Assembly (NCBI GenBank): GCA_947499255.1
Contig: CANMNF010000001.1
Location: 1 to 64,000 of the forward strand
DNA from: an uncultured Sphingomonadaceae bacterium
Lineage (GTDB): Bacteria > Pseudomonadota > Alphaproteobacteria > Sphingomonadales > Sphingomonadaceae
DNA length: 64,000 nt
Direction of reading: 5' to 3'
In this document: positions 1-64,000 of the stretch, one piece after another
Numbering within the stretch: position 1 is the first letter of the stretch
How the letters are laid out: each line of letters opens with the position of its first letter
Translations under genes and position numbers: made by a program
Notes under the pieces: generated by a model
What the model saw: the letters and a program-made list of their open reading frames with translations, nothing else
Told to the model about the DNA's origin: nothing
Databases searched by the model: none

Positions 1-457
1 CCGAGTGGGAGGCCTCTGGCGTCGCATCTGGCGTGGAGCTTGGTGGTGAACCCGCCTCGCGATCGGCCGAGCGCCTCTGTTTGCTGAGTCCCCTTTTTAT
101 GCCGACTGCACAATGATGTGCTCGAACCACGGTGCTATCGATCATGTCGGAGGCTGTGTTGCGTCCCGCCAGCTCGGCCAGCGTCTCGAGCATGGCATCG
201 AACACGCCGGTCGTGACCCATCTTCGGTAGCGCCGGAACACGCTGTTCCACTTGCCATACTCATCCGGCAGATGCCGCCACTGCGCCCCCGTGCGCGCGA
301 TCCACATCATACCTTCGAAGTAGCGTCGATTATCTTGCGCAGGTCGGCAGCCACGTCCGCGTTCTGGCGGCAACAGCGGCCCGATCAGTTCCCACTCGCT
401 ATCCGATACCCCGATCCGCTCGCCCAACGCCGCCTCCAAAAGGTAGCCTTGAATCAA
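1..457 (-). mobile_element. Partial IS5-family (IS427-like) transposase, cut by window edge
   Basis: Read on the minus strand, this stretch encodes the N-terminal half of an IS5-family transposase: a DSEWELIGPLLPP opening, then RYFEGMMWIARTGAQWRHLP and a WNSVFRRYRRW block, all typical of IS427-group OrfA. The frame then reaches DSTVVRAHH, holding the first catalytic Asp, and breaks at an A-rich/G-rich tract (87-100). In the -1 frame the protein resumes as TEALGRSRGGFTTKLHARCD, as expected for OrfB. This group normally makes its full transposase by -1 frameshifting, so the break need not be a mutation. The start is probably the TTG at 457; no ATG fits. The rest of the element lies to the left of the window, and I could not confirm a terminal inverted repeat at the right end. 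Whether it is active cannot be judged. Confidence 0.85.
87..100 (-). other. Probable programmed -1 frameshift site of the IS5-family transposase
   Basis: On the minus strand the sequence is ATAAAAAGGGGACT. The upstream frame is open into this tract and loses family similarity after it, while the -1 frame picks similarity up immediately. A run of A followed by a run of G at the OrfA/OrfB junction is the usual arrangement in IS427-group elements. That it is used for frameshifting is inferred. Confidence 0.6.
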
Positions 458-588
458 AGGACGAGTCTCAGGTCAAGCTTTGTCCACGAAGCCTAGCAAC
501 GGATCGTCAAACTCTTACAATAGTATTTTGGAGATATTTGGACTAGAGCGAAAGGGAACATTTGAAGATTTCCCAAGGATGTAGAGAT

Positions 589-1275
589 ATGTGGTTTCGA
601 AGAGAATTGTATTTCCTAACTGTTTTTGCTCTTGTCATTTCGTCATGTAGTAACAACGATAGCGGTCTGAATGATGTTGGAGAAATTGCCCGCTCAGACT
701 ACAAAATTGTTTTGAATGCTGATGCGATATCTCTTGTCTTCAAAGAAGAGTGTATTGCACTTCGTAATCTTGATTGGGTAGTTCGCAAAAGTGTCGTACA
801 AGCGCAGGAATGCAAGAGCCAAAGCGCTGGCCGCTGTTTGCCTTCCTCTCCGCCCGGAGTGGTGAATTGGGACGTTAGTACGACTGACGGACACAGCGTG
901 GGCATATCGTTGTTTTGGGACCCTAGGCTTGAGAACAAAGACGATATTCGTAAAAATGTGAGTTGCCGCGTTTCGTTCGACGACCGCCTACCTGAAGGCG
1001 TGCGCGGTCTGAAAGGCGAATTGGAAGCTAACGACGTTTCAGTTTCCAACGTTCACAGGCTGGACCCTCGAACCGAAGCCTATATTGCGGGTGTTGTCGG
1101 TGAAGTCGACATTTTTCGCTGGATGTCAAAGGACGATCAACCTGACGCTATCGCTTCATTTTCAACGGCAACTCGGCAAAGCGAACTCCCTGAAAACTAT
1201 GAAGCGAGCTTGCAAGATACCATTTGGCTTCAGATTCTGAGAGATGAAAAGTTCTCGACGGTCTTGTCAGACTAA
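589..1275 (+). CDS. Hypothetical lipoprotein, orphan
   Basis: The product (228 residues) opens with a short basic stretch and a hydrophobic segment ending in a lipobox (VISSC), so it is probably exported and lipidated on Cys about 18 residues in. I recognise no domain in the mature part, which has scattered cysteines and is rich in charged residues. ATG at 589 is preferred because AGGA lies about ten bases upstream and the signal peptide then starts cleanly; a TTG at 562 would add nine residues. The gene is clearly more AT-rich than the rest of the window and sits between two transposase remnants, which suggests acquisition by transfer. No function can be assigned. Confidence 0.6.
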   Translation: MWFRRELYFLTVFALVISSCSNNDSGLNDVGEIARSDYKIVLNADAISLVFKEECIALRNLDWVVRKSVVQAQECKSQSAGRCLPSSPPGVVNWDVSTTDGHSVGISLFWDPRLENKDDIRKNVSCRVSFDDRLPEGVRGLKGELEANDVSVSNVHRLDPRTEAYIAGVVGEVDIFRWMSKDDQPDAIASFSTATRQSELPENYEASLQDTIWLQILRDEKFSTVLSD

Positions 1276-1312
1276 CGTGGCAGCTGTGGTGAATGGCTGC
1301 TAATCCGGCCAT

Positions 1313-1737
1313 ATGAGCCGAAAATCCAGAGCCAAACCGCCCAGTCCATTCATACGCTTCAGTTCTTCACCCGAGGTGATCCGTCTCGTGGTGCTGATGT
1401 ATGTACGTTTTCCTCTGAGTTTGCGGAACGTTGAGGATCTGCTCTTTGAGCGCGGGATCGACATTTGCCATGAGACTGTGCGCTTTGGTGGAACAGGTTC
1501 GGTCCAATGTTTGCAGCAGACGTTCGCCGCCAGCGGGTCAGTTGAATGAAAGGCTCCACACAATGGCGTTGGCACCTCGATGAAGTCTTCGTAAAGATCA
1601 ACGGTGAGACCCATTACCTTTGGCGTGCGCTCGATCATGATAGTGAATTTCCAGAAAGCTATGTCAGCAAGAACCCGATAAATCCGCAACTTCGCTCCCC
1701 TCGAAAAGGCGCTCAACCGCCGTGGCTGATCAGTTGA
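1313..1737 (+). pseudogene. Decayed IS6-family transposase
   Basis: The first part reads FPLSLRNVEDLLFERGID followed by HETVRF, the characteristic N-terminal region of IS6-family transposases, which continues into the helix-turn-helix. Near 1488 similarity shifts to another frame (RFGPMFAADVRRQRV), then meets an in-frame TGA at 1543-1545, then resumes with WHLDEVFVKINGETHYLWRA, which contains the first catalytic Asp of the DDE domain. After about 1660 similarity fades. The element therefore carries at least one frameshift and one nonsense codon and lacks a recognisable C-terminal half, so it should be inactive. The 118 bases to the next gene hold only a coding-like scrap (an NRYGAQLEHEYRP stretch) that I cannot place. 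Confidence 0.8.
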
Positions 1738-1855
1738 AATTGCAGCGGGTGGCTTTCGCAATCGCTATGGTGCCCAACTTGAGCATGAGTATCGCCCTAG
1801 CTGGAAAGCAGCCCGCTCAACCGCTTTGACCACGTAAGCCATGTCTTGCCATGCC

Positions 1856-2890
1856 TTATGGTTTGAGTTCCACACGAGAGATGCCTTCAAGCAGCCTGCC
1901 GAGAATGTCTGCGCCGGTGATCACACGTTTGTGGTCTGTCCAGAGCAGGACCACATCCCTGTCGATGACGTTATCACCTCTATATTCGGGCCGTACTTCG
2001 AACTTTTGAAGCACATCGCCCAGTCGCACGTCCTGATCACGGATGATGATCGGGCGATGACAGTGTTCGTGCGGTGTGAAGGTATTTGGCTGAAGCAATG
2101 CCGCTCTAAGGTATCCATCTGTATCGATGACCAGCCTTGGTTCACCAGCCTTGTCGGTAACGATAGCCCACTTCTTGCCAGAGCGCTGAATGTCTTTGAA
2201 AATTTGGCCGTCCCTATCCGCCGCGTCGGCTGGAAACAGCGGAATAGCTGCGTTAAAATCAAGCGTCACAACACTTGCCGGATTGATGGGCTCGCCTTCA
2301 TGAGAGGCCATCACATCGCTAACAGAGAAGAAATTGAGGGCGCCCAAGCCTTCTATGAAACCCAGATCCGCTTCATCAGCATGCATGTGCTTGCGAATGA
2401 TCTCGCGGATGCCGCGCTCCCGGAAATACTCGATACCTTCCTTGCCCAGCCAAGCATCGAGCACAAGTGCCACAGGTTTTGCGACCGGATAAAGCACTAT
2501 CTGATAGATCGCGAGGACGGGAGCCAATCGCGCTCCGATCCGCAGCGCGTTGCGCGAGAAATAGGCTTGCGGAAAGATCTCGCCAAAAATGGTGATCGCA
2601 AAAGTCGAAAAAGCAAAGGCAGTGATGCCTGCCATGACCGAGTTGGACAGCAAGGTTAGCAGCACATTGATGCCAACATTGCTCCACAGGATGGTTGTGA
2701 GGAGAAAATTGGAATCCTCGCGCATCTTGAGAATACGCTCGGCTGCTTTGTTGCCGGTCCCTGCTTCGACTTCGAGCTTTAACCGGCTTATGCTGAAATA
2801 GGCCAGATTGAGGCCGGAAAACATGGCTGATTGACTAAGGCAAAAGACTATACCGACCCATGTCAGGATCGCGATTGTGGTATCGCTCAT
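1856..2890 (-). CDS. DUF21 (CNNM) domain membrane protein
   Basis: The 344-residue protein starts MSDTTIAIL and has an N-terminal membrane domain with about four hydrophobic segments (residues ~5-30, 75-100, 100-120, 130-155). This includes the FSGLNLAYFSISRLKLE stretch and the IFGEIFPQAYFSRNA region that mark DUF21/CNNM proteins (CorB/CNNM magnesium transporter relatives). A cytoplasmic region follows that resembles a divergent CBS pair (ALNFFSVSDVMASHEGEPI). The CorC-HlyC domain of longer relatives is absent. The ATG overlaps the stop of mgtE as ATGA; a longer frame reaching 3103 is only the shadow of mgtE. As last gene of a four-gene overlapping operon it probably works in Mg2+ or other divalent cation flux. 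The exact substrate and direction are inferred. Confidence 0.85.
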   Translation of the reverse strand: MSDTTIAILTWVGIVFCLSQSAMFSGLNLAYFSISRLKLEVEAGTGNKAAERILKMREDSNFLLTTILWSNVGINVLLTLLSNSVMAGITAFAFSTFAITIFGEIFPQAYFSRNALRIGARLAPVLAIYQIVLYPVAKPVALVLDAWLGKEGIEYFRERGIREIIRKHMHADEADLGFIEGLGALNFFSVSDVMASHEGEPINPASVVTLDFNAAIPLFPADAADRDGQIFKDIQRSGKKWAIVTDKAGEPRLVIDTDGYLRAALLQPNTFTPHEHCHRPIIIRDQDVRLGDVLQKFEVRPEYRGDNVIDRDVVLLWTDHKRVITGADILGRLLEGISRVELKP

Positions 2891-4194
2891 AAAAACTGCA
2901 TCATAAGTGTCGCGATCCCCAGGAATGCGAAGAAACCGGCTATGTCGGTTACGGTTGTTAAAATAATCGAAGAAGACGTTGCCGGGTCTTGTCCCAGCCT
3001 GGTGAGGATTACCGGGATCAATGCTCCGGCAAATCCGGCAGCGACCATCGCCAAAATCATCGATGATGTGATGACAGCTACAAGCCCGATGGATTGGCTC
3101 CACACAAAAACGCCGATACCACAGGTTATCGCGATCCCAACCCCATTAAGGAAGCCTGCAATCACTTCCTTGCGCAATACCTTTGTCCATTGCCTGATGG
3201 TGATTTCCCGCAAGGCGAGGCCACGCATAGTCACCGCCAGAGCCTGCGCGCCAGTGTTTCCTGACTGGCCGGCCACAACCGGCAACAAAACGGCTAGCGC
3301 GGTGACTTGCGCGATGGTGTTTTCAAACACGCCCACCACTGCCGCTGCCATAAATGCGGTAATCAGGTTGACCTGCAGCCAAGGCATACGTTTGCGCACT
3401 GTGAAAAACGGGCTGGAGAGAGCCCGTTCTTCCTTGCTGGCACCAACCATCGTTTGCAGGTTGGCGGTTGCATCCTTTTGGACCGTGCGTGCGAGCGTAT
3501 CGTGCATGACTGCGCCCATCAGGATACCATCCAGATCGATGACCGGCAGATCCAGCACGTCTTCCTCTTCAAAGACGCGGCTCACCTCGCCAATGGAATC
3601 AATCGGGCGCACTGCCGCTGTAATCGGCTGCTGAAGCGCGCCAAGCGTGGTGTTAGGCGGGGCAAGAGCCAGATCTTCGAGCAGAACCGCGCCGGTCAAA
3701 CGTTGTTCGTCATCAACCAGAAACAAGCTGCGCGCAGTTTGCATGCCGTCTTCGCGAAGCTGTGCCAGTGTCTGACCCGCGAGCGCGGTATCGCGGTAGG
3801 TTGAGACATCGGTTTGCATCATGCGACCCGCCGTATCGTCCGGGTAGGCCAGCAAGATATCAAGATTTGCGCGCACAGCAGGATCAAGCCGTGAAAGCCG
3901 TTCCTCTATCTCAGGTTTTGGCATATGCCCAAGCAAGCGGACTGCCTGAGATGGAGGCACTTCGGCCAGAAGGTCATCGGCGGTTTCTTGTGGAAGTGCC
4001 CTGAGCAGTTTGGCCGCTGTTGCAGGAAGAAGCCGGCGCCAAACTGGTGCCAGGATTTTTGCCGGCTGCCGTTGGGCTGCGTCTACCACTTCGTTGATGT
4101 CGAGCTGCTCAATCCGGCTTGCGGCATCCAAAGGGTAATCGACGAAAAACCGCCGGTTCAACGCATCGGTCACTTGCATGCTGGAGCCACTCAT
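2887..4194 (-). CDS. mgtE: MgtE-family magnesium transporter
   Basis: This 435-residue protein has the full MgtE plan: an N-terminal helical domain (~60-145, with GHMPKPEIEERLSRLDP), a CBS pair (~150-270, with the hallmark YPDDTAGRMMQTD linker) and a C-terminal five-helix membrane domain (~285-435). The pore region carries PVVAGQSGNTGAQALAV, and the last helices carry GQDPATSSSIILTTVTD, which supplies the conserved Asp that lines the MgtE Mg2+ site. MgtE dimers form Mg2+ channels in the inner membrane that the cytoplasmic domains close when cell Mg2+ is high. The gene overlaps both neighbours by four bases, so it is very likely translationally coupled to the MgtE-like regulatory protein upstream and the DUF21 protein downstream. 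Confidence 0.95.
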   Translation of the reverse strand: MSGSSMQVTDALNRRFFVDYPLDAASRIEQLDINEVVDAAQRQPAKILAPVWRRLLPATAAKLLRALPQETADDLLAEVPPSQAVRLLGHMPKPEIEERLSRLDPAVRANLDILLAYPDDTAGRMMQTDVSTYRDTALAGQTLAQLREDGMQTARSLFLVDDEQRLTGAVLLEDLALAPPNTTLGALQQPITAAVRPIDSIGEVSRVFEEEDVLDLPVIDLDGILMGAVMHDTLARTVQKDATANLQTMVGASKEERALSSPFFTVRKRMPWLQVNLITAFMAAAVVGVFENTIAQVTALAVLLPVVAGQSGNTGAQALAVTMRGLALREITIRQWTKVLRKEVIAGFLNGVGIAITCGIGVFVWSQSIGLVAVITSSMILAMVAAGFAGALIPVILTRLGQDPATSSSIILTTVTDIAGFFAFLGIATLMMQFL

Positions 4195-5051
4195 TCGCCT
4201 GCTCCTGGCAAGCTTGTCCCTTGCAGGGAGGTCCGTTTGGCATCCACATCAGTAAGCATGGCGCTCACTCCCAATGCGCTTGTGATAAACGCACCTGCAA
4301 TTCCGGCAAAGATCGAGCCTGACTGGTCTATATTTTCAGCGACCGGAAGGCCAATTGCATGGCGCAAACTTTTCCGGGTTATAGCGCCTATCAACTGCTT
4401 GCGACGATTGAGTACGGGCAATTCAGAATAGTCATCCCACGCCGCAAGAGAAGCGACAGCTTCGATACGGGAACGCGACGACAAAGCTTCGATCTGCGGA
4501 TCAGCGATATCGATCACGTGTGTTTGGCCAGAGGCCGCCAGAAGCATGTTTGCTTTGGCCACGCCGCGCAGCATACGATCAGAATCGACAATGTAGATCA
4601 GGTTTGTTTCCAGCTCCGAAGCGCCTTTGAAAGCGGCGATAGCGGCATCGCACGTCGCGCTGTAAGGTACGGTGATGATGGAGGTTTGCATATGGGCACC
4701 GACCGCATCGTCAGGAAAGGAAAGAGCTGCCTCCAATTCGTTTCTTTTGGATTTGGGCAACAGACCAAGCAGTTCGATCCGTTTTGCTTTTTCGACAAGT
4801 CTGAGTGTTGCTGCAGCCGATACAGGCTCCATGTTTCTAAGCGCCGCTGCAGCGCCCTCCGGCAACATTTGCGTTACGATAGAAGCGGCAGTCCATTGCC
4901 CCATATGGCCCAGCGCCAGCACCACATAGCGTGAGGGAATTGCGTCCAGATAACCGGCTGCATCAACACGCGGCAATTGTGCCAGAGTGTCCGCTGCCGA
5001 ATGGGGCCGCTTCTCCAGAAATGAGAGGGATAGTGACGAAGGCTTATGCAT
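4191..5051 (-). CDS. MgtE-like regulatory protein (N domain plus CBS, no pore)
   Basis: The 286-residue product resembles the cytoplasmic half of MgtE: an N-like helical domain (~15-100, with GHMGQWTAASIVTQMLPEG), the linker motif SFPDDAVGAHMQT (compare YPDDTAGRMMQT in the next gene), and a CBS pair (~115-235). It ends with one hydrophobic segment (SIFAGIAGAFITSALGVSA, ~248-268) and a short tail instead of the five-helix pore. It overlaps mgtE by ATGA and the MscS-like gene by eight bases. A stand-alone MgtE sensory half beside a complete MgtE suggests a partner subunit that modulates gating, or a degenerate paralog with the pore lost. I do not know a characterised example of this arrangement. 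Confidence 0.8.
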   Translation of the reverse strand: MHKPSSLSLSFLEKRPHSAADTLAQLPRVDAAGYLDAIPSRYVVLALGHMGQWTAASIVTQMLPEGAAAALRNMEPVSAAATLRLVEKAKRIELLGLLPKSKRNELEAALSFPDDAVGAHMQTSIITVPYSATCDAAIAAFKGASELETNLIYIVDSDRMLRGVAKANMLLAASGQTHVIDIADPQIEALSSRSRIEAVASLAAWDDYSELPVLNRRKQLIGAITRKSLRHAIGLPVAENIDQSGSIFAGIAGAFITSALGVSAMLTDVDAKRTSLQGTSLPGAGE

Positions 5052-5895
5052 GGTCAGCTGCTCCCTCGATTTTCGATGAAAGGATTACCAGCTCGCGCTC
5101 TTCGATCAGACGAGCAGGCAGCAGCGCCCGTCCATCCTCGGTTTCGATTGCAATCTGCGTAGAGGTGACTTCGAGCACTTCGCCTTCAATATCGCCGATG
5201 CGCAGCGTTGTACCTCGCTGCAACCTTCGCCGGGCCGTACGCGCTCCGATCAGATTGCTGACATGATCACGTGCACCAAGACCAAACGCGATCGAAAATC
5301 CGATCAGAATGGCCGCTGCACATACAACAAACAGAGCGGTGAGCAGCGTGACGTTTACACCAATCTGATCCAGCCCGATAATGATCCCGGTCACAAAAAT
5401 AGCAGACTGTGCCAGGCGTCCCATCAATGCGCTTTGCGGGGACTTGGCCTTGCGCGCAGAATTTGAAACCTGTTCTGCAGCCGCGACGCTGACCAGATAG
5501 CCGATGACGATGATGGCAACGCCCATCAGCAGATTGGGCAGCCACTCCGCAATTTTATCGAGCCATCCAGAAAGTGCGGGCAGTTCGGCAATTCGCGCAG
5601 CGATTGCGGCGCCAAGAAAGATCACCGCCCAAAATACGATTTCGCTTAAAACGGATGCCACGATCGGAGAGAGCTGGGCACTGCCTGCGTCTTTCTTTCC
5701 GATCAGCCTGTTCAAAAGGCGATTGGTGCCAGTGAAAGCACGCCGCGCAACAGACCGCATCACACGCGCCAGCAACCAGCCAAGAACCAGAACCAACAAG
5801 GCCAGCAAAATGGATGGAAGGTGATTTGCAAATGTCGAGATAGCGTTCGCAGTCGATACCTTGATCGATGATAAAACTTGCTCGCCCGCGTTCAT
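5044..5895 (-). CDS. MscS-like small-conductance channel (TM-helix repeat type)
   Basis: The 283-residue protein has four hydrophobic segments: residues ~27-48, ~88-108, ~122-142 and a long final stretch ~165-210 ending in IGFSIAFGLGARDHVSNLIGA. The last stretch matches the pore-lining helix of MscS-like proteins of the CmpX/TM-helix-repeat type. A small beta domain follows (LQRGTTLRIGDIEGEVLEV, ~230-260), like the MscS middle domain, but the large C-terminal cage is absent. It probably forms a membrane channel. ATG at 5895 has a GAGAGG ribosome site six bases upstream. It is the first gene of the four-gene ion operon, whose promoter must lie in 5896-6048, a 153-base region where I see no clear motif. 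Confidence 0.85.
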   Translation of the reverse strand: MNAGEQVLSSIKVSTANAISTFANHLPSILLALLVLVLGWLLARVMRSVARRAFTGTNRLLNRLIGKKDAGSAQLSPIVASVLSEIVFWAVIFLGAAIAARIAELPALSGWLDKIAEWLPNLLMGVAIIVIGYLVSVAAAEQVSNSARKAKSPQSALMGRLAQSAIFVTGIIIGLDQIGVNVTLLTALFVVCAAAILIGFSIAFGLGARDHVSNLIGARTARRRLQRGTTLRIGDIEGEVLEVTSTQIAIETEDGRALLPARLIEERELVILSSKIEGAADHA

Positions 5896-6048
5896 ATTGG
5901 ACCTCTCATGTTGTTAGAGCGTGTTGTTGGAGCGCAATTGAGCGCCGATCATCAAACGGGTCTGAAGAATCTGCGATCAAACCGTGTTCTAGAACTTACA
6001 CGCAAATCTTTGTTGTGCCATGGGGTAAATCTATTTACCTAAAGGCAC

Positions 6049-6384
6049 ATGTTTGTGGACAAGGCGAAAACGGAAGCCATAGCCAGGGAGCTGTGCGATC
6101 TGTTTGAAGTGGAGTTTGGGGGCAAGCCACGTGGCCGATATCGGATTTCGGAAAAGTTTCTGCGTCATTTAATGGGGGTCACCCGGCTTTATCCCGAAAC
6201 GATCACTTCATTGCAGCGCGCTGTTTTTGAACGCGGCTTTGTGCTTATCGATATGGACAGCTTTTTTGTGATCATCGGTGCCAAAACGCTGGCGACATAT
6301 CGCCGTGTGGGGCCTGCGCTAGTGGATTACGAGGCCGATGGGGGCGGTAAAAACACGAATAATGACAATGAATCAGATGAGTAA
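6049..6384 (+). CDS. Small conserved-looking protein of unknown function
   Basis: The 111-residue product is soluble and mostly helical, with a basic stretch RGRYRISEKFLRHLM (~30-45) and a hydrophobic core FVLIDMDSFFVIIG (~68-81), ending in a very acidic, Asn-rich tail. I recognise no family. ATG at 6049 has AAAGG upstream at good spacing. It lies 41 bases ahead of the protease-rimK-deacylase set and may belong to that operon; in Pseudomonas the rimK operon also opens with a small protein (RimA), but I cannot show that the two are related. Confidence 0.6.
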   Translation: MFVDKAKTEAIARELCDLFEVEFGGKPRGRYRISEKFLRHLMGVTRLYPETITSLQRAVFERGFVLIDMDSFFVIIGAKTLATYRRVGPALVDYEADGGGKNTNNDNESDE

Positions 6385-6425
6385 TCCGCGCCCGAAGGAC
6401 TGCAATTATTTCTAACACCTCATCC

Positions 6426-6863
6426 TTGCTTACCGTTGGCTGGCGCGAGCTTGTCGATTTGCCCGATCTCAACTTGCAAGGCATCCCCGCCAAGATCGAT
6501 ACCGGCGCACGCACATCATCCCTGCACGCGAATGTCATTGATGAATTCCAACGCGATGGCGAAAGCTTTGTGCGCTTCGCCGTGGATTGGAACGGGGTTC
6601 GTCATCAATGCGAGGCGATCCATGTGGATGTTCGCGGTATCACAAGTTCAAACGGCGATACGCAGCGGCGCTATGTCATCAAAACCCCGTTGAAGATTGG
6701 CGATACACAGGTTCGTGCAGAAATCAGTCTTGCCGACAGGTCGGATATGAAATTCCCGATGCTAATCGGCCGATCATCACTTCGTCGCAGATTCCTTGTC
6801 GATAGTGGCCACTCATGGCTGCAATCACCAGATGCCAAGAAAAACAAAGGCAAACAGCCTTAA
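6426..6863 (+). CDS. Retropepsin-like (RimB-type, PF05618) protease
   Basis: The 145-residue protein opens with VGWRELVDLPDL and carries KIDTGARTSSLHA (~residues 25-37), whose DTG is the single-chain aspartic protease motif of the family often labelled ATP-dependent zinc protease. It ends with PMLIGRSSLRRRFLVD, the matching second half of the retropepsin fold. TTG at 6426 fits the length of homologs but has a poor ribosome site; GAAGGA at 6394-6399 is better placed for ATT codons at 6405/6408, so the start is unsure. Members are commonly encoded next to rimK, as here, and in Pseudomonas the equivalent (RimB) works with RimK on ribosomal protein S6 tails. Role here by analogy. Confidence 0.85.
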   Translation: MLTVGWRELVDLPDLNLQGIPAKIDTGARTSSLHANVIDEFQRDGESFVRFAVDWNGVRHQCEAIHVDVRGITSSNGDTQRRYVIKTPLKIGDTQVRAEISLADRSDMKFPMLIGRSSLRRRFLVDSGHSWLQSPDAKKNKGKQP

Positions 6864-6878
6864 ATCAGGAGACTTTCA

Positions 6879-7784
6879 ATGCAGATCGCTATGCTGGCGC
6901 GCAATCCAAACCTCTATTCCCATACACGGTTGAAAGAAGCGGCTGAAACGCGCGGCCATACGCTTGATATCATCAACACGACCCGGTGCACGGTGAACAT
7001 CGCCAGCCATCGCCCGACTGTGATGTATAAAGGCGAAACGTTAAGCGGTTATGATGCGGTTATCCCGCGCATTGGCGCATCGATCACGGCCTATGGCCTT
7101 GCCGTGCTGCGTCAGTTCGAGATGGGCGGGGTTTGGCCCCTTAATGAAAGTGTCGCTATCGGCCGTAGCCGGGACAAGCTGCGATCAACCCAGATTATGG
7201 CCAAACACGGGCTTGGCCTGCCGCTGACAGCATATGCGAATGACCCCAAGGCAGCCGAACAGATCATCAAAGCAGTGAACGGGCCTCCGGTTGTTATCAA
7301 ACTGCTTGAAGGTACGCAGGGCATCGGTGTGGTGCTGGCAGAAACGCTTAAAGGCGGGGCGTCCATCATCGAAGCATTTCGCGGGGCGAATATCGCCATC
7401 ATGGTGCAGGAATTTATCAAGGAAGCGGGCGGTTCGGATATTCGATGCCTCGTTATTGGCGGCAAAGTCGTGGCCGCGATGAAGCGTCAGGGTGCAGAAG
7501 GTGAGTTCCGGTCAAACCTGCATCGCGGCGGCAGCGCGCAGCTGATCAAGATCACGCCTGAAGAACGCTCTACCGCAGTGCGCGCGGCCAAGGCGATGGG
7601 TCTGAACGTTTGCGGTGTCGACCTGCTGCGATCCAATCACGGGCCTGTTATCATGGAAGTAAATTCCTCACCCGGCCTGGAAGGTATCGAAAACGCCACC
7701 GGGAAAGACATTGCCGGAATGATCATCGATTTCATGGCGGAGAATGCCAAGCACGGGAATACCAAAACTCGTGGCAAAGGTTGA
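6879..7784 (+). CDS. rimK: RimK-type ATP-grasp glutamate ligase
   Basis: The 301-residue length and motifs match RimK, which adds glutamate residues to the C-terminus of ribosomal protein S6 using ATP. The N-terminal domain begins [15 protein letters not shown]. The ATP-grasp core has [14 protein letters not shown] (~140-153), the YHRGG-like [11 protein letters not shown] (~210-220) and the metal-binding [14 protein letters not shown] (~257-270). A clear CAGGAG site precedes the ATG. It lies between a retropepsin-like protease and an AspA/AstE-type deacylase, 15 bases after the first and overlapping the second, so the three are probably one unit acting on glutamate-type tails or small peptides. 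The substrate need not be S6 in this organism. Confidence 0.93.
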
Positions 7785-8850
7785 CAGTAAGGCTCTTGGC
7801 GCAAAACGGTCGCGGGGTGATACCTTTGCGATAGGCGACATGCGTGTTGCCGCTGGCAGTACCGCGACCGTTCAGCTCCCGATCAGCCGTCTATCAACCC
7901 ATACCGAGATCAATCTGCCGGTGCGCGTTCTGCATGGCAGCAAGCATGGCCCAACGCTGTTTGTCAGCGCCGGAGTGCATGGTGACGAAATCATCGGGGT
8001 GGAGATCATCCGCCGGTTGCTGGGCAAAGTTCGACCTAAGACTTTGGCAGGCACGCTTATTTGCATTCCGGTGGTGAATGTTTTTGGCTTCATCCAGCAT
8101 CAACGTTATTTGCCTGATCGGCGTGATCTGAACAGATCATTTCCAGGCTCGGCCACAGGATCGCTGGCATCGCAGCTCGCCCATGTTTTTTCAGAGCAGA
8201 TTATCGAGCGCAGCGATTTTGGCATCGATATTCACTCAGCAGCGATCCATCGCACCAATCTGCCGCAAATCCGCATCAGTGATGATCGGCCCAAAGCTAA
8301 CGAACTTGCCACCGCGTTCGCGCCGCCTGCCATCATCATCTCACCCCTGCGGCCCGGATCGTTGCGTGCAGCGGCTATGGAAGCAGGAACCGACGTGTTG
8401 CTCTTCGAAGCGGGTGAGGGCCTTCGGTTTGACGAATTTGCGATCCGCGTTGGCGTAAAAGGTGTTTTGCGGGTGATGACACATCTGGGCATGCGTTCGC
8501 CAAGCTCTTCATTGGCGGCCAAAGCGGATCCTATTCGTTCACGAAAAAGCAGCTGGGTACGGGCGCCGGAAGGCGGCATTTTCCGCGCACAAAAGGATAC
8601 TGGCGATCTTGTACATACCGATGAAGTGTTAGGGGTTGTCTCAGACCCGTTTGGCGATGTCGATATCCCGGTGAGATCGCAAAGAGACGGCGTGATTATC
8701 GGGAAAGCCAATTTGCCGGTCGTAAATATGGGCGATGCGCTGATGCATGTTGCACAAGTGGGCAAAGTGGAGACGGCCGCTGAACGGTTGAACCAGATTG
8801 AGGCTGAAGCGTTTTCTGATCCCATGCTGGACGAGGATGAAGTAATCTGA
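7744..8850 (+). CDS. Succinylglutamate desuccinylase/aspartoacylase-family zinc deacylase
   Basis: The 368-residue protein is an AspA/AstE-family M14-type zinc hydrolase. Visible motifs are [13 protein letters not shown] (~75-87; His and Glu as zinc ligands), [11 protein letters not shown] (~124-134) and FGIDIHSA (~158-165; third ligand His), with a C-terminal beta region (~270-350) ending near [11 protein letters not shown]. These enzymes hydrolyse N-acyl or amide bonds of small amino-acid conjugates. The reading frame runs from ATG 7744, overlapping rimK by 41 bases; GTG 7771 is an alternative start and neither has an ideal ribosome site. Coupling to rimK suggests that it trims or recycles the ligase product, but that is inference. 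Confidence 0.88.
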
Positions 8851-8984
8851 TCGTTTGCGGTTCGTCCAAAAAAGTGCCGCGTTCAGTGAGACAGGTGGCC
8901 GATTGGGTGCGGCGCAATGCGCCTAGCGCAAGGAGTTGCAATCTGGGTTTCTGGCAAATCGGCTGAATGCAAACTACGGTTCAG

Positions 8985-9575
8985 CTATGTCTCGATACGG
9001 AAATCGATCGGTTTGAACGTCCCGCCATTCGACGCGTAGGCCGAACACGCTGTAAGTCCCACAATCAAATCCATTTGCGCCTCGAACACCACATGATCGC
9101 CCGCCGTGCTTGTCGGCGGATCAACGCACAGGCCGCCGCCTTCTTTATCGAGCCGCACATTCATGAAGATGTTGAACGCCACAGGGATCGCATCAGGGCC
9201 GATCCCGTAAGGTTCCAGAGCATCCGCCAGATTGCCAAAGCAGCCGCGATGGACAGGCTTGTCAGGATAGAAATGCTTGAACGTATCTTCGCTGCAGGGG
9301 GTCAGCAGAAAGTCGTGCTTCCCAACTGTATCATCGACGATCTTCAGCATCGGGTTGGAGCGATTGGACCACAGCGTATTGCCCGTGGTTAGCGCAATCG
9401 TTTCCTCATAATCAAAAGTGCGCCCGTTGGAAATTACCTCGTCGATATTGTTGCGGGCATAGGCCAGCATATCGGACACTTGGCTTCCTTCGGGATCAAT
9501 GACGCGCAGTCGCTCCCCACATTTTAATTCAAGTGCTACACCGCTGCGCGGCGGAATGTGTGATATTGCGGTCAT
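8985..9575 (-). CDS. DUF1989 / urea carboxylase-associated family protein
   Basis: The 196-residue protein shows the DUF1989 pattern: an early PPRSGVALELKCGERLRVIDPEGSQVSDM stretch (cupin-like strands), NTLWSNRSNPML, the CSEDTF motif (~94-99) with a Cys often conserved in the family, HRGCFGNLADAL, and the VAFNIFMN...CVDPP...GDHVVFEA blocks. Family members accompany urea or guanidine carboxylases (UAAP1/UAAP2) and aminomethyltransferase-like genes, and their reaction is mostly unassigned. No carboxylase is present here. Its ATG overlaps the stop of the GntA-like gene by four bases, so the two are probably coexpressed and may act on the same nitrogen compound. The 134 bases downstream (8851-8984) show nothing notable. 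Confidence 0.85.
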   Translation of the reverse strand: MTAISHIPPRSGVALELKCGERLRVIDPEGSQVSDMLAYARNNIDEVISNGRTFDYEETIALTTGNTLWSNRSNPMLKIVDDTVGKHDFLLTPCSEDTFKHFYPDKPVHRGCFGNLADALEPYGIGPDAIPVAFNIFMNVRLDKEGGGLCVDPPTSTAGDHVVFEAQMDLIVGLTACSAYASNGGTFKPIDFRIET

Positions 9576-10252
9576 GGATGCTTATCCTCAAACGGGCATT
9601 GCTGGTCCTTATCAACTGTGCGCCCGCTATATTGTGCCGCTTCACTCGCCGCGCTGTTTTGAGAAAGCATCGGGTTGGTATCACCAGCAAACGAAGCATC
9701 ACGATCCGTAACCGTCTCACGCAGGCGATCATAACGATTATCCAATCGCAATTGTTCGAATTGATCGTGCAAATTGAACACCATCGCCGGGCGTTCAAAC
9801 CGGCGGGCAGGGCGAGACGCGTCAGGGTGCATTCCAGCGACGAAATATGCCTCTCCCCCAAAGCTTAAGCCAAAATGGGCATCTGTTGTATCAACGCCGA
9901 CCGTTCTAGCATAACCTTGTGCGCGCCATTCATATTTATCCGCCAACGACTGGAGGCGAAACCACATATGCTTTTCGAACTGCATTTCTGAAAGCTTGCT
10001 GGGTTTTGCAAAGATGACGGCGAGCGAACGAACCAAGGATGGATCGCGTCGATATTCCTGCGAGAAGCCAAGCAGATGTTCGTGGATGAGCAAATCGTTC
10101 CACGCGCTTGTGATGTCATTGCAGATCAATGTTTCCAACGTCCCGCGCGCCAAAGCTGCCTTTGCGCCAATGCACGGGAAATCCTTTGCATCAATATGAG
10201 CGCGAAAGGCATCGCCGAGGCGTATGTTCTCTTTTTCGTCAATATTGAGCAT
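9572..10252 (-). CDS. YqcI/YcgG-family protein, related to heme N-hydroxylase GntA
   Basis: The family (PF08892) is recognised by FPCIGAKAAL (~27-36 from ATG 10252), LLGFSQEYRRDPSLVRS, the HPDASRPARRFERPAMVFN block (~146-164), DTNPMLSQNSAASEAAQYSGR and a C-terminal CPF motif. GntA of guanitoxin biosynthesis, a heme-dependent enzyme that N-hydroxylates an arginine-derived guanidine, belongs to this family, so this protein may be a heme oxygenase acting on an amino-acid or guanidino compound. None of the other guanitoxin genes is seen here, so guanitoxin production is not implied. A GTG at 10270 would add six residues. It is followed at once by the DUF1989 gene, a pairing that looks functional. 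Confidence 0.8.
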   Translation of the reverse strand: MLNIDEKENIRLGDAFRAHIDAKDFPCIGAKAALARGTLETLICNDITSAWNDLLIHEHLLGFSQEYRRDPSLVRSLAVIFAKPSKLSEMQFEKHMWFRLQSLADKYEWRAQGYARTVGVDTTDAHFGLSFGGEAYFVAGMHPDASRPARRFERPAMVFNLHDQFEQLRLDNRYDRLRETVTDRDASFAGDTNPMLSQNSAASEAAQYSGRTVDKDQQCPFEDKHP

Positions 10253-10313
10253 GGTATTATTCAACCACACTTAGCGTAAATCGTTGCACGGTTTCGGCAC
10301 AACCCAACAAAGG

Positions 10314-11147
10314 TTAATCGGCGAAACAGTGCGATTTTTGAGCTGCTTCACATCGCGCGCGCAGGGGATGAGAGATTATCGGTGCAAACGCGGCGGTGGT
10401 CATCGCGGACCTGTATCCAAGCCGAGCTGCGCGGCTGGCTTGCGCTGATGTCATCCGCTGTGCGTTGGAATATTCCGCATTCCCGTCGCGCAGCGCTTGC
10501 GAGGGTTTTTCTCCGTCCAGACCCAGCCATTCGAACACGCTTTCCAATTGGCGGTCAGGTGATCGCACAAGGTCTTCATATCGAAGAACGTAGGCTGCGT
10601 GGAGGTAGCGCACGTCGTCGAGTGCAATATCGTAAGCGTCCAGCGCATAATCGATCAGATCTTTGGCAGACCGGTTCGACCACTTGGCCAATGCGGCAGC
10701 CATGGCCTCTGGATGGCGCAGGATGATGACAAATTGCGATAGCGGAAACAATTGCTGGTAAAGGCGCATACGTATAAGATTAACCGGCGACTTTTCTAAC
10801 CGCCATTGGTCCAATCCCCGTTGGTCTGTTTGACGATCATCTGTGTCCTCAAACCATTGCTGCCAATCAGCTTCCATACGCTGGCGTGTTGCAAGGGTAT
10901 CGAACGGGCATCCCTCGATCAAATGTTGCGCCGGATCGGTTGCGTAGTGGCCGGGGATGCCATGGTGAGCGGTGTGCGGTATCGCTCCTTGCAAGAAACA
11001 CCCTTCATTTTCCGGCACCGGCGCCCCTGTTATTGGCGCAATCTGCTTATGCTGCCCAAGCATTTGGCCAAGCAAACTTGTGCCGGTACGATGCAATCCA
11101 GCTACGAAAATATAGCGCCCGGCAAAGCGCGCTGATTGGGCGGTCAC
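10314..11147 (-). CDS. Sulfotransferase-family protein
   Basis: The 277-residue protein begins with RYIFVAGLHRTGTSLLGQML (~11-30), the 5'-PSB loop that binds the PAPS phosphate, and carries the 3'-phosphate region QFVIILRHPEAMAAAL (~138-153), with the RHP core typical of bacterial sulfotransferases, plus VLRYEDLVRSP (~187-197). It should transfer sulfate from PAPS to a hydroxyl or amine of an unknown acceptor. The GTG start overlaps the stop of the Crp/Fnr gene as GTGA, so both are on one transcript. The GntA-like gene starts 62 bases downstream on the same strand. The acceptor cannot be read from sequence; nearby glycosyltransferases make a sugar one possibility. Confidence 0.85.
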   Translation of the reverse strand: MTAQSARFAGRYIFVAGLHRTGTSLLGQMLGQHKQIAPITGAPVPENEGCFLQGAIPHTAHHGIPGHYATDPAQHLIEGCPFDTLATRQRMEADWQQWFEDTDDRQTDQRGLDQWRLEKSPVNLIRMRLYQQLFPLSQFVIILRHPEAMAAALAKWSNRSAKDLIDYALDAYDIALDDVRYLHAAYVLRYEDLVRSPDRQLESVFEWLGLDGEKPSQALRDGNAEYSNAQRMTSAQASRAARLGYRSAMTTAAFAPIISHPLRARCEAAQKSHCFAD

Positions 11148-11926
11148 TGTGCTGCCGCTTTTTCACTAGCTCCCTTGTCCAGGGCGTTGCCGACATTCAA
11201 TCCGCCTTCGCCATAGAGATAGCTGGGTTCAAATCGACTAAGCTTTTTCAGCTTCTCGCCATCCAGGATCGTGATCCGACCCCGGCGAAATTCAACAATT
11301 CCCGCTTGTCGTAAATCACGCAGGGAGCGGTTTACATGGACGGTGGAAATGCCGCAAATCTGCCCGAGATGCACTTGGTTTAACGGAGTTTGAAATCCGC
11401 TGCTTCTGCCCAAATCCACCATGCGCAGCCGATACCAAATCTCTGCTATAAAATGTGCCAGCCGCCCCATCGCGCGCATTTGCTGGGTCTTCATGATCCA
11501 TTCGCGATGAATCGAAGCGTCGAGCAGTGTTGAGAACCAGAAAATGCGCGCCAGATGCGGTTCTTGTTCGAGCACTTCGCGCAGCCGCTCATGCGGGACA
11601 TAGCCGACCTTGGCTTTGCCGATGATCATCAAATCATGATCGAGCCGCTTTAACGCAAAGGCATGCAGATCAACAAAATCCCCTGGCACTTGATAACCGA
11701 CAATACTGCGGCGACCATTTTCATGGATGGTTCGCAGCATATGCCCTTCGATCAGCATGGTCGAAAAGTCGCAAAATTGGCCGCGCTCTATAAGCAGGCT
11801 TTCGCCTTGCAGTTCAGCAGTCTCAGCGACCAAACCCTCAAGCAGTGCTTGTTCGCGATCGGTCATCGCGTGGCGCAACCTGCCTTGCAGGAAACGTCCG
11901 GTCATTGGATAATCATGGCAGCTCAT
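11144..11926 (-). CDS. Crp/Fnr-family transcriptional regulator
   Basis: The 260-residue protein has an N-terminal cyclic-nucleotide-binding-like beta roll (~30-130, with LIEGHMLRTI and SIVGYQVPGDFVDLHAF), a dimerisation helix, and a C-terminal winged helix-turn-helix (~195-235, LGQICGISTVHVNRSLRDLR). The FNR-type N-terminal cysteine cluster is missing and the cAMP-contacting residues are not obvious, so the effector is unknown. It belongs to the sphingomonad/rhizobial Crp subgroup lacking a known ligand. ATG at 11926 has a strong AGGGAGGA site. It is the first gene of the sulfotransferase transcript and faces the GT4 gene across 155 bases, where I saw no convincing operator palindrome. Confidence 0.9.
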   Translation of the reverse strand: MSCHDYPMTGRFLQGRLRHAMTDREQALLEGLVAETAELQGESLLIERGQFCDFSTMLIEGHMLRTIHENGRRSIVGYQVPGDFVDLHAFALKRLDHDLMIIGKAKVGYVPHERLREVLEQEPHLARIFWFSTLLDASIHREWIMKTQQMRAMGRLAHFIAEIWYRLRMVDLGRSSGFQTPLNQVHLGQICGISTVHVNRSLRDLRQAGIVEFRRGRITILDGEKLKKLSRFEPSYLYGEGGLNVGNALDKGASEKAAAQ

Positions 11927-12081
11927 ATCGTTCCTCCCTGTCGCAGGCTGGAGAAGGTCACGCAGTAGCGAAACATACCACGAGCGAACAATATAGCCTT
12001 TGTTAGCATTGGAACCTATACCTTCTTAAGATCCTTGGTCCTTTGCTTGGCATATCCCAAACCGAAGTGGAGCGACCGTTC

Positions 12082-13197
12082 ATGAAAATCGCCGTGGTGG
12101 CGCATATTCGCCATCCCATCGCCGAACCGTTCATGGGCGGAATGGAATCCCATTGTCACCAGCTGGTAACAGCGCTTGACCGGCGGGGGCATGACGTAAC
12201 GCTGTTTTGCGCAAAGGGCTGCAAACTGCCACAGGCACGGTCCATCTGTCCCCAGCCTTATGAGCAGGTTTTACCCTGGAGCGACTGGCGCGGAACGGAC
12301 CGTTTGGCATCGTACCAGCATGCCGCTTTTGAGAAAGCCTGGCAGGCAATTTTGCATGGCGGCTTCGATGTGGTTCACAACAATTCCCTGTTCACGCCGA
12401 TCATCGATTGGGCGACGGCTGACACAATGCCAATGGTCACTTCGCAACACGTTCCGCCGTTCGGCGCGATGCGCGATACAGTGCAAAGCCATTCGCATTG
12501 CGCGTGGCAGCGATTGACGGTTACATCGCGCCATCAATTGACCTTGTGGAGGGGCTGTGCGCTTTCGCATTTCAAAGTGGTTCACAACGGGATCGACATC
12601 GCCAAGTGGCCGCTCGCAAAACAGCGCGGCGAACGGCTGATCTGGTTCGGGCGTATTACCATGAACAAGGGTTTGCGAGAGGCAGTGCAGGCCGCCCGTC
12701 TGGCGCAAATCCCGCTCGATATTGTCGGGACAATTGAGGACGAGGCCTATTTTGCCAAAGCCGTGCAGCCTTGGCTGGGGGAGCGTATACGCTATCTGGG
12801 GCACAAATCTGGTTCGGATTTACGCAAATGTGTGGCGCAAGCAGCAGCGGCGGTGGTGACGCCTTTGTGGGATGAGCCGTTCGGTCTGGTTGCCGCCGAA
12901 GCGATGAGTTGCGGTGTGCCTGTAATCGCTTTTGATCGCGGCGCGATGCGCGAAGTTCTGGGACCATGCGGCGCAGTAGTACCCGGCGGCGATGTGGACG
13001 CTCTGGCAGCGGCCATGGCCAAGGCTTCAAGCCTTGATGGCACAATATGCCGCAAGCGCATCGCGCGCTATTTTTCTGTCGATCAAATGCTGGATGGTTA
13101 TGAAACATGCTACCGCGCGGCAATGCAGGGCGTTTATGCAGAAGCTTCCAGCTCCCGCGCTTCCAACCAGTCCAGCACAGTAGCTGAACTGGCATAA
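12082..13197 (+). CDS. Glycosyltransferase family 4
   Basis: The 371-residue protein (MKIAVVAHIRHPIAEPF start) is a two-domain GT-B enzyme. GGMESHCHQLVTALDRRGHDVTLF (~17-40) is the usual N-terminal Gly-rich loop and helix. LIWFGRITMNKGLREAVQAA (~190-209) opens the nucleotide-sugar domain, and the GT4 E-x7-E motif is seen in PLWDEPFGLVAAEAMSCGVPVIA (~262-284). ATG at 12082 has GGAG at proper spacing; a frame open to 12043 is less likely. It probably transfers a sugar from a nucleotide donor to a glycan, lipid or small acceptor. Its 3' end overlaps the oppositely transcribed GT2 gene by 64 bases. Three more glycosyltransferase genes follow on the other strand. Confidence 0.9.
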   Translation: MKIAVVAHIRHPIAEPFMGGMESHCHQLVTALDRRGHDVTLFCAKGCKLPQARSICPQPYEQVLPWSDWRGTDRLASYQHAAFEKAWQAILHGGFDVVHNNSLFTPIIDWATADTMPMVTSQHVPPFGAMRDTVQSHSHCAWQRLTVTSRHQLTLWRGCALSHFKVVHNGIDIAKWPLAKQRGERLIWFGRITMNKGLREAVQAARLAQIPLDIVGTIEDEAYFAKAVQPWLGERIRYLGHKSGSDLRKCVAQAAAAVVTPLWDEPFGLVAAEAMSCGVPVIAFDRGAMREVLGPCGAVVPGGDVDALAAAMAKASSLDGTICRKRIARYFSVDQMLDGYETCYRAAMQGVYAEASSSRASNQSSTVAELA

Positions 13198-14042
13198 GGC
13201 TGGTCTGCTTGTTGCTGTGTTAGCGCGAAATCGTCTTCGGCAGGCTCGCGCAATTTCACCCAACCTTTGCCGCGCCTTTCGATAAGACCCATAAGCACAA
13301 ACGCGCGCAGCCAATGCTGCATCGTAGGCTCGCCCCATTTTTCGATAAAGCGGTGGGTGTTGGCCAGAACGCTGTCGAGATGATGAACTGGCGGCATGTG
13401 GTGGGGGTGATATTGGTGATAGGCTTTGGCCCCGCGGACCCACCAGATGGGAAGGCCCACTGTGGCTACAGTACGTCCAAAATCGGTATCCTCACCGCCA
13501 TAGCCGACAAAGCTTTCATCGAACCCGCCGGTTATCGCGAAATCGGCTTTCGACAGGGCGAAATTCAAAGACCAGAAACAGCGATAGTCGCCGCATTTGC
13601 CCAGTGGATCGCTTGGCGGACCGGCACGCTCGCTATGCTCCACGCCGACGCGGTCGAACGCTGCATAATCTATGCCGTTATCGGTCGCACCACTTGGCAG
13701 ATATTTGACTTCGCCCATAAACACTCCGCTGCGCCCAGCGCTTCGATCGGCGTAATCTGCAACGAGGCAGGGATGGGGAATGCAATCGACATCGAGAAAG
13801 ACAAGCAAGTCACCGCGTGCCTCGCGCGCGGCCCGATTGCGCGCCTGAGCAAGCGGAATACCATTGCTGCCCATCACGATCTGACGCACGGGAAAGACCG
13901 TTTCAGGCAAATCGTAAGGTTCAGCCTGCATCACCGCAATGACAAGCTCATCAGGTTCGCGCGTGCTCAAGGTCAGGCCGCGGACAAGATTGAACACGTG
14001 TTCCGCCCGGCCAAAGGCAAGGGTGCACACCGAAATGCTCAT
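13134..14042 (-). CDS. Glycosyltransferase family 2, galactosyltransferase-like
   Basis: The 302-residue protein is a GT-A enzyme. It starts MSISVCTLAFGRAEHV, has the donor-binding LVFLDVDCIPHP (~88-99) with a DxD-like DVD for metal and nucleotide, and a C-terminal region GFDESFVGYGGEDTDFGRTV (~184-203) typical of the galactosyltransferase/chondroitin-type subgroup (glyco_transf_7C), where the E-D pair is catalytic or metal-binding. ATG at 14042 overlaps the stop of the preceding glycosyltransferase as ATGA, placing it last in the sucrose-phosphate synthase operon. The acceptor is unknown. The 3' end runs 64 bases into the convergent GT4 gene. Confidence 0.88.
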   Translation of the reverse strand: MSISVCTLAFGRAEHVFNLVRGLTLSTREPDELVIAVMQAEPYDLPETVFPVRQIVMGSNGIPLAQARNRAAREARGDLLVFLDVDCIPHPCLVADYADRSAGRSGVFMGEVKYLPSGATDNGIDYAAFDRVGVEHSERAGPPSDPLGKCGDYRCFWSLNFALSKADFAITGGFDESFVGYGGEDTDFGRTVATVGLPIWWVRGAKAYHQYHPHHMPPVHHLDSVLANTHRFIEKWGEPTMQHWLRAFVLMGLIERRGKGWVKLREPAEDDFALTQQQADQPYASSATVLDWLEARELEASA

Positions 14043-15187
14043 GCGCCCGCGACCTTGGCAAGAGCCGGGCTGTCTTGCGACGTGGTCCATATCCGTTCGA
14101 TCATCGCGTTTATCGCGGTTGCGGCGGATTTGGCCGCGTTATCACGCACCAAAGCGCGCTGACGTTCGGGTTCGATAACCTCAGCGGCACGCCATAGTTT
14201 CATCCAGTCCGCGCCGCTGGCGGGCCATTGCCGCGCCATCGCTGCAACGCCTGCTGCATCGAGCGCTTCGGCTTTGCGCAATTGTTCTGCAAAATAGCGC
14301 CATTCAGGTACGATAACCCACGGCCTGGCTGCTGCTGCAATCATATGCACTGTGGTATTGCCACAGCTTGATACCAGCCGGTCGGCAGCTGAAATCCAGT
14401 CTTCGACATTATCAACCCAGCCAAGATGACGCAGGTTAGCGGGCGCCGTTTCGTGCCACTCGGTCTGTATTTTTCCTAGAGTAATCCATGTGCTGTCCGG
14501 TTCCGCTCGCGCCCCCAGGGTCAGCGGTGCAGATGGCAAGCCGGTGCCGCCCCCTCCGCCAATAACGACCACCAATTCAAGCTGCGGATCAAGCCCCAAT
14601 TTTGCGCGCGCATGGTCACGCGAAGATATGCGCGAACAATCGATCCCGACGCCGGGGGTGTAAATAGTTTTCTCGCGCATCCATTTTGGCCGATCGGACT
14701 GCTCCAGTTCGCGCGCGTAAGGTGCCAGCAACCCGGCCGCGCCGCGATAAGCTGCCATGTGTCCTGCATCGCTGCGATCACCGTGCTGGAGGACAGCCAT
14801 GTGCGGCACGGAGGCAATGCGGGCCAACTGCCCCAATTCTGCAGATACATCGGTGATGAAAAGCGCAGGCTTAGCTTTTGCAAACCAGCCGGTGATTTCC
14901 GCAATTGCATTGGTGATTGAAGGCCAGCCAAGCGGCGCGCAATGCAGTGTTTCGGGAAGATCAGCTGCGATTTCATGCGGTTTGTTGGTACAAGGCGGTT
15001 CAAAAAGCGAAGGTAATTCGCGCAATTCAATGCCATCTGCCAAATCGGGGAAGATATCGGTTCGTGCACAGAACAACACGATATCGCGATGGTGCACCAA
15101 TTCGTTCGCAATAGAAGCTGCACGTTCTGCATGGCCGCGACCTTGATGGTGCACAAAGTAGCCGACAGGTCCCCGGGCGCGGTTCAT
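14039..15187 (-). CDS. MurG-like GT-B glycosyltransferase
   Basis: The 382-residue protein starts GYFVHHQGRGHAERAASIANEL (~9-30), the nucleotide-sugar GT-B opening with a GxGH motif like that in MurG and MGDG-synthase relatives. A Gly-rich VVIGGGGGTGLP segment follows (~210-221), and a C-terminal donor site with HLGWVDNVEDWISAADRLVSSCGNTTVHM (~255-283), where the GNTT loop replaces the usual GxxT of the family. It is translationally coupled (ATGA overlaps) to sucrose-phosphate synthase upstream and the GT2 gene downstream. It could glycosylate sucrose-derived or lipid acceptors, but neither donor nor acceptor is evident from sequence. Confidence 0.82.
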   Translation of the reverse strand: MNRARGPVGYFVHHQGRGHAERAASIANELVHHRDIVLFCARTDIFPDLADGIELRELPSLFEPPCTNKPHEIAADLPETLHCAPLGWPSITNAIAEITGWFAKAKPALFITDVSAELGQLARIASVPHMAVLQHGDRSDAGHMAAYRGAAGLLAPYARELEQSDRPKWMREKTIYTPGVGIDCSRISSRDHARAKLGLDPQLELVVVIGGGGGTGLPSAPLTLGARAEPDSTWITLGKIQTEWHETAPANLRHLGWVDNVEDWISAADRLVSSCGNTTVHMIAAAARPWVIVPEWRYFAEQLRKAEALDAAGVAAMARQWPASGADWMKLWRAAEVIEPERQRALVRDNAAKSAATAINAMIERIWTTSQDSPALAKVAGA

Positions 15188-17247
15188 GCGGCTTGCTCCA
15201 TCGGCACAGCGTTCATATTGCGAAGGTGCACCAGCACGCCTTCCAATACGCCGGCTGCATGTTCGCCCTGCGCAAAATAGGCCGAGCCGCTTTCTCCCAA
15301 AACGCGCAGTTCCGCTTCACAATTCGCAACCAAAATCGCGTTCGGGCAATCTTGCAGCATATCGATATCGTTGCCGCTATCGCCTGCAACCATCACCTGA
15401 TCCATCGCAAGGCCCAGAGTGTTGGCCACGTGAGACACCGCTGCGCTTTTCCCGGCGCGCGCGGGAAGGATGTCGAGCAGGCGTTCATGACTGAACACTA
15501 CTTTTGCGCATGAACTGGAAACACCAACAGCTTTGCGAACTGAGCGTAATGCTGCACGATCTTCAAGAAAGTAACTAAGCTTGTGGCGGCGCTGATTGAC
15601 CAATTCCTGCAATTGTGCCGCATCGATGCTCTCAAGCGCCTGTTTGACCGCGCTGGCCCGCCAATTCTTATCGATCTTCGCGGTGAAATCTTCATCTGCT
15701 TCCAGAGACTGTCCGCGGGTCCAGTGGATTTGCGTTCCTACCGATGTAATCCAAACACTTGGTTCGGGAAGGTCCCAATCGCGCATTAAACGTCGTGCTT
15801 CTATCAAGGAACGCCCGGTCGCCACGCCAAACGCAATATCGCCTCGCGCGCTAAGGAAGCGCGTTAGTCTGGAGGCAGATTTGCGGCACCCGGTCAACGT
15901 ATTGTCGATGTCGCAAATTAGCAGGTAAGGCTTCTTGGAACGCGCCAATCGCGCGACAGTTGGCCGCATGAGACTGCGGGCCACCTTGCGAATTGCGCGA
16001 GCATAATCGCTCCATGTCACTCGCGCGATATTGGCCGCAGCATTGGCGGACGCGGCTTGCCAGGCAGTGGGATCTTCCAGCAATGCGCCAATCGCCTCGG
16101 CAATGGCAGCGCGATCGGTTGGCTCAACGATGGAGCCGTGCTGTATTTCGCCGATAATATCGCCTGGTCCGCCATGGCAGGTCGCGACAACCGGCAAGCC
16201 ATGAACCGCTGCTTCCAGTATGGTTAGGCCGAACGGTTCGAACAGCGCTGAATTGACGAACACTCCGCCAGTGTCGCGCGCAAGGGCATATAACCCGCGC
16301 ACATGCGATGGGTCATGCTGGCGAGGATATGCGACTTTGCCGTGTAAATCATGGCGGTCGATCAGATCCACCAGCTCGGCCATCACCTCAACCTGTTCAG
16401 CCTCACCGCGCCCTATCGAATGGCGCAGCCCTGGCAACAGCACCAGGTTCGCGCCCTGTTTCAATTGATCGCTATGGGCATATGCCTCAACCAAAGCGGC
16501 AAGGTTCTTTTTGCGCACGGGGCGAGCAATGGCGAGGATAATGGGCTTGTTCGCATCCCGCAGAAATGGCGCGATCAGCTTGCGCGCTTGCCTTACATCG
16601 CGTGGTAAAGCGGGCGTTTGGTCGATACCGGGGCGGATGCGGTGGATGCGGGTTTCATCTGATGAGCGATACGCCATCAGCTGCCGCTCACATTCATCCC
16701 GCGAAGACCCTATTATTGCATCCGCTGACCCAATGGCCCGGTTCTCCTGCGCGATCCTGTTATCCAGTTTGGGGCAGCCACTGCCATTTGCCATGCGCTT
16801 GTCGATGCCAAGCGAGTGCGCAGTATAGATAAACGGAATGCCCAAAGCTTCGCGAACCAAACGCGCGACTTCTGCAGCATCGGCAAAATGTGCATGGATC
16901 ACATCGGGCAGGCGCTCACGCTCTTGCAATTGTGCGATAAGTGCTTGGGTGAAAGCGGGCAGATCTGCGGCCAGGCGGTCTTTAGAGAGGTATTCGCGCG
17001 TGCCGGTTTCGATGCGCGTAATTGAAAGGGAGGGGGTGAGGCGCTCTGTTTGTTCTGCATGAACAGCTCCCAATTCTGGATTGTCGAAAAGGCGCGTTAC
17101 AATCTCCGCCTGCGAAACGTCACCGCGTTTTGACAAAGCGCGCATTGCACCCAGAACATAGGTGACGTGGCCTCCTGTATCCTCGGTAATGCCATATCGC
17201 GGCTCTCCTCGAATACACCCGCCAAGAGCGATCGCCATAATGTGCAT
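15184..17247 (-). CDS. sps: Bifunctional sucrose-phosphate synthase/phosphatase-like fusion
   Basis: At 687 residues this protein joins a GT4 domain and a HAD phosphatase. The synthase part has the SPS opening ITEDTGGHVTYVLGAMRAL (~20-38), the HAHFADAAEVA acceptor region and NSALFEPFGLTILEAAVHG with the E-x7-E pair (~337-355). From about residue 440 the HAD part shows ICDIDNTLTG (motif I, nucleophile Asp) and AGDSGNDIDML (motif IV) and resembles sucrose-phosphate phosphatase. Together these would make sucrose-6-phosphate from UDP-glucose and fructose-6-phosphate and dephosphorylate it, giving sucrose, a common compatible solute. AAGGGG precedes the ATG. It opens a three-gene overlapping operon with two glycosyltransferases, which could extend sucrose or make glucosyl derivatives (inference). 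Confidence 0.9.
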   Translation of the reverse strand: MHIMAIALGGCIRGEPRYGITEDTGGHVTYVLGAMRALSKRGDVSQAEIVTRLFDNPELGAVHAEQTERLTPSLSITRIETGTREYLSKDRLAADLPAFTQALIAQLQERERLPDVIHAHFADAAEVARLVREALGIPFIYTAHSLGIDKRMANGSGCPKLDNRIAQENRAIGSADAIIGSSRDECERQLMAYRSSDETRIHRIRPGIDQTPALPRDVRQARKLIAPFLRDANKPIILAIARPVRKKNLAALVEAYAHSDQLKQGANLVLLPGLRHSIGRGEAEQVEVMAELVDLIDRHDLHGKVAYPRQHDPSHVRGLYALARDTGGVFVNSALFEPFGLTILEAAVHGLPVVATCHGGPGDIIGEIQHGSIVEPTDRAAIAEAIGALLEDPTAWQAASANAAANIARVTWSDYARAIRKVARSLMRPTVARLARSKKPYLLICDIDNTLTGCRKSASRLTRFLSARGDIAFGVATGRSLIEARRLMRDWDLPEPSVWITSVGTQIHWTRGQSLEADEDFTAKIDKNWRASAVKQALESIDAAQLQELVNQRRHKLSYFLEDRAALRSVRKAVGVSSSCAKVVFSHERLLDILPARAGKSAAVSHVANTLGLAMDQVMVAGDSGNDIDMLQDCPNAILVANCEAELRVLGESGSAYFAQGEHAAGVLEGVLVHLRNMNAVPMEQAA

Positions 17248-17367
17248 AAGTCCCCTTCCGCAGTGTGTTGGACACTACAAAAAGGGAACAAACAAACGCT
17301 GCGTTCCAAACCCATCCTTTGTTATGACATCTGGTCGTCTTCGCTCGTGATCGGCTCTATCCCCTCA

Positions 17368-17500
17368 TCACATTTGTTGATTGAGATAATCACTCGCCAA
17401 AGCCTGAACAGGCCGGGTTGTCTTATACCGTTTCTTGTTCAGGCCCTCTTCGATCCATTCAATAGCCTTCAGAGCCGGTGTGTCGGTCAGGTGGTCACTC
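17368..17500 (-). other. Coding-like remnant in the SPS/TonB-receptor intergenic region
   Basis: Within the 374 bases between sps and the TonB receptor, the minus strand has a short open stretch reading ALKAIEWIEEGLNKKRYK and on to a stop at 17368, with codon use that looks protein-coding. I find no start codon in frame, and the frame is closed upstream by a TGA. It may be the tail of a lost gene or a very small gene with an unusual start. Family not recognised. Confidence 0.3.
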
Positions 17501-17563
17501 TGTCATTTGTCGTCGCGAAAGGTTTTGCCTGACATGCGAGCGAAAGCGTGTCGGTAGCGCGGC

Positions 17564-17599
17564 AGCCGGCCAGACCAAATCGCTTTGGTCTGGCCGGCT
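17564..17599. terminator. Strong hairpin terminator after the TonB receptor gene
   Basis: A perfect 16-base-pair inverted repeat (AGCCGGCCAGACCAAA and its complement) encloses a TCGC tetraloop, 23 bases beyond the TonB receptor stop. No long T-run follows on either strand, so it may work with Rho or as an RNA-stabilising 3' end. It is the strongest hairpin I saw in the window. Confidence 0.8.
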
Positions 17600-17621
17600 C
17601 TCACATAGCCATTGGGAAGGA

Positions 17622-20051
17622 TCAGATATCGGCAACTAACCTCACACCAACTTCGCGTTTGCGTGGGAGAACACCTTGCGCTCTGCGATCCGCGCCTGAT
17701 GACGTTTCGCCACCTTCTGTGTTCCAGCTAAGGTCATTGGTTAGATTGTTGCCGTAGACTTCTACCGCAAAAGCATCGGTCACGTTCACGCCAAGTCGAG
17801 CGTTAAACCTCCAATATCCTTTGACTTCGTTGAACTCAAAATTGTCGGTGAAGAACGATCCGGTGTAATTGGAATCGACACGGAAGAATGCGCCTGCATC
17901 ATAACTCAGCATTTCGCCCAGATCGAATTCGGCCGAGATACCGCCGGAAAGTTCCGGGTTCCAACGCGGCCGTTTGCCGGTTGAATCAATCTGAACCCCG
18001 CCGGTGATAAGGCCAGGTGCAAGAATGGCATTCGCTATCGAGCCTGCACCAGCAAAATTCTGCAATTCGATATCATTGTAATTCCCATTTGCGGAAAGCT
18101 GCAGCCAATCAACCGGTGCCCAAGTCGCTTCGACATCTAGGCCCAAAATCTTCGAATCCCCAGGCTGGTTTAGCGGGGTAAAGTTCGGGCTTAGGTCAGC
18201 AAATACCTGATTTTCCCAATCGAAATAATAAGCTGCGATCGAATAAAAAAGAGAGTTGCTGACTTCATGTTTGAGGCCAATTTCATACGCCGTTAGCGTT
18301 TGCACAGGCGTGAAGAACCCAACTGTTGATGAGTCAATTCCTGAATCCGGCACTGCATTCCCGTAATTGTCTGCATTGGTCGAAACGCCTTGAATGTTGC
18401 TTTTTGACCAGCTGGCATAAAGGTTCACATCGGAGGTGGGTTGATAAGACAGGATTACACGCGGCATGAATTTGCTGAAGGATTGAACCTCGTTCAACAC
18501 TGTTGGTGTTTCTGTCGGCAGGATTTCGGTCGGTCCGCTGAACACGATAGTTTGTGTATCTTTGTTCCAGCGTCCTTCAAGTGAAAGAGTGAGCTGATCG
18601 GTGAGATCATAATCAACCGAACCGAAAATGCCGTAATTCTCGCCATCTTCGAAATTAAGCAGCTTTCGCGTTCCCAAGTTGGATTGCTCAAGATCTTGGG
18701 CATAATAACTCAACCCGATCATATACCGAAGCGGGCCAGTTGTTTCGGAGGCATATCGCACTTCGGCAAAGCTATCGCGTGTCCAGCGGATGAAGCCGAC
18801 GAAGAAGCTGCCAAACCCTCTATCAACACCGGCAAATGAATCTGTGATGTTGTAATTGTTGGCTTCGCCGCGTGCAAAAATCGCGCTGATGGTCGCGTCA
18901 TCTGCCAGTGTGTAGTCGAAATTCAGATTAGCCCGAACGACGCTGTATTGGCCACCAAGACCTTCTGGTGCCTGAAGACCGCTGCGGCCAGACAGCTCAA
19001 CCGGTATGGTTGTAGCGGCTTCAACCGTGGGACCAAAGAAAGCGGTTTGGAAGCCGGGGCCAAACTGCCCCATTGCGGGGAATGCGGGCAATTGGTCATC
19101 AAAGTCTGGAAATTCACCACAGAAATGAGCACGCGATGTGTCAGACAAATCAGTGGTAAAGGTATCGAGCAGTTGGCCGGTTACGACATCGCGCAACTGG
19201 CCTGAATATGTTCCGATACAATCACCAGCTTCAGTTGTTGCCAATTGTGATGCTGAGTTGATCGTATCTTGTGAATCAACGTAGAAAATGTTGGCTTTGA
19301 CCTTCAGCGAAGATGATGGCTCAAATACAAGCGTTCCCATCACCGCATCGGTATCAATCTGGCCATAAGGATCACCGTTTGCATACCTGAAGTCAGAGCC
19401 AACCCGTTCAGTCATGCCTGATACGCGAATGCCAAGATTGTCCGTAATTGGCCCGCCGACTGCGACTGTGGCATTGTGACTGTCACTGTCAGAAGGTGAA
19501 TATGAAAGCAGTGCGCGGCCTTCCCAAATGCTGCCTGGTTCTTGTGGTACAAAGTTCACCGCACCAGAAAAGGTATTGCGCCCGAAAAACGCGTTTTGCG
19601 GGCCTTTGATCACTTCTACGCGTTCCAGATCAAACAGAGGCAAGATGCTCACACCATCCGAGATGTAAGCGCCATCCCAGAAGACCGCACCGGTGCGCGA
19701 GGCGGGCGTATTCACAACCGCTTCAAGACCGCGGAAGCGGATCAGCGGCGTGACGCGGTTGGAGTTGTTGAAATCAAACCCCGGCGCCAGCCGTGAAACA
19801 TCCTCAAGGTTGGTGGCACCCGCCTTGTCCAGATTGTCCTGCGAAAATGCGCTAACGGAAACCGGCACTTCGAGCAGCGTCTCATCACGCTTACGTGCGG
19901 TCACAACTATGCGCCCTGATGTGGTGGGTCGCTCAGTCTGAGTAGCTTGTTCAGCACTATCTTGTGCATGGGCAGCTGTGGTCAGTGATGTGACCATAGC
20001 CACTGCGGATACAGAACCGGCGAAGATTCCTCTCAAATTACTAGGTGTCAT
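17622..20051 (-). CDS. TonB-dependent outer-membrane receptor
   Basis: The 809-residue protein has a signal peptide (AGSVSAVAMVTSLTTAAHAQ), a plug domain opening SGRIVVTARKRDETLLEVPV with the TonB-box-like IVVTA, and a long beta-barrel rich in aromatic and Asn/Asp turns, ending in a hydrophobic strand (REVGVRLVADI). It looks like the sphingomonad receptors for aromatic, terpenoid or other small carbon sources rather than a clear siderophore type. ATG at 20051 has an excellent AAGGGGG site; the frame remains open to 20147 but that extension lacks a signal peptide. It lies 151 bases after the DUF1838 lipoprotein on the same strand, within a probable catabolic locus, and imports an unknown substrate. 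Confidence 0.93.
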   Translation of the reverse strand: MTPSNLRGIFAGSVSAVAMVTSLTTAAHAQDSAEQATQTERPTTSGRIVVTARKRDETLLEVPVSVSAFSQDNLDKAGATNLEDVSRLAPGFDFNNSNRVTPLIRFRGLEAVVNTPASRTGAVFWDGAYISDGVSILPLFDLERVEVIKGPQNAFFGRNTFSGAVNFVPQEPGSIWEGRALLSYSPSDSDSHNATVAVGGPITDNLGIRVSGMTERVGSDFRYANGDPYGQIDTDAVMGTLVFEPSSSLKVKANIFYVDSQDTINSASQLATTEAGDCIGTYSGQLRDVVTGQLLDTFTTDLSDTSRAHFCGEFPDFDDQLPAFPAMGQFGPGFQTAFFGPTVEAATTIPVELSGRSGLQAPEGLGGQYSVVRANLNFDYTLADDATISAIFARGEANNYNITDSFAGVDRGFGSFFVGFIRWTRDSFAEVRYASETTGPLRYMIGLSYYAQDLEQSNLGTRKLLNFEDGENYGIFGSVDYDLTDQLTLSLEGRWNKDTQTIVFSGPTEILPTETPTVLNEVQSFSKFMPRVILSYQPTSDVNLYASWSKSNIQGVSTNADNYGNAVPDSGIDSSTVGFFTPVQTLTAYEIGLKHEVSNSLFYSIAAYYFDWENQVFADLSPNFTPLNQPGDSKILGLDVEATWAPVDWLQLSANGNYNDIELQNFAGAGSIANAILAPGLITGGVQIDSTGKRPRWNPELSGGISAEFDLGEMLSYDAGAFFRVDSNYTGSFFTDNFEFNEVKGYWRFNARLGVNVTDAFAVEVYGNNLTNDLSWNTEGGETSSGADRRAQGVLPRKREVGVRLVADI

Positions 20052-20202
20052 AGTTCCCCCCTTAAAAATTGACATTTGGACAAGCGTGCCCAGCGAAATT
20101 GCGTGGTTTCTTGATCGGCGTTTTGGACTTGGCGAACTTTGGTGCACGGGTTCATGACCCAGCCTGGTCGATCACGCCTTTGCACCCCGATACGATCGTG
20201 GC

Positions 20203-21201
20203 CTACATCCGCTCTGGATATCTCTCTGCAATAGCTGCGCGGTGCACCCTTGGCAGATCATCGAGGGAATGGACTTTCTTCCCAACCGCGAGATCAATCA
20301 GCAGGTCTTCGTCGTCCATGTCATAACCAGCCCAGGATTTTTCCCAGGCCTTGTTGGCACCAGCAAAGCTGTAGCGCATATCGATCAGTGACTTGGCCGG
20401 ATCCATCACATCGGCCATGCTGGATACCCACATATTTTCTGTGAAACGCGGCTGATGGGGGCCGGGCTCCGTGTAAGTCCCGCCCTGGAAAAGGATGAGG
20501 TCATCGCCAAAATCCTGGAATTGCGGCATTTTGGGAACGTTGGGCGGGTCGTTTGAAAACTGCGGCTCTTCCACAAACAGACTTCCACCCAGCGGGTAAG
20601 TCAGGAAGTTTTCTGCAAACAGCAGATCTTGCAGCTTCATTTCCACCTTTTTGAAAGGGTTCCACAAGGTTTCCACCGGCTCCATCGTGACAGGATCAAG
20701 ATAGACCGAGTTGAAATGCGATCTGAGCTGAATTGTCCCTTCCGGTATATCCGGGAATTCGGTGGGATCTGGAACTTGCAGCTGCCAGGTGAACAAACCC
20801 GCCGCGCCCATCAGAACACCGCCGGGAAGATCCTCGCGAGCCACCATAAGACGCACAAACATGGGAATGTATGTGCGTTTACCAACAAGATTGTTCGTCA
20901 TTTTCAACCGGGCGAGATTGGCCTGGCGTGGATCCGACAGGTCGAAATTACCATGCTTGCTGGCCACCCATGGCTCATTGCTATCAAGCTGCCCATTTGG
21001 AAAAACCTGCATGCGGTTGGCCGCGTTAAACACCTCGTCATCCGCTGTGGTGGCAGCAGCACCCTGAGCGGTTTCTGCCATGCTGCGACCAGTGCAGCCT
21101 GCAAGCGCAATCCCTCCGCCAATCGCGCCAAGCACGATCCTGCGCATTGGGTTTTCGATCTTTGGATCTTGCGAAAAAGCCGCGCCGTTATTCTCTGCCA
21201 T
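20203..21201 (-). CDS. DUF1838-family lipoprotein
   Basis: The 332-residue protein carries an N-terminal signal with PMRRIVLGAIGGGIALAGC: two arginines before a weakly hydrophobic segment (possible Tat export) and a lipobox-like ALAGC. The mature part shows the DUF1838 pattern, with WVASKHGNFDLSDP, a GLFTWQLQVPDPTEFPDIPEGT block, YLDPVTMEPVETLWNPFKK and a C-terminal MRYSFAGANKAWEKSW. DUF1838 proteins have no established reaction but are common near TonB receptors in sphingomonads. GAGGTGAAA precedes the ATG. It sits immediately upstream of the TonB receptor, and a second DUF1838 gene lies about 1.4 kb away. Confidence 0.82.
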   Translation of the reverse strand: MAENNGAAFSQDPKIENPMRRIVLGAIGGGIALAGCTGRSMAETAQGAAATTADDEVFNAANRMQVFPNGQLDSNEPWVASKHGNFDLSDPRQANLARLKMTNNLVGKRTYIPMFVRLMVAREDLPGGVLMGAAGLFTWQLQVPDPTEFPDIPEGTIQLRSHFNSVYLDPVTMEPVETLWNPFKKVEMKLQDLLFAENFLTYPLGGSLFVEEPQFSNDPPNVPKMPQFQDFGDDLILFQGGTYTEPGPHQPRFTENMWVSSMADVMDPAKSLIDMRYSFAGANKAWEKSWAGYDMDDEDLLIDLAVGKKVHSLDDLPRVHRAAIAERYPERM

Positions 21202-21616
21202 CAGATTTCACCTCACGTTTTATAAGCCGATGCTGAAGCCTTGCTAAGGAGCGGCGGTCGCCGACTAAACACAGCACGTGAGAGCTGAATAATATGCGAT
21301 GTTTTCGAGCTGAAATTGGAATCAGCGAACAAGCTATAACTTTCTGTGATGATGTGTGGCGATGGCGTGCTTGCTCATGTGGTCATGCAAACTGGCGCGC
21401 GCCGGGTTTGGTCAATGCAAACCACTGAGATAGATTGAGAAAAAGCCTATTGCTGCGTGCAGTAAGGGTAAAAGCAAGGCTCAAAGATGGACTGGCCGCA
21501 AAGCAATCAGGATGATCGCTCCAACCGCGATCTTCCACACACTTATTCGGCAGTCGAATATTTTGCTCGCATCCAATTGGGGCGAGCCTGTGAAACGACC
21601 GACAAAACCGGGGCGA
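21202..21616. other. Intergenic region upstream of the DUF1838/TonB receptor genes
   Basis: These 415 bases separate the DUF1838 gene from the end of the LysR gene and must hold the promoter for the DUF1838-TonB receptor transcript. I see no convincing gene, repeat or RNA structure. A small direct or inverted LysR-type site could be present but none stands out. Confidence 0.5.
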
Positions 21617-22522
21617 TCAGCTTAGCAGTTCTTTGGTTTTGTCGATAGCGACCTTGCGAAACAGCTGCATGGCAGGGGTTTTGGTTCTATCGCGTTTGTA
21701 CATTAGCCCCGCTGAGATATCCCATGTGGGCTTGTCATAGGCAATTTTGCGAAATGCGCCGCTTTTGACAAACGGGCGCACGACATAATCAGGGATGAGC
21801 GACAATAAATCCATCTCATGCATGGCGGCGTGAATGAAGCTTGTGTCCCGCGATACGATTGGCCGGTCTAAAAAGCCGCTGGCTCTGTCTCCGGTGAGCT
21901 TACAGAAGAAATCGTCCATGCCGCGACTGTCAGGTGCGATCCACTGTGCCGCAAGCAGTTCGTCCAACTCAACACAATCTCTGGCCGCCAGGGGATGCTG
22001 GGCGCGGGCATAGATCGACAGCGACAGCTTTTGGATGTGATCGAGCACGAGTGTTTCGGCAATGCTTACCGCTGGCCAGTAGGTCGAGAGGATAAAATCG
22101 TGCTGATCATCGATCAATCCGTCCATCAACTGATTGAGATATCCGAAAGAAACTTCAAAGCTGAATTCGGGTCTTTGCCGGTTCATTTCAGCGATGATCT
22201 TTGGCAAAACCTGTTCGATAATGCCTGCCGGGGCACCAATGCGCAAATGGCCGCGGGAGCCGCGTTTAAGGTTGTCAATCTCCACATTCGCGCGATCAGC
22301 AGCACTTATCGCAGTCAGCGAAAAACGAGCGAGCGCTTCACCATACGGCGTTGGAAACACACCCTGAGGCCGACGCTCCAACAATGGAGTGCCATAAAGA
22401 TCTTCCAACTTTTTGACGCAATTCGATAGCGCTGGCTGGCTGATGTTCAGCTCTTTGGCAGCGCGCTGGAAACTGCCTCGCTTCACTATTACGGTGAAGT
22501 ATCGAAGATGATTGAGATTCAC
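21617..22522 (-). CDS. LysR-family transcriptional regulator
   Basis: The 301-residue protein has the standard LysR layout: a winged helix-turn-helix at residues ~3-62 (FTVIVKRGSFQRAAKELNISQPALSNCVKKLE), a linker helix, and a two-lobed effector domain from ~90 on, starting GHLRIGAPAGIIEQVLPKI. The start is GTG at 22522. The ligand is unknown. It is flanked by two DUF1838 lipoprotein genes on the same strand and lies between the TonB receptor and the hydratase/lyase genes, so it is the obvious candidate regulator of this locus. The AT-rich inverted repeat at 25772-25789 could be one of its targets. Confidence 0.92.
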   Translation of the reverse strand: MNLNHLRYFTVIVKRGSFQRAAKELNISQPALSNCVKKLEDLYGTPLLERRPQGVFPTPYGEALARFSLTAISAADRANVEIDNLKRGSRGHLRIGAPAGIIEQVLPKIIAEMNRQRPEFSFEVSFGYLNQLMDGLIDDQHDFILSTYWPAVSIAETLVLDHIQKLSLSIYARAQHPLAARDCVELDELLAAQWIAPDSRGMDDFFCKLTGDRASGFLDRPIVSRDTSFIHAAMHEMDLLSLIPDYVVRPFVKSGAFRKIAYDKPTWDISAGLMYKRDRTKTPAMQLFRKVAIDKTKELLS

Positions 22523-22649
22523 CGATTTGCGGTCGGATAGATGCTGGTCATCACAAAATCTTATACGCTTTATAGCAAAGCATCAAACAGCGCATTTCAG
22601 TCCGCTTCATTTCGAGACCCGGCGTCCAAGGATCTGACCCGCCCGGATA

Positions 22650-23546
22650 TCAAAATTTGTTCCAAACCGTCCCATCCAGATGAGCCGGGCAGTTTTCTTG
22701 CACGTAGCCCAGAATGTTCGCGGGTATCGCGTCGACGGACGCCAGTTTCCGCCCGCTGGCATGAAGCGTTATGAACGTGTGATCGGTATCAACGTGCAAC
22801 CAATCGCGAATGGATGCATCTTGGGAAACGTTGATGAGCCGGCTTGAGGGTACAAAGGCATTTGAACCGTCAACCAGATCGCGCAGATCAGCGGTCCATG
22901 AAAGCTCCTCGTACCAAGGTTCAGTACCTTCGCGCAATTCCTGGTTATACCGTTCTTCGATCAGGCGAATTTCTCTGCCAACAATGCGTGTTTCGCGCAA
23001 AGGCACCCGCTCGATGTCTGTCGGAAAAACCCGCACTTGAGAGAACTTTCCAATACCAAAGGTTCCGTATGGCGTGATGGTGTTGAAGAAGTCCGGATTT
23101 TCGAGCTGGCTTTTGCGGACCGTCACCTTTTGTCCTGTTATCGGATTGCGGTAGCTTTCCAGTATTTCCTCTGTACCAAATCGCCCGAAACTGCCGCAGT
23201 AAACGCGCCGCGAAATGTAATTGGGCCCGTCATCAATGTCTTCCAGCTTATAAGTCCAAAGGCCGATGACGGACACCAGCGGAACAGCTTCATTGTCGCT
23301 GCCAAAGCCATAAATGTTGCCGTTGACGGTTACAAAAAAGGGTTCTTCATCAAGGCGGGCGGTAATCTGGCGATGGATCCGGTGATCCTGGAGCGGATTG
23401 CCTGGAACATAGACGTTTGATGTTGCAGAGATATTAGATGCATCAGCGGTGTTCATGCAGGCGCTAAGCGCGGCGCCGAGCATTGCGAGTACAAGCGGCA
23501 AGGATATCTCCCGCACATGTGCAAATCGTCGTCTCGCCGTGACCAT
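22650..23546 (-). CDS. Second DUF1838-family lipoprotein
   Basis: From ATG 23546 (GGTGGGG upstream) the 298-residue product has a basic N-terminus, a hydrophobic segment and a lipobox (ALSAC), so it is probably a lipoprotein. The mature region resembles DUF1838: YGFGSDNEAVPLVSVIGLWTYKLE, ISRRVYCGSFGRFGTEEILESYRNP with TGQKVTV following, and an ELSWTADLRDLVDGSNAFVPS block. It is clearly diverged from the DUF1838 protein at 20203-21201, so the two are unlikely to be a recent duplication. The frame stays open to 23630 without better start evidence. Two paralogous exported proteins flanking a LysR gene point to a shared task in handling the receptor's substrate. 23547-23776 shows nothing. Confidence 0.75.
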   Translation of the reverse strand: MVTARRRFAHVREISLPLVLAMLGAALSACMNTADASNISATSNVYVPGNPLQDHRIHRQITARLDEEPFFVTVNGNIYGFGSDNEAVPLVSVIGLWTYKLEDIDDGPNYISRRVYCGSFGRFGTEEILESYRNPITGQKVTVRKSQLENPDFFNTITPYGTFGIGKFSQVRVFPTDIERVPLRETRIVGREIRLIEERYNQELREGTEPWYEELSWTADLRDLVDGSNAFVPSSRLINVSQDASIRDWLHVDTDHTFITLHASGRKLASVDAIPANILGYVQENCPAHLDGTVWNKF

Positions 23547-23776
23547 ATTGGAACCCCACCAAAATTTGCAATCCACCCAAGACGCCCACTTGGCTATGGA
23601 GTTGAAGGCAGGCGAACTCAATAGGCGCAAGGCGTTATAAGGCCAACCGCAGCATCGCGTCGACCATTGTCACCCTTGGCCTATTGCAAGCCAGGCAAAG
23701 CCAGCCATTCAGCCGAGCAAGCTGGGCAGAGACTGCGCGAAGCGAAGGCGGGACGGTATTGAACCCGCAGCGCGCG

Positions 23777-24262
23777 TCAGCCGCCTTCGCCAATCCTGCG
23801 TTCAAGATCCGCAATTAGCCCACCTGCCTCGACAATTTTCATCAATTGCGGGGGCAATGGCGTGATTTCATAGGATTTGCCAGTAGTGCGGTTGGTAAGA
23901 GTGCCGCTATCCAAATCCAGATCAACCGCGTCACCAGCAGAAATCTCGTGCGTATGGGCAAATTCGAAAATTGGCAGCCCTAGATTAAGCGCATTGCGAT
24001 AGAATATACGCGCGAAAGATGTCGCCAAAACCGCCTGAATGCCCAGAAGTTGCAGCGAGACAACGGCCTGCTCTCTGGAAGAGCCTTGGCCGAAATTCTT
24101 ACCTGCAAAAACAATGTCCCCGCAAGCCGCGACATCGGGAAATTCTGGCATCATGGCGGTCATGCAATGCCGCACCAATTCTTCTGGCGGACATTTCAAC
24201 TTGTTACCCGGAGCCAATAAGTCGGTACTAATCCCGTCGCCAAATACAAACGCCTTGCCCAT
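23777..24262 (-). CDS. LeuD-type hydro-lyase small subunit
   Basis: The 161-residue protein is an aconitase-superfamily swivel domain: GKAFVFGDGISTDLLAPGN at the start, then GKNFGQGSSREQAVVSLQLLGIQAV (~60-84), which contains the GSSRE substrate-binding motif, and ARIFYRNALNLGLP. At 161 residues it is of the short (archaeal/LeuD2) type rather than the roughly 200-residue LeuD of proteobacterial leucine synthesis. It follows its large subunit by two bases on the same strand. The pair faces a PEP-mutase/ICL-family lyase, so a role as a 2,3-dimethylmalate or alkylmalate hydratase in catabolism is more likely than isopropylmalate isomerisation, though this is inference. Confidence 0.85.
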   Translation of the reverse strand: MGKAFVFGDGISTDLLAPGNKLKCPPEELVRHCMTAMMPEFPDVAACGDIVFAGKNFGQGSSREQAVVSLQLLGIQAVLATSFARIFYRNALNLGLPIFEFAHTHEISAGDAVDLDLDSGTLTNRTTGKSYEITPLPPQLMKIVEAGGLIADLERRIGEGG

Positions 24263-24264
24263 TG

Positions 24265-25548
24265 TTACTCTGCCTCGATCATTGTGCGCGGGTCTGCAAT
24301 ATGTCCTGCCACAGCTGATGCAGCGGTCGTGTAGGGAGAGCCCAGATAAACCTCTGCCCCCGTGTGGCCCATACGGCCTTGAAAGTTGCGATTGGTGCTG
24401 GAAATGCAAACATCGCCGTCGGACAAAATGCCCGCACCCATTCCCGCGCAGGCACCGCAACCGGTTGACAGGATCTTTGCTCCTGCCTCGGCCAATATCT
24501 GAATGGTCCCATCGCCTGATGCCTTGATCATCGTTTCCTGCGAGGCGGGGGCGACCAACAAGCGCACGTGATCAGCAACTTTCTTGCCCTTCAAAACCCT
24601 TGCGGCCATGTGAAGATCGGAAAGCTTCGCCCCGACACACGCACCAATATAAGCCTGGTCCACGCGAATGCCTGCATGATGTTCGACGTCATCGGTATTT
24701 TCCGGAGAATGCGGCGCGGCCACCTGAGGTGCCATTGTGGCAATATCGAAACGGTGGACGGCTTCGTATCTGGCACCCGGATCGGTTGCCAATGCGCGGG
24801 CGGCATCCTCATCATCGACAGGCTTGCCCGTATTGGCGAGATATTCAAATGTCGTGTCGTCAGGCGCAATCATCCCGACTTCGCCGCCAAGCTCGGTGGT
24901 CATGTTGGTCAGCACCATACGCTCATGCATTGACATTGCATCGACGGTGGAACCGGCAAATTCGAACGCGCGAAAGGCATTATCCATGCCCACTTCGCGG
25001 CACAGCATCAGCATAAGATCCTTGGCCACAACGCCTTTGGGCAGTTTGCCATCAATTTCAATTCTGATCGTTTCTGGCACCCGCACCCATGTCTCGCCAG
25101 TGGCAACAATACCAACCATATCGATCGCGCCATAGCCGGCCACATAAGCGCCAAACGCCCCGCCAGTAGGCGAATGACTGTCACCGCCAGCGACAAAAGC
25201 GCCAGGCCGCATCAGCCCCTTTTCAGGCAGCACAAGATGGCAAATGCCGATCATATCAAAGAACTGATCAATGTTTTGATCGCGCACAAAATCGCGCGAA
25301 ATTTTGAGTATCCCTGCTGCATCTGCATCGGCAGCGGGAACATAGTGATCGGTCACGATTGCGACTTTGGACGGATCCCAAATATCAATACCTAGCCGTT
25401 CAAGATGTGGCGCCCAGCGGCGCGGTCCTGAACCGTCATGCGCGAAAGCAAAGTCTACTTGCGCAGTTACAATCTGGCCTGGCGTAACATCTTTCAGGCC
25501 AGCGGCGCGGGCGATGATCTTCTCGGCCATAGTGGCAGGACGGTTCAT
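24265..25548 (-). CDS. LeuC/homoaconitase-type hydro-lyase large subunit
   Basis: The 427-residue protein is the [4Fe-4S] large subunit of an aconitase-family dehydratase. It shows MAEKIIARAAGLKDVTPGQ, the VAGGDSHSPTGGAFGAYVAG block (~125-144), and three cluster cysteines in the YIGACVGAKLSDL motif (~299-311) and STGCGACAGMGAG (~358-370). At this length it is of the archaeal/HacA-DmdA type. Known relatives isomerise isopropylmalate, homoaconitate or methylcitrate, or hydrate dimethylmaleate. With the small subunit and the divergent lyase it would fit hydration of an alkylmaleate followed by aldol cleavage. It starts at ATG 25548 with GAGGG upstream. Confidence 0.87.
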   Translation of the reverse strand: MNRPATMAEKIIARAAGLKDVTPGQIVTAQVDFAFAHDGSGPRRWAPHLERLGIDIWDPSKVAIVTDHYVPAADADAAGILKISRDFVRDQNIDQFFDMIGICHLVLPEKGLMRPGAFVAGGDSHSPTGGAFGAYVAGYGAIDMVGIVATGETWVRVPETIRIEIDGKLPKGVVAKDLMLMLCREVGMDNAFRAFEFAGSTVDAMSMHERMVLTNMTTELGGEVGMIAPDDTTFEYLANTGKPVDDEDAARALATDPGARYEAVHRFDIATMAPQVAAPHSPENTDDVEHHAGIRVDQAYIGACVGAKLSDLHMAARVLKGKKVADHVRLLVAPASQETMIKASGDGTIQILAEAGAKILSTGCGACAGMGAGILSDGDVCISSTNRNFQGRMGHTGAEVYLGSPYTTAASAVAGHIADPRTMIEAE

Positions 25549-25771
25549 TTATCGTGCATCCCTCTCATCGATAGAATTGGTCTGCCAGTCCATGATACAG
25601 CGCGCGACCATATCTGCGACAGAACGCAGTTTTCGTTTGAAGGGACGCAGGCAACTGAAAACAGTGGGCTTTGTGCTAATCGCCCCAAACATTGAAAAAT
25701 ATTCTGCCGTTTTAAACGCCAGTGACCTCCCGGTCACAAGGGCAGCCAGATATTATCACCGCAATGCGGTT

Positions 25772-25789
25772 AATAAATATCAGTTTATT
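25772..25789. promoter_or_regulatory. AT-rich inverted repeat, candidate operator
   Basis: AATAAA and TTTATT form an inverted repeat around a 6-base spacer (TATCAG) in the 275-base divergent region between the LeuC-type gene and the lyase, 35 bases before the lyase start. The position suits an operator or part of a promoter. The binding protein, possibly the LysR regulator at 21617-22522, is a guess. Confidence 0.4.
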
Positions 25790-25823
25790 GAGGAATTTAG
25801 CCCAATGCGCAAATGTGCACCAC

Positions 25824-26735
25824 ATGAACAGTCAGGCCAGCAGCAAAGTCGCAACTCTTCGCAAACTCCTTGAAAAAGGTGTTCTTGCGCCCGGTTGCTA
25901 TGATGGCCTTTCAGCCGCTCTTGTAGCAAACCATGGTTTCGAAGCTGCTTATGTCACAGGCGGGTCGATTGCATATTCACGATTGGGGCGGCCCGATATC
26001 GGTCTTGTTTCCATGTCCGAGGTGGCAGATACAATCGCCCTTATCGCAGATCGGGTCGATCTTCCGCTGATCGTTGATGCCGATACAGGCTTTGGCAATG
26101 CGCTGAACACCATGCGCACGATCCGGGTGTTTGAACGATCTGGCGCAAGCGCTATTCAGCTTGAAGATCAACAAATGCCCAAACGGTGCGGTCATCTGGC
26201 TGGCAAATCGCTTATCTCGTGCGAAGAAATGGTCGGCAAATTGAAGGCCGCGCTCGATACGCGTGAAAACGCGCTTATTGTTGCGCGCACCGATGCGATT
26301 GCCGTGGAAGGGTTTGATGCCGCTCTGGATAGAGCGGAAGCCTATGTCGAAGCGGGAGCGGATATTCTGTTTGTCGAGGCACCGCCATCGCAAGATGCTG
26401 TGCACGAGCTGTGCCGCCGCTTTAGTGGCAAAACCACTTTGCTGGCGAATATGGTCGAAGGCGGATCAACTCCGGTCCAACCTGCCGATGAGCTGTTCGA
26501 TTTGGGTTATCGTTTGGTGATCTTCCCCGGCGCTTTTGCCCGCACATTGGTGCACGCCGCAAACGCGATGCTAACCGTCCTGAAAAAGGATGGCACCACA
26601 AAGGCGCATTGGGATCAGATGGTGGACCTTAAAGGCATTAACGATGCGATCGGAACCGGAGAGCTGGTGGAGCAGGGACGCCGTTACAGTCCTGAGATGG
26701 AAAGTTTTTCCACGCTCAAGCAGGCCGACAAGTAA
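25824..26735 (+). CDS. Isocitrate lyase/PEP mutase-family carbon-carbon lyase
   Basis: The 303-residue protein is a TIM-barrel enzyme of the PEP mutase/ICL superfamily. Motifs are APGCYDGLSAALVANHGFEAAYVTGGS (substrate and metal loop), LIVDADTGFGN (metal-binding DADTG), QLEDQQMPKRCGHLAGK (KRCGH, catalytic Cys of lyase members) and ALIVARTDA. The size and the KRCGH loop match 2-methylisocitrate lyase (PrpB) and 2,3-dimethylmalate lyase rather than true isocitrate lyase, which is encoded separately at 61273. It would cleave an alkylmalate into pyruvate or glyoxylate plus an acid. The frame is open from 25722 but ATG 25824 aligns with family N-termini; no clear ribosome site is seen. Confidence 0.88.
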   Translation: MNSQASSKVATLRKLLEKGVLAPGCYDGLSAALVANHGFEAAYVTGGSIAYSRLGRPDIGLVSMSEVADTIALIADRVDLPLIVDADTGFGNALNTMRTIRVFERSGASAIQLEDQQMPKRCGHLAGKSLISCEEMVGKLKAALDTRENALIVARTDAIAVEGFDAALDRAEAYVEAGADILFVEAPPSQDAVHELCRRFSGKTTLLANMVEGGSTPVQPADELFDLGYRLVIFPGAFARTLVHAANAMLTVLKKDGTTKAHWDQMVDLKGINDAIGTGELVEQGRRYSPEMESFSTLKQADK

Positions 26736-26913
26736 TCGGGCCGCCACACAGGCAGGCTAACAATCCTATTGGTGGGTGGCTCAGTCTTGGAGCGCCGCGC
26801 CTATTGCCTCCAAACGCGCGCAGCAACAAACTGCGACAAAATTTGACAACATGACGTTTGACTGGCGCTCCACTTCGGGGCAATCCTTGCGAAAAGCGAG
26901 GTGGAGGCCAATT

Positions 26914-28776
26914 ATGCGAGCCAATTCAATAAGATTGCTGGGCGTTTCGATAGCTTCGATATCAGCCTGTCTGGCTGTATCGGGCCTTAGCGGCGCGGTC
27001 TTAGCGCAAGATGCGGTGACGCTGCCAAACCCCGTTGATGCCGACACTGTGATAGAGCAAGAGCCCGTATCGCAGGCGCAGCCACAAACTGCAGACCCCG
27101 AAGATGCGATCATCGTGCGCGGTTTGGCGGAGCGTCAGTCCAGTTGGAAACGCGCCGAAACTGAACTGGTGGTGATTTACAGCAACGGTTCTGAATCGCG
27201 CATTCGCGAGGCTGCAGAAGAGGTACATCAGCTGCATTATCTCATGTCGAAAATCTTTGATCGGTTGGATGCGGTTGATGAGACGCAAAAGCTTGAGATT
27301 ACGCTGATCGGTAACGACGAATTCATGCAATCCATGCGGCTGACCAATTGGCGCGCGGCAGAAGGGCCATTTGGTGGTCCGGTGCAAAACCAACGCTATT
27401 ACAATCCCCGTATTGATGGCGCGAAAATGGCGGTGACGCGGGCGGATTTGTATTTTTCTGCCGCATCTGGCGGGGCTGGCAACCAATTCAACGAATTCCT
27501 TAGCGGCCCATCGATTGGCGATGATTTGGGGGGTGATGATCTTGATGATTCAGGATTTAGCGATGATCCCAGCGCGTTTGACTTTGTTGATGAAAGCGGC
27601 GGCGATCAGGAGCGTCCTTGGGAACAGGCCTTATTGGCAGGCTATGCGCAGCATTACGTCACCACCTATCTGCCCGAAGCTTATCCGCGCTGGTATATCG
27701 ATAGCATCGGGGCGCTGTTTTCAACTGTCCGGTTAAACGATGATGGCGAGCTTGAATATGGCCGTTCACCGCCTGCTTTTCGTGGATTGTACAATCACAG
27801 CCAAGAAATGGACCTTGCCGAATTGCTGACCACCGGCGAAGCGGGCGAAGATGTTGTATGGTCTTCGCATCATGCCTGGCTACTGGGCCACTTTTTCTTC
27901 CTGTCACCAGACAATCCGGAACGAAAAATGCAGCTGGCGCAATATATGGGCGCGATTGCCAATGGGCGAACTTTGGCAGAGGCTGCGACTGTTTTTGGCG
28001 ATCTTGAACGATTTCAGAAAGAGGTGGATCGTTACGGTGTCCGGCGCACGCGCTATGCGAAAGTGGAATATGAACCGATGGAGGATGTCGATCCTGTGAT
28101 CAGTTCGTTGGGGGTCACAGAAGCGGCGGTGATGGATGAGCGCTTGCAACTTGATTCCCGTTTGATCCTGCCATCATTGACCGATGGCGACACCACATCT
28201 GAAGATTTGGCTGAACTGGAAACGGCGCGTGATGCGGCAAAAGCTTCGCGCGATAAGTGGATGGCCGATCTGCGCGATGATGTGGCGCAGCTTTCGCCCA
28301 ATGCCAACGCATTGCTTTTGTTGGCAGAAGCGGAATGCCGGCTGGGCAATTACGATGCGTGTATCCGCGCCGCTGATGAGGTGATTGCGGAATTTTCTGG
28401 CGACACCAGAGCGCCTAGCTGGAAAGCGATTGCGCTGATCCAGCAGGCGGCCGATAGTCCGCCGAATTTGCGGCAAGATCGGGTGAAAGCAGCGCGCGCT
28501 CTGGTGAAAGCAGCAAACCGGGTGGACCCGGATGCGGTGATGCCATTGGTCGCTTATTTCCGCAGCTTTACAGATATTGGCGAAGCTGCGCCGGAAGAGG
28601 CGCTGTTTGGCATGTTGCGCGTCATCCAATTGGTGCCCAACGCGCCAGAACCGCGATTGTTGCTGGGTCAGGAATTGTTGCGGCAATCACGCGCGGATGC
28701 TGCGCGGCAGGTTATGCTGCCGTTACTCAATGGACCGTGGGATTCGCCTGAAAGGCAAATGGCTCTTCGCAATTGA
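26914..28776 (+). CDS. Secreted helical-repeat protein of unknown function
   Basis: From ATG 26914 (GTGGAGG upstream) the 620-residue product starts with a signal peptide (LLGVSIASISACLAVSGLSGAVLAQ). The N-terminal half (~70-380) has an ELVVIYSNGSESRIREAAEEVHQL stretch like secreted DUF1570/peptidase-type relatives, but I see no HExxH zinc site. An acidic Gly/Asp-rich insert lies at ~205-230 (DDLGGDDLDDSGFSDD). The C-terminal half (~450-620) looks like TPR-type helical repeats (NALLLLAEAECRLGNYDACI). The gene ends 21 bases before the convergent helicase gene. It is probably periplasmic or on the cell surface; no family name can be given with confidence. Confidence 0.7.
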   Translation: MRANSIRLLGVSIASISACLAVSGLSGAVLAQDAVTLPNPVDADTVIEQEPVSQAQPQTADPEDAIIVRGLAERQSSWKRAETELVVIYSNGSESRIREAAEEVHQLHYLMSKIFDRLDAVDETQKLEITLIGNDEFMQSMRLTNWRAAEGPFGGPVQNQRYYNPRIDGAKMAVTRADLYFSAASGGAGNQFNEFLSGPSIGDDLGGDDLDDSGFSDDPSAFDFVDESGGDQERPWEQALLAGYAQHYVTTYLPEAYPRWYIDSIGALFSTVRLNDDGELEYGRSPPAFRGLYNHSQEMDLAELLTTGEAGEDVVWSSHHAWLLGHFFFLSPDNPERKMQLAQYMGAIANGRTLAEAATVFGDLERFQKEVDRYGVRRTRYAKVEYEPMEDVDPVISSLGVTEAAVMDERLQLDSRLILPSLTDGDTTSEDLAELETARDAAKASRDKWMADLRDDVAQLSPNANALLLLAEAECRLGNYDACIRAADEVIAEFSGDTRAPSWKAIALIQQAADSPPNLRQDRVKAARALVKAANRVDPDAVMPLVAYFRSFTDIGEAAPEEALFGMLRVIQLVPNAPEPRLLLGQELLRQSRADAARQVMLPLLNGPWDSPERQMALRN

Positions 28777-28797
28777 TCGCCGCTAAAGGTGCTGCGC

Positions 28798-30573
28798 TTA
28801 TTTTGCAGGCCGCGCCTTTTTGTGTGGCCGATCATTTTTGCCACCACCGGCGTGGGGAGATTTGCCTTTGCGGTGCTTCTTCACAAAGCCTGCACCTTTC
28901 TTGCCGCCTTGGCCGCGATGGGGCGCGCCGCCGCCCTTTTTGGCGCGGCGAGCCGCATCGCGCGGGGCTTCGGGTGACAATTCGATAACGATATCGCCGC
29001 CATTTTCATCATCGCCAGCAGTCCGGGCAACGGCATCTGCGAATTTGTCAGAGGCTGCACGCGGGATTTGGAAATGCGTTTCGACAGGGCCGATGCGGAT
29101 CGCGCCAATTTCGGCGCGGGTAATGTGGCCGCGCCTGCAAATCAGCGGCAAGATCCAGCGCGGATCGGCATTCTGACGCCGCCCAATGCTCATGCGGAAC
29201 CACACAATATCTTCAAAGCCGGGGCGATGGCGATCTTTTTGCGCAGCGCGATGATCTTCTTGGGAATTGACCACCAGATCCTCTGGCTCAGGCATTTTGG
29301 CGCGGTGTGCCTGCACCAGCAGCGCGGCGATTTCTTGCGGGGAACGCTCGGCCAGCAATTTGTCCGCCAATTCGCGGTCAGCTTCGTGCACTTCGACCGG
29401 CTGCAACAACACTTCGAGCAAGCGTTCACGATCCTTGGCCATAATAGCATCGCGATCAGGCGCGCTGATCCATTCCGCTTTGATTTTGGCATGGCGCAGC
29501 ATGGATTCCACCCGGCGACGGCGCGGGAAGGGCACTACGAGAACAGCCGTCCCCTTTTTGCCAGCGCGCCCTGTCCGGCCAGAACGGTGCTGCAAAGCCT
29601 CTGCATCGCGCGGAATTTCAAAATGGATTACCAGGCTCAGATTGGGCAAATCAAGCCCGCGCGCCGCGACATCGGTGGCCACGCAAACCCGCGCGCGCTT
29701 GTCGCGCAAAGCTTGCAAAGCCTGGTTGCGCTCTGTTTGTGAATGCTCACCAGAAAGCGCTACGGCGGAAAAGCCGCGTTCTTGCAAAGTGGCGTGCAAA
29801 TGGCGGACCTTTTCACGCGTCGCGCAAAACAGGATCGCTGTGTCCGCTTCGTGAAAGCGCAGCAGATTGACCACCGCGTTTTCCATTTCCGATGGGGATA
29901 CGGTCATCGCCTGATAGGCAATATCGCCGTGCCCACGCTCACTGCCGCCGGTTGCGATGCGCAGGGCATTGGTTTGATAACGGCGTGCGAGCGCTTCGAT
30001 AGGGCGCGGCATGGTGGCGGAGAAGAGCAGCGTGCGGCGCGTATCGGGCGTTGCATCCAAGATGCCTTCCAGCTCTTCACGAAAGCCCATATCGAGCATC
30101 TCGTCCGCTTCATCGAGGACAACCGCGCCAAGGCCAGACAAGTCCAAAGCGCCGCGTTCAATATGATCACGCAAGCGGCCCGGCGTACCCACAACAATCG
30201 TTGCACCCGATTTCAAAGTGCGGCGTTCCTGCGATGGGTTCATCCCGCCGACACATGTCGCGATGCGCGCGCCTGCGCCTTTATACAGCCATGCCAATTC
30301 GCGGCTGACCTGCAGAGCCAATTCACGCGTTGGGGCGACAACCAGCGCGCTTGGCGATGTGCCAAAAGGTGCGCGGCCATCCTCACCCAGAACCTGCGCG
30401 GCAAAGGCCAAGCCAAAGGCGACCGTTTTGCCTGATCCGGTTTGGGCAGAGACGATAAGATCGCGGCCTTCGGCCTCAGGTTTCAGAACGGCGGCTTGCA
30501 CCGGTGTAGGCGCATCATATTCGCGTTCGGTCAAAGCTTGGGTGATAGCAGCGGGCAGGGCGGGAAAAGACAT
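28798..30573 (-). CDS. DEAD-box RNA helicase with DbpA-type RNA-binding domain
   Basis: The 591-residue protein has all DEAD-box motifs: the Q motif (EYDAPTPVQAAVL), motif I (SAQTGSGKT), Ia (APTRELALQV), II (DEAD), III (SATMP), then CATDVAARGLD and HRSGRTGRAGK in the second RecA domain. Around residues 455-530 is a DbpA-type RNA-binding domain (VWFRMSIGRRQNADPRWILPLICRRG), which in E. coli DbpA binds 23S rRNA helix 92 during large-subunit assembly. The tail (~545-591) is a Lys/Gly/Arg-rich extension for non-specific RNA binding. A role in ribosome assembly is likely. It converges with the preceding gene with only 21 bases between stops; 30574-30721 upstream is unremarkable. Confidence 0.93.
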   Translation of the reverse strand: MSFPALPAAITQALTEREYDAPTPVQAAVLKPEAEGRDLIVSAQTGSGKTVAFGLAFAAQVLGEDGRAPFGTSPSALVVAPTRELALQVSRELAWLYKGAGARIATCVGGMNPSQERRTLKSGATIVVGTPGRLRDHIERGALDLSGLGAVVLDEADEMLDMGFREELEGILDATPDTRRTLLFSATMPRPIEALARRYQTNALRIATGGSERGHGDIAYQAMTVSPSEMENAVVNLLRFHEADTAILFCATREKVRHLHATLQERGFSAVALSGEHSQTERNQALQALRDKRARVCVATDVAARGLDLPNLSLVIHFEIPRDAEALQHRSGRTGRAGKKGTAVLVVPFPRRRRVESMLRHAKIKAEWISAPDRDAIMAKDRERLLEVLLQPVEVHEADRELADKLLAERSPQEIAALLVQAHRAKMPEPEDLVVNSQEDHRAAQKDRHRPGFEDIVWFRMSIGRRQNADPRWILPLICRRGHITRAEIGAIRIGPVETHFQIPRAASDKFADAVARTAGDDENGGDIVIELSPEAPRDAARRAKKGGGAPHRGQGGKKGAGFVKKHRKGKSPHAGGGKNDRPHKKARPAK

Positions 30574-30721
30574 GGAACTCGGCTTTCAAAAATACTAGGT
30601 GCGCGCCGCCAGACACAAGGCGACATAGAGACTGATTTTTCAGGTAAATCGCATCTCGCAAAAACAGCCCGGCTAGCGGGGTTGCGCGCCCTATAACGAA
30701 CAAATCGCGGTTTGGCTGCGT

Positions 30722-30982
30722 TTATTTCTGCTCGGACGCAGCCAGCATATCCATCAGGTTTCGCGCCGCTTCACGCTCGCTCTCTTCTTCAAAGGCGACA
30801 TCCAGATCGGGCGCGGCCCCCAGCATATACAGCAAGCTCCAAAGTGCGAATTTGCGGCCCGGATCAGTTTCCAATCCCAGATCGACCAACATCCGCTCAG
30901 TCCCCGCAGGCACTATGGCGGGATCGATCTGCGCCAAATCATCCGTTCCGAAATAGCGCCGCAGCATGTCATGCATATCCAT
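30722..30982 (-). CDS. Small acidic helical protein
   Basis: The 86-residue product is soluble, acidic and predicted mostly helical (MDMHDMLRRYFG start, DPGRKFALWSLLYMLGAAPD in the middle, EEESEREAARNLMDMLAA at the end). Codon use matches the neighbours and the reading frame fills the gap between two conserved genes, so it is probably real. No family is recognised. It lies 148 bases upstream of the helicase on the same strand and diverges from the ABC-F gene. A shorter frame upstream (about 31035 to 30992) is not supported. Confidence 0.6.
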   Translation of the reverse strand: MDMHDMLRRYFGTDDLAQIDPAIVPAGTERMLVDLGLETDPGRKFALWSLLYMLGAAPDLDVAFEEESEREAARNLMDMLAASEQK

Positions 30983-31099
30983 CCACGCCGCTTAGCCAAG
31001 TGCATCCGCTTTGTCAGGCGGAACACGCATTTGCGCCATCATTTGCGCTATCGCAGCGATTTCGTTGGGTTCTGGCAAAAGCGCTGCTAAGGGCGCGCG

Positions 31100-32974
31100 A
31101 TGCTTTCGATTGACGGTATCACTGTCCGGCTTGGCGGTCGGCCCATTCTTGAACGTGCCAGCGCAACGGTGCCGCATGGCGCGCGCGTGGGCCTGATCGG
31201 GCGCAATGGCGCGGGCAAGTCCACTTTGATGAAGTCCATCATCGGCGAGATTGAGCCTGATGATGGCGAGATTACTAAGCCTGCGGGAATGCGCATCGGC
31301 TATATCGCGCAGCAGGCTCCGATGGGTACGGCAACGCCCGAAGAAGTCGTGCTGGCCGCCGATCCGGAGCGCGAACGCTTGTTGGAAGAGGCCGAAACCT
31401 GCGCTGATCCTGATCGGTTGGGCGAGGTGTATGAGCGACTGATCGCGATTGACGCGTACAGCGCTCCATCACGCGCTGCGAAGATTTTGGACGGTCTGGG
31501 CTTTGATGAAGAGATGCGCGGCCAACCGATGGACAGCTTTTCCGGCGGTTGGAAAATGCGCGTGGCTTTGGGCGCGCTGCTGTTTTCAGAACCGGATATT
31601 CTGCTGCTGGATGAACCGTCCAACCACCTCGATCTTGAAGCGACTTTGTGGCTGGAAAACTTCCTTAAATCTTATCCGGCAACGCTTCTGGTGATCAGCC
31701 ATGAACGTGATCTGCTCAACAAGGTGGTCGATCACATTCTGCATCTGCAAGGCGGGCAATTGGCGCTGTATCCCGGCGGTTATGATGCGTTTGAGAAACA
31801 GCGCGCGGAACGCGCGGCGCAATTGGCCGCCGCCAAAGCAGCCCAGGATGCACAGCGCGCCCGATTGCAGGATTATGTGGCGCGTAACTCCGCGCGGGCC
31901 TCCACCGCCAAACAGGCGCAGTCACGGGCAAAAATGCTCGCGCGGATGCAGCCGATTGCTGCGTTGATGGAAGATCCATCGCTCAGCTTTGATTTTCCTG
32001 ATCCGGCGGAAATGCGCTCTCCCATGATCACGCTGGATGGCGCGGCGGTGGGGTATGGTGATGCGCCGCCTGTGTTGCAGCGATTGAGCACGCGCATTGA
32101 TGCCGATGATCGCATCGCGCTGCTGGGCCGCAACGGCAATGGCAAGACGACGCTGGCACGGCTGATCGCGTCTGAACTGGCTTTGCGCGAAGGCGATATG
32201 AATGCGCCGGGCAAAATGAAAGTCGGGTATTTCACACAATATCAAGTGGAAGAGCTGCCTGACGATCACACTCCGTTTGATCTGATGACCAGCGCGATGA
32301 AGGACAAGCCGCAAGGCGCGGTGCGCGCGCAATTGGGGCGGTTTGGCTTTTCCGGCTCCCGTGCAGAAACCTTGGTGGACAAATTATCGGGCGGAGAGCG
32401 CGCGCGGTTGGCTTTGGCGATTATCACGCGCGATGCGCCGCATTTGTTGATTTTGGATGAGCCGACGAACCACTTGGATGTGGATGCGCGTGAGTCTTTA
32501 ATCCAGGCGTTGAACGATTATTCCGGAGCGGTGATTTTGATCAGCCACGATCGTCATATGGTGGAGCTGACAGCGGATCGCCTAATGCTGGTCGATAACG
32601 GGACGGCGCGCGAATATGATGGCAGCATGGAGGATTACATCGACTTCGTGCTGGGCCGCAACCAGCCCAAGAAAGATACCAAGCAAGCCAGGCAAACCAA
32701 ATCCAAAGGCAAAAAGCCGCGCTCTTCCAATGCGGTAAGCAAAGCGCGCGCTTACAAAGCGGAACTGGCCAAAGCGGAAAGCGCAATGGCGCAATTGAGC
32801 GAAGAAGTGGAGCAACTGGACCGGTCTATTGCGGCGCTCAGCGCGGACGATATGCAGCCGGGCAAGCCTAAGTTCGATGACCTTTTGGCAGCGCGCGATA
32901 AAGCCAGCAAACAGCTTGCCGAAACAGAAGCGGAATGGCTGGCGATTGGTGAGCAATTGGAAGCGGTGACTTAA
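31100..32974 (+). CDS. ABC-F family ATPase
   Basis: The 624-residue protein has two ABC domains and no membrane segments, as in ABC-F translation factors. The first domain has Walker A GRNGAGKST (~34-42), signature SFSGGWKMR and Walker B LLLDEPSNHLDLE; the second has GRNGNGKTT (~345), LSGGERARL and LILDEPTNHLD. The linker (~230-290) carries the charged RAERAAQLAAAKAAQDAQRARLQ helix. A Lys-rich coiled C-terminal extension (~530-624) suggests the YheS/Uup subgroup. These proteins bind the ribosomal E site and rescue or protect stalled ribosomes. It neighbours an RNA helicase involved in ribosome assembly, on the opposite strand. Confidence 0.92.
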   Translation: MLSIDGITVRLGGRPILERASATVPHGARVGLIGRNGAGKSTLMKSIIGEIEPDDGEITKPAGMRIGYIAQQAPMGTATPEEVVLAADPERERLLEEAETCADPDRLGEVYERLIAIDAYSAPSRAAKILDGLGFDEEMRGQPMDSFSGGWKMRVALGALLFSEPDILLLDEPSNHLDLEATLWLENFLKSYPATLLVISHERDLLNKVVDHILHLQGGQLALYPGGYDAFEKQRAERAAQLAAAKAAQDAQRARLQDYVARNSARASTAKQAQSRAKMLARMQPIAALMEDPSLSFDFPDPAEMRSPMITLDGAAVGYGDAPPVLQRLSTRIDADDRIALLGRNGNGKTTLARLIASELALREGDMNAPGKMKVGYFTQYQVEELPDDHTPFDLMTSAMKDKPQGAVRAQLGRFGFSGSRAETLVDKLSGGERARLALAIITRDAPHLLILDEPTNHLDVDARESLIQALNDYSGAVILISHDRHMVELTADRLMLVDNGTAREYDGSMEDYIDFVLGRNQPKKDTKQARQTKSKGKKPRSSNAVSKARAYKAELAKAESAMAQLSEEVEQLDRSIAALSADDMQPGKPKFDDLLAARDKASKQLAETEAEWLAIGEQLEAVT

Positions 32975-33071
32975 GTTCAACTTGTCACCGCCATCGCTTC
33001 GTCGAGATATTTTGTGCACTGCCGCATAAACCATTTGCATTCCTCCGATGTTGCGCTGCAATATAGGCGCA

Positions 33072-33650
33072 ATGCGCATAGTCATCGTTGACGAAAATGC
33101 GGGCCGCGCCTCGATCATTGAGGAAGGGCTATCGCAAGAGCCGGGTGGGGAAGTCTTCGTGCTGTCCAACCGTCAGGGGCTGTTGTCACAAATTGATGAG
33201 ATCAAACCCGATATTGTCCTGATTGATCTGGGCAATCCGTCGCGCGATGTGTTGGAGGAATATTTCACCGTCAGCCGCGCATTGGCGCGCCCCATCGCGA
33301 TGTTTGTCGATCAAAGCAATGATGAACAAATCGCCGCTTCCATTGATGCCGGCGTCTCCGCCTATGTCGTCGATGGGTTGAAAAGCCACCGGATTAAATC
33401 GGTGCTCGATCTTGCCGTGCGCCGGTTCGAAGCATTTTCGCGGCTTCAGGATGAGCTGGCCGATGCCAAAGGCAAACTTGCGGATCGCGATGTGGTGGAC
33501 AAAGCAAAACGGATCATGATGGATTCCAAAGGCGTCTCAGAACCCGAAGCCTATGCCGAATTGCGGCGCAAGGCCATGTCATCGAACAAACGGATCGCTC
33601 AAATCGCAGAAGCGGTGGTGACGGCGCATGAATTGCTGGGAGATAGCTAA
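33072..33650 (+). CDS. nasT: NasT, ANTAR-domain nitrate antiterminator
   Basis: From ATG 33072 the 192-residue protein has an N-terminal receiver-like domain (MRIVIVDENAGRAS; DIVLIDLGNPS around residue 50) and a C-terminal ANTAR RNA-binding domain (~130-190, VVDKAKRIMMDSKGVSEPEAYAELRR...IAEAVV). NasT is held inactive by NasS. When nitrate or nitrite binds NasS, NasT is released and binds a hexaloop hairpin in the leader of the nitrate operon, preventing termination. Both target elements are present downstream (34946-34963 and 35009-35054). It is followed by nasS three bases later. A frame open from 33048 is a poorer start. Confidence 0.92.
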   Translation: MRIVIVDENAGRASIIEEGLSQEPGGEVFVLSNRQGLLSQIDEIKPDIVLIDLGNPSRDVLEEYFTVSRALARPIAMFVDQSNDEQIAASIDAGVSAYVVDGLKSHRIKSVLDLAVRRFEAFSRLQDELADAKGKLADRDVVDKAKRIMMDSKGVSEPEAYAELRRKAMSSNKRIAQIAEAVVTAHELLGDS

Positions 33651-33653
33651 CCA

Positions 33654-34865
33654 ATGGCGACGCGCGAACTGACGATTGGCTTTCTTCCCTTGGTGGATGC
33701 CTGCTTGCCCATTTTGGCAAAAGAACACGGTTTTGCCGAGGAAGAAGGGCTGAACCTGCGCTTCGTTAAAGATGTGAGCTGGGCAACGGTGCTTGATCGC
33801 CTGTTATACGGGCATACCGATGCAGCACACATGCTTGCACCTTTGGCGATTTCCACGCGATTGGGGCGGGGCCGGCCTGCACAGGATTTGGTCGCGCCTT
33901 TTGTGCTGGGTCTTAATGGCAATGCCGTCACGCTGTCGAATGCGCTTGCAGACAAAGTGCGGGCATCGGGCCAATTTGATGATCCTGCACTTCTGGGCGC
34001 GCGATTGAAGACGGTCGCAGAAGACGCCAAGGCCGCCGGACAACGCTTGCGCTTTGGCGTTGTGCACCGCTATTCCTCGCACAATTACAAGCTGCGATAT
34101 TGGCTGGCAGCTTGCGGCATCCGGCCTGATGAGGATGTCGAAATTCAAACAGTTGCGCCGCCATTCGTGGCGGATTCTCTGGCATCTGGCGAAATTGATG
34201 GAGCCTGCGTTGGCGAACCGTGGAATAGCGTTTGTGTTGAGCGCGGTGTGGGCACCATTGTGCTTGCCACCGCGCAGATATGGCGGCGCGGTGTGGAAAA
34301 AGTGCTGGCGATGCGGGAAAGCGTTTTGGAGGCCAAGCGGGCCGAGACCGAAGCGCTGATCCGTGCCATGCGCAAAGCTGGCAAGCATTTTGTAAACGCC
34401 GCAAACTGGGATCGCAACGCGCAGATTCTGGCTGGGCCGGATTATCTTGGCGCGGATGAAGCGTTGGTGCGCCGGGCCATTTCGGACAGGTTGATTTTGC
34501 AACATGGCGGGGCGCCAGTGGTCTTCCCCGATTTCATGTTCCAATATTCCGAAGCGGCGAACTTCCCCTGGGTTAGCCAGGCAAAGTGGATTTATTCTCA
34601 AATGGCGCGCTGGGACCATCTGGAATTTGACGAATCCGACGCTGAAAAAGCGGCCCGTACATTCCGACCAGATGTCTATCGTGCTGCGCTGCAAGGTTCT
34701 GGAGACGATTTACCATCGGCCAATGCGAAGGTCGAAGGCAGTGTGACACAGGCGACACAGATAGGAGCGTTACAAGGTTCTATCACATTGTCGAAGAACA
34801 GTTTTTTCGATGGTCGGACATTTGATCCCGATGCCGTCAAAAGCTATCTGACGAGCCTTCCATGA
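33654..34865 (+). CDS. nasS: NasS, cytoplasmic nitrate sensor
   Basis: The 403-residue protein is an NrtA/CmpA-type solute-binding fold that begins directly with TRELTIGFLPLVDACLPILA and has no signal peptide or lipobox, so it is cytoplasmic. Shared family motifs are GLNGNAVTLSN (~99-109), FGVVHRYSSHNYKLRYWLA (~137-155) and GACVGEPWN (~182-190); the same blocks recur in the exported NrtA encoded next. Lack of export and the position beside nasT identify it as NasS, which binds nitrate/nitrite and releases NasT. It should therefore not be annotated as a periplasmic transporter component. Confidence 0.92.
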   Translation: MATRELTIGFLPLVDACLPILAKEHGFAEEEGLNLRFVKDVSWATVLDRLLYGHTDAAHMLAPLAISTRLGRGRPAQDLVAPFVLGLNGNAVTLSNALADKVRASGQFDDPALLGARLKTVAEDAKAAGQRLRFGVVHRYSSHNYKLRYWLAACGIRPDEDVEIQTVAPPFVADSLASGEIDGACVGEPWNSVCVERGVGTIVLATAQIWRRGVEKVLAMRESVLEAKRAETEALIRAMRKAGKHFVNAANWDRNAQILAGPDYLGADEALVRRAISDRLILQHGGAPVVFPDFMFQYSEAANFPWVSQAKWIYSQMARWDHLEFDESDAEKAARTFRPDVYRAALQGSGDDLPSANAKVEGSVTQATQIGALQGSITLSKNSFFDGRTFDPDAVKSYLTSLP

Positions 34866-34945
34866 ACAGATTTTTTGTGCGTTGCAAAAAATTCACTTGC
34901 TGTTTTCGGCGCGAATCGCTTACCCAATGAGGCGAGCAGGGATCA

Positions 34946-34963
34946 TCATCCAGCGTTGGATGA
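34946..34963 (+). promoter_or_regulatory. ANTAR-type hexaloop hairpin (NasT target) in the nitrate operon leader
   Basis: The RNA folds into a 6-base-pair stem (TCATCC with GGATGA) closed by the hexaloop AGCGTT. ANTAR target hairpins have six-base loops with A at position 1 and G at position 4, exactly as here. It lies between nasS and nrtA, 46 bases before the terminator stem. A second, upstream hairpin (TCGCTT with AGGCGA, 34916-34935) is possible but has an eight-base loop, so the classical two-hairpin motif is only half supported. Confidence 0.75.
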
Positions 34964-35008
34964 GTGGATCGGTCCCCGCACAGTCTTTTATCAAAATGTG
35001 GCAACGTC

Positions 35009-35054
35009 GCCGCCCGATTTGATCGATTTTCGATCACGTCGTGGCGGCTTTTTT
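35009..35054 (+). terminator. Leader intrinsic terminator (attenuator) before nrtA
   Basis: GCCGCC (35009-35014) pairs with GGCGGC (35043-35048), enclosing an inner GATCGA/TCGATC hairpin (35021-35035), and is followed at once by six T residues. It sits 27 bases before the nrtA start. This is the shape of a factor-independent terminator and, with the upstream hexaloop hairpin and nasTS, makes a NasT-controlled attenuator. Confidence 0.78.
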
Positions 35055-35081
35055 GCGTTGTCCATCCATTTGGAGGGTTTC

Positions 35082-36533
35082 ATGTTGCAAACGGGTCAAG
35101 GTTTCACGAAGCGCGAATTTACCAAGCGTTTGGCATTCACCGCATTCGCCAGCGTCGCTGCCATGGGTTTGGTGGCCTGCGGATCGGGCGCACCCAGCAG
35201 TGAGAGCGGCGAAACGGTTGCTGCCGCCAATCTTGATGGCGCAATTGAAAAGCCAAATCTGACGCTGGGCTTCATCAAGCTGACCGATATGGCACCGCTC
35301 GCGATTGCGCTGGAGAACGGGTACTTCACAGAAGAAGGGCTGAATGTTCAGCTGATCCCGCAGGCCAACTGGAAAGTGCTGCTGGACGGCGTGATTTCCG
35401 GTGAGTTGGACGGCGCGCATATGCTGGCCGGGCAACCGATTGCCGCCACTATTGGGTATGGCACGAAAGCCGATCTGATCGCACCGCTGAGCCTTGACCT
35501 TAACGGCAATGCGATCACGCTTTCCAACCGTGTTTGGGATATGATCAAGGAAGACGTGCCCAAGCGCGCCGATGGTAAGCCTGCGCATCCGATTTCCGCC
35601 TCGCACCTCGTCCCCGTGGTGAAATCCTTCGAAGCTGAGGGCAAGCCTTTCAACATGGGGATGGTCTTCCCCGTCTCCACCCACAATTATGAGCTGCGTT
35701 ACTGGCTGGCCGCTGGTGGTTTGAACCCCGGTTTTTACACCGATGGCGATGTTGCGGGCACTGTTGATGCCGATGTGAAATTGTCCGTGACACCGCCGCC
35801 GCAAATGCCTGCCACGCTGGAAGCGGGCACAATCGAAGGGTATTGCGTGGGTGAACCTTGGAACCAGCAAGCCGTGTTCAAGCGGATCGGTGTTCCGGTG
35901 ATTACCGACGATCAGATCTGGAACGACAACCCCGAAAAAGTCTTCGGCATTCGCGAAGATTTTGCCGAGAAATACCCTGCCACCACGGCGGCCATGCTGC
36001 GCGCGATTATCAAAGCGCAAATGTGGCTTGATGACGATGGCGGGGCGAACCGTCCCGCAGCTGTCGAAATTCTGGCGCGGTCCAATTATGTGGGCGCAGA
36101 TCCCGAAGTGATCGCCGCCTCCATGACGGGCCAATTCACGTTTGAGCCGGGCGATACGCGCGAAGCAGAAGGCTTCAACATCTTCTTCGATAAATATGCC
36201 GGTTACCCGTATTACTCTGACGCCATCTGGTATCTCACACAGATGCGCCGTTGGGGCCAGATCGCTGAAGATCAAAGCGATGAATGGTACTTTGAAACCG
36301 CCGAGAGCGTCTATCGCCCTGACCTGTATCTTGCCGCTGCCACTCAGCTGATCGAAGCGGGTGTATTGTCAGAAGATGACGTGCCTGAAACCGATGGTTT
36401 CCGCGCGCCGCAGGATGAGTTCATCGACGGCATTACCTACAATGGCAAAGCGCCAAACGATTACCTCTCCAAGTTCGATATCGGGCTTCAGGAAGGCGAC
36501 CGCGTGACCGCATCTGGCGTCACCGGCAGCTAA
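35082..36533 (+). CDS. nrtA: Nitrate ABC transporter substrate-binding lipoprotein
   Basis: From ATG 35082 (GGAGG upstream) the 483-residue product has a signal peptide with lipobox (GLVAC), so it is anchored to the outer face of the inner membrane. The mature NrtA/CmpA-type domain opens NLTLGFIKLTDMAPLAIALENG and has LDLNGNAITLSN, MGMVFPVSTHNYELRYWLA and EGYCVGEPWN, matching blocks in NasS. It should capture nitrate (possibly nitrite) for the NrtB/ATPase complex. The frame is open back to 34875 but that part is leader RNA with hairpins. It is paralogous to the NasS sensor encoded immediately upstream and is the first structural gene of the nitrate operon. Confidence 0.93.
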   Translation: MLQTGQGFTKREFTKRLAFTAFASVAAMGLVACGSGAPSSESGETVAAANLDGAIEKPNLTLGFIKLTDMAPLAIALENGYFTEEGLNVQLIPQANWKVLLDGVISGELDGAHMLAGQPIAATIGYGTKADLIAPLSLDLNGNAITLSNRVWDMIKEDVPKRADGKPAHPISASHLVPVVKSFEAEGKPFNMGMVFPVSTHNYELRYWLAAGGLNPGFYTDGDVAGTVDADVKLSVTPPPQMPATLEAGTIEGYCVGEPWNQQAVFKRIGVPVITDDQIWNDNPEKVFGIREDFAEKYPATTAAMLRAIIKAQMWLDDDGGANRPAAVEILARSNYVGADPEVIAASMTGQFTFEPGDTREAEGFNIFFDKYAGYPYYSDAIWYLTQMRRWGQIAEDQSDEWYFETAESVYRPDLYLAAATQLIEAGVLSEDDVPETDGFRAPQDEFIDGITYNGKAPNDYLSKFDIGLQEGDRVTASGVTGS

Positions 36534-36561
36534 TCCAGACATGACCCAAGGGAGTTCCACA

Positions 36562-37620
36562 ATGGCTACCGCTTACGCTGATTTAGACAAAACCGAACCG
36601 ACGAAAAGCGAACAGGGGACGGCTGTGACCAAAACGGCCGCTCCGGAAGCGGATGCGGCGAGCGAACCTGCTGCCAATGGCAAGCAGGGGTTCGCGGCGA
36701 AACTGCCCGATCTTTGGAAAGAGATCTGGCCGCCAATGGTGGGCATTTTGGGCTTCCTTGCGATCTGGGCGGTGCTTGCGCCGCAGGTGGATACATCTCT
36801 GGGCGCTTTGCCAGGGCCGATCGAAGTCGCTGAACAGGGCGTGTCGCTGTACAATGATTGGAGCGCTGCAAAGGATGTGGAAGCGCAGTTCTATGTCGAT
36901 CAGGAGGCCCGCAATGCAGCCGCCATCGCGGCAGGCACGCCGGGCCGGGTGACCGATTTTGAATATGCCGGACCGCCGACCTTTATCGATCAGATTTTCA
37001 CGTCATTGCAAACAGTTGCGCTGGGCTTCCTCCTCGCAACAGTAGTCGCGGTGCCGTTGGGATTGCTGGCGGGTTTGAGCAAGACCTTTAACGCTGCCAT
37101 CAACCCGCTGATCCAGATTATGAAACCTGTCAGCCCGCTCGCCTGGTTGCCGATTGTGACCATGGTGATCTCCGCCATGATCACGAGCGCAGACCCGCTT
37201 TTGCCCAAAGCTTTTGTCATCTCGGCGCTGGTTGTGATGTTGTGTTCGCTATGGCCGACATTGATCAACACTGCGGTAGGCACAAGCAGCATTGATAAGG
37301 ATCTTCTCAACGTTGGCCGGGTGCTGAAACTGGGCTGGTTTGCCAAATTGACGCAGCTCGTCCTGCCGGCATCCCTGCCATATATCTTCACCGGAATGCG
37401 GCTGTCTTTGGGTGTTGGCTGGATGGTGTTGATCGCGGCAGAAATGCTCGCGCAGAACCCGGGGCTGGGCAAATTTGTCTGGGACGAATTTCAAAACGGA
37501 TCGAGCCAATCGCTTGCCCGCATCATGTTCGCCGTGGTTGTCATCGGGTTCATCGGGTTTGGTCTGGACCGGATCATGATGGCTTTGCAGACGCTCGTCT
37601 CCAAGAACCGGACGGTGTGA
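36562..37620 (+). CDS. nrtB: Nitrate ABC transporter permease
   Basis: The 352-residue permease starts MATAYADLDKTEPTK, with a long Ala/Glu/Lys-rich cytoplasmic N-terminus before the first membrane helix (GILGFLAIWAVLAPQVDTS, ~62-80). After a loop come five or so further helices: ALGFLLATVVAVPLGLLAG, SPLAWLPIVTMVIS, AFVISALVVMLCSLWPTL, then the EAA-type coupling loop (VGRVLKLGWFAKLTQLVLPASLPYIF) and a last helix. It matches NrtB/SsuC-type permeases. An AAGGGAG site precedes ATG 36562; an ATG at 36541 in frame lacks one. It is followed two bases later by the ATPase gene. Confidence 0.93.
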   Translation: MATAYADLDKTEPTKSEQGTAVTKTAAPEADAASEPAANGKQGFAAKLPDLWKEIWPPMVGILGFLAIWAVLAPQVDTSLGALPGPIEVAEQGVSLYNDWSAAKDVEAQFYVDQEARNAAAIAAGTPGRVTDFEYAGPPTFIDQIFTSLQTVALGFLLATVVAVPLGLLAGLSKTFNAAINPLIQIMKPVSPLAWLPIVTMVISAMITSADPLLPKAFVISALVVMLCSLWPTLINTAVGTSSIDKDLLNVGRVLKLGWFAKLTQLVLPASLPYIFTGMRLSLGVGWMVLIAAEMLAQNPGLGKFVWDEFQNGSSQSLARIMFAVVVIGFIGFGLDRIMMALQTLVSKNRTV

Positions 37621-37622
37621 TC

Positions 37623-39302
37623 ATGACAACACCTATCTTATCCCTTTCCGGCGTCACCAAATCTTATTCAGGCGGCAGTGGCACGACAGAAGTTCTCGCC
37701 GGTATCGATCTTGATATTGCCGACGGTGAATTTGTTGCAATCCTTGGTTTTTCGGGTGCAGGCAAAACCACGCTGATCAATTCAGTGGCGGGTTTGGTGG
37801 AGCCGGATGGCGGCGAGATTCTGCTGCGCGGTCAGCCCATCGATGGGCCGGATAAAGAACGCGGATTGGTGTTTCAATCCTATTCGCTGTTCCCGTGGTT
37901 GTCCGTCGAAGCCAATGTCGCGCTAGCCGTGGAAGCGGTACATAAGGACAAGTCCAAGGCCGAGCGTGCAGCGCTGATCAAACAGAAGGTCGAGCTGGTC
38001 GGGCTGGGCCATGCGATGGACCGCAAGCCGGCGCAGCTTTCGGGCGGAATGCGGCAGCGTGTTGCTGTGGCCCGTGCATTGGCGATGGAGCCGGAAATCC
38101 TCTTGCTCGATGAGCCGCTTTCGGCCCTCGATGCGCTCACCCGTGCTAAGCTTCAGGATGAGATTGAGCGTATTCGCAAGGAAGAAGGCCGCACCATTCT
38201 GCTCGTTACCAACGATGTGGATGAGGCGCTGCTTCTGGCAGACAGGGTGGCGGTTATGACACCGGCTCCTGCGGCCAAAATCGGCGCGATTTACGATGTC
38301 GATGTGGCCCGCCCGCGCGACCGCGAAGCGGTGAACGATGATGCCGGGTATCAGCGGCTGCGCAAGGAAATCGTCTCCTATCTCGGCTCTCTTAATGCCG
38401 CCAGCGGCACAGTGGGCGAAAGCGCAATTGCTTTGCCCAATGTGACGCCCGTTGATCTGGCTGCGCCACCCAAAGCATATCGCGATGCGGCCGAAACGCC
38501 GGTCGACAAACGCTTTTTGGAATTCTTCAAACTCGACAAAATTTACCCAACCCCCAAAGGCCCGCTCAAAGTGGTCGAGGACTTTAACCTCATCATGGAC
38601 AAGGGTGAGTTCATCTCCCTGATCGGCCATTCGGGTTGCGGCAAATCCACCGTGTTGACGATGGCAGCTGGCCTTAATGAGATTAGCGGCGGCGGCATTG
38701 TGCTCGACAACCGTGAAATCAGCACGGCTGGCCCGGATAAAGCGGTGGTGTTCCAAGCGCCAAGCTTGATGCCATGGCTGACCGCGCGCGAAAATGTCGC
38801 GCTGGGTGTGGAGCGGGTCTACCCCCATGCACCGCGTTCAGAGCGCCGCGATATCGTGGATTATTATCTCGACCGTGTGGGTTTGATTGATGCCAAAGAC
38901 AAGCTGGCGGCAGAGATGTCCAACGGCATGCGCCAACGTGTTGGCATTGCCCGCGCATTCGCTTTGTCACCGCGCTTGCTGTTGCTCGATGAACCGTTCG
39001 GAATGCTGGACAGCTTAACGCGGTGGGACTTGCAAGATGTGCTGGTGGAAACGTGGAACCGCACGAAAGTCACCGCGATTATGGTGACCCATGATGTGGA
39101 TGAAGCGATCCTGCTGGCTGACAAAGTTGTCATGATGACCAACGGGCCGCGCGCCACAATTGGCAAAGTGCTCGAAGTGGATTTGCCGCGCCCACGGGAC
39201 CGGCGCGAACTGCTCGATACACCGCAATTTTATTCTTACCGTCAGGAAGTTTTGCGCTTCCTGGCAGAATATGATCACGGGCCGCAAGCAAAGGCGGCCT
39301 GA
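37623..39302 (+). CDS. Nitrate ABC transporter ATPase with two fused ATP-binding domains
   Basis: The 559-residue protein contains two complete ABC domains. The first (~1-260) has FSGAGKTT, LSGGMRQRV and LLLDEPLSALD; the second (~300-559) has GHSGCGKST, MSNGMRQRVGIARAF (a degenerate signature, SNGMR for SGGMR) and LLLDEPFGMLDSL. In cyanobacteria, NrtC (ATPase with a substrate-binding-like regulatory domain) and NrtD (ATPase) are separate. Here two NrtD-like domains are fused and the regulatory domain is missing, so a single chain could supply both ATP sites of the transporter. ATG 37623 follows the nrtB stop by two bases; GTG 37617 is an alternative. Confidence 0.92.
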   Translation: MTTPILSLSGVTKSYSGGSGTTEVLAGIDLDIADGEFVAILGFSGAGKTTLINSVAGLVEPDGGEILLRGQPIDGPDKERGLVFQSYSLFPWLSVEANVALAVEAVHKDKSKAERAALIKQKVELVGLGHAMDRKPAQLSGGMRQRVAVARALAMEPEILLLDEPLSALDALTRAKLQDEIERIRKEEGRTILLVTNDVDEALLLADRVAVMTPAPAAKIGAIYDVDVARPRDREAVNDDAGYQRLRKEIVSYLGSLNAASGTVGESAIALPNVTPVDLAAPPKAYRDAAETPVDKRFLEFFKLDKIYPTPKGPLKVVEDFNLIMDKGEFISLIGHSGCGKSTVLTMAAGLNEISGGGIVLDNREISTAGPDKAVVFQAPSLMPWLTARENVALGVERVYPHAPRSERRDIVDYYLDRVGLIDAKDKLAAEMSNGMRQRVGIARAFALSPRLLLLDEPFGMLDSLTRWDLQDVLVETWNRTKVTAIMVTHDVDEAILLADKVVMMTNGPRATIGKVLEVDLPRPRDRRELLDTPQFYSYRQEVLRFLAEYDHGPQAKAA

Positions 39303-39331
39303 CCCAAAATAGCCTCTGGGAGGGGGCCAAA

Positions 39332-39352
39332 AGCGCCAATGGCGGCGTTTTT
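39332..39352 (+). terminator. Weak hairpin between the nrt genes and the porin gene
   Basis: CGCC and GGCG form a short stem around AAT, followed by GCG and five T residues. It could partly terminate transcription after the transporter genes or set the 3' end of their message. The stem is only four to five pairs, so the call is weak. The rest of the 162-base gap (39303-39464) shows nothing else. Confidence 0.35.
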
Positions 39353-39464
39353 GAGAAACTCATCACCATGCCGGTTTGACCGGTGCACGGCGGGCAACGG
39401 CGCTCGTCTCTCACATCCGATTTGGACAGCGGATCGCGTTCGATCCGCTTGGGGAGATGTTCTA

Positions 39465-40685
39465 ATGCGTATCAAAACTACACTGCTATTTGCCGCTTCC
39501 ACTCTGGCCGCCGCCACTCTAACCGCCGCCACGCCTGCCTTCGCGCAGGATATCGAGCCGATTATGGTGAGCGAGAATGTCTCTCTTGATATATCGGGTA
39601 ATGCGCGCCTTCGTTATGAGCATGTGTCGCAGGATAATGCTGTTGCCGATGCCGATGCGTTGACTTTGCGCGGCCGGCTTGGTGCCACGCTTAGTTCCGG
39701 CGGGTTTTCTGCTTTGGTGGAAGGCGAAGGCACGGTCGCGCTTATCGACGATTTCAACGATACGATCCCTAGCAACGGGATCGAAGCGCGCTCTGTTGTT
39801 GCTGATCCCGATAGCCTTGAGCTCAACCGTGCACAAATATCCTATATGGTTGACGGTAACGGTGCGACGCTTGGTCGTCAGCGGATCAACCACGCCAATC
39901 AGCGCTTCCTTGGCGCGGTTGGCTGGCGTCAGAATGAGCAGACCTTTGATGCTGTTCGCGGCCAGTTTGCAGTCGACAAATTCTCTTTAGATGCAGCCTA
40001 TTCCAACTCTCAGCGCACGATCTTTGGATCGGAAAGCCCAAACAGTAGCTTTGACGGCGATTTCGTTTTTCTGAAAGGCGATTATGATGGCGCGGCGCTT
40101 GATGTGTCGGTCTTTAGCTACCTTATCGATTATGACACTCGGCTCGCTTTTTCGAGCGATACCTATGGCTTGTCGGCTGCATTCAAAGTGCCCGGCACAC
40201 CAATTATGGTCAAAGGCTCCTACGCTGCGCAAACAGATGCGGGTGCAAACCCTGTCAATTACAGCGCGGATTACTTTTTTGGCGAAGTGGGGGGCTCGAT
40301 TGCCGGGTTAAACCTTAGTGCAGGCTATGAAGAACTGGGCAGCGATGACGGTGTAGCCGCTTTCCAAACGCCATTGGCGACGCTGCATGCCTTTAATGGC
40401 TGGGCCGATTTGTTCCTGGCAACACCTGCAACGGGCCTGCGCGATTATTACGGCAAGGCCAGCAAGAAGTTCACTATTGCAGGCCTTACAACCTTCACCG
40501 CCACGATCGTTTATCACGAATTCGATGCCGATTTCGGCGGGGCCAGTTACGGCTCTGAAATCGATGCCGCTTTGGGCTTCAAAATCGGCAAAGTCGGCAT
40601 GCTGGTGAAATACGCAAATTACAACGCCGATGCCTTTGGCGTCGATACAGAGAAGCTGTGGGTTCAGGCCGGGATCAGCTTCTGA
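39465..40685 (+). CDS. Outer-membrane porin, putative nitrate porin
   Basis: From ATG 39465 (GGGGAG upstream) the 406-residue protein has a signal peptide (LLFAASTLAAATLTAATPAFAQ), then alternating beta strands with aromatic residues and Asp/Asn turns, starting ISGNARLRYEHVSQDNA and ending in WVQAGISF with the C-terminal Phe typical of outer-membrane barrels. It resembles the alginate-export/OprD-like porins found in proteobacterial catabolic and uptake operons. Its position between the nitrate transporter and nitrite reductase genes suggests that it lets nitrate cross the outer membrane; this is inferred from context only. Confidence 0.85.
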   Translation: MRIKTTLLFAASTLAAATLTAATPAFAQDIEPIMVSENVSLDISGNARLRYEHVSQDNAVADADALTLRGRLGATLSSGGFSALVEGEGTVALIDDFNDTIPSNGIEARSVVADPDSLELNRAQISYMVDGNGATLGRQRINHANQRFLGAVGWRQNEQTFDAVRGQFAVDKFSLDAAYSNSQRTIFGSESPNSSFDGDFVFLKGDYDGAALDVSVFSYLIDYDTRLAFSSDTYGLSAAFKVPGTPIMVKGSYAAQTDAGANPVNYSADYFFGEVGGSIAGLNLSAGYEELGSDDGVAAFQTPLATLHAFNGWADLFLATPATGLRDYYGKASKKFTIAGLTTFTATIVYHEFDADFGGASYGSEIDAALGFKIGKVGMLVKYANYNADAFGVDTEKLWVQAGISF

Positions 40686-40716
40686 ACATGGACGATAGTG
40701 AGCGAGGGATTTTGCC

Positions 40717-43209
40717 ATGAATGCACAAACCGCCGTTAAATCAGGCGATCCTGCCCAAACGGCTGAACGGCTGGTGGTGATCGGAAATGGCATGGCCGGG
40801 TGCCGCGCCGTGGAGGAAATCCTCGCTCGCAATCCTGCGCGCTATAAGGTGACGATTTTCGGCGCCGAACCGCGCGTGAATTACAACCGCATCATGCTCT
40901 CCCCCGTTCTGGCGGGCGAGAAGAGCTTTGATGAAATCGTCCTTAATACCGAACAATGGTACACCGATAACAATATCGATCTGGTGAGCGGCGATCCGGT
41001 TGAAAGCATTGATCGCACACGCAAAATTGTCCGCAGCGCTTCGGGCCGGGAAGAGCATTATGACAAATTGTTGATCGCCACCGGGTCAGATCCATTTCTG
41101 ATCCCGATCCCCGGTGCTGATCTTGAAGGGGTGGTGACGTTCCGCGATCTGGACGACGTGGAGCGTATGCTCGCTGCTGCGAAAAGCGGCGGCGATGCCG
41201 TGGTGATCGGCGGTGGCTTGCTCGGGCTGGAGGCTGCGCATGGTCTCTCGCTACGCGGCATGAAAGTCACCGTCGTTCACTTGATGCCCACCTTGATGGA
41301 ACGTCAGCTGGATGAGGCCGCGGGGTACCTGTTGCAAAGCGAGCTGGAGAGCCGCGGGCAAACCATTCTGACAGGCGCCAACACCAAGATCATTCACGGT
41401 GTCGAAGGCAAAGTTGTCGGCATTGAACTGGAAGATGGTTCCCGCGTAAAGGCCAGCATTGTGGTGATGGCAGCGGGCATTCGCCCCGCAACAGGCCTTG
41501 CCAAACAGGCCGATCTTGAATGCGAACGCGGCATTCTGGTCGATGATAACATGGTCACCTCAGACCCTGCCATTTTGGCGGTTGGCGAATGTGTTCAGCA
41601 TCGCGGCCTGTGTTATGGCTTGGTCGCGCCTTTGTGGGAGATGTGCCGCGCGCTGGCCGATCATCTCACCGATACGCCCACCGGCTATCATGGCTCTGTC
41701 ACCTCCACGAAGCTCAAAGTTTCCGGCATCGATCTGTTTTCCGCCGGTGACTTTTCTGGCGGAGAAGAATGCGAGGATATCGTGCTGCGTGATGCATCGC
41801 GCGGTGTGTATAAGCGGTTGGTCTTGAAGGATAACAAGATCATCGGCGCGGTTCTTTATGGAGAGACCGCGGACGGCAATTGGTATTTCGACCTGCTCAA
41901 AAAGGAAGAAGATATTGCCGAAATCCGCGAAGGATTGATCTTCGGACAGGCGTTTACACAAGGCGGCAATACGCTGGACCCTAGCGCCGCCGTTGCAGCA
42001 TTATCGGACGACGCAGAAATCTGCGGCTGCAACGGTGTGTCCAAAGGCGAAGTGGTAGCCTGTATCAATAACGGCGCGCACAGCGTGGATGCTGTGCGCG
42101 GCACGTGCAAGGCATCGGCAAGCTGTGGTTCCTGCACCGATCTGGTGGAAGGATTGCTGGCTCTGACGCTGGGTGATGAAGTGGAGCAGGGCGCGGCGAC
42201 AATGTGTGGCTGCACCAGCTTTGGCCACGATGATGTGCGCCGATTGATCTTGGAGAAGAGCTTCAAATCCATTCCCGAAGTCATGCAGGAACTGCATTGG
42301 TCCACGCCCGATGGCTGTTCCAAATGTCGGCCTGCGCTCAATTATTATCTGCTGTGCGCATGGCCTGGCGAATATGTGGACGATCAAAAGAGCCGGTTTG
42401 TAAACGAACGCCTCCATGCAAACATTCAAAAGGATGGCACCTATTCGGTCGTCCCGCGCATGTGGGGAGGGATTACCACGCCGCAAGAATTGCGCGCAAT
42501 CGCCGATGTCAGCGACAGATATGGCGCGCGGCTGCTCAAAGTCACAGGCGGACAACGGCTTGATATCTTTGGCATTCATAAAGAGGATTTGCCCGCCGTC
42601 TGGGCCGATCTCAACGCTGCCGGGATGGTCTCTGGCCATGCTTATGGCAAATCCTTGCGTACGGTGAAAACTTGCGTGGGATCGGAATGGTGCCGCTTTG
42701 GCACGCAGGATTCCACTGGCCTTGGCGTCAAGCTGGAGCAGATGAGCTGGGGCAGTTGGATGCCGCACAAATTCAAGATGGCGGTCAGCGGATGTCCGCG
42801 CAATTGCGCCGAAGCCACGATCAAGGATTTCGGCGTGGTTTGCGTGGATAGCGGATATGAGCTGCATATTGGCGGCAATGGCGGCATCAAAGTGCGCGCC
42901 ACCGATCTGCTTTGCCGCGTTGATACAGAGGAAGAGGCGCTGGAAATGAGCGCGGCCTTCATCCAGCTATACCGCGAAGATGCGCATTATCTGGAACGCA
43001 CCGCGCCATGGCTGGAACGCAAAGGGCTGGAATGGATCAAGTCGCAATTGCTTGATGATCCAGCAACCGTGCCCACGCTGGCTGCGCGTTTCTATCACTC
43101 ACAACAATTCATGCAGGATGATCCGTGGGCACAGCGCGTGGCTGGGGACAGGCGCGATCTGCATAGCCATCTCGGGGCCATTGGCGCTGATCAGTTGGAG
43201 GACGCATAA
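40717..43209 (+). CDS. nirB: Assimilatory nitrite reductase, large subunit
   Basis: The 830-residue protein has an N-terminal FAD/NAD(P)H pyridine-nucleotide-disulfide oxidoreductase module (VVIGNGMAGCRAVEEIL; GGGLLGLEAAHGLSLRG around residue 150), two BFD-type [2Fe-2S] blocks (CGCNGVSKGEV...CGSC; MCGCTSFGHDDVRRLI...CSKC) and the C-terminal sulfite/nitrite reductase ferredoxin-like and siroheme-[4Fe-4S] domains with TCVGSEWCRFGTQDS and VSGCPRNCAEA. It reduces nitrite to ammonium in the cytoplasm with NAD(P)H. Its stop overlaps the nirD start as TAATG. A siroheme synthesis gene lies in the same operon. Confidence 0.96.
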   Translation: MNAQTAVKSGDPAQTAERLVVIGNGMAGCRAVEEILARNPARYKVTIFGAEPRVNYNRIMLSPVLAGEKSFDEIVLNTEQWYTDNNIDLVSGDPVESIDRTRKIVRSASGREEHYDKLLIATGSDPFLIPIPGADLEGVVTFRDLDDVERMLAAAKSGGDAVVIGGGLLGLEAAHGLSLRGMKVTVVHLMPTLMERQLDEAAGYLLQSELESRGQTILTGANTKIIHGVEGKVVGIELEDGSRVKASIVVMAAGIRPATGLAKQADLECERGILVDDNMVTSDPAILAVGECVQHRGLCYGLVAPLWEMCRALADHLTDTPTGYHGSVTSTKLKVSGIDLFSAGDFSGGEECEDIVLRDASRGVYKRLVLKDNKIIGAVLYGETADGNWYFDLLKKEEDIAEIREGLIFGQAFTQGGNTLDPSAAVAALSDDAEICGCNGVSKGEVVACINNGAHSVDAVRGTCKASASCGSCTDLVEGLLALTLGDEVEQGAATMCGCTSFGHDDVRRLILEKSFKSIPEVMQELHWSTPDGCSKCRPALNYYLLCAWPGEYVDDQKSRFVNERLHANIQKDGTYSVVPRMWGGITTPQELRAIADVSDRYGARLLKVTGGQRLDIFGIHKEDLPAVWADLNAAGMVSGHAYGKSLRTVKTCVGSEWCRFGTQDSTGLGVKLEQMSWGSWMPHKFKMAVSGCPRNCAEATIKDFGVVCVDSGYELHIGGNGGIKVRATDLLCRVDTEEEALEMSAAFIQLYREDAHYLERTAPWLERKGLEWIKSQLLDDPATVPTLAARFYHSQQFMQDDPWAQRVAGDRRDLHSHLGAIGADQLEDA

Positions 43210-43568
43210 TGGCGCAGGACTGGATCGATATCGGCGCAACATCCGCGATTGAAGCGGGCATGGCGGCCACTGTGCCGGTGGAAGGGGGCGAGGAAATCGC
43301 GGTCTTTCACACGATGCAGGGGCAATTCTATGCCCTCGTCAACAAATGCCCGCATAAAGCTGGCCCCTTGAGCCAGGGCATTGTGCATGGCGATAGCGTT
43401 TCGTGTCCGCTGCACAATTGGCGCATTTCGCTCGCCACGGGTGAAGCGCTGGGTGAAGACAAAGGCTGCACGCCGAGCATTGCGATGAAAGTGGAAGAAG
43501 GCCGCCTGTTCCTGTCGCGCGCAGCGGTGGCTGCAACGCGCACCCAAGTGCCGCAGAAAGCCTGCTGA
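43209..43568 (+). CDS. nirD: Nitrite reductase small subunit, Rieske type
   Basis: The 119-residue protein is a Rieske-fold NirD with CPHKAGPLSQG and, about 18 residues on, CPLHNWRISL. Both Cys-x-His-type pairs that hold a Rieske [2Fe-2S] cluster are present, whereas enteric NirD lacks them. So this subunit could carry a cluster and pass electrons, rather than being only structural. The start overlaps the nirB stop by one base, and nasA begins two bases after the stop. Confidence 0.94.
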   Translation: MAQDWIDIGATSAIEAGMAATVPVEGGEEIAVFHTMQGQFYALVNKCPHKAGPLSQGIVHGDSVSCPLHNWRISLATGEALGEDKGCTPSIAMKVEEGRLFLSRAAVAATRTQVPQKAC

Positions 43569-43570
43569 AT

Positions 43571-46147
43571 ATGGGCGAGGCCGTCCGCACAACCTGCGCT
43601 TATTGCGGTGTTGGCTGCGGCATCGTCGCGCGCCATGAAGGCGGGCGCGCTATCACGATTGAGGGCGACAAAGCACACCCGGCCAATCACGGAAAACTGT
43701 GTTCCAAAGGCACCTATCTGGATGAGACGGTGGGGCTGGAGGGGCGCTTGCTGCATCCCATGATCGGCCAGCAAAAGGCCAGTTGGGACGAAGCGCTGGG
43801 CACTGTTGCCCATGCGATGCGCGATTGTATTGAGCGCCATGGACCGGACGCGGTGGCCTTCTATGTCTCAGGCCAATTGCTGACCGAGGATTATTACGTC
43901 GCCAACAAGCTCATGAAAGGCTTTATCGGTAGCGGCAATATCGACACCAATTCAAGGCTTTGCATGGCAAGCGCGGTGGCTGCACAAACCCGCGCCTTTG
44001 GTGAAGATGTGGTGCCGTGCAGCTATGAGGATTTGGAGCGCAGCGATCTCATCCTGCTGGTCGGATCGAACACTGCATGGTGCCACCCGGTCATCTGGCA
44101 ACGCATCGAAGCGGCCCGTGAGGAGCGCGGCACAAAGCTGGTGGTGATCGATCCCCGCCGCACCGAAACCGCAGAGCGCGCGGACCTGCATATCCCCATT
44201 GCAGCCGATGGCGATGTGGCGCTGTTCAACGCCTTGCTGGCAGACATGAAAGCGCGCGGCCAAGTGGATGCAGGCTTTGTGCAGGAGCGCTGCGCGACCC
44301 CGGAAAGCTTTTGGGATGATCTTTCAACCGATCATCAGGTGGATGCGGACGCTTTTGCCGCCTTGACGGATTTGGTCGCTGAAAACCCGCGCATGATCAC
44401 GCTGTTTAGCCAAGGGGCAAACCAATCGACCAGCGGCACTGATAAAGGCAATGCGATCACCAATCTGCACCTTGCCACGGGGCGGATCGGATCACCGGGC
44501 GCAGGGCCGTTCAGCATCACCGGACAGCCCAATGCGATGGGCGGGCGCGAAGTGGGCGGGCTGGCCAATATGCTGGCGTGCCATCTGGGCTTTGCCAAAG
44601 ATGAAGTGGCCGATGTGCGCAGCTTTTGGAATGCGCCTGACATTGCCACGCAGCCGGGTCTCAAAGCGGTGGATATGTTCAAAGCGGTTCACGATGGCCG
44701 CATCAAATTCCTGTGGGTGATGGCGACCAATCCGGCGGTGTCCATGCCGGACGCTGGTTTTGTCCGCGAAGCTTTGGCCAAGTGTCCGATGGTCGTGGTG
44801 TCCGATGTGATGGCCGATACCGATACGGGCGCTTTTGCACAGATCCGCCTGCCTGCTTTGGGCTGGGGTGAGAAGGATGGGACGGTCACCAATTCAGAAC
44901 GCCGCGTCAGCCGCCAGCGCGCTATTCTGCCCGCGCCGGGGGAAGCGCGCGCGGATTGGGATATCATAACCGATGTCGCGCGCCGCCTTGGTCATGGTGA
45001 GGCTTTTGCCTTTACAAACGCTGCCGATATTTTCCGCGAATATGCCGCGATGACCAAGCTTTCCGCTCAGCGCGAAAAGGCGCTTGATCTCACGCCATGG
45101 TCGCATATCAGCGATGCGGAATATGAAGCGCTGGAGCCATTTGTCTGGGGCGGCGACACACCATTTGCGCGCAAATTTTCGCACCCCGATGGCAAAGCCC
45201 GCCTGATCACCACCAAGCCGCCCAAGGCCAAAGCCATCGATCCCGCATTCCCGCTCACGCTCAATACCGGGCGATACCGCGATCAATGGCACACGATGAC
45301 GCGCACGGGATTGAGCGCAAAGCTTTCCACCCACAGGCGCGAACCCTTGCTCGAAGTGCATCCGCGCGACGGGGAAAAAGCCGCGCTTACAGATGGTGGG
45401 CTGGCGCAAGTTCGCACCGCGCATGGGGTGAGCGCATTTCGCGTTCATTTCACCAAGGCGCAGGCGCGGGGCAGTGTTTTTGTCCCCATGCACTGGACGG
45501 ATCAAACCGCTGGCGGCGGGCGTACAGGTGCGCTTGCTCACCCGCTTACCGATCCGGTTTCGGGCCAGCCGGGCTTTAAGAATGTGCCTTGCGCAATCGC
45601 ACCATTGATCCCTGGATGGCGCGGATTTCTGGTGTCGCGCGATCAGGTAAAGCCGCAATGCACCTATTGGACGCAGGCGCGCATTGCCGATGGCTGGCTG
45701 TATGAGCTTGCCGGAGAAGATGAGTACCATGCAACGCAGCTTTTGCCGCGCGGAGAGCGCAGCGAAGTGGCCGATCCAGCGCGCGGAATGCGCCGCATTA
45801 TGGTCTCGGCTGCCAATGGAGAACTGGCCGCTGCGCTCTATCTCACGCGCACAGGCGATTTGCCCGATCGCGATTGGATCACGCGTGAATTTGCGCAAGG
45901 ACAGGCTTCGCAATGTGAGCTTTTGGCAGGCCGCCCATCGACCCCTTTGCCAGAGCGCGGACCCATTGTGTGCGTGTGCAAAGATGTCGGCGAATTCGAA
46001 ATCGCGCGCGCGATTGAAGCGGGCGCAGATACGTTAGACGCAGTGGGCAAAGCGACCTTTGCCGGCACCAATTGCGGGTCTTGCCGCCCGGCTATTACGC
46101 GGTTGCTGAGCCAAGCGGCCGCGCTCTCCAAGGAGGCTGCACAATGA
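43571..46147 (+). CDS. nasA: Assimilatory nitrate reductase, molybdopterin catalytic subunit
   Basis: The 858-residue cytoplasmic enzyme starts with a [4Fe-4S] motif (CAYCGVGCG, Cys 9, 12, 16, and Cys 44 in KLCSKG), followed by molybdo-bis-MGD domains (NTNSRLCMASAVAA, LLVGSNTAWCHPV, the GAGPFSITGQPNAMGGREVGG block) and the C-terminal MGD-binding TGRYRDQWHTMTRTG. At the very end is a BFD-type [2Fe-2S] domain (IVCVCKDVGEFEIARAI ... NCGSCRP), as in NasA of Klebsiella. It reduces nitrate to nitrite. No separate NasC-type diaphorase gene is present, so its electron donor must be encoded elsewhere or be a general ferredoxin/flavodoxin. It overlaps cobA by ATGA. Confidence 0.95.
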   Translation: MGEAVRTTCAYCGVGCGIVARHEGGRAITIEGDKAHPANHGKLCSKGTYLDETVGLEGRLLHPMIGQQKASWDEALGTVAHAMRDCIERHGPDAVAFYVSGQLLTEDYYVANKLMKGFIGSGNIDTNSRLCMASAVAAQTRAFGEDVVPCSYEDLERSDLILLVGSNTAWCHPVIWQRIEAAREERGTKLVVIDPRRTETAERADLHIPIAADGDVALFNALLADMKARGQVDAGFVQERCATPESFWDDLSTDHQVDADAFAALTDLVAENPRMITLFSQGANQSTSGTDKGNAITNLHLATGRIGSPGAGPFSITGQPNAMGGREVGGLANMLACHLGFAKDEVADVRSFWNAPDIATQPGLKAVDMFKAVHDGRIKFLWVMATNPAVSMPDAGFVREALAKCPMVVVSDVMADTDTGAFAQIRLPALGWGEKDGTVTNSERRVSRQRAILPAPGEARADWDIITDVARRLGHGEAFAFTNAADIFREYAAMTKLSAQREKALDLTPWSHISDAEYEALEPFVWGGDTPFARKFSHPDGKARLITTKPPKAKAIDPAFPLTLNTGRYRDQWHTMTRTGLSAKLSTHRREPLLEVHPRDGEKAALTDGGLAQVRTAHGVSAFRVHFTKAQARGSVFVPMHWTDQTAGGGRTGALAHPLTDPVSGQPGFKNVPCAIAPLIPGWRGFLVSRDQVKPQCTYWTQARIADGWLYELAGEDEYHATQLLPRGERSEVADPARGMRRIMVSAANGELAAALYLTRTGDLPDRDWITREFAQGQASQCELLAGRPSTPLPERGPIVCVCKDVGEFEIARAIEAGADTLDAVGKATFAGTNCGSCRPAITRLLSQAAALSKEAAQ

Positions 46148-46929
46148 CATCGCCGCGAACCGTTTTGCCGGGTGAAGTGTGGCTGGTTGGCGCAGGGCCG
46201 GGTGATCCTGAACTCCTGACCCGCAAGGCCGAGCGCTTGATCACCGAGGCAAGCGTGGTCTTTTTCGATGCGCTGGTGGGGGCAGGGGTGCTGGATTTGA
46301 TCCCTGACCATGTTCGCCGCGTCTGTGTGGGCAAACGGGCAGGGCGGCATTCCAAGGATCAACCCTCGATCGACGCGCTGATCGTCCAAGCTGCGCTTTC
46401 CGGAGAGCGTGTTGTGCGCCTGAAAGGCGGTGATCCTGCGATCTTTGGACGTGCTACTGAAGAGATCGAGGCGTGCCGCGATCACGGCATAGCTGTGCGC
46501 ATGTGCCCCGGTGTCACCGCAGCAAGCGCGGCGGCAGCGGACCTTGGCCTGTCGCTGAGTTTGCGCGGTCTTGCGCGCCGTATCACCTTTGTCACTGCAC
46601 ATTTGACCAAAGGCAAAGCGCTGGCGCATGACTGGGCCGATTTGGCCGACCCGCAGGCGACTTTGGCGGTATATATGGGCAAAGCTGCGGCGGGCGAAGT
46701 TTCGCGCGGATTGATCGCAGCGGGGCTGCCCAGTGCAACGCCTGTCGCATTGGTGGAATCGGCCAGTCATGAGAGCGCGCGCCACTTTGTGACCCGGCTC
46801 GATCTGCTGCCATTGGCCGCGCAAACCGCGCTTGGTGATGGACCTGCCTTGATCTTGATTGGTGAGGCCATCGGACGCGCTTCGTCAGAAGAGATTTGCG
46901 AAGCGGAACGCGCCGTTTCAAGCTATTGA
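46144..46929 (+). CDS. cobA: Uroporphyrinogen-III C-methyltransferase
   Basis: The 261-residue protein is a stand-alone SUMT: VWLVGAGPGDPELLTRKAERLI at the start, VVRLKGGDPAIFGRATEE (~98-115) and AVYMGKAAAGEV (~177-188), the SAM-binding methyltransferase motifs. It makes precorrin-2 from uroporphyrinogen III, the first step to siroheme, the cofactor of NirB. CysG-type oxidase/chelatase domains are absent, so those steps depend on another gene. ATG 46144 overlaps the nasA stop and has a strong AAGGAGG site. The 130 bases after it hold no clear feature. Confidence 0.94.
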   Translation: MTSPRTVLPGEVWLVGAGPGDPELLTRKAERLITEASVVFFDALVGAGVLDLIPDHVRRVCVGKRAGRHSKDQPSIDALIVQAALSGERVVRLKGGDPAIFGRATEEIEACRDHGIAVRMCPGVTAASAAAADLGLSLSLRGLARRITFVTAHLTKGKALAHDWADLADPQATLAVYMGKAAAGEVSRGLIAAGLPSATPVALVESASHESARHFVTRLDLLPLAAQTALGDGPALILIGEAIGRASSEEICEAERAVSSY

Positions 46930-47059
46930 AGCCGCCCCATCGAAGTCAGGATACTGATGGCGGCGGGCGAGGGCGCGGCAGCCGATGGCATGGTCAAACT
47001 TCTCAGATTAGGCGCTGTGTGATTGAGCAACCGCGCAAATATGCGCTAGGCCGCACGGT

Positions 47060-47581
47060 ATGACGGTTCTGGGCGCAATCATTGCTGGCGGACAATCCAA
47101 ACGTTTTGGCGCGGATAAGGCGGCGGCGCGTGTCGATGGGCGCGCTTTGATTGAGCACACGCATGAGGCGGTGTCACAGCAGGTTGATGCGGTGGTGATT
47201 TGCGGGCGCGATTGGGCCGGATGGAAGCGGGTTGATGATGCGCCCGCAGCCGGGCTGGGGCCCTTGGGCGGATTGGCAGGCGCGCTGCATTATGCGCAAG
47301 GATACGGCTTCCAATCGGTGTTGAGCCTGCCGGTTGATACCTATCCTTTGCCAAGCGATTTGATCGCGCGTTTGCAGCCAGCACCAGCGGCCTTTGCGCA
47401 GCAATATCTGATCGGTTTGTGGCCCACCGCGCTTGGCCCAAAACTCATCGCGCATCTGGATGCAGGGCACCGTTCCGTGCGATCTTGGATTGAGGCGTGC
47501 GATGCCCGCTTGGTGGATGAGAGCGACTTAAAGCTGCGCAATATCAACAGCCCGCACGATGTTGAAAAAGCGTCAGATTAG
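47060..47581 (+). CDS. mobA: Molybdenum cofactor guanylyltransferase
   Basis: The 173-residue protein has the MobA nucleotide-binding opening AIIAGGQSKRFGADKA and the later LGPLGGLAGAL and LSLPVDTYPLP (metal-binding Asp) motifs. It attaches GMP to molybdopterin to make the MGD cofactor that NasA needs, which explains its place at the end of the nitrate locus. It is a little shorter than E. coli MobA (194). The final TAG overlaps the stop of the convergent kinase gene (47578-47581). Ribosome site is weak. Confidence 0.93.
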   Translation: MTVLGAIIAGGQSKRFGADKAAARVDGRALIEHTHEAVSQQVDAVVICGRDWAGWKRVDDAPAAGLGPLGGLAGALHYAQGYGFQSVLSLPVDTYPLPSDLIARLQPAPAAFAQQYLIGLWPTALGPKLIAHLDAGHRSVRSWIEACDARLVDESDLKLRNINSPHDVEKASD

Positions 47582-49971
47582 CAAGTTCGCGAAATCGATT
47601 CGGCTAACCCTGTCTTGACATAATCGCGGTCATAATCGGACAGCGCATCTTTGGCTTCGATCAGCGCGTAAACATCGCTTGCCTCACGATAATATTTGCA
47701 CGCATCGCTCTTCATTCCGGCAATTTCCGCTACTTCTGCGACAATTAAAACGTTGGACGCATATTCGCGCAGGCGCCCCGGATCATCAGGGCTGAGGGCC
47801 AGTTCCGCGCGCTTGGATGCCTGACTTTGCCGCGCCAATGCCATCGCTTCAGATGCGCGCCCGGCATAAGCCAGGGTGATCGCCTTTTGCTCGCGCACAG
47901 AGGCTAGGTTGCGCACCAGACCTTTGTCCTCTGGATCGCGCGCCGCCATGTCGGAGAAGATCGCCTCCGCCTCATCCAGATCGACAAGCGCGCGCGGTTC
48001 TTCTTCCATCGAATAGAGCAGCAAGGACCGCTTAAACAGCGCCACCGCCATGGAACGCCGCGGTCCTTCGGCCTTTTCGCTCGCGGCGATATAGTCGCGA
48101 TAAGTGGCGATGGAGCGATCTGCATATGTAAGCGCCTGCGTATAATCCTCATTCCCCGCATCCGCCGCGCGGCCCGCCGTTTCCGACAGATTGGACAGCG
48201 TGCGCGCCAGCAAGCCCAGATTATCCGCGCTGCGCCCATATTGCGCCAGATGCGCTTCCATCTTGGCCAGCGTTTGGGCCAACATGGCAACACCTTCATC
48301 ACCGCGCCCGATCCATGCCAGCGGGATTGCGGCTTCTATCTCAGCATCGATGGCCTTTGCGCCATATGTTTGCGCATCAAAATCCTCAGCTAATTCCCAG
48401 TAAAGCGCTGCACTTTTGCCGCCAGCCTCATGGGCCAGTTCATTATCGTCCAGCGCGATGAAGGCGAAGACGGCTTGCGAATAATACGCCTCGGCCAGTC
48501 CGCGTGTGATGGCTTCATCCTGCGGGGCTTGGGTGTGCAATTCTTCCAATTGGGCGATCGCAAGGCCCAGCGTTTCACCCGCTTCATCGCGCCGCCCCAG
48601 ATTGGCCGCGATGGGCGTGCCCAGCACATCGGAAAGCCGCTTATACGCCATCGCCGCTTCCAACCGCACGCCCTGATCCGCGCCTTCACTGCGCGACAGA
48701 GCATCGAGATAAATGCGCGCGCGGTCTGCAATATCGTTGAGCGCTTTGGTGGTGCCGGGCGTATCCTCCAGCTCATCATACAGATCAAACAGCAGGAAAT
48801 TGGACAGCGCGCGCACTTCGTTAAAACGTTGCTCGGCATTGTCGCGCTGCACCGAAGCTTCGCGGTACGCATTGGTGACGAGCAGCAATCCTACCACCAG
48901 GATCAGCGCGGCAAAGCTGGCCAGCGCCACGGGCACAAGATTGCGCTGCACATATTTGCGCAGCCTGTATCCGCGCTCCAGGCTGTAGGCCGCAACGGCA
49001 TATCCATCGCGGTGACGGCGCAGATCATCGGCCAAAACGGCGGCGCTGGGATACCGATCTTCCGGCGCTTCGGCCGCGGCTTTGTCGGCGATGGCTTGCA
49101 ATTCGGGCGCATCGAACGGTTTGATCATGATCGCCAGAATTTTGCCCAGCGAATAGATGTCAGACAGCGTCGTAACCGCTCCGCCAGAGCGGCGTTCGGG
49201 TGCTGCGAAACCGGGCGTTAGGCTGAGGGCGGTTATCGTGCTTTGCGGCTGGGCAGGGCTGTCGCTTTCTTCAAAGCGGGCAATGCCGAAATCAATAAGT
49301 TTGGCCGCGCCTTCACTGGTCACCAGCACATTGCCGGGCGTCAGATCGCGGTGAACAATCAGGTTTTGATGCGCGAACTCCACCGCCGCGCAAATTTGCC
49401 GCATGATCGTGAGGCGCTGCTCCAATGGCGGTTCTTCCTTGGCCAGCCAGCGGCCAAGGGAAATGCCATCGACCAGCTCCATAACGATGAAAGGCGCGCC
49501 ATCGGGCGTTTCCCCACCATCATAAAGCTGCGCGATATGCGGGTGGCGCAGGCCTGCAAGGATTTGACGCTCGCGGCGAAAACGCTCCGCCAACCTATCG
49601 GTGACGATGCCGGGCCGCACCACTTTGATCGCGACCTGATGATCGAAATCGGCATCCGCACGGCTGCCTTTATAGACCGCGCCCATGCCGCCGCGGCCCA
49701 GCAACTCCTCGATCTGAAACGCCCCGATCCGTTCGGGCATGGGCTCATCATCCAGCGTGACTTCGCTAAGCCCTGCTGCGCCGCCTGTTTGCAAGGAGGC
49801 AGAGCTGGCAGTGCTCGCCTCCAGCAAACGCAATGCGCGCGTGCGCACCGCGCGATCAGCTTCGCCAGTCTTGCGGATATAGTCGGCGGGATTGCTTGCG
49901 CCTTGTTCCAGCGCTTCTTCCAGAAGGGCCAGTGCCTGGCGTTCTTCGGCTGCAGAAAGCTGCGCGCTCAC
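47578..49971 (-). CDS. Membrane Ser/Thr protein kinase with TPR-like sensor region
   Basis: The 797-residue protein has an N-terminal helical part, a PknB-type kinase domain (~82-320) with LGRGGMGAVYKG, Lys116 (VAIKVV), Glu in the C-helix, HRDLTPGN (207-214) and DFG (227-229). The catalytic loop has Thr where most Ser/Thr kinases have Lys (HRDLKPxN); such variants occur in active bacterial kinases but the effect here is unknown. One transmembrane helix (~345-366, VPVALASFAALILVVGLLLV) is followed by a long TPR-like helical region (~370-797), probably periplasmic. The GTG start overlaps the sigma-factor stop as GTGA, so the two are coexpressed and likely one signalling pair. Confidence 0.92.
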   Translation of the reverse strand: MSAQLSAAEERQALALLEEALEQGASNPADYIRKTGEADRAVRTRALRLLEASTASSASLQTGGAAGLSEVTLDDEPMPERIGAFQIEELLGRGGMGAVYKGSRADADFDHQVAIKVVRPGIVTDRLAERFRRERQILAGLRHPHIAQLYDGGETPDGAPFIVMELVDGISLGRWLAKEEPPLEQRLTIMRQICAAVEFAHQNLIVHRDLTPGNVLVTSEGAAKLIDFGIARFEESDSPAQPQSTITALSLTPGFAAPERRSGGAVTTLSDIYSLGKILAIMIKPFDAPELQAIADKAAAEAPEDRYPSAAVLADDLRRHRDGYAVAAYSLERGYRLRKYVQRNLVPVALASFAALILVVGLLLVTNAYREASVQRDNAEQRFNEVRALSNFLLFDLYDELEDTPGTTKALNDIADRARIYLDALSRSEGADQGVRLEAAMAYKRLSDVLGTPIAANLGRRDEAGETLGLAIAQLEELHTQAPQDEAITRGLAEAYYSQAVFAFIALDDNELAHEAGGKSAALYWELAEDFDAQTYGAKAIDAEIEAAIPLAWIGRGDEGVAMLAQTLAKMEAHLAQYGRSADNLGLLARTLSNLSETAGRAADAGNEDYTQALTYADRSIATYRDYIAASEKAEGPRRSMAVALFKRSLLLYSMEEEPRALVDLDEAEAIFSDMAARDPEDKGLVRNLASVREQKAITLAYAGRASEAMALARQSQASKRAELALSPDDPGRLREYASNVLIVAEVAEIAGMKSDACKYYREASDVYALIEAKDALSDYDRDYVKTGLAESISRTC

Positions 49972-50516
49972 GTTTGTGTCAGACGGTCCTGCAACCAGGC
50001 GCGCGTAGCTGCCCAGCGCCGTTTGACCGTCGCCTCTGACAGGCCAATCACCACCGCTATGTCTGGTAAAGACATTCCTCCGAAATAGCGCATCTCGACA
50101 ATACGGGCGCGTTCGGGATCAATTTGGGCAAGTTCGGCCATCGCCATATTAAGCGCAATCAGTTCCAATTTCGGCTCAGTATGCGCGATGTCGGTGCATA
50201 AGGTCACCGGATCATGATGCCGTTTCTGACTGTTCTTGCGGCGCACATGATCGAGCAGAACCTGCCGCATAATTGTGGAAGCAAGGGCAAGGATGTGAGC
50301 TTCGCTTTTCCAATCGATACGGTCGAGCCCGGCAAGCCGAATTACCGCTTCATTCACCAGTTCACCGGCGGAAAGCGATGTAGAGCGTTCAGCGGCCAAA
50401 CGGCCCGCAGCAATCTGGCGCAGATCGCTTTCCAAGGCGCGAAACAAGGCGTTGCCCGCATCAGCATCGCCATCGCGCCATTGATTGGCATAGCTCCTTA
50501 GATCGACTGAGCTCAC
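49968..50516 (-). CDS. ECF-type (TIGR02999-like) RNA polymerase sigma factor
   Basis: From GTG 50516 (GGGGGCAGATAAGC upstream) the 182-residue protein has sigma region 2 (~20-90, with LSAGELVNEAVIRLAGLDRIDWKSEAHILALAS and MRQVLLDHVRRKNSQKR) and region 4 (~125-180, ERARIVEMRYFGGMSLPDIAVVIGLSEATVKRRWAATRAWLQ). This matches the TIGR02999 ECF-like group, which is commonly coupled to Ser/Thr kinases rather than to anti-sigma factors, as here. A frame open to GTG 50573 would add nineteen unlikely residues. It diverges from the secreted-protein genes across 182 bases, so these are its likeliest targets. Confidence 0.9.
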   Translation of the reverse strand: MSSVDLRSYANQWRDGDADAGNALFRALESDLRQIAAGRLAAERSTSLSAGELVNEAVIRLAGLDRIDWKSEAHILALASTIMRQVLLDHVRRKNSQKRHHDPVTLCTDIAHTEPKLELIALNMAMAELAQIDPERARIVEMRYFGGMSLPDIAVVIGLSEATVKRRWAATRAWLQDRLTQT

Positions 50517-50661
50517 GCTTATCTGCCCCCAATTCGCGCAACATTTGCATGAACGCAGCGGTTTCACCAGCACTTCTGAAAGTCAAAACCAGATAGCGGC
50601 GAAACTTTCTCAAATCTTTTCTGATCCGCTTTGTCCGCCATTCGCGCCTTGAGCATTAGAC

Positions 50662-50676
50662 CGCCATTTTTTGGCG
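50662..50676 (+). other. Small hairpin in the divergent sigma/secreted-protein region
   Basis: CGCCA and TGGCG form a five-pair stem around five T residues, 23 bases before the start at 50699. It falls in the 5' leader of the plus-strand operon and could influence translation or be a protein-binding palindrome. Confidence 0.35.
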
Positions 50677-50698
50677 AGGCGAATAATAGGGGGCGAAA

Positions 50699-51628
50699 TT
50701 GACACAGGGCGCGCACATAAAATGGCTTGGCAGGATCGCAATCGCAGGCGTGATCGCGGGCGTAATCGCATTGCCGCAAACCGCTTTGGCTGAGGCGCAC
50801 CAGGCGCATAGCGGGGACCTTTCGCAGCAGCTGGCACAGCTGGCGACAGGGGATCAGCTGGTCATCGAAAACGTCACTGGCGAAGTGCAATTTGGCGGTC
50901 ACACCATCGCGCTGGACGCGTTCAGCGGGATCGCGGGATATGGCAGTGAAGTCGCGTATCTCATCACCGTAGATGGCGAAGCTGAATTGAGTGGCGCTGA
51001 ACTGGGGGAAGGCGCGCAGGAAATCGAAGCAGGGCGAGGCCGGATGTTGATGATCCCGCCATTTGGCGCGCAGGCCGGTGTCCAGCGATATGATGCAAGG
51101 CGCCTGCACGAAGCATTGTCTGCGCAGCAGCAGGTAAGCGCGACCTTTACCGTCGCCAGCCTTGGTGATTTGGCCAAGGGGCAGGATCGCGCGATCTTTC
51201 TGGGTAGGCTGGGGCGCACGTCTTTCAATGTCGCCACGATGGGGTCTGCATCGCAGGAAACCGGCCGCCGTGAACGGGTTGGCGGCACGCATGTGCGCGA
51301 TGTCCGTTTTACCAGCGAGGCGGGGGCCGACACGCTTGAACAACGCATCGTCTCACAATTCCTTGCCGCTTTGGCAGCGGGTGAAAGCGCGGCCGTGGCC
51401 CAGATGCTTGATCCGCTGCCTTATGGCATGGGCGCGATGGCGCATGGCGGCGATCAGGCGCGCATTGCGATGGCCAGCAATCTGATTGCCCAGCGCGATT
51501 GGTCCGCCGCCGCCGCCACGCCGCCGCAGCAAGTGGGTGAGACGCTTTGGCGAGCAGGCGATGCGCTGATCAATCTGCGCCGCACAACCGAATTTGCATA
51601 TGTCGAAAGTATCGAGGTGGGGAGTTGA
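50699..51628 (+). CDS. Exported protein of unknown function (FecR-like N-terminus)
   Basis: The 309-residue product opens with a signal peptide (WLGRIAIAGVIAGVIALPQTALAEA). Residues ~45-145 (DQLVIENVTGEVQFGGHTIALD...IEAGRGRMLMIPPFG) have short beta strands reminiscent of FecR-type domains, which are often tied to ECF signalling; the match is weak. The rest (~145-309) is helical and contains TLEQRIVSQFLAALAAG. Start is TTG 50699 with GGGGG upstream; no ATG is nearby in frame. It is the first gene of a three-gene plus-strand set, two bases before the 1366-residue protein, and faces the sigma factor/kinase pair. Confidence 0.7.
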   Translation: MTQGAHIKWLGRIAIAGVIAGVIALPQTALAEAHQAHSGDLSQQLAQLATGDQLVIENVTGEVQFGGHTIALDAFSGIAGYGSEVAYLITVDGEAELSGAELGEGAQEIEAGRGRMLMIPPFGAQAGVQRYDARRLHEALSAQQQVSATFTVASLGDLAKGQDRAIFLGRLGRTSFNVATMGSASQETGRRERVGGTHVRDVRFTSEAGADTLEQRIVSQFLAALAAGESAAVAQMLDPLPYGMGAMAHGGDQARIAMASNLIAQRDWSAAAATPPQQVGETLWRAGDALINLRRTTEFAYVESIEVGS

Positions 51629-51630
51629 TC

Positions 51631-54600
51631 ATGGCTGATATTCGCACAAAATTGCTGTTGGGCGCAGCGGTCGGGGGTCTTGCATTGTTTGGCGTTCCTG
51701 TGGCCGCGCAGGAAACCGCCATCGCTTCGCAAGCGGCAGCCGAGGCCGAGATTGTCCGCGAACAGCAGCGTTATGCCGTGCGCATGATGATGCAAGTGTA
51801 CGATGGCAGCCGCGATTTCTCGCACACACAAATGCTAGGCATTGGCCGTGTGCGCGAAGGTGATCGCAGCTTTACGCAGTTCGATTATGGCGATGGCGCG
51901 GTGGTGATGACCGGCAATAACGGAACACTCGCCGCCAGCAATTTCGTCAATCTGAGTGGTACGGAAAAGGCGATGATCTACGATTATCGCACGAAAATGA
52001 TGTATGGCGATGATGCCATTGCATCGTTTCACAATGGCATCGTTGTCCCCTTGTTGGGCAATGCGCCGGATCTGGGCCAAAATGTGAATTGGTCAGCCAG
52101 TTTGACCCCGCGCGATATCGGCCTTGTGAACACCCCACAATCCGCCGTGGCAGGCGGCATCCAGATTGAGCTGAGCCGTGAATATTTCACCCATAATGGC
52201 ATGGAGATGGTGCTGGTCCGCTATGTCGTGCCGTCCTTCGCCTATACTGACACATCGGGGCGCACGGTTGTGCATTGGGGCACCGGGGTCTCGCTTTCCG
52301 ACCCCGGCTTTGGCATGGTTTACCTCAATTCCGCTCTGCACCGCTCTGTGGCCAGCGATAGCAGCGGGACGGTACCCTATCGCTTTGCCCGCACGGTTGT
52401 CGCGGCCAATCCCGATGGTTCAGCGATGGTGGATTACCGCGATGTCGCGCAATTGGCGCCATATGTTGATGAATTGTTTGGTGCCGATGCGATGCGCGTG
52501 GTGCCAACAGGCACAACGTCCACTCTAACCGCGCCGATTGATCTTGCGCGCACGTTGGACGTTGTGGCGCTGAGTATTGCCGAGGATGGCGGCAATGAAG
52601 CGCCGATGTTGACCAATGCGCAAATGAGCGATGATCGCGGCGCGGAATTCACCGATCCTTCGGCGGCCAACGCCTATATCAACGCCAATGCCAATGCGCA
52701 GAGCAATGCCGCTGGCGCGCGGGCTGCAACGCAAGGGAACGGCCTTGTCTTTGGCGATAACGGTTCGCCTTCGGACAGTGGGCTTGTCGCAGAAGAAACG
52801 GTCGACACGCCGCAAGGCTCATTTTCCACATCGACCGATGCGAGCGCGGAAGAGAATGCGGCAAATCAGGTGCAGAACATGACGCAGCCCGGCAACCGCA
52901 ATGGCAACGGCAGCGGCAGCAGCAATGCCAGCGGTACGGGCGCAAACAGCATGACCGATGGCGGCGGCTTGATCTTTGGCCAGCCGAACGCAAATGATCT
53001 GGCGACCGAGGAAGCGACCCACACTATCCAAAATGGCTCGAACGGCCCTGCTGGCCCGCGTGGCCAAGGCGGGCAGGGCAGCTTTGGTGGCGGACTTGGT
53101 GACGAGGTTTCGCCTGAAACACTTGAATTGTTGGAACAATCTGCTGATAGCGGTGGCGGCCTTCAGGGCAATCTCAACCAGTATACCGACAATACGCAAC
53201 TGTTTGGCGGCGGCGGCGGCGATACCGATAACCCCTATTTCGACGATTACGGGGCGACGGGCCAAGACGGAAGCCTAGCGCAATCGCAATATTGGCTGGA
53301 CAAGGCGATTGCAATTTTTGGCGGCGCAGTGGCCCCGTTGGAACAGATGGCCACCGCTGAGCGCACTGACTTTCTGCTTGACCGCACAACGCAATTGGCT
53401 CGCAGTGGTCAAGCGACGACGAACCAGATCAATCAACTAACCAACGCCATTGAAAATACCGAGAACTGGTTGCGAACGAACGGCGCAGCGGTCCCCATGT
53501 TGACGGGAGAAGCTGCGGAATTGGAACAGGGACTTCGCGCCGCAGCATCGCGTCTTGGCGAAGCAGAGGGTACGTATGAAGCGCTGATCGATGCGCAAGC
53601 GCGCTTTAGTATTAGCGGTGTCACACCGCCTGATAGCTTTATCCAAGCCCTTGATGCTGCTGAAAGCGAAGTAACCGCAGCGCAGGATTTTATGCGCCAA
53701 TCCGAAGGGGCAATGGAAGTTGCCATCCAGAACGGCAAATACATCCTGCAATATGATGTCACTGACCCAGCGACGGCCAACAGGCTTAATCAATTGGGCG
53801 AAGCCTATCGCCGTTTGGGTGAAACGCGCGATACCCTCACTGCGATTGAAACTGAGGCACGTGGATTAAGCGCCTTGGTGCGCAGTTTGCCAACCCAGCA
53901 AATTGCCGACGCTCTTGACCGACTTGGCAATTCGCCCGCTGGCAAACTGCTCGATGGGTTGAGCCACGGGATGAACCTGTATTCAACCGGCAAATCGGCA
54001 TATAATGTCTATAATGCCAGCACGAATGACATGTCCTCGGGCGATCTTGACCTTGTGCGTAGCCATTCTCCGGGTGAATTGGGCCTCGATATTCTGGCGC
54101 TTTTGGGCAATGCCGCATCCGGCAATGTGAAAGCATTTTACAGCGATGCTGTAGCCATTTCTGCAGGTTCCATCAGCGATATCTATGTGGCCAACAAAGC
54201 GTGGAATGACACGATCATTCTCAACCAGCGTTTGAATGAAGAAGTCCTGGCCAACATGCGCGCATTGACGCGCCGGCTTCAAGAACAAGAAAAGGTCAAA
54301 TATGAAGAGCTGATGGCGACCGAATATGGCTCCGTCACTTCTGAACCGACCACCGATGGCGGGGTCAGCGATCCCAATTGGAAAGACCCGCGCATTGACC
54401 CTGAAACGGGCCTGCCCAAGCCTGCCTATTGGGAACATCTCAAGAAAGCCAATCCGGGTAAGCTGATCTCATATGGGATTGATCCTGAAGCGCCGGTTGG
54501 CGGCTGGCCGGGTGGCATTGGGCCAGAGCATCGTCCTGCGCCCAAAGGCCCACCGCCTCCGCCAGCGCAGCTGCCGGAATTCCCCGGCCCGGATTATCCC

Positions 54601-55731
54601 ACCGCGCCTCCGCGTGATCCCAACACGCCGCGCCCGCCCCGCGCACCAGAGCCTACGCTGGAAGAGCAAGGCTTCGTCACCGAAACGCCGGAAGAGCAGT
54701 GGCTGCGCGAAACCCGCGAAGAAAACGCGCGCGCTGCACAAGAGCTGGAGGAATATCAGGCAGAATTGCTCGCCAACCGTGAAGAAGAGACGATCTTCGA
54801 TGGCGATTATGAAATGAATGTGAGCGAGCTTGAGGTAACCGAATTGGTCGTCTCGCAGTTCGAGATAGAGCCGGTTGAATTTGAACCGGTGACCTTCGAT
54901 CCACCGACTTGGGAACCGCCCACTTGGGAGCCGCCTGAATGGGTTCCGCCAGAATTTGATCCGCCTGAAGTTACCAGTTTCCCGCCAACCGATCCTGATG
55001 ATCAGGACGGCTATCCGGGTACAGGTGAGTATCCTGCATACGGGTTCGATAATATGTCCGGCACCGTTAATGTGGACCTGTCGCAGTGGGAAGATTGGCT
55101 GGCGACGCAAGATATTCGCAAGCTGATCCAGCTGGCGATTGCGGCAGGCTATCCATTCGCGCCGGGCGATGATGGCATGGCGACTTTGGCAGTGGCTTTG
55201 GCGGATGCAGAAAACATCATCCGCCTGTCGCAAGATGAAGGCTATCGCCAATGGGCCAATCAGGCGCCAAGCTGTTCAGGGTATGTCGGCTGCGGCCCGC
55301 AATATCTGGGGCGCTGGGCGATGAAGCGCTCTATCGTCGCGCTGGGAGATATTCTGGTGCAAAGCCGCGAAATCTTCTCCACCGGGGGCTTCTCCGACAT
55401 CGGCATTTCAGGCTTCAACCTGTCTTATATGCTGCGCGATTTTGGCATTCAGGATGGCGATCTCATCGATGTGGAGATCACCCAGTTTGGTCGGACCATT
55501 GGCGGTTTGGAGGGGCATTTCCTCACCACGGCTGGCGACAGTTTCAACGTCAATCTACGCCCGGGCGTCGCCTCGGTTGTGGTCACAGCGCTGAACGAAG
55601 GCTCCGCATCGCCCAACACCGCTGAGGTGACCATCGATAATGTGGTGCGCGGCGAAGGCAGGCAGACTTACGACTTAAATACCGGCCAGACCGCGACCTT
55701 GCGGATCGAAGCCAATGCAAGCGCAGAATAG
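51631..55731 (+). CDS. Giant modular secreted protein (1366 aa), unknown family
   Basis: Signal peptide (LLLGAAVGGLALFGVPVAAQ), then a beta-rich N-terminal domain (~30-310; GIGRVREGDRSFTQFDYGDG). Residues ~324-537 are low-complexity Asn/Gly/Ser/Asp linker. Residues ~550-760 are helical, coiled-coil-like. Residues ~775-870 are small-residue-rich and hydrophobic (LGLDILALLGNAASGN, AVAISAGSISDIYVA), possibly membrane-interacting. A Pro-rich linker (~950-1007) and a seven-copy pentapeptide repeat (1080-1114) lead to a C-terminal domain (~1120-1366) with the only two Cys I found (1215, 1221) and a terminal beta region. It resembles no family I know. ATG 51631 has GGGGAG upstream. It precedes an outer-membrane barrel by 22 bases. 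Confidence 0.8.
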   Translation: MADIRTKLLLGAAVGGLALFGVPVAAQETAIASQAAAEAEIVREQQRYAVRMMMQVYDGSRDFSHTQMLGIGRVREGDRSFTQFDYGDGAVVMTGNNGTLAASNFVNLSGTEKAMIYDYRTKMMYGDDAIASFHNGIVVPLLGNAPDLGQNVNWSASLTPRDIGLVNTPQSAVAGGIQIELSREYFTHNGMEMVLVRYVVPSFAYTDTSGRTVVHWGTGVSLSDPGFGMVYLNSALHRSVASDSSGTVPYRFARTVVAANPDGSAMVDYRDVAQLAPYVDELFGADAMRVVPTGTTSTLTAPIDLARTLDVVALSIAEDGGNEAPMLTNAQMSDDRGAEFTDPSAANAYINANANAQSNAAGARAATQGNGLVFGDNGSPSDSGLVAEETVDTPQGSFSTSTDASAEENAANQVQNMTQPGNRNGNGSGSSNASGTGANSMTDGGGLIFGQPNANDLATEEATHTIQNGSNGPAGPRGQGGQGSFGGGLGDEVSPETLELLEQSADSGGGLQGNLNQYTDNTQLFGGGGGDTDNPYFDDYGATGQDGSLAQSQYWLDKAIAIFGGAVAPLEQMATAERTDFLLDRTTQLARSGQATTNQINQLTNAIENTENWLRTNGAAVPMLTGEAAELEQGLRAAASRLGEAEGTYEALIDAQARFSISGVTPPDSFIQALDAAESEVTAAQDFMRQSEGAMEVAIQNGKYILQYDVTDPATANRLNQLGEAYRRLGETRDTLTAIETEARGLSALVRSLPTQQIADALDRLGNSPAGKLLDGLSHGMNLYSTGKSAYNVYNASTNDMSSGDLDLVRSHSPGELGLDILALLGNAASGNVKAFYSDAVAISAGSISDIYVANKAWNDTIILNQRLNEEVLANMRALTRRLQEQEKVKYEELMATEYGSVTSEPTTDGGVSDPNWKDPRIDPETGLPKPAYWEHLKKANPGKLISYGIDPEAPVGGWPGGIGPEHRPAPKGPPPPPAQLPEFPGPDYPTAPPRDPNTPRPPRAPEPTLEEQGFVTETPEEQWLRETREENARAAQELEEYQAELLANREEETIFDGDYEMNVSELEVTELVVSQFEIEPVEFEPVTFDPPTWEPPTWEPPEWVPPEFDPPEVTSFPPTDPDDQDGYPGTGEYPAYGFDNMSGTVNVDLSQWEDWLATQDIRKLIQLAIAAGYPFAPGDDGMATLAVALADAENIIRLSQDEGYRQWANQAPSCSGYVGCGPQYLGRWAMKRSIVALGDILVQSREIFSTGGFSDIGISGFNLSYMLRDFGIQDGDLIDVEITQFGRTIGGLEGHFLTTAGDSFNVNLRPGVASVVVTALNEGSASPNTAEVTIDNVVRGEGRQTYDLNTGQTATLRIEANASAE
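54868..54972 (+). repeat. Seven-copy 15-base coding repeat (pentapeptide E/D-P-P/V-E/T-F/W)
   Basis: Seven consecutive 15-base units encode EPVEF, EPVTF, DPPTW, EPPTW, EPPEW, VPPEF and DPPEV inside the giant secreted protein (residues 1080-1114). The regular aromatic-Pro-Pro spacing suggests a stiff extended rod or a binding surface for Pro-recognising partners. Units differ at the DNA level, so the repeat is old rather than freshly expanded. Confidence 0.9.
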
Positions 55732-55753
55732 ACGCAGGCGGGGGGAAATTATC

Positions 55754-56695
55754 ATGACACGCTTTGGATTTTCTGTGGCACTCATCGGTGCGCTCGCATC
55801 ATCGCCAACAATCGCTTGGGCACAGGTCTTGCCTGATATTCAGGACGCGATCAATCGCGGCTCTGGCATCGATACAGCGCTTGAAGAACAACGCCGCACC
55901 ACTTTGCAACGCAGCGCTGAGGATGAAGGTGCGATCGATGGCGAGGCGGGCGTTTATGTTCTTACTCTCAATGAGATATTCTATGTCGGCGCATCGGCAG
56001 GGGCGGGCTGGTCTGAAAATCCAGTGCGCACCGTCGATGATTTAGGCGATTCTGTTTACGGCAATGCGGCGTTGAGCGCAGGGGTGCAAACCCGGCTGGG
56101 TGAGAGATTTGATGGCGGAATTTCGGCCACCGTTTCAGGCATCGAATTTGATGAACCTTTCGCCCCATCATCACGCTCTGTCACCGCCGCTACCAATATC
56201 GGCATGCCCATTGGCGACACGCCGCTTTATGTCAGCGTGAACGCGTTTGGCGGGTTCAATTACGATCAGGATTTCGAAAACGGCACCGGCTTTTACGGCG
56301 CCAGCCTGGCACTCAGCGCTGGCATCCCTGTGGGCCAGAGCACAGTTTTGCGTGGCAGCGTGAATGCAGGCCGTCAGGAGGGCGAGATCGAGGAAAACAA
56401 TGCGTGGAACGCCAATGTCTCGTTCGATCTCACCCATTACGTCTCCCCAAGTATCAGCATCGGGGCTGGCGCTGCGGTGAGCCGTGTATGGTTTGACGAT
56501 TTTTACGAAGACGTCACTTTCGTCACTCGCCGCGATTGGCAATATGGCGGCAATATCAACGCCAGCTGGCAAGCGACCGATTGGCTCTCTGTCAGTACAA
56601 ACGCTGGATATCAACGCCGCGATTCTGCCTTCTTCCTGTCCGATTATGATGGCTTTGATGCCAGCATCACAGTGGCCGCGCGCAAGCGGTTTTGA
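55754..56695 (+). CDS. Outer-membrane beta-barrel protein
   Basis: The 313-residue protein has a signal peptide (VALIGALASSPTIAWAQ), a short N-terminal helical piece (LPDIQDAINRGSGIDTALEEQ) and then about 12-14 amphipathic strands (VGASAGAGW, NAALSAGVQTRLG, GGISATVSGIEF and so on), ending in ITVAARKRF with the C-terminal Phe that directs barrel insertion. ATG 55754 has GGGGGAAA upstream. As third gene of the set it may anchor the giant secreted protein at the outer membrane or act as its exporter; its N-terminal piece resembles the plug-like segment of surface-polysaccharide barrels. This role is inferred. Confidence 0.85.
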   Translation: MTRFGFSVALIGALASSPTIAWAQVLPDIQDAINRGSGIDTALEEQRRTTLQRSAEDEGAIDGEAGVYVLTLNEIFYVGASAGAGWSENPVRTVDDLGDSVYGNAALSAGVQTRLGERFDGGISATVSGIEFDEPFAPSSRSVTAATNIGMPIGDTPLYVSVNAFGGFNYDQDFENGTGFYGASLALSAGIPVGQSTVLRGSVNAGRQEGEIEENNAWNANVSFDLTHYVSPSISIGAGAAVSRVWFDDFYEDVTFVTRRDWQYGGNINASWQATDWLSVSTNAGYQRRDSAFFLSDYDGFDASITVAARKRF

Positions 56696-56793
56696 TGGTC
56701 AGGCTGCAATCACTCTAGAAAATCCGCAACATTGTGGCAAAGATCACCCCTTGCATATTTGATCGCGAATATGGGTGAGGGATAACAGGCGGC

Positions 56794-58233
56794 ATGTATT
56801 TGGGAATTGATCTTGGCACTTCGGGTGTGAAGGCCATTATCATCGACGACGCAGGCCGTGTGGCGGGGCAGGGGACTGCCGGGCTTAAGGTATCGCGCCC
56901 GCATCCGCTTTGGTCAGAGCAATCGCCTCAAGATTGGTGGCAGGCGACCGGCGATGCGGTGAAAGCGATCGCGCCCGATTTGCGCGCAAAGATCACCGGG
57001 ATTGGCATTGCAGGCCAGATGCACGGAGCCACTTTGCTGGGCGCAGATGATGCGGTTTTGCGCCCTGCAATCTTGTGGAACGATGGCCGCTGCGAAGCGG
57101 AATGTGCCGCGTTGGAGAAGACTGTGCCAGATAGCCGCGCGATTACTGGCAATCTGGCCATGCCCGGATTTACCGCGCCCAAACTGGAATGGGTGCGGGG
57201 GCATGAACCGGAAATTTTCGCCAAAGTTCGCAGCGTTCTTTTACCCAAGGATTACCTGCGCTTACGCATGACAGGTGAGAAAGCATCTGACATGTCAGAT
57301 AGCGCGGGCACATTTTGGCTGGATGTGGCCAAGCGCGACTGGTCCGATGCGATGTTGGAGGCAACGGGCCTCACCCGCGATCATATGCCGCGCCTTGTCG
57401 AAGGACCGGAAATTACCGGCACATTGCGCAGCGACATTGCCAATGATTGGGGCATGGGCAAAGTGCCGGTTATTGCTGGTGGCGGAGACAATGCAGCCGG
57501 CGCTGCTGGCGTTGGCATGATGGCCGAAGGGGATGCGCTATTGTCGCTTGGCACGTCAGGCGTAATCTTTGTGGCCACCAAACAATTCCGCCCCAATCCC
57601 GGCGGCGCAGTTCATGCCTTTTGCCATTGCCTGCCCGATACGTGGCATCAGATGAGCGTGCACCTATCGGCCGCCAGCTGCGCGGATTGGGCGGCCAATA
57701 TCATGGGGTTGGATGTGGCGGATTTCTTCGCCAAAGCAGAGCAGGGCGAGCCCGGCGACGGGCCAGAATTGTTCCTGCCGTATCTTTCGGGTGAACGCAC
57801 CCCGCATAACGATCCCACGCCGCGCGGCAGCTTTCTCAATATGAGCCATGCCAGCGATCCAACCCGCCTTGCCAACGCCGTTTTGGAAGGCGTGGCATTT
57901 GCCCATGCCGATGGGCTGCGCGCGTTGCAGGAAACGGGCACAACAATTTCAGCGCTTACCGTAATTGGTGGCGGCGCGCGCTCTGCCCATTGGGGACAGA
58001 TCCTGGCCGCCGCGCTCGACGTGCGCCTTGATTACCGTGAAGGCGGCGAAGTTGGCCCGGCTTTGGGCGCAGCGCGCCTCGCCATGATGGGCGTTAGCGG
58101 GGTGAGCGCTGCCGATGCCTGTCCCAAACCGCCATTGACCCACGCAATTGAACCCGATCCTGAATTGACCGACCGACTATCATCCAAATATGCTCAATTT
58201 CGCGCCGCCTATCCCTCGCTTGCGCAAATCTGA
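56794..58233 (+). CDS. xylB: Xylulokinase
   Basis: The 479-residue protein is a FGGY-family kinase: [17 protein letters not shown] (phosphate-binding start), [22 protein letters not shown] (xylulokinase hallmark), LWNDGR, and [21 protein letters not shown] in the FGGY signature region. It phosphorylates D-xylulose to xylulose-5-phosphate for the pentose phosphate pathway. xylA follows 16 bases later, giving the isomerase route for xylose. No xylose transporter or XylR-type regulator is visible nearby. Confidence 0.96.
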
Positions 58234-58249
58234 AGGAAGATCAGACACC

Positions 58250-59557
58250 ATGTCCGCAGACTATTTCGCTGAATTTGAAACCGTCCGTTTTGATCCCGAA
58301 GGCGGCGATCTTGCGTATAAATTCTATGACAAGGACCGCATGGTTCTGGGCAAAAGGATGGAAGATCATCTGCGCTTTGCCGTGTGTTTCTGGCACACTT
58401 TCTGCTGGCCGGGCAGCGATGTGTTCGGGGCAGGCACATTTGATCGGCCATGGCTTGCCGGTCCCAATGATGCAGTCGCGGCCAAGGCCAAGCGTGAAGC
58501 GGGGCTGGCGTTCGTTGAGAAAATGGATGTACCGTTTTACTGCTTTCACGATGTTGATGTGATGGCCGATGCCAAGGATGCTGGCGATTTCCGCGCCAGC
58601 TTTGCCGAAGCGGTTGATCATCTGGAAGAATTGCAGGCCAAGCATCATCGCAAGCTTTTGTGGGGCACGGCCAATCTGTTCAGCCACCCGCGTTATATGG
58701 CCGGGGCGGCGACCAATCCTGATCCTGAAGTTTTCGCATGGGGCGCAATGCAGGTGCGCGATTGCCTGGATGCAACGCACCGGCTGGGCGGCCAGAATTA
58801 TGTGCTGTGGGGAGGGCGCGAAGGTTATGACACGATCCTCAACACCGAATTGGCAACCGAGCAGGACAATTTTGGCCGGTTCTTGTCCCTCGTGGTGGAA
58901 CACAAACACACAATCGGTTTCAAAGGCGCGATTTTAATCGAGCCCAAACCGCATGAGCCGACCAAGCATCAATATGATTTCGATACGCAAACGGTTTACG
59001 CTTTCCTGAAGCGTTATGGCCTTGAGAAAGAAGTGCAGGTCAATATCGAGGCGAACCACGCCACACTTGGCGGGCACAGCTTTGAACATGAATTGGCGAT
59101 GGCGCGTGCTTTGGGCATTTTCGGCTCTGTCGATGCCAATCGCGGCGATCCGCAAAATGGGTGGGACACCGATCAATTCCCCAATTCGGCTGAGGAAATG
59201 ACGTTGGCAATGCTGGAAATCCTGCGCGCAGGTGGTTTCACCACAGGCGGGTTCAACTTTGACAGCAAAGTGCGCCGTCAATCCATTGATGCCGCCGATC
59301 TGTTCCACGGGCATATTGGCGGGATCGATACGATCGCGAAAGGCTTGCTCAATGCCGCTGCGCTGATCGAAGATGGTCGTCTCGATGCGTTCCGCGAAGA
59401 ACGCTATGCCGGATGGAAAGGTGAGCTGGGCGAGATGATCTATGCCGAGGGCACCAGCCTTGCCGATATCGCGCAACATGCGATCGATGCCAATGCCGGG
59501 CCAGAGCCGAAATCGGGCAAGCAGGAATGGTGTGAAAACCTGATCAACCGGGTTTAG
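58250..59557 (+). CDS. xylA: Xylose isomerase
   Basis: The 435-residue protein is of the class II (E. coli-like) length. It shows [14 protein letters not shown] near the start, FCFHDVDV-like [14 protein letters not shown] (catalytic His/Asp), the [15 protein letters not shown] motif (metal-binding Glu region follows in [20 protein letters not shown]), [19 protein letters not shown] and [18 protein letters not shown]. These provide the two divalent metal sites of the TIM barrel. It isomerises D-xylose to D-xylulose. GAAGGAAGA precedes the ATG. The 139-base gap to the convergent gene (59558-59696) shows only a short GGGC/GCCC hairpin. Confidence 0.97.
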
Positions 59558-59696
59558 GCACGAGAACCTTTCCTACAGGCGCAAAACTTGGGCAAAGGCC
59601 CTTCCGGCTCTTTGGCACAGGCCAATTGGGCGTCTTTACGAAAGAGAGGTTTTCGTCTTCTAGACTGTGTCCAATGTGTCCATTTTGTTGGATTTG

Positions 59697-61103
59697 CTAG
59701 TCGGCTGAAAAGGCAAAAGGCACGCCGCTATCGCGGAATGTCACAGGCAGTACATCGCGGCCCATTGGCGGGGCAGATCGCGCGATGCATTTGGGCCGGT
59801 GGCATATGCGGCAGGCAACGCCAATGGGTGTAGGCTCATGGTTTTGCAGCAGTTTGGCGTAAGCCAGCTTGTCGAGATGCTTGGCGGAACAGGCAAGGGC
59901 AACTGCGCGCACGGCTTTGGGCGCGCCATAGTGGCCGCCACCTGCGCTGACTGTGCGTGCGATGGAGACATAGCGTTCGCCATCGGGCAGCTCGATCAGC
60001 TGCGCATCGATGGCGCCGGGTGTCGCGAAGACTTCATGGATGTTCCACAAGGGGCAACCGCCGCCATGTCGAGCGAGCGGAAAGCCCGCACCATCCAAAC
60101 GCTTGGAGACATTGCCGGCTTGGTCAACGCGCAGGAAGAAGAAGGGCACAGCTTCGCTGCCTGAGCGCTGCAAAGTGGTGAGGCGATGGGCGGCCTGTTC
60201 AAAGCTGACTGTGAAGCGCGCGGACAGCGCTTCGATGTCGTAACGGGTATCGGCTGCGGCCTTGGCGAAACGGTCATAGGGCATAAGCAGCGCGGCGGCC
60301 CAGTAAGACTGCAAGGCGCGGCGCACCAGATTGGCGGTGTCCTCGCTGGCAAAGCGGCCCGTGGCCAGCTCGCTCTCAATCGCCTCCTCCTGTTCAAGGA
60401 TGGCGAGTTGCAGCGCGAGTTGGAAGCGGCGGCCGGGATTGTCGAGGCTTTCGGCAAGCCAGATGCGGCGGCGGTGATAGTCATGCCACCTTAGCGCGCC
60501 TTGCAAGATGCCCGCATCGGTAAAGCGGACATCGAGGCCGTGCTTGGCAGAGATGCGCTCTTGCAGCGAAGGCAGATCGCCCATTTCGCGGGCCATCGCC
60601 GCGGCGCTGTCATCAAGCGCGGGGAAGCAGTTGCGCCGCGCGGCAAGGAAAGCGCGAGCCTCTGCCACAGGGCTGGGCGCAGCAGGCGCGCTGTCGCCTG
60701 CCAGCACCTTGTCCGCGCGCCGTTCGGCCAGCGCCATCTGCTCTTCGCTATAGGCGGTGTGGAGACGCAGAAAGGCTTCGGCAAAGCCGGGATAGCTGGT
60801 GGCAATATCGGCCATGTCGAGTTCGGGCAGATCGATATCGGCAAAGATCGGGTCCTTGAAGACGCCTTGCAATTGCGCGGTTGTGGCATCGCTATCGGTG
60901 TCGGCAAGCTCGGCAATGTCGATGCGGTAGACGGTCGCGAGTTTGAGGAGCGTGTCAGCGGTAACGGGCCGCTGATTGCGCTCCATCAAAGCGATGTAGG
61001 ATGGCGAAATCTCCAGATCATCCGCCATGTTGGCTTGTGTGAGGCCAAGCTCGCGGCGCATGTTCTTGAGCCTTGGGCCCATGTAAATCGGCTTACGCGC
61101 CAC
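59697..61103 (-). CDS. ScfR/RamB-type short-chain fatty acyl transcriptional regulator
   Basis: The 468-residue protein has an N-terminal XRE helix-turn-helix (~10-65, RLKNMRRELGLTQANMADDLEISPSYIALMER), a middle part with an IrrE/ImmA-like region (~200-275), and a C-terminal DUF2083 domain with cysteines in CRICHRPKC. This is the ScfR layout (RamB of Corynebacterium, PccR/MccR of alphaproteobacteria), whose members sense acyl-CoAs and control acetate or propionate metabolism. It diverges from isocitrate lyase across 169 bases, which argues that it controls the glyoxylate shunt here. Start is GTG 61103 with AGGAGAG upstream. Confidence 0.92.
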   Translation of the reverse strand: MARKPIYMGPRLKNMRRELGLTQANMADDLEISPSYIALMERNQRPVTADTLLKLATVYRIDIAELADTDSDATTAQLQGVFKDPIFADIDLPELDMADIATSYPGFAEAFLRLHTAYSEEQMALAERRADKVLAGDSAPAAPSPVAEARAFLAARRNCFPALDDSAAAMAREMGDLPSLQERISAKHGLDVRFTDAGILQGALRWHDYHRRRIWLAESLDNPGRRFQLALQLAILEQEEAIESELATGRFASEDTANLVRRALQSYWAAALLMPYDRFAKAAADTRYDIEALSARFTVSFEQAAHRLTTLQRSGSEAVPFFFLRVDQAGNVSKRLDGAGFPLARHGGGCPLWNIHEVFATPGAIDAQLIELPDGERYVSIARTVSAGGGHYGAPKAVRAVALACSAKHLDKLAYAKLLQNHEPTPIGVACRICHRPKCIARSAPPMGRDVLPVTFRDSGVPFAFSAD

Positions 61104-61138
61104 CGTTTCTCTCCTAGTAGAGCCGCAGAGTTGCGGGG

Positions 61139-61210
61139 TTTGTATGCATCCTTACAACTTTACAGCGCAGGTTTGTAAATATTGACAATGCGACACCGTC
61201 GCACGTTACG
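61139..61210 (+). promoter_or_regulatory. aceA promoter and candidate ScfR operators
   Basis: The divergent region holds TTTGTA (61139-61144), AACTTTACA (61156-61164) and TTTGTAAA (61172-61179), resembling the TTTGCAAA-type sites of RamB/PccR relatives. A perfect -35 hexamer TTGACA (61182-61187) follows, with a weak -10 (GTTACG) 17 bases on. TTTGTAAA just upstream of the -35 suits an activator site for aceA. Motif assignments are by eye. Confidence 0.5.
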
Positions 61211-61272
61211 CAAGCGCGAATTGCGTGAGAAAAGGCTTTCAACAACCCCGTTACGAGAAAGCGAATCACACG

Positions 61273-62868
61273 ATGACCCACTTCGCCGAAATCCACCGTC
61301 AAAGTCACATCAAGTCTGAAAAGGGCCAGAACTGGACTGACATCAATCCAGAATTCGCCGCTCGCCTTCGTGCGCAGAACAAGTTCGCCACTGGCCTCGA
61401 TATCGCGCGCTATACCGCCAAAATCATGCGCGCCGATATGGATGCCTACGATGCAGACCCTGCGGCTTACACGCAGTCACTTGGTTGCTGGCACGGGTTC
61501 ATTGGTCAGCAAAAGATGATTGCGATCAAGAAGCATTTCGGGACCACCAAAGGCCGCTACCTTTACCTTTCTGGCTGGATGATTGCCGCATTGCGGAGCG
61601 AATTTGGTCCGCTGCCCGATCAATCCATGCACGAAAAAACCAGCGTTCCTGCGTTGATTGAAGAACTCTACACCTTCTTGCGCCAGGCTGATGCGCGGGA
61701 GCTGAGCGGTTTGTTCCGCGATCTCGATAATGCGCGTGAAGCTGGCGACGAAATCGAAGCCAAGCGCATCGAGAACGAGATCGACAATCACCAGACGCAT
61801 GTTGTGCCGATTATCGCGGATATCGATGCAGGCTTTGGTAATGCTGAAGCGACATATCTGCTCGCGAAGAAGATGATTGAGGCAGGGGCCTGCGCGCTCC
61901 AGATCGAAAATCAGGTTTCGGATGAGAAGCAGTGTGGTCATCAAGACGGCAAGGTTACGGTGCCGCATGAAGACTTCCTGCAGAAGATCCGCGCGATCCG
62001 GTATGCCTTTCTGGAGCTGGGCGTTGACGATGGCATCATCGTGGCGCGCACAGACTCGCTTGGTGCTGGCCTGACCAAGCAGATTGCTTATTCAACCCAA
62101 GCTGGCGATCTGGGCGATCAATATAACAGCTTCCTCGATTGTGATGAGGTTGATCCGGCCAACATGTCCAACGGCCAAGTCATGATCAGCCGCGATGGCA
62201 AGCTGATGACGCCAAAGCGTCTGCCGTCAAACCTGTATCAGTTCCGCCAAGGCAGCGGAGTGGATCGCGTGGTTCTGGACTGCATCACTTCGCTTCAAAA
62301 TGGCGCGGACTTGCTGTGGATCGAAACAGAGAAACCGCATGTCGATCAGATCGCCGAGATGGTCGATAAGGTTCGCGAAACGGTGCCCAATGCCAAGCTG
62401 GTTTACAACAACTCACCCAGCTTCAACTGGACGCTGAACTTTCGCCAACAGGTGTTTGATAAGTGGGAAGAAGAATGCCGTGATGTCTCCGCATATGATC
62501 GCGCTCGTTTGATGAGCGAACAATATGATGAAACGGAGCTGGCCAAGGAAGCGGATGAGCGTATTCGCACGTTCCAACGCGATGCATCGCAGCGCGCTGG
62601 CATTTTCCATCACCTGATCACTCTGCCGACCTATCACACCGCTGCGCTCAGCACGGATAATCTGGCGAAGGAATATTTCGGTGAGCAAGCCATGCTGGGC
62701 TACGTCAAAAACGTCCAGCGCAAGGAAATTCGCCAAGGCATTGCCTGTGTGAAGCACCAAAACATGGCCGGTTCCGATATCGGAGACGATCACAAGGATG
62801 CCTTTGCCGGAGACGCAGCGCTCAAAGCTGGCGGCACCGACAATACGATGAACCAATTTGCAGCCTAA
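61273..62868 (+). CDS. aceA: Isocitrate lyase
   Basis: From ATG 61273 the product is 531 residues, the length of the Pseudomonas/Acinetobacter-type enzyme, longer than E. coli AceA (434). Motifs include GCWHGFIGQQKMIAIKKHFG, PIIADIDAGFGNAEATYLL (metal-binding DIDAG), the catalytic loop SDEKQCGHQDGK (Cys in KQCGH), VARTDSLGAGL and YNNSPSFNW. It cleaves isocitrate to glyoxylate and succinate for growth on acetate or fatty acids. It faces the ScfR-type regulator, and the malate synthase gene follows after a small gene, forming a glyoxylate-shunt unit. The frame open to 61225 lacks a better start. Confidence 0.96.
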   Translation: MTHFAEIHRQSHIKSEKGQNWTDINPEFAARLRAQNKFATGLDIARYTAKIMRADMDAYDADPAAYTQSLGCWHGFIGQQKMIAIKKHFGTTKGRYLYLSGWMIAALRSEFGPLPDQSMHEKTSVPALIEELYTFLRQADARELSGLFRDLDNAREAGDEIEAKRIENEIDNHQTHVVPIIADIDAGFGNAEATYLLAKKMIEAGACALQIENQVSDEKQCGHQDGKVTVPHEDFLQKIRAIRYAFLELGVDDGIIVARTDSLGAGLTKQIAYSTQAGDLGDQYNSFLDCDEVDPANMSNGQVMISRDGKLMTPKRLPSNLYQFRQGSGVDRVVLDCITSLQNGADLLWIETEKPHVDQIAEMVDKVRETVPNAKLVYNNSPSFNWTLNFRQQVFDKWEEECRDVSAYDRARLMSEQYDETELAKEADERIRTFQRDASQRAGIFHHLITLPTYHTAALSTDNLAKEYFGEQAMLGYVKNVQRKEIRQGIACVKHQNMAGSDIGDDHKDAFAGDAALKAGGTDNTMNQFAA

Positions 62869-62905
62869 CCCACCAACCGAAACTGACTGAATAAGGAGAA
62901 ATACA

Positions 62906-63061
62906 ATGGCACAACCAACACTAGCTCGCCCGGTCTTCTCAAACGAGGATTTCGGACTTCTGCGCCACGCTGTTGCTGAAGCGATCCGGCATGGCGAAGA
63001 CAATGAAATGTCACGCAAGATGGCAAACCTGCATCACCGGCTTGGTCGCTTCAGCCGTTGA
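62906..63061 (+). CDS. 51-residue protein between aceA and malate synthase
   Basis: A short gene with a strong AAGGAGAA ribosome site encodes a 51-residue basic, helical protein (MAQPTLARPVFSNEDFGLLR start; HLHHRLGRFSR-like tail reading NLHHRLGRFSR). It lies 37 bases after aceA and 94 before malate synthase on the same strand. It has the features of a real gene but no family I recognise. It may be a small regulator or stability factor of the glyoxylate enzymes; that is a guess. Confidence 0.7.
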   Translation: MAQPTLARPVFSNEDFGLLRHAVAEAIRHGEDNEMSRKMANLHHRLGRFSR

Positions 63062-63155
63062 TGTACCCGGCAAGGGAGGGAGCGGCCCCGCATCCTCCCT
63101 TGCCAACCCACTATTGCCTCGTCCCCTTTTCAGTTCCAAAGCAGGAGCGCTTAGC

Positions 63156-64000
63156 GTGAGCATGAACCTTGAGACATCCGATACACTTATCGCACCTTCG
63201 GCTAGCGATGCGGATATGGAAATCGATATGACACCTTCTGCAACAGAACAAATGGACGACCGCGTGAACAAAGCTGGCCTCAATGTGGCCAACCAGCTTG
63301 CCGATTTCATCGAAACGGAGGCACTGCCGGGCACCGGACTTTCTGCAGAGCAATTCTGGACCGGCCTGGCCGATCTTGCGCAGACATTTACACCGCGAAA
63401 TCGCGCTTTGTTGAGCGAGCGTGATCGCCTGCAGGCAGAAATCGATAACTGGCACAAGAACAATAGCGACGCTGGCACAGGTGCACCGCAAAGCTTCTTG
63501 CGCGAAATCGGATATCTTGTTGATGAGCCAGCGCCATTCACCATCGGCACGCAGAATGTTGACCCTGAGATTGCAACGATTGCTGGCCCGCAGCTTGTGG
63601 TGCCGGTGCTTAATGCGCGCTTCCTGCTCAATGCCGCGAATGCGCGCTGGGGCAGCCTGTATGACGCGCTTTACGGCACAGACGCGCTGGACGGCACTTT
63701 GCCGCAGGGCAAAGGATATGACGAAGAGCGCGGCGAAAAGGTCATTTACTGGGCGCGCAGCTTCCTTGATGAAGCTGTGCCCTTGGTGTCAGGATCTTGG
63801 CATGAATGGACCGGGGAAAGCCCCATCCTCGCCGATCCTTCGCAGTTCATCGGCATGGCGGGGGCAAATTTCCTGCTGTGCCGCAATGGTCTGCATATCG
63901 AAATTGTGATCGATCGCGATCACCAGATCGGCAAAACTGATCGCGCCGGTGTTGCCGATATTGTGCTTGAAGGTGCGCTGACAACTATCGTGGATTGTGA
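63156..64000 (+). CDS. glcB: Malate synthase G (partial, runs off the window)
   Basis: The first 281 residues are visible. They match the N-terminal part of malate synthase G (about 700-725 residues): NKAGLNVANQLADFIETEAL, AEQFWTGLADLAQTFTPRNRALL (~70-92), NARFLLNAANARWGSLYDALYGTDAL and SWHEWTGESPILADPSQF with the FLLCRNGLHIEIVIDRDH block. The enzyme condenses glyoxylate and acetyl-CoA to malate, completing the shunt with aceA. GTG 63156 has AGGAG at eight bases and is preferred; ATG 63162 is the alternative. The catalytic domain lies beyond the window. Confidence 0.93.
   Translation, partial: MSMNLETSDTLIAPSASDADMEIDMTPSATEQMDDRVNKAGLNVANQLADFIETEALPGTGLSAEQFWTGLADLAQTFTPRNRALLSERDRLQAEIDNWHKNNSDAGTGAPQSFLREIGYLVDEPAPFTIGTQNVDPEIATIAGPQLVVPVLNARFLLNAANARWGSLYDALYGTDALDGTLPQGKGYDEERGEKVIYWARSFLDEAVPLVSGSWHEWTGESPILADPSQFIGMAGANFLLCRNGLHIEIVIDRDHQIGKTDRAGVADIVLEGALTTIVDC

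Follow-up and report, generated by a model that had tools for sequence, protein, structure and literature searches.

Three worked examples of kinase-activated ECF43 sigma factors, from Xanthomonas citri, Vibrio parahaemolyticus and Hyphomonas neptunium, are named in a review (PMC8999054). A second paper (PMC13147305) describes activation of T6SS genes by the PknS-EcfK pair, places the phosphothreonine of ECF43 region sigma2.2 in QTTA, QATE or STTA motifs and reports this phosphosite in 88% of ECF43 members.

We analysed a window of 64,000 nucleotides from an uncultured Sphingomonadaceae bacterium in which, as for PknS-EcfK (X. citri) and PknT-EcfP (V. parahaemolyticus), a Hanks-type transmembrane kinase is encoded beside an ECF sigma factor and the pair adjoins genes probably under its control. 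The targets of the described pairs are T6SS or polymyxin resistance genes, while the pair of the window adjoins an operon of uncharacterised exported proteins. Moreover, the phosphothreonine of the described type is replaced in the sigma factors of this cassette by G, N or H, followed by D or E. The locus is compact and combines a candidate promoter and a defined target operon with a naturally altered activation site, so that the question of the key phosphosite in this group becomes directly testable. It also exposes two protein families, the giant protein and its FecR/NTF2-like partner, none of whose members in the window reaches a Pfam or NCBIfam cut-off.

Organisation and conservation of the five-gene locus

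Re-reading of the sequence gave the same gene order and overlap as an earlier sequence-only reading. On the minus strand, the kinase gene (47578..49971, 797 aa) shares a GTGA with the sigma gene (49968..50516, 182 aa, GTG start). On the plus strand lie the genes of a 309-aa protein (50699..51628, TTG start), of a giant protein (51631..55731, 1366 aa) and of an outer-membrane barrel (55754..56695, 313 aa), with the spacings of 2 and 22 bases noted earlier. In our own reading, all three plus-strand proteins have N-termini resembling signal peptides, as reported earlier, and a hydropathy peak above threshold was found in the 309-aa and giant proteins only.

A lack of joint conservation of the five genes had been named beforehand as a result that would refute the sequence-only reading, and the unit withstood this test. 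All five were present in 7/7 intact loci, which were found through giant or barrel searches, so that this count means that a locus with the giant has the other four genes and not the reverse. Comparison of gene order distinguished four layouts among these seven loci: divergent (the window and L028), the operon followed by a convergent kinase-sigma pair (L008 and L020), the kinase divergent from sigma-then-operon (L021 and L027) and all five genes co-directional (L024). The linkage of the five genes was therefore kept through rearrangement, and mere recent descent of the cassette is disfavoured by the same four layouts. Part of the conservation could reflect block transfer. In an eighth genome, G150, which is fragmented, the sigma-kinase pair and the exported-protein operon lie on different contigs. 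The five genes form one conserved unit, probably a signalling-and-effector cassette.

The kinase and its sigma factor

The assignment of the first gene to a transmembrane Ser/Thr kinase was borne out by a PF00069 match (E 2.7e-37), by intact G-loop, VAIK, HRD and DFG motifs in the window copy and by a single hydrophobic segment in the hydropathy profile (residues 348-366). The cytoplasmic kinase domain covers about residues 85-283, and a part of about 430 residues follows the transmembrane segment. The TPR-like character claimed for this outer region was not recovered, no Pfam TPR match being obtained at E<=1. Residues 7-279 align to the solved kinase 9eed, a 364-residue entry named 'kinase domain protein', which we infer to be residues 1-364 of PknS. 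The kinase was also the sole protein matched by PADLOC.

The sigma factor belongs to TIGR02999, as had been proposed, and scores 162.9 bits where the cut-off is 126.15. The sigma factors of the six other cassettes and of G150 also pass this cut-off, and in all of these, as in the window, a Hanks-type kinase gene adjoins the sigma gene. Alignment of 11 sigma factors showed that the ECF43 phosphothreonine position is occupied by G, N or H in 8/8 sigma factors of operon-bearing genomes, with D or E directly after it, while the threonine is retained in the sigma factors of genomes that lack the operon (2/2). In the window, the corresponding motif is S-A-G-E (residues 49-52, 50361..50372, minus strand), with Gly at the phosphothreonine position and Glu after it. 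The published activation route is therefore not transferable unchanged, and any direct phosphorylation is probably at another site. Thr108 (50193..50195, minus strand), the last threonine of a V[TE]xxT motif in the linker that is present in 8/8 sigma factors of operon-bearing genomes, is a candidate phosphosite; this residue, or Thr105, is the best candidate for any direct phosphorylation.

The exported proteins

The 309-aa protein carries a predicted signal peptide, a beta domain with a FecR-like fold match, tentatively located at about residues 50-130, and a putative NTF2-like domain at about residues 211-309. Neither Pfam nor NCBIfam matched it at E<=1, and FecR was absent from the families matched by 23 of its homologues at E<=0.5. 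Its best Foldseek matches were the PupR signalling domain and BDI_1681, with probabilities of 0.99-1.00, low TM-scores and E values of 6e-3 to 1e-2, none being below 0.001. The label 'FecR-like' given earlier to this protein would thus apply to its fold match and not to a sequence profile. FecR/PupR anti-sigma regulators have a cytoplasmic anti-sigma domain, whereas the 309-aa protein has a predicted signal peptide instead and an additional putative NTF2-like domain, and its operon is probably under the sigma factor rather than over it.

The giant protein had no Pfam or NCBIfam match over any cut-off. A search of 5.8 billion proteins returned 13 other homologues at the sensitivity of the search tool, and the protein appears to represent an undescribed family. 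Both ends are conserved in its conservation profile while the middle is variable and modular. The conserved N-domain (about residues 45-345, 51763..52665, plus strand) was modelled in a shorter relative, P0017, in which our reading of strand order and fold matches suggests that antiparallel strands form a large beta barrel around a helix. Fold matches of the model included the barrels of large lipid transfer proteins (lipovitellin, ApoB and MTP), with no sequence match found to these; porins scored nearly as high in a second look. A relationship of this domain to LolA was not supported by profile comparison (hhalign 0.8%). The C-domain (about residues 1060-1366, 54808..55728, plus strand) is the best conserved part and includes a Pro-rich [F/W]xPPx repeat at residues 1084-1113. 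This repeat replaces the pentapeptide-repeat segment of the sequence-only reading, for which there was no Pfam match at E<=1. Among the best 60 of 102 matches in a PDB search with the giant profile, helical-bundle and coiled-coil chains matched the middle region, the first being a designed bundle (E 4.4e-4); we took these matches as compositional.

The third exported protein is a probable outer-membrane beta-barrel, similar to BBP2_2 and EpsL proteins. The L024 orthologue passes the BBP2_2 cut-off (26.5 bits against 23.7) and the L028 orthologue reaches 21.9 bits, while the window copy stays under the Pfam and NCBIfam cut-offs, with BBP2_2 not listed for it and a weak EpsL match (18.7 bits against 275). 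A C-terminal Phe ends 8/8 barrel copies read. No exopolysaccharide genes were seen beside the barrel in a reading of positions 45000-60000.

A promoter-like dyad upstream of the operon

The 309-aa gene is preceded at 77 nt by a promoter-like element, TGATCCGCTTT-N12-CGCCTT (50622..50650, plus strand), which contains the dyad TGANCC-N17-CGC. The dyad, its spacing unchanged, precedes the operon in 8/8 genomes, distant relatives among them; it was derived from seven of these, with G150 left out of the derivation. In 300 shuffles of the first seven upstream stretches, a shared dyad was obtained in at most 4/7 compared with 7/7 in the real set, and in the out-of-sample genome G150 the site immediately before the operon was the single match within 6.8 kb. 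The dyad was missing from the 250 bp upstream of 11/11 sigma or kinase genes tested, leaving aside a second kinase-sigma system of the genome of the window. A shared dyad is to be expected if expression of the trio depends on the sigma factor, and this reading is supported to that extent. The dyad is assigned to the local sigma factor by association.

Genome-wide, a stricter motif with at most one mismatch gave 95 sites in seven genomes compared with 78 for the reversed control, the L028 site failed this motif, and a second exact match in the window falls inside a gene; the motif alone therefore defines no regulon. Chance matches of a slightly stricter form of the dyad in the stretches scanned numbered three in L061, one in L022 and one in L023 besides the gap site. 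Against the background of 116 mechanical ORFs from nine stretches, seven were preceded by the dyad at no more than 200 bp, five of them being the 309-aa gene and two being other ORFs (L020:868 and L028:13336); the 309-aa copies of L020, L027 and L028 fall outside this count, having a longer overlapping ORF or a mechanical start before the dyad. The L024 upstream stretch was set at 3851, which is no start codon, and the nearest in-frame start upstream is at 3845, so that six coding bases lie inside this stretch. The L028 start used, 8955, is one of several possible.

Proposed mechanism and alternatives

The Hanks-type kinase, spanning the inner membrane, would receive an extracytoplasmic signal and activate its partner TIGR02999 sigma factor, which would direct RNA polymerase to the TGANCC-N17-CGC promoter before the three-gene operon. 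The output would be the exported FecR-like/NTF2-like protein, the giant exported protein and the outer-membrane barrel, the effector most likely being a large protein of the envelope or cell surface that the barrel helps to anchor or display. We consider this kinase-sigma-dyad-operon explanation as a whole likely. The dyad could instead belong to another regulator, such as the general stress sigma factor EcfG, with the linked pair controlling something else. ECF-type promoters resemble one another, and no dyad precedes the linked sigma-kinase pair itself. However, the TGANCC of the dyad differs from the -35 element of EcfG, GGAAC, the clear genome-wide enrichment expected of a general stress promoter is not seen for the dyad, and the dyad is also found beside a second TIGR02999-like/kinase pair of the same genome, on both strands of the gap. 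Control by another regulator is improbable on this evidence. The second pair faces a PF03797 autotransporter, and its kinase has a TPR-S match under the cut-off (17.8 bits against 27.6, residues 285-323).

The function of the giant protein can be read in several ways. An adhesin-like or predator-facing surface protein, with an exposed and diversifying middle, is a serious possibility, if not quite a probable one: the ends are conserved and the middle hypervariable and modular, the second kinase-sigma pair faces an autotransporter and EcfK controls T6SS against amoebae, but no known adhesin domain was found over cut-off in Pfam or NCBIfam. It is rather doubtful that a more detailed reading as an alphaproteobacterial envelope module holds in full, in which the sigma factor, with its phosphothreonine replaced and an acidic residue built in, would be controlled at the linker (Thr108/Thr105), the kinase would gate RNA polymerase by a different contact, and the main promoter would drive a giant exported protein of a new type. 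One end of this giant would be a lipid-transfer-like barrel and the other a conserved beta domain, and it would act together with an outer-membrane barrel of its own and with a soluble FecR-NTF2 protein. Handling of envelope lipids or lipoproteins by the trio, the N-domain binding hydrophobic cargo and passing it to or through the barrel upon kinase-sigma induction under envelope stress, is unlikely. That the giant is a toxin, or a polymorphic effector that brings its own means of delivery, is very unlikely: an eCIS_core match at residues 342-387 is sub-threshold, with 17.7 bits (E 0.004) where 22 are needed, and was seen in only 1/18 members, and we read a run of hydrophobic residues ahead of the C-terminal part, but the C-terminus of the giant is its most conserved part, the reverse of polymorphic toxins, and the conserved set has no immunity-like gene.

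Distribution of the cassette

The G+C content of the cassette (58.0%) is close to that of the left (58.2%) and right (57.0%) flanks and thus gives no compositional sign of recent transfer. In a same-genus empty-site comparison, no xylB was seen in the 3.5 kb stretches of the six MobA loci inspected out of 20. A phosphatase like that at L021:14629-15330 was not found in 10 other stretches compared.

A near-full-length barrel match was obtained in 5/396 genomes of the order, and all five also have a 309-aa homologue and a TIGR02999 sigma factor. Scanning of genome contigs gave zero matches with the giant as a single sequence and six loci with its alignment. The giant profile matched the window and one weak partial sequence, nothing more, in 385 genomes of the class, and one clear relative (G132) and three weak partial sequences in 149 genomes of the family; one of these three, in G074, covers giant residues 9-140 (E 9.9e-5). 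With so few matches among the class and family genomes, the cassette is rare and patchy.

Composition of the cassette

The sigma factor gene (49968-50516) and the kinase gene (47578-49971), both on the minus strand, overlap by GTGA, and the plus-strand genes for the 309-residue protein (50699-51628), the 1366-residue giant (51631-55731) and the barrel (55754-56695) are separated by gaps of 2 and 22 bases. The five-gene order, the overlap and the gaps all matched the positions claimed in the sequence-only reading. That reading had also called the sigma factor TIGR02999-like and the kinase a transmembrane Ser/Thr kinase, and both calls were borne out: the sigma factor scored 162.9 bits (cut-off 126.15), while the kinase matched Pfam Pkinase (E 2.7e-37), with intact catalytic motifs and a single hydrophobic segment at residues 348-366.

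Neither the 309-residue protein nor the giant matched any Pfam or NCBIfam family over its cut-off. Pfam matches at E<=0.5 were weak and scattered both in the family of the 309-residue protein (23 members) and in that of the giant (18 members), with at most two members per Pfam family, in the case of the giant among the 25 of 26 families listed. The giant gene encodes a short Pro-rich tandem repeat, [F/W]xPPx, at 54880-54969, which is replaced by a run of FKNPE in its relative P0017.

Linkage of the five genes

The reading of the five genes as one unit had been made to depend on their conservation together, and all five were present in each of seven intact loci, with genome G150 as the exception. 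Besides the window, these loci were L008 (genome G132), L020 (also L025; Qipengyuania mesophila), L021 (also L026; an Emcibacteraceae MAG), L024 (an uncultured Sphingomonadaceae), L027 (Aquisalinus flavus) and L028 (a Hyphomonadaceae MAG). Since the loci were located via the giant or the barrel, this 7/7 count means that the giant is accompanied by the remaining four genes. Two of the giant's 13 homologues from 5.8 billion proteins (P0006 and P0014) were assigned to counted loci. Locus L029 (5864-11590), from an Altererythrobacter xiamenensis MAG, was excluded from the count; its kinase and giant genes are present only as fragments, by decay or assembly error.

The layout is divergent in the window and L028, the operon is followed by a convergent kinase-sigma pair in L008 and L020, in L021 and L027 the kinase diverges from a sigma factor gene placed ahead of the operon, and all five genes are co-directional in L024. 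Linkage kept through such rearrangements is stronger evidence of a unit than one fixed order. In the fragmented assembly of G150, the sigma-kinase pair lies between other genes on contig C14, the 309-residue protein gene and the start of a giant lie on C125, downstream of a gene that reads as phosphoribosyl-pyrophosphate-synthase-like, and the end of a giant and the barrel lie on C367.

The Emcibacteraceae cassette carries a calcineurin-like phosphoesterase gene (L021 14629-15330, plus strand; PF00149, E 8.6e-18) between the sigma factor and the operon. Its product is a candidate counter-enzyme to the kinase, and no such gene was found in the other stretches compared.

A promoter-like dyad upstream of the operon

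Comparison of the 200 bp upstream of the 309-residue protein gene showed TGANCC-N17-CGC in all seven loci, 61-90 nt from the start used, while 300 dinucleotide-preserving shuffles gave no dyad of that form in more than four of the seven. The contig of G150 (6.8 kb, both strands), which was out of sample, held one match; it lies 46 nt before the mechanically called start of the 309-residue protein gene. The dyad thus stands before 8/8 operons, including one whose sigma-kinase pair is elsewhere.

The window dyad (50622-50650, TGATCCGCTTTGTCCGCCATTCGCGCCTT) fits exactly a stricter pattern, which was derived from these operon sites themselves, the window site included; the operon site of L028 does not fit it. 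The window held one other exact match and one with two mismatches (chance mean 0.50 at <=2 mismatches). The exact match (44663-44691, minus strand) lies inside a large ORF (43571-46147, nitrate-reductase-like by reading) and was taken as chance. Across seven genomes, the stricter pattern with at most one mismatch gave 95 sites against 78 for the reversed control, which does not point to a large regulon; when no mismatch was allowed, the pattern occurred in 11 places, six of which were the operon sites it was made from. In L028 the next ORF downstream of the barrel (13336) also has a dyad, 34 nt upstream, possibly by chance.

The same genome as the window encodes a second TIGR02999-like sigma factor (121.5 bits, just under the cut-off). 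Together with its kinase it diverges from an autotransporter-domain protein (PF03797, E 7e-25) some 1850 residues long (L023 8901-17688, contig C3). The gap between them has two copies of the dyad, one on each strand, directed at the kinase and at the autotransporter, respectively. The dyad was absent from the 250 bp upstream of 11 sigma factor and kinase genes, which were all those tested except the kinase of this second system.

Candidate activation site of the sigma factor

According to excerpts of PMC13147305, EcfP and EcfK are phosphorylated at a Thr in sigma2.2; 88% of ECF43 members have this Thr, and in 15.8% the neighbouring residue is acidic. In our alignment the four corresponding residues were SAGE in the window sigma factor, STND, STHE, ATGD and three times STGD in the other cassettes, and STGD in G150, so that 8/8 sigma factors of operon-bearing genomes had no Thr at the phosphosite and had D or E at the fourth position. 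The sigma factor of the second system had EPED. The Thr was kept in both TIGR02999 sigma factors from operon-less genomes (QATE in G079 and TATA in G197). Despite the missing Thr, the catalytic motifs of the window kinase are intact.

A Thr in the sigma2-sigma4 linker (V[TE]xxT) was present in 8/8 sigma factors and in the second system, and this pattern was not found in those of G079 and G197. The linker residue T106 of EcfK is described as a second site, the loss of which matters together with that of T51 (PMC13147305, excerpts); Thr105 or Thr108 is its candidate counterpart in the window. We infer a shift of control away from the Thr in sigma2.2. An ECF43 sigma factor of Hyphomonas neptunium is also reported to be kinase-activated (PMC8999054, excerpts).

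Proposed working of the cassette

Kinase-sigma pairs of this sort are already known (PMC13147305; PMC8999054, excerpts); in the open-licence literature, searched with general terms, neither the five-gene cassette nor the family of the giant nor the promoter was found described. An extracytoplasmic signal would act on the outer part of the kinase, which would activate the sigma factor, perhaps at a linker Thr. As the linkage and the promoter conservation suggest, the sigma factor would then start transcription at TGANCC-N17-CGC, and the operon would supply a barrel, a soluble partner and the giant, acting in the envelope or at the surface.

Distribution of the cassette genes

The giant matched in 5/149 family genomes (E<=0.001), three of them weakly and partially, leaving the window and G132; in 385 class genomes it matched only the window and, weakly and partially, one other. 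The barrel profile matched 8/396 order genomes, five near full length (that of the window, G132, G272, G219 and G150), and the 13 same-genus genomes among those listed were all negative. Against 5.8 billion proteins, with about 8000 candidates scored for each, the profiles of the giant and of the 309-residue protein found 14 and 20 proteins, respectively, those of the window included. TIGR02999 sigma factors over the cut-off were likewise rare (5/99 order genomes). Three of these five genomes (that of the window, G219 and G150) have a homologue of the 309-residue protein, and G079 and G197 gave no match to it. In G074 (L003), a 484-residue open frame matches residues 9-140 of the giant weakly and in part (35% identity, E 9.9e-5) and is possibly a free-standing relative of the giant's N-domain.
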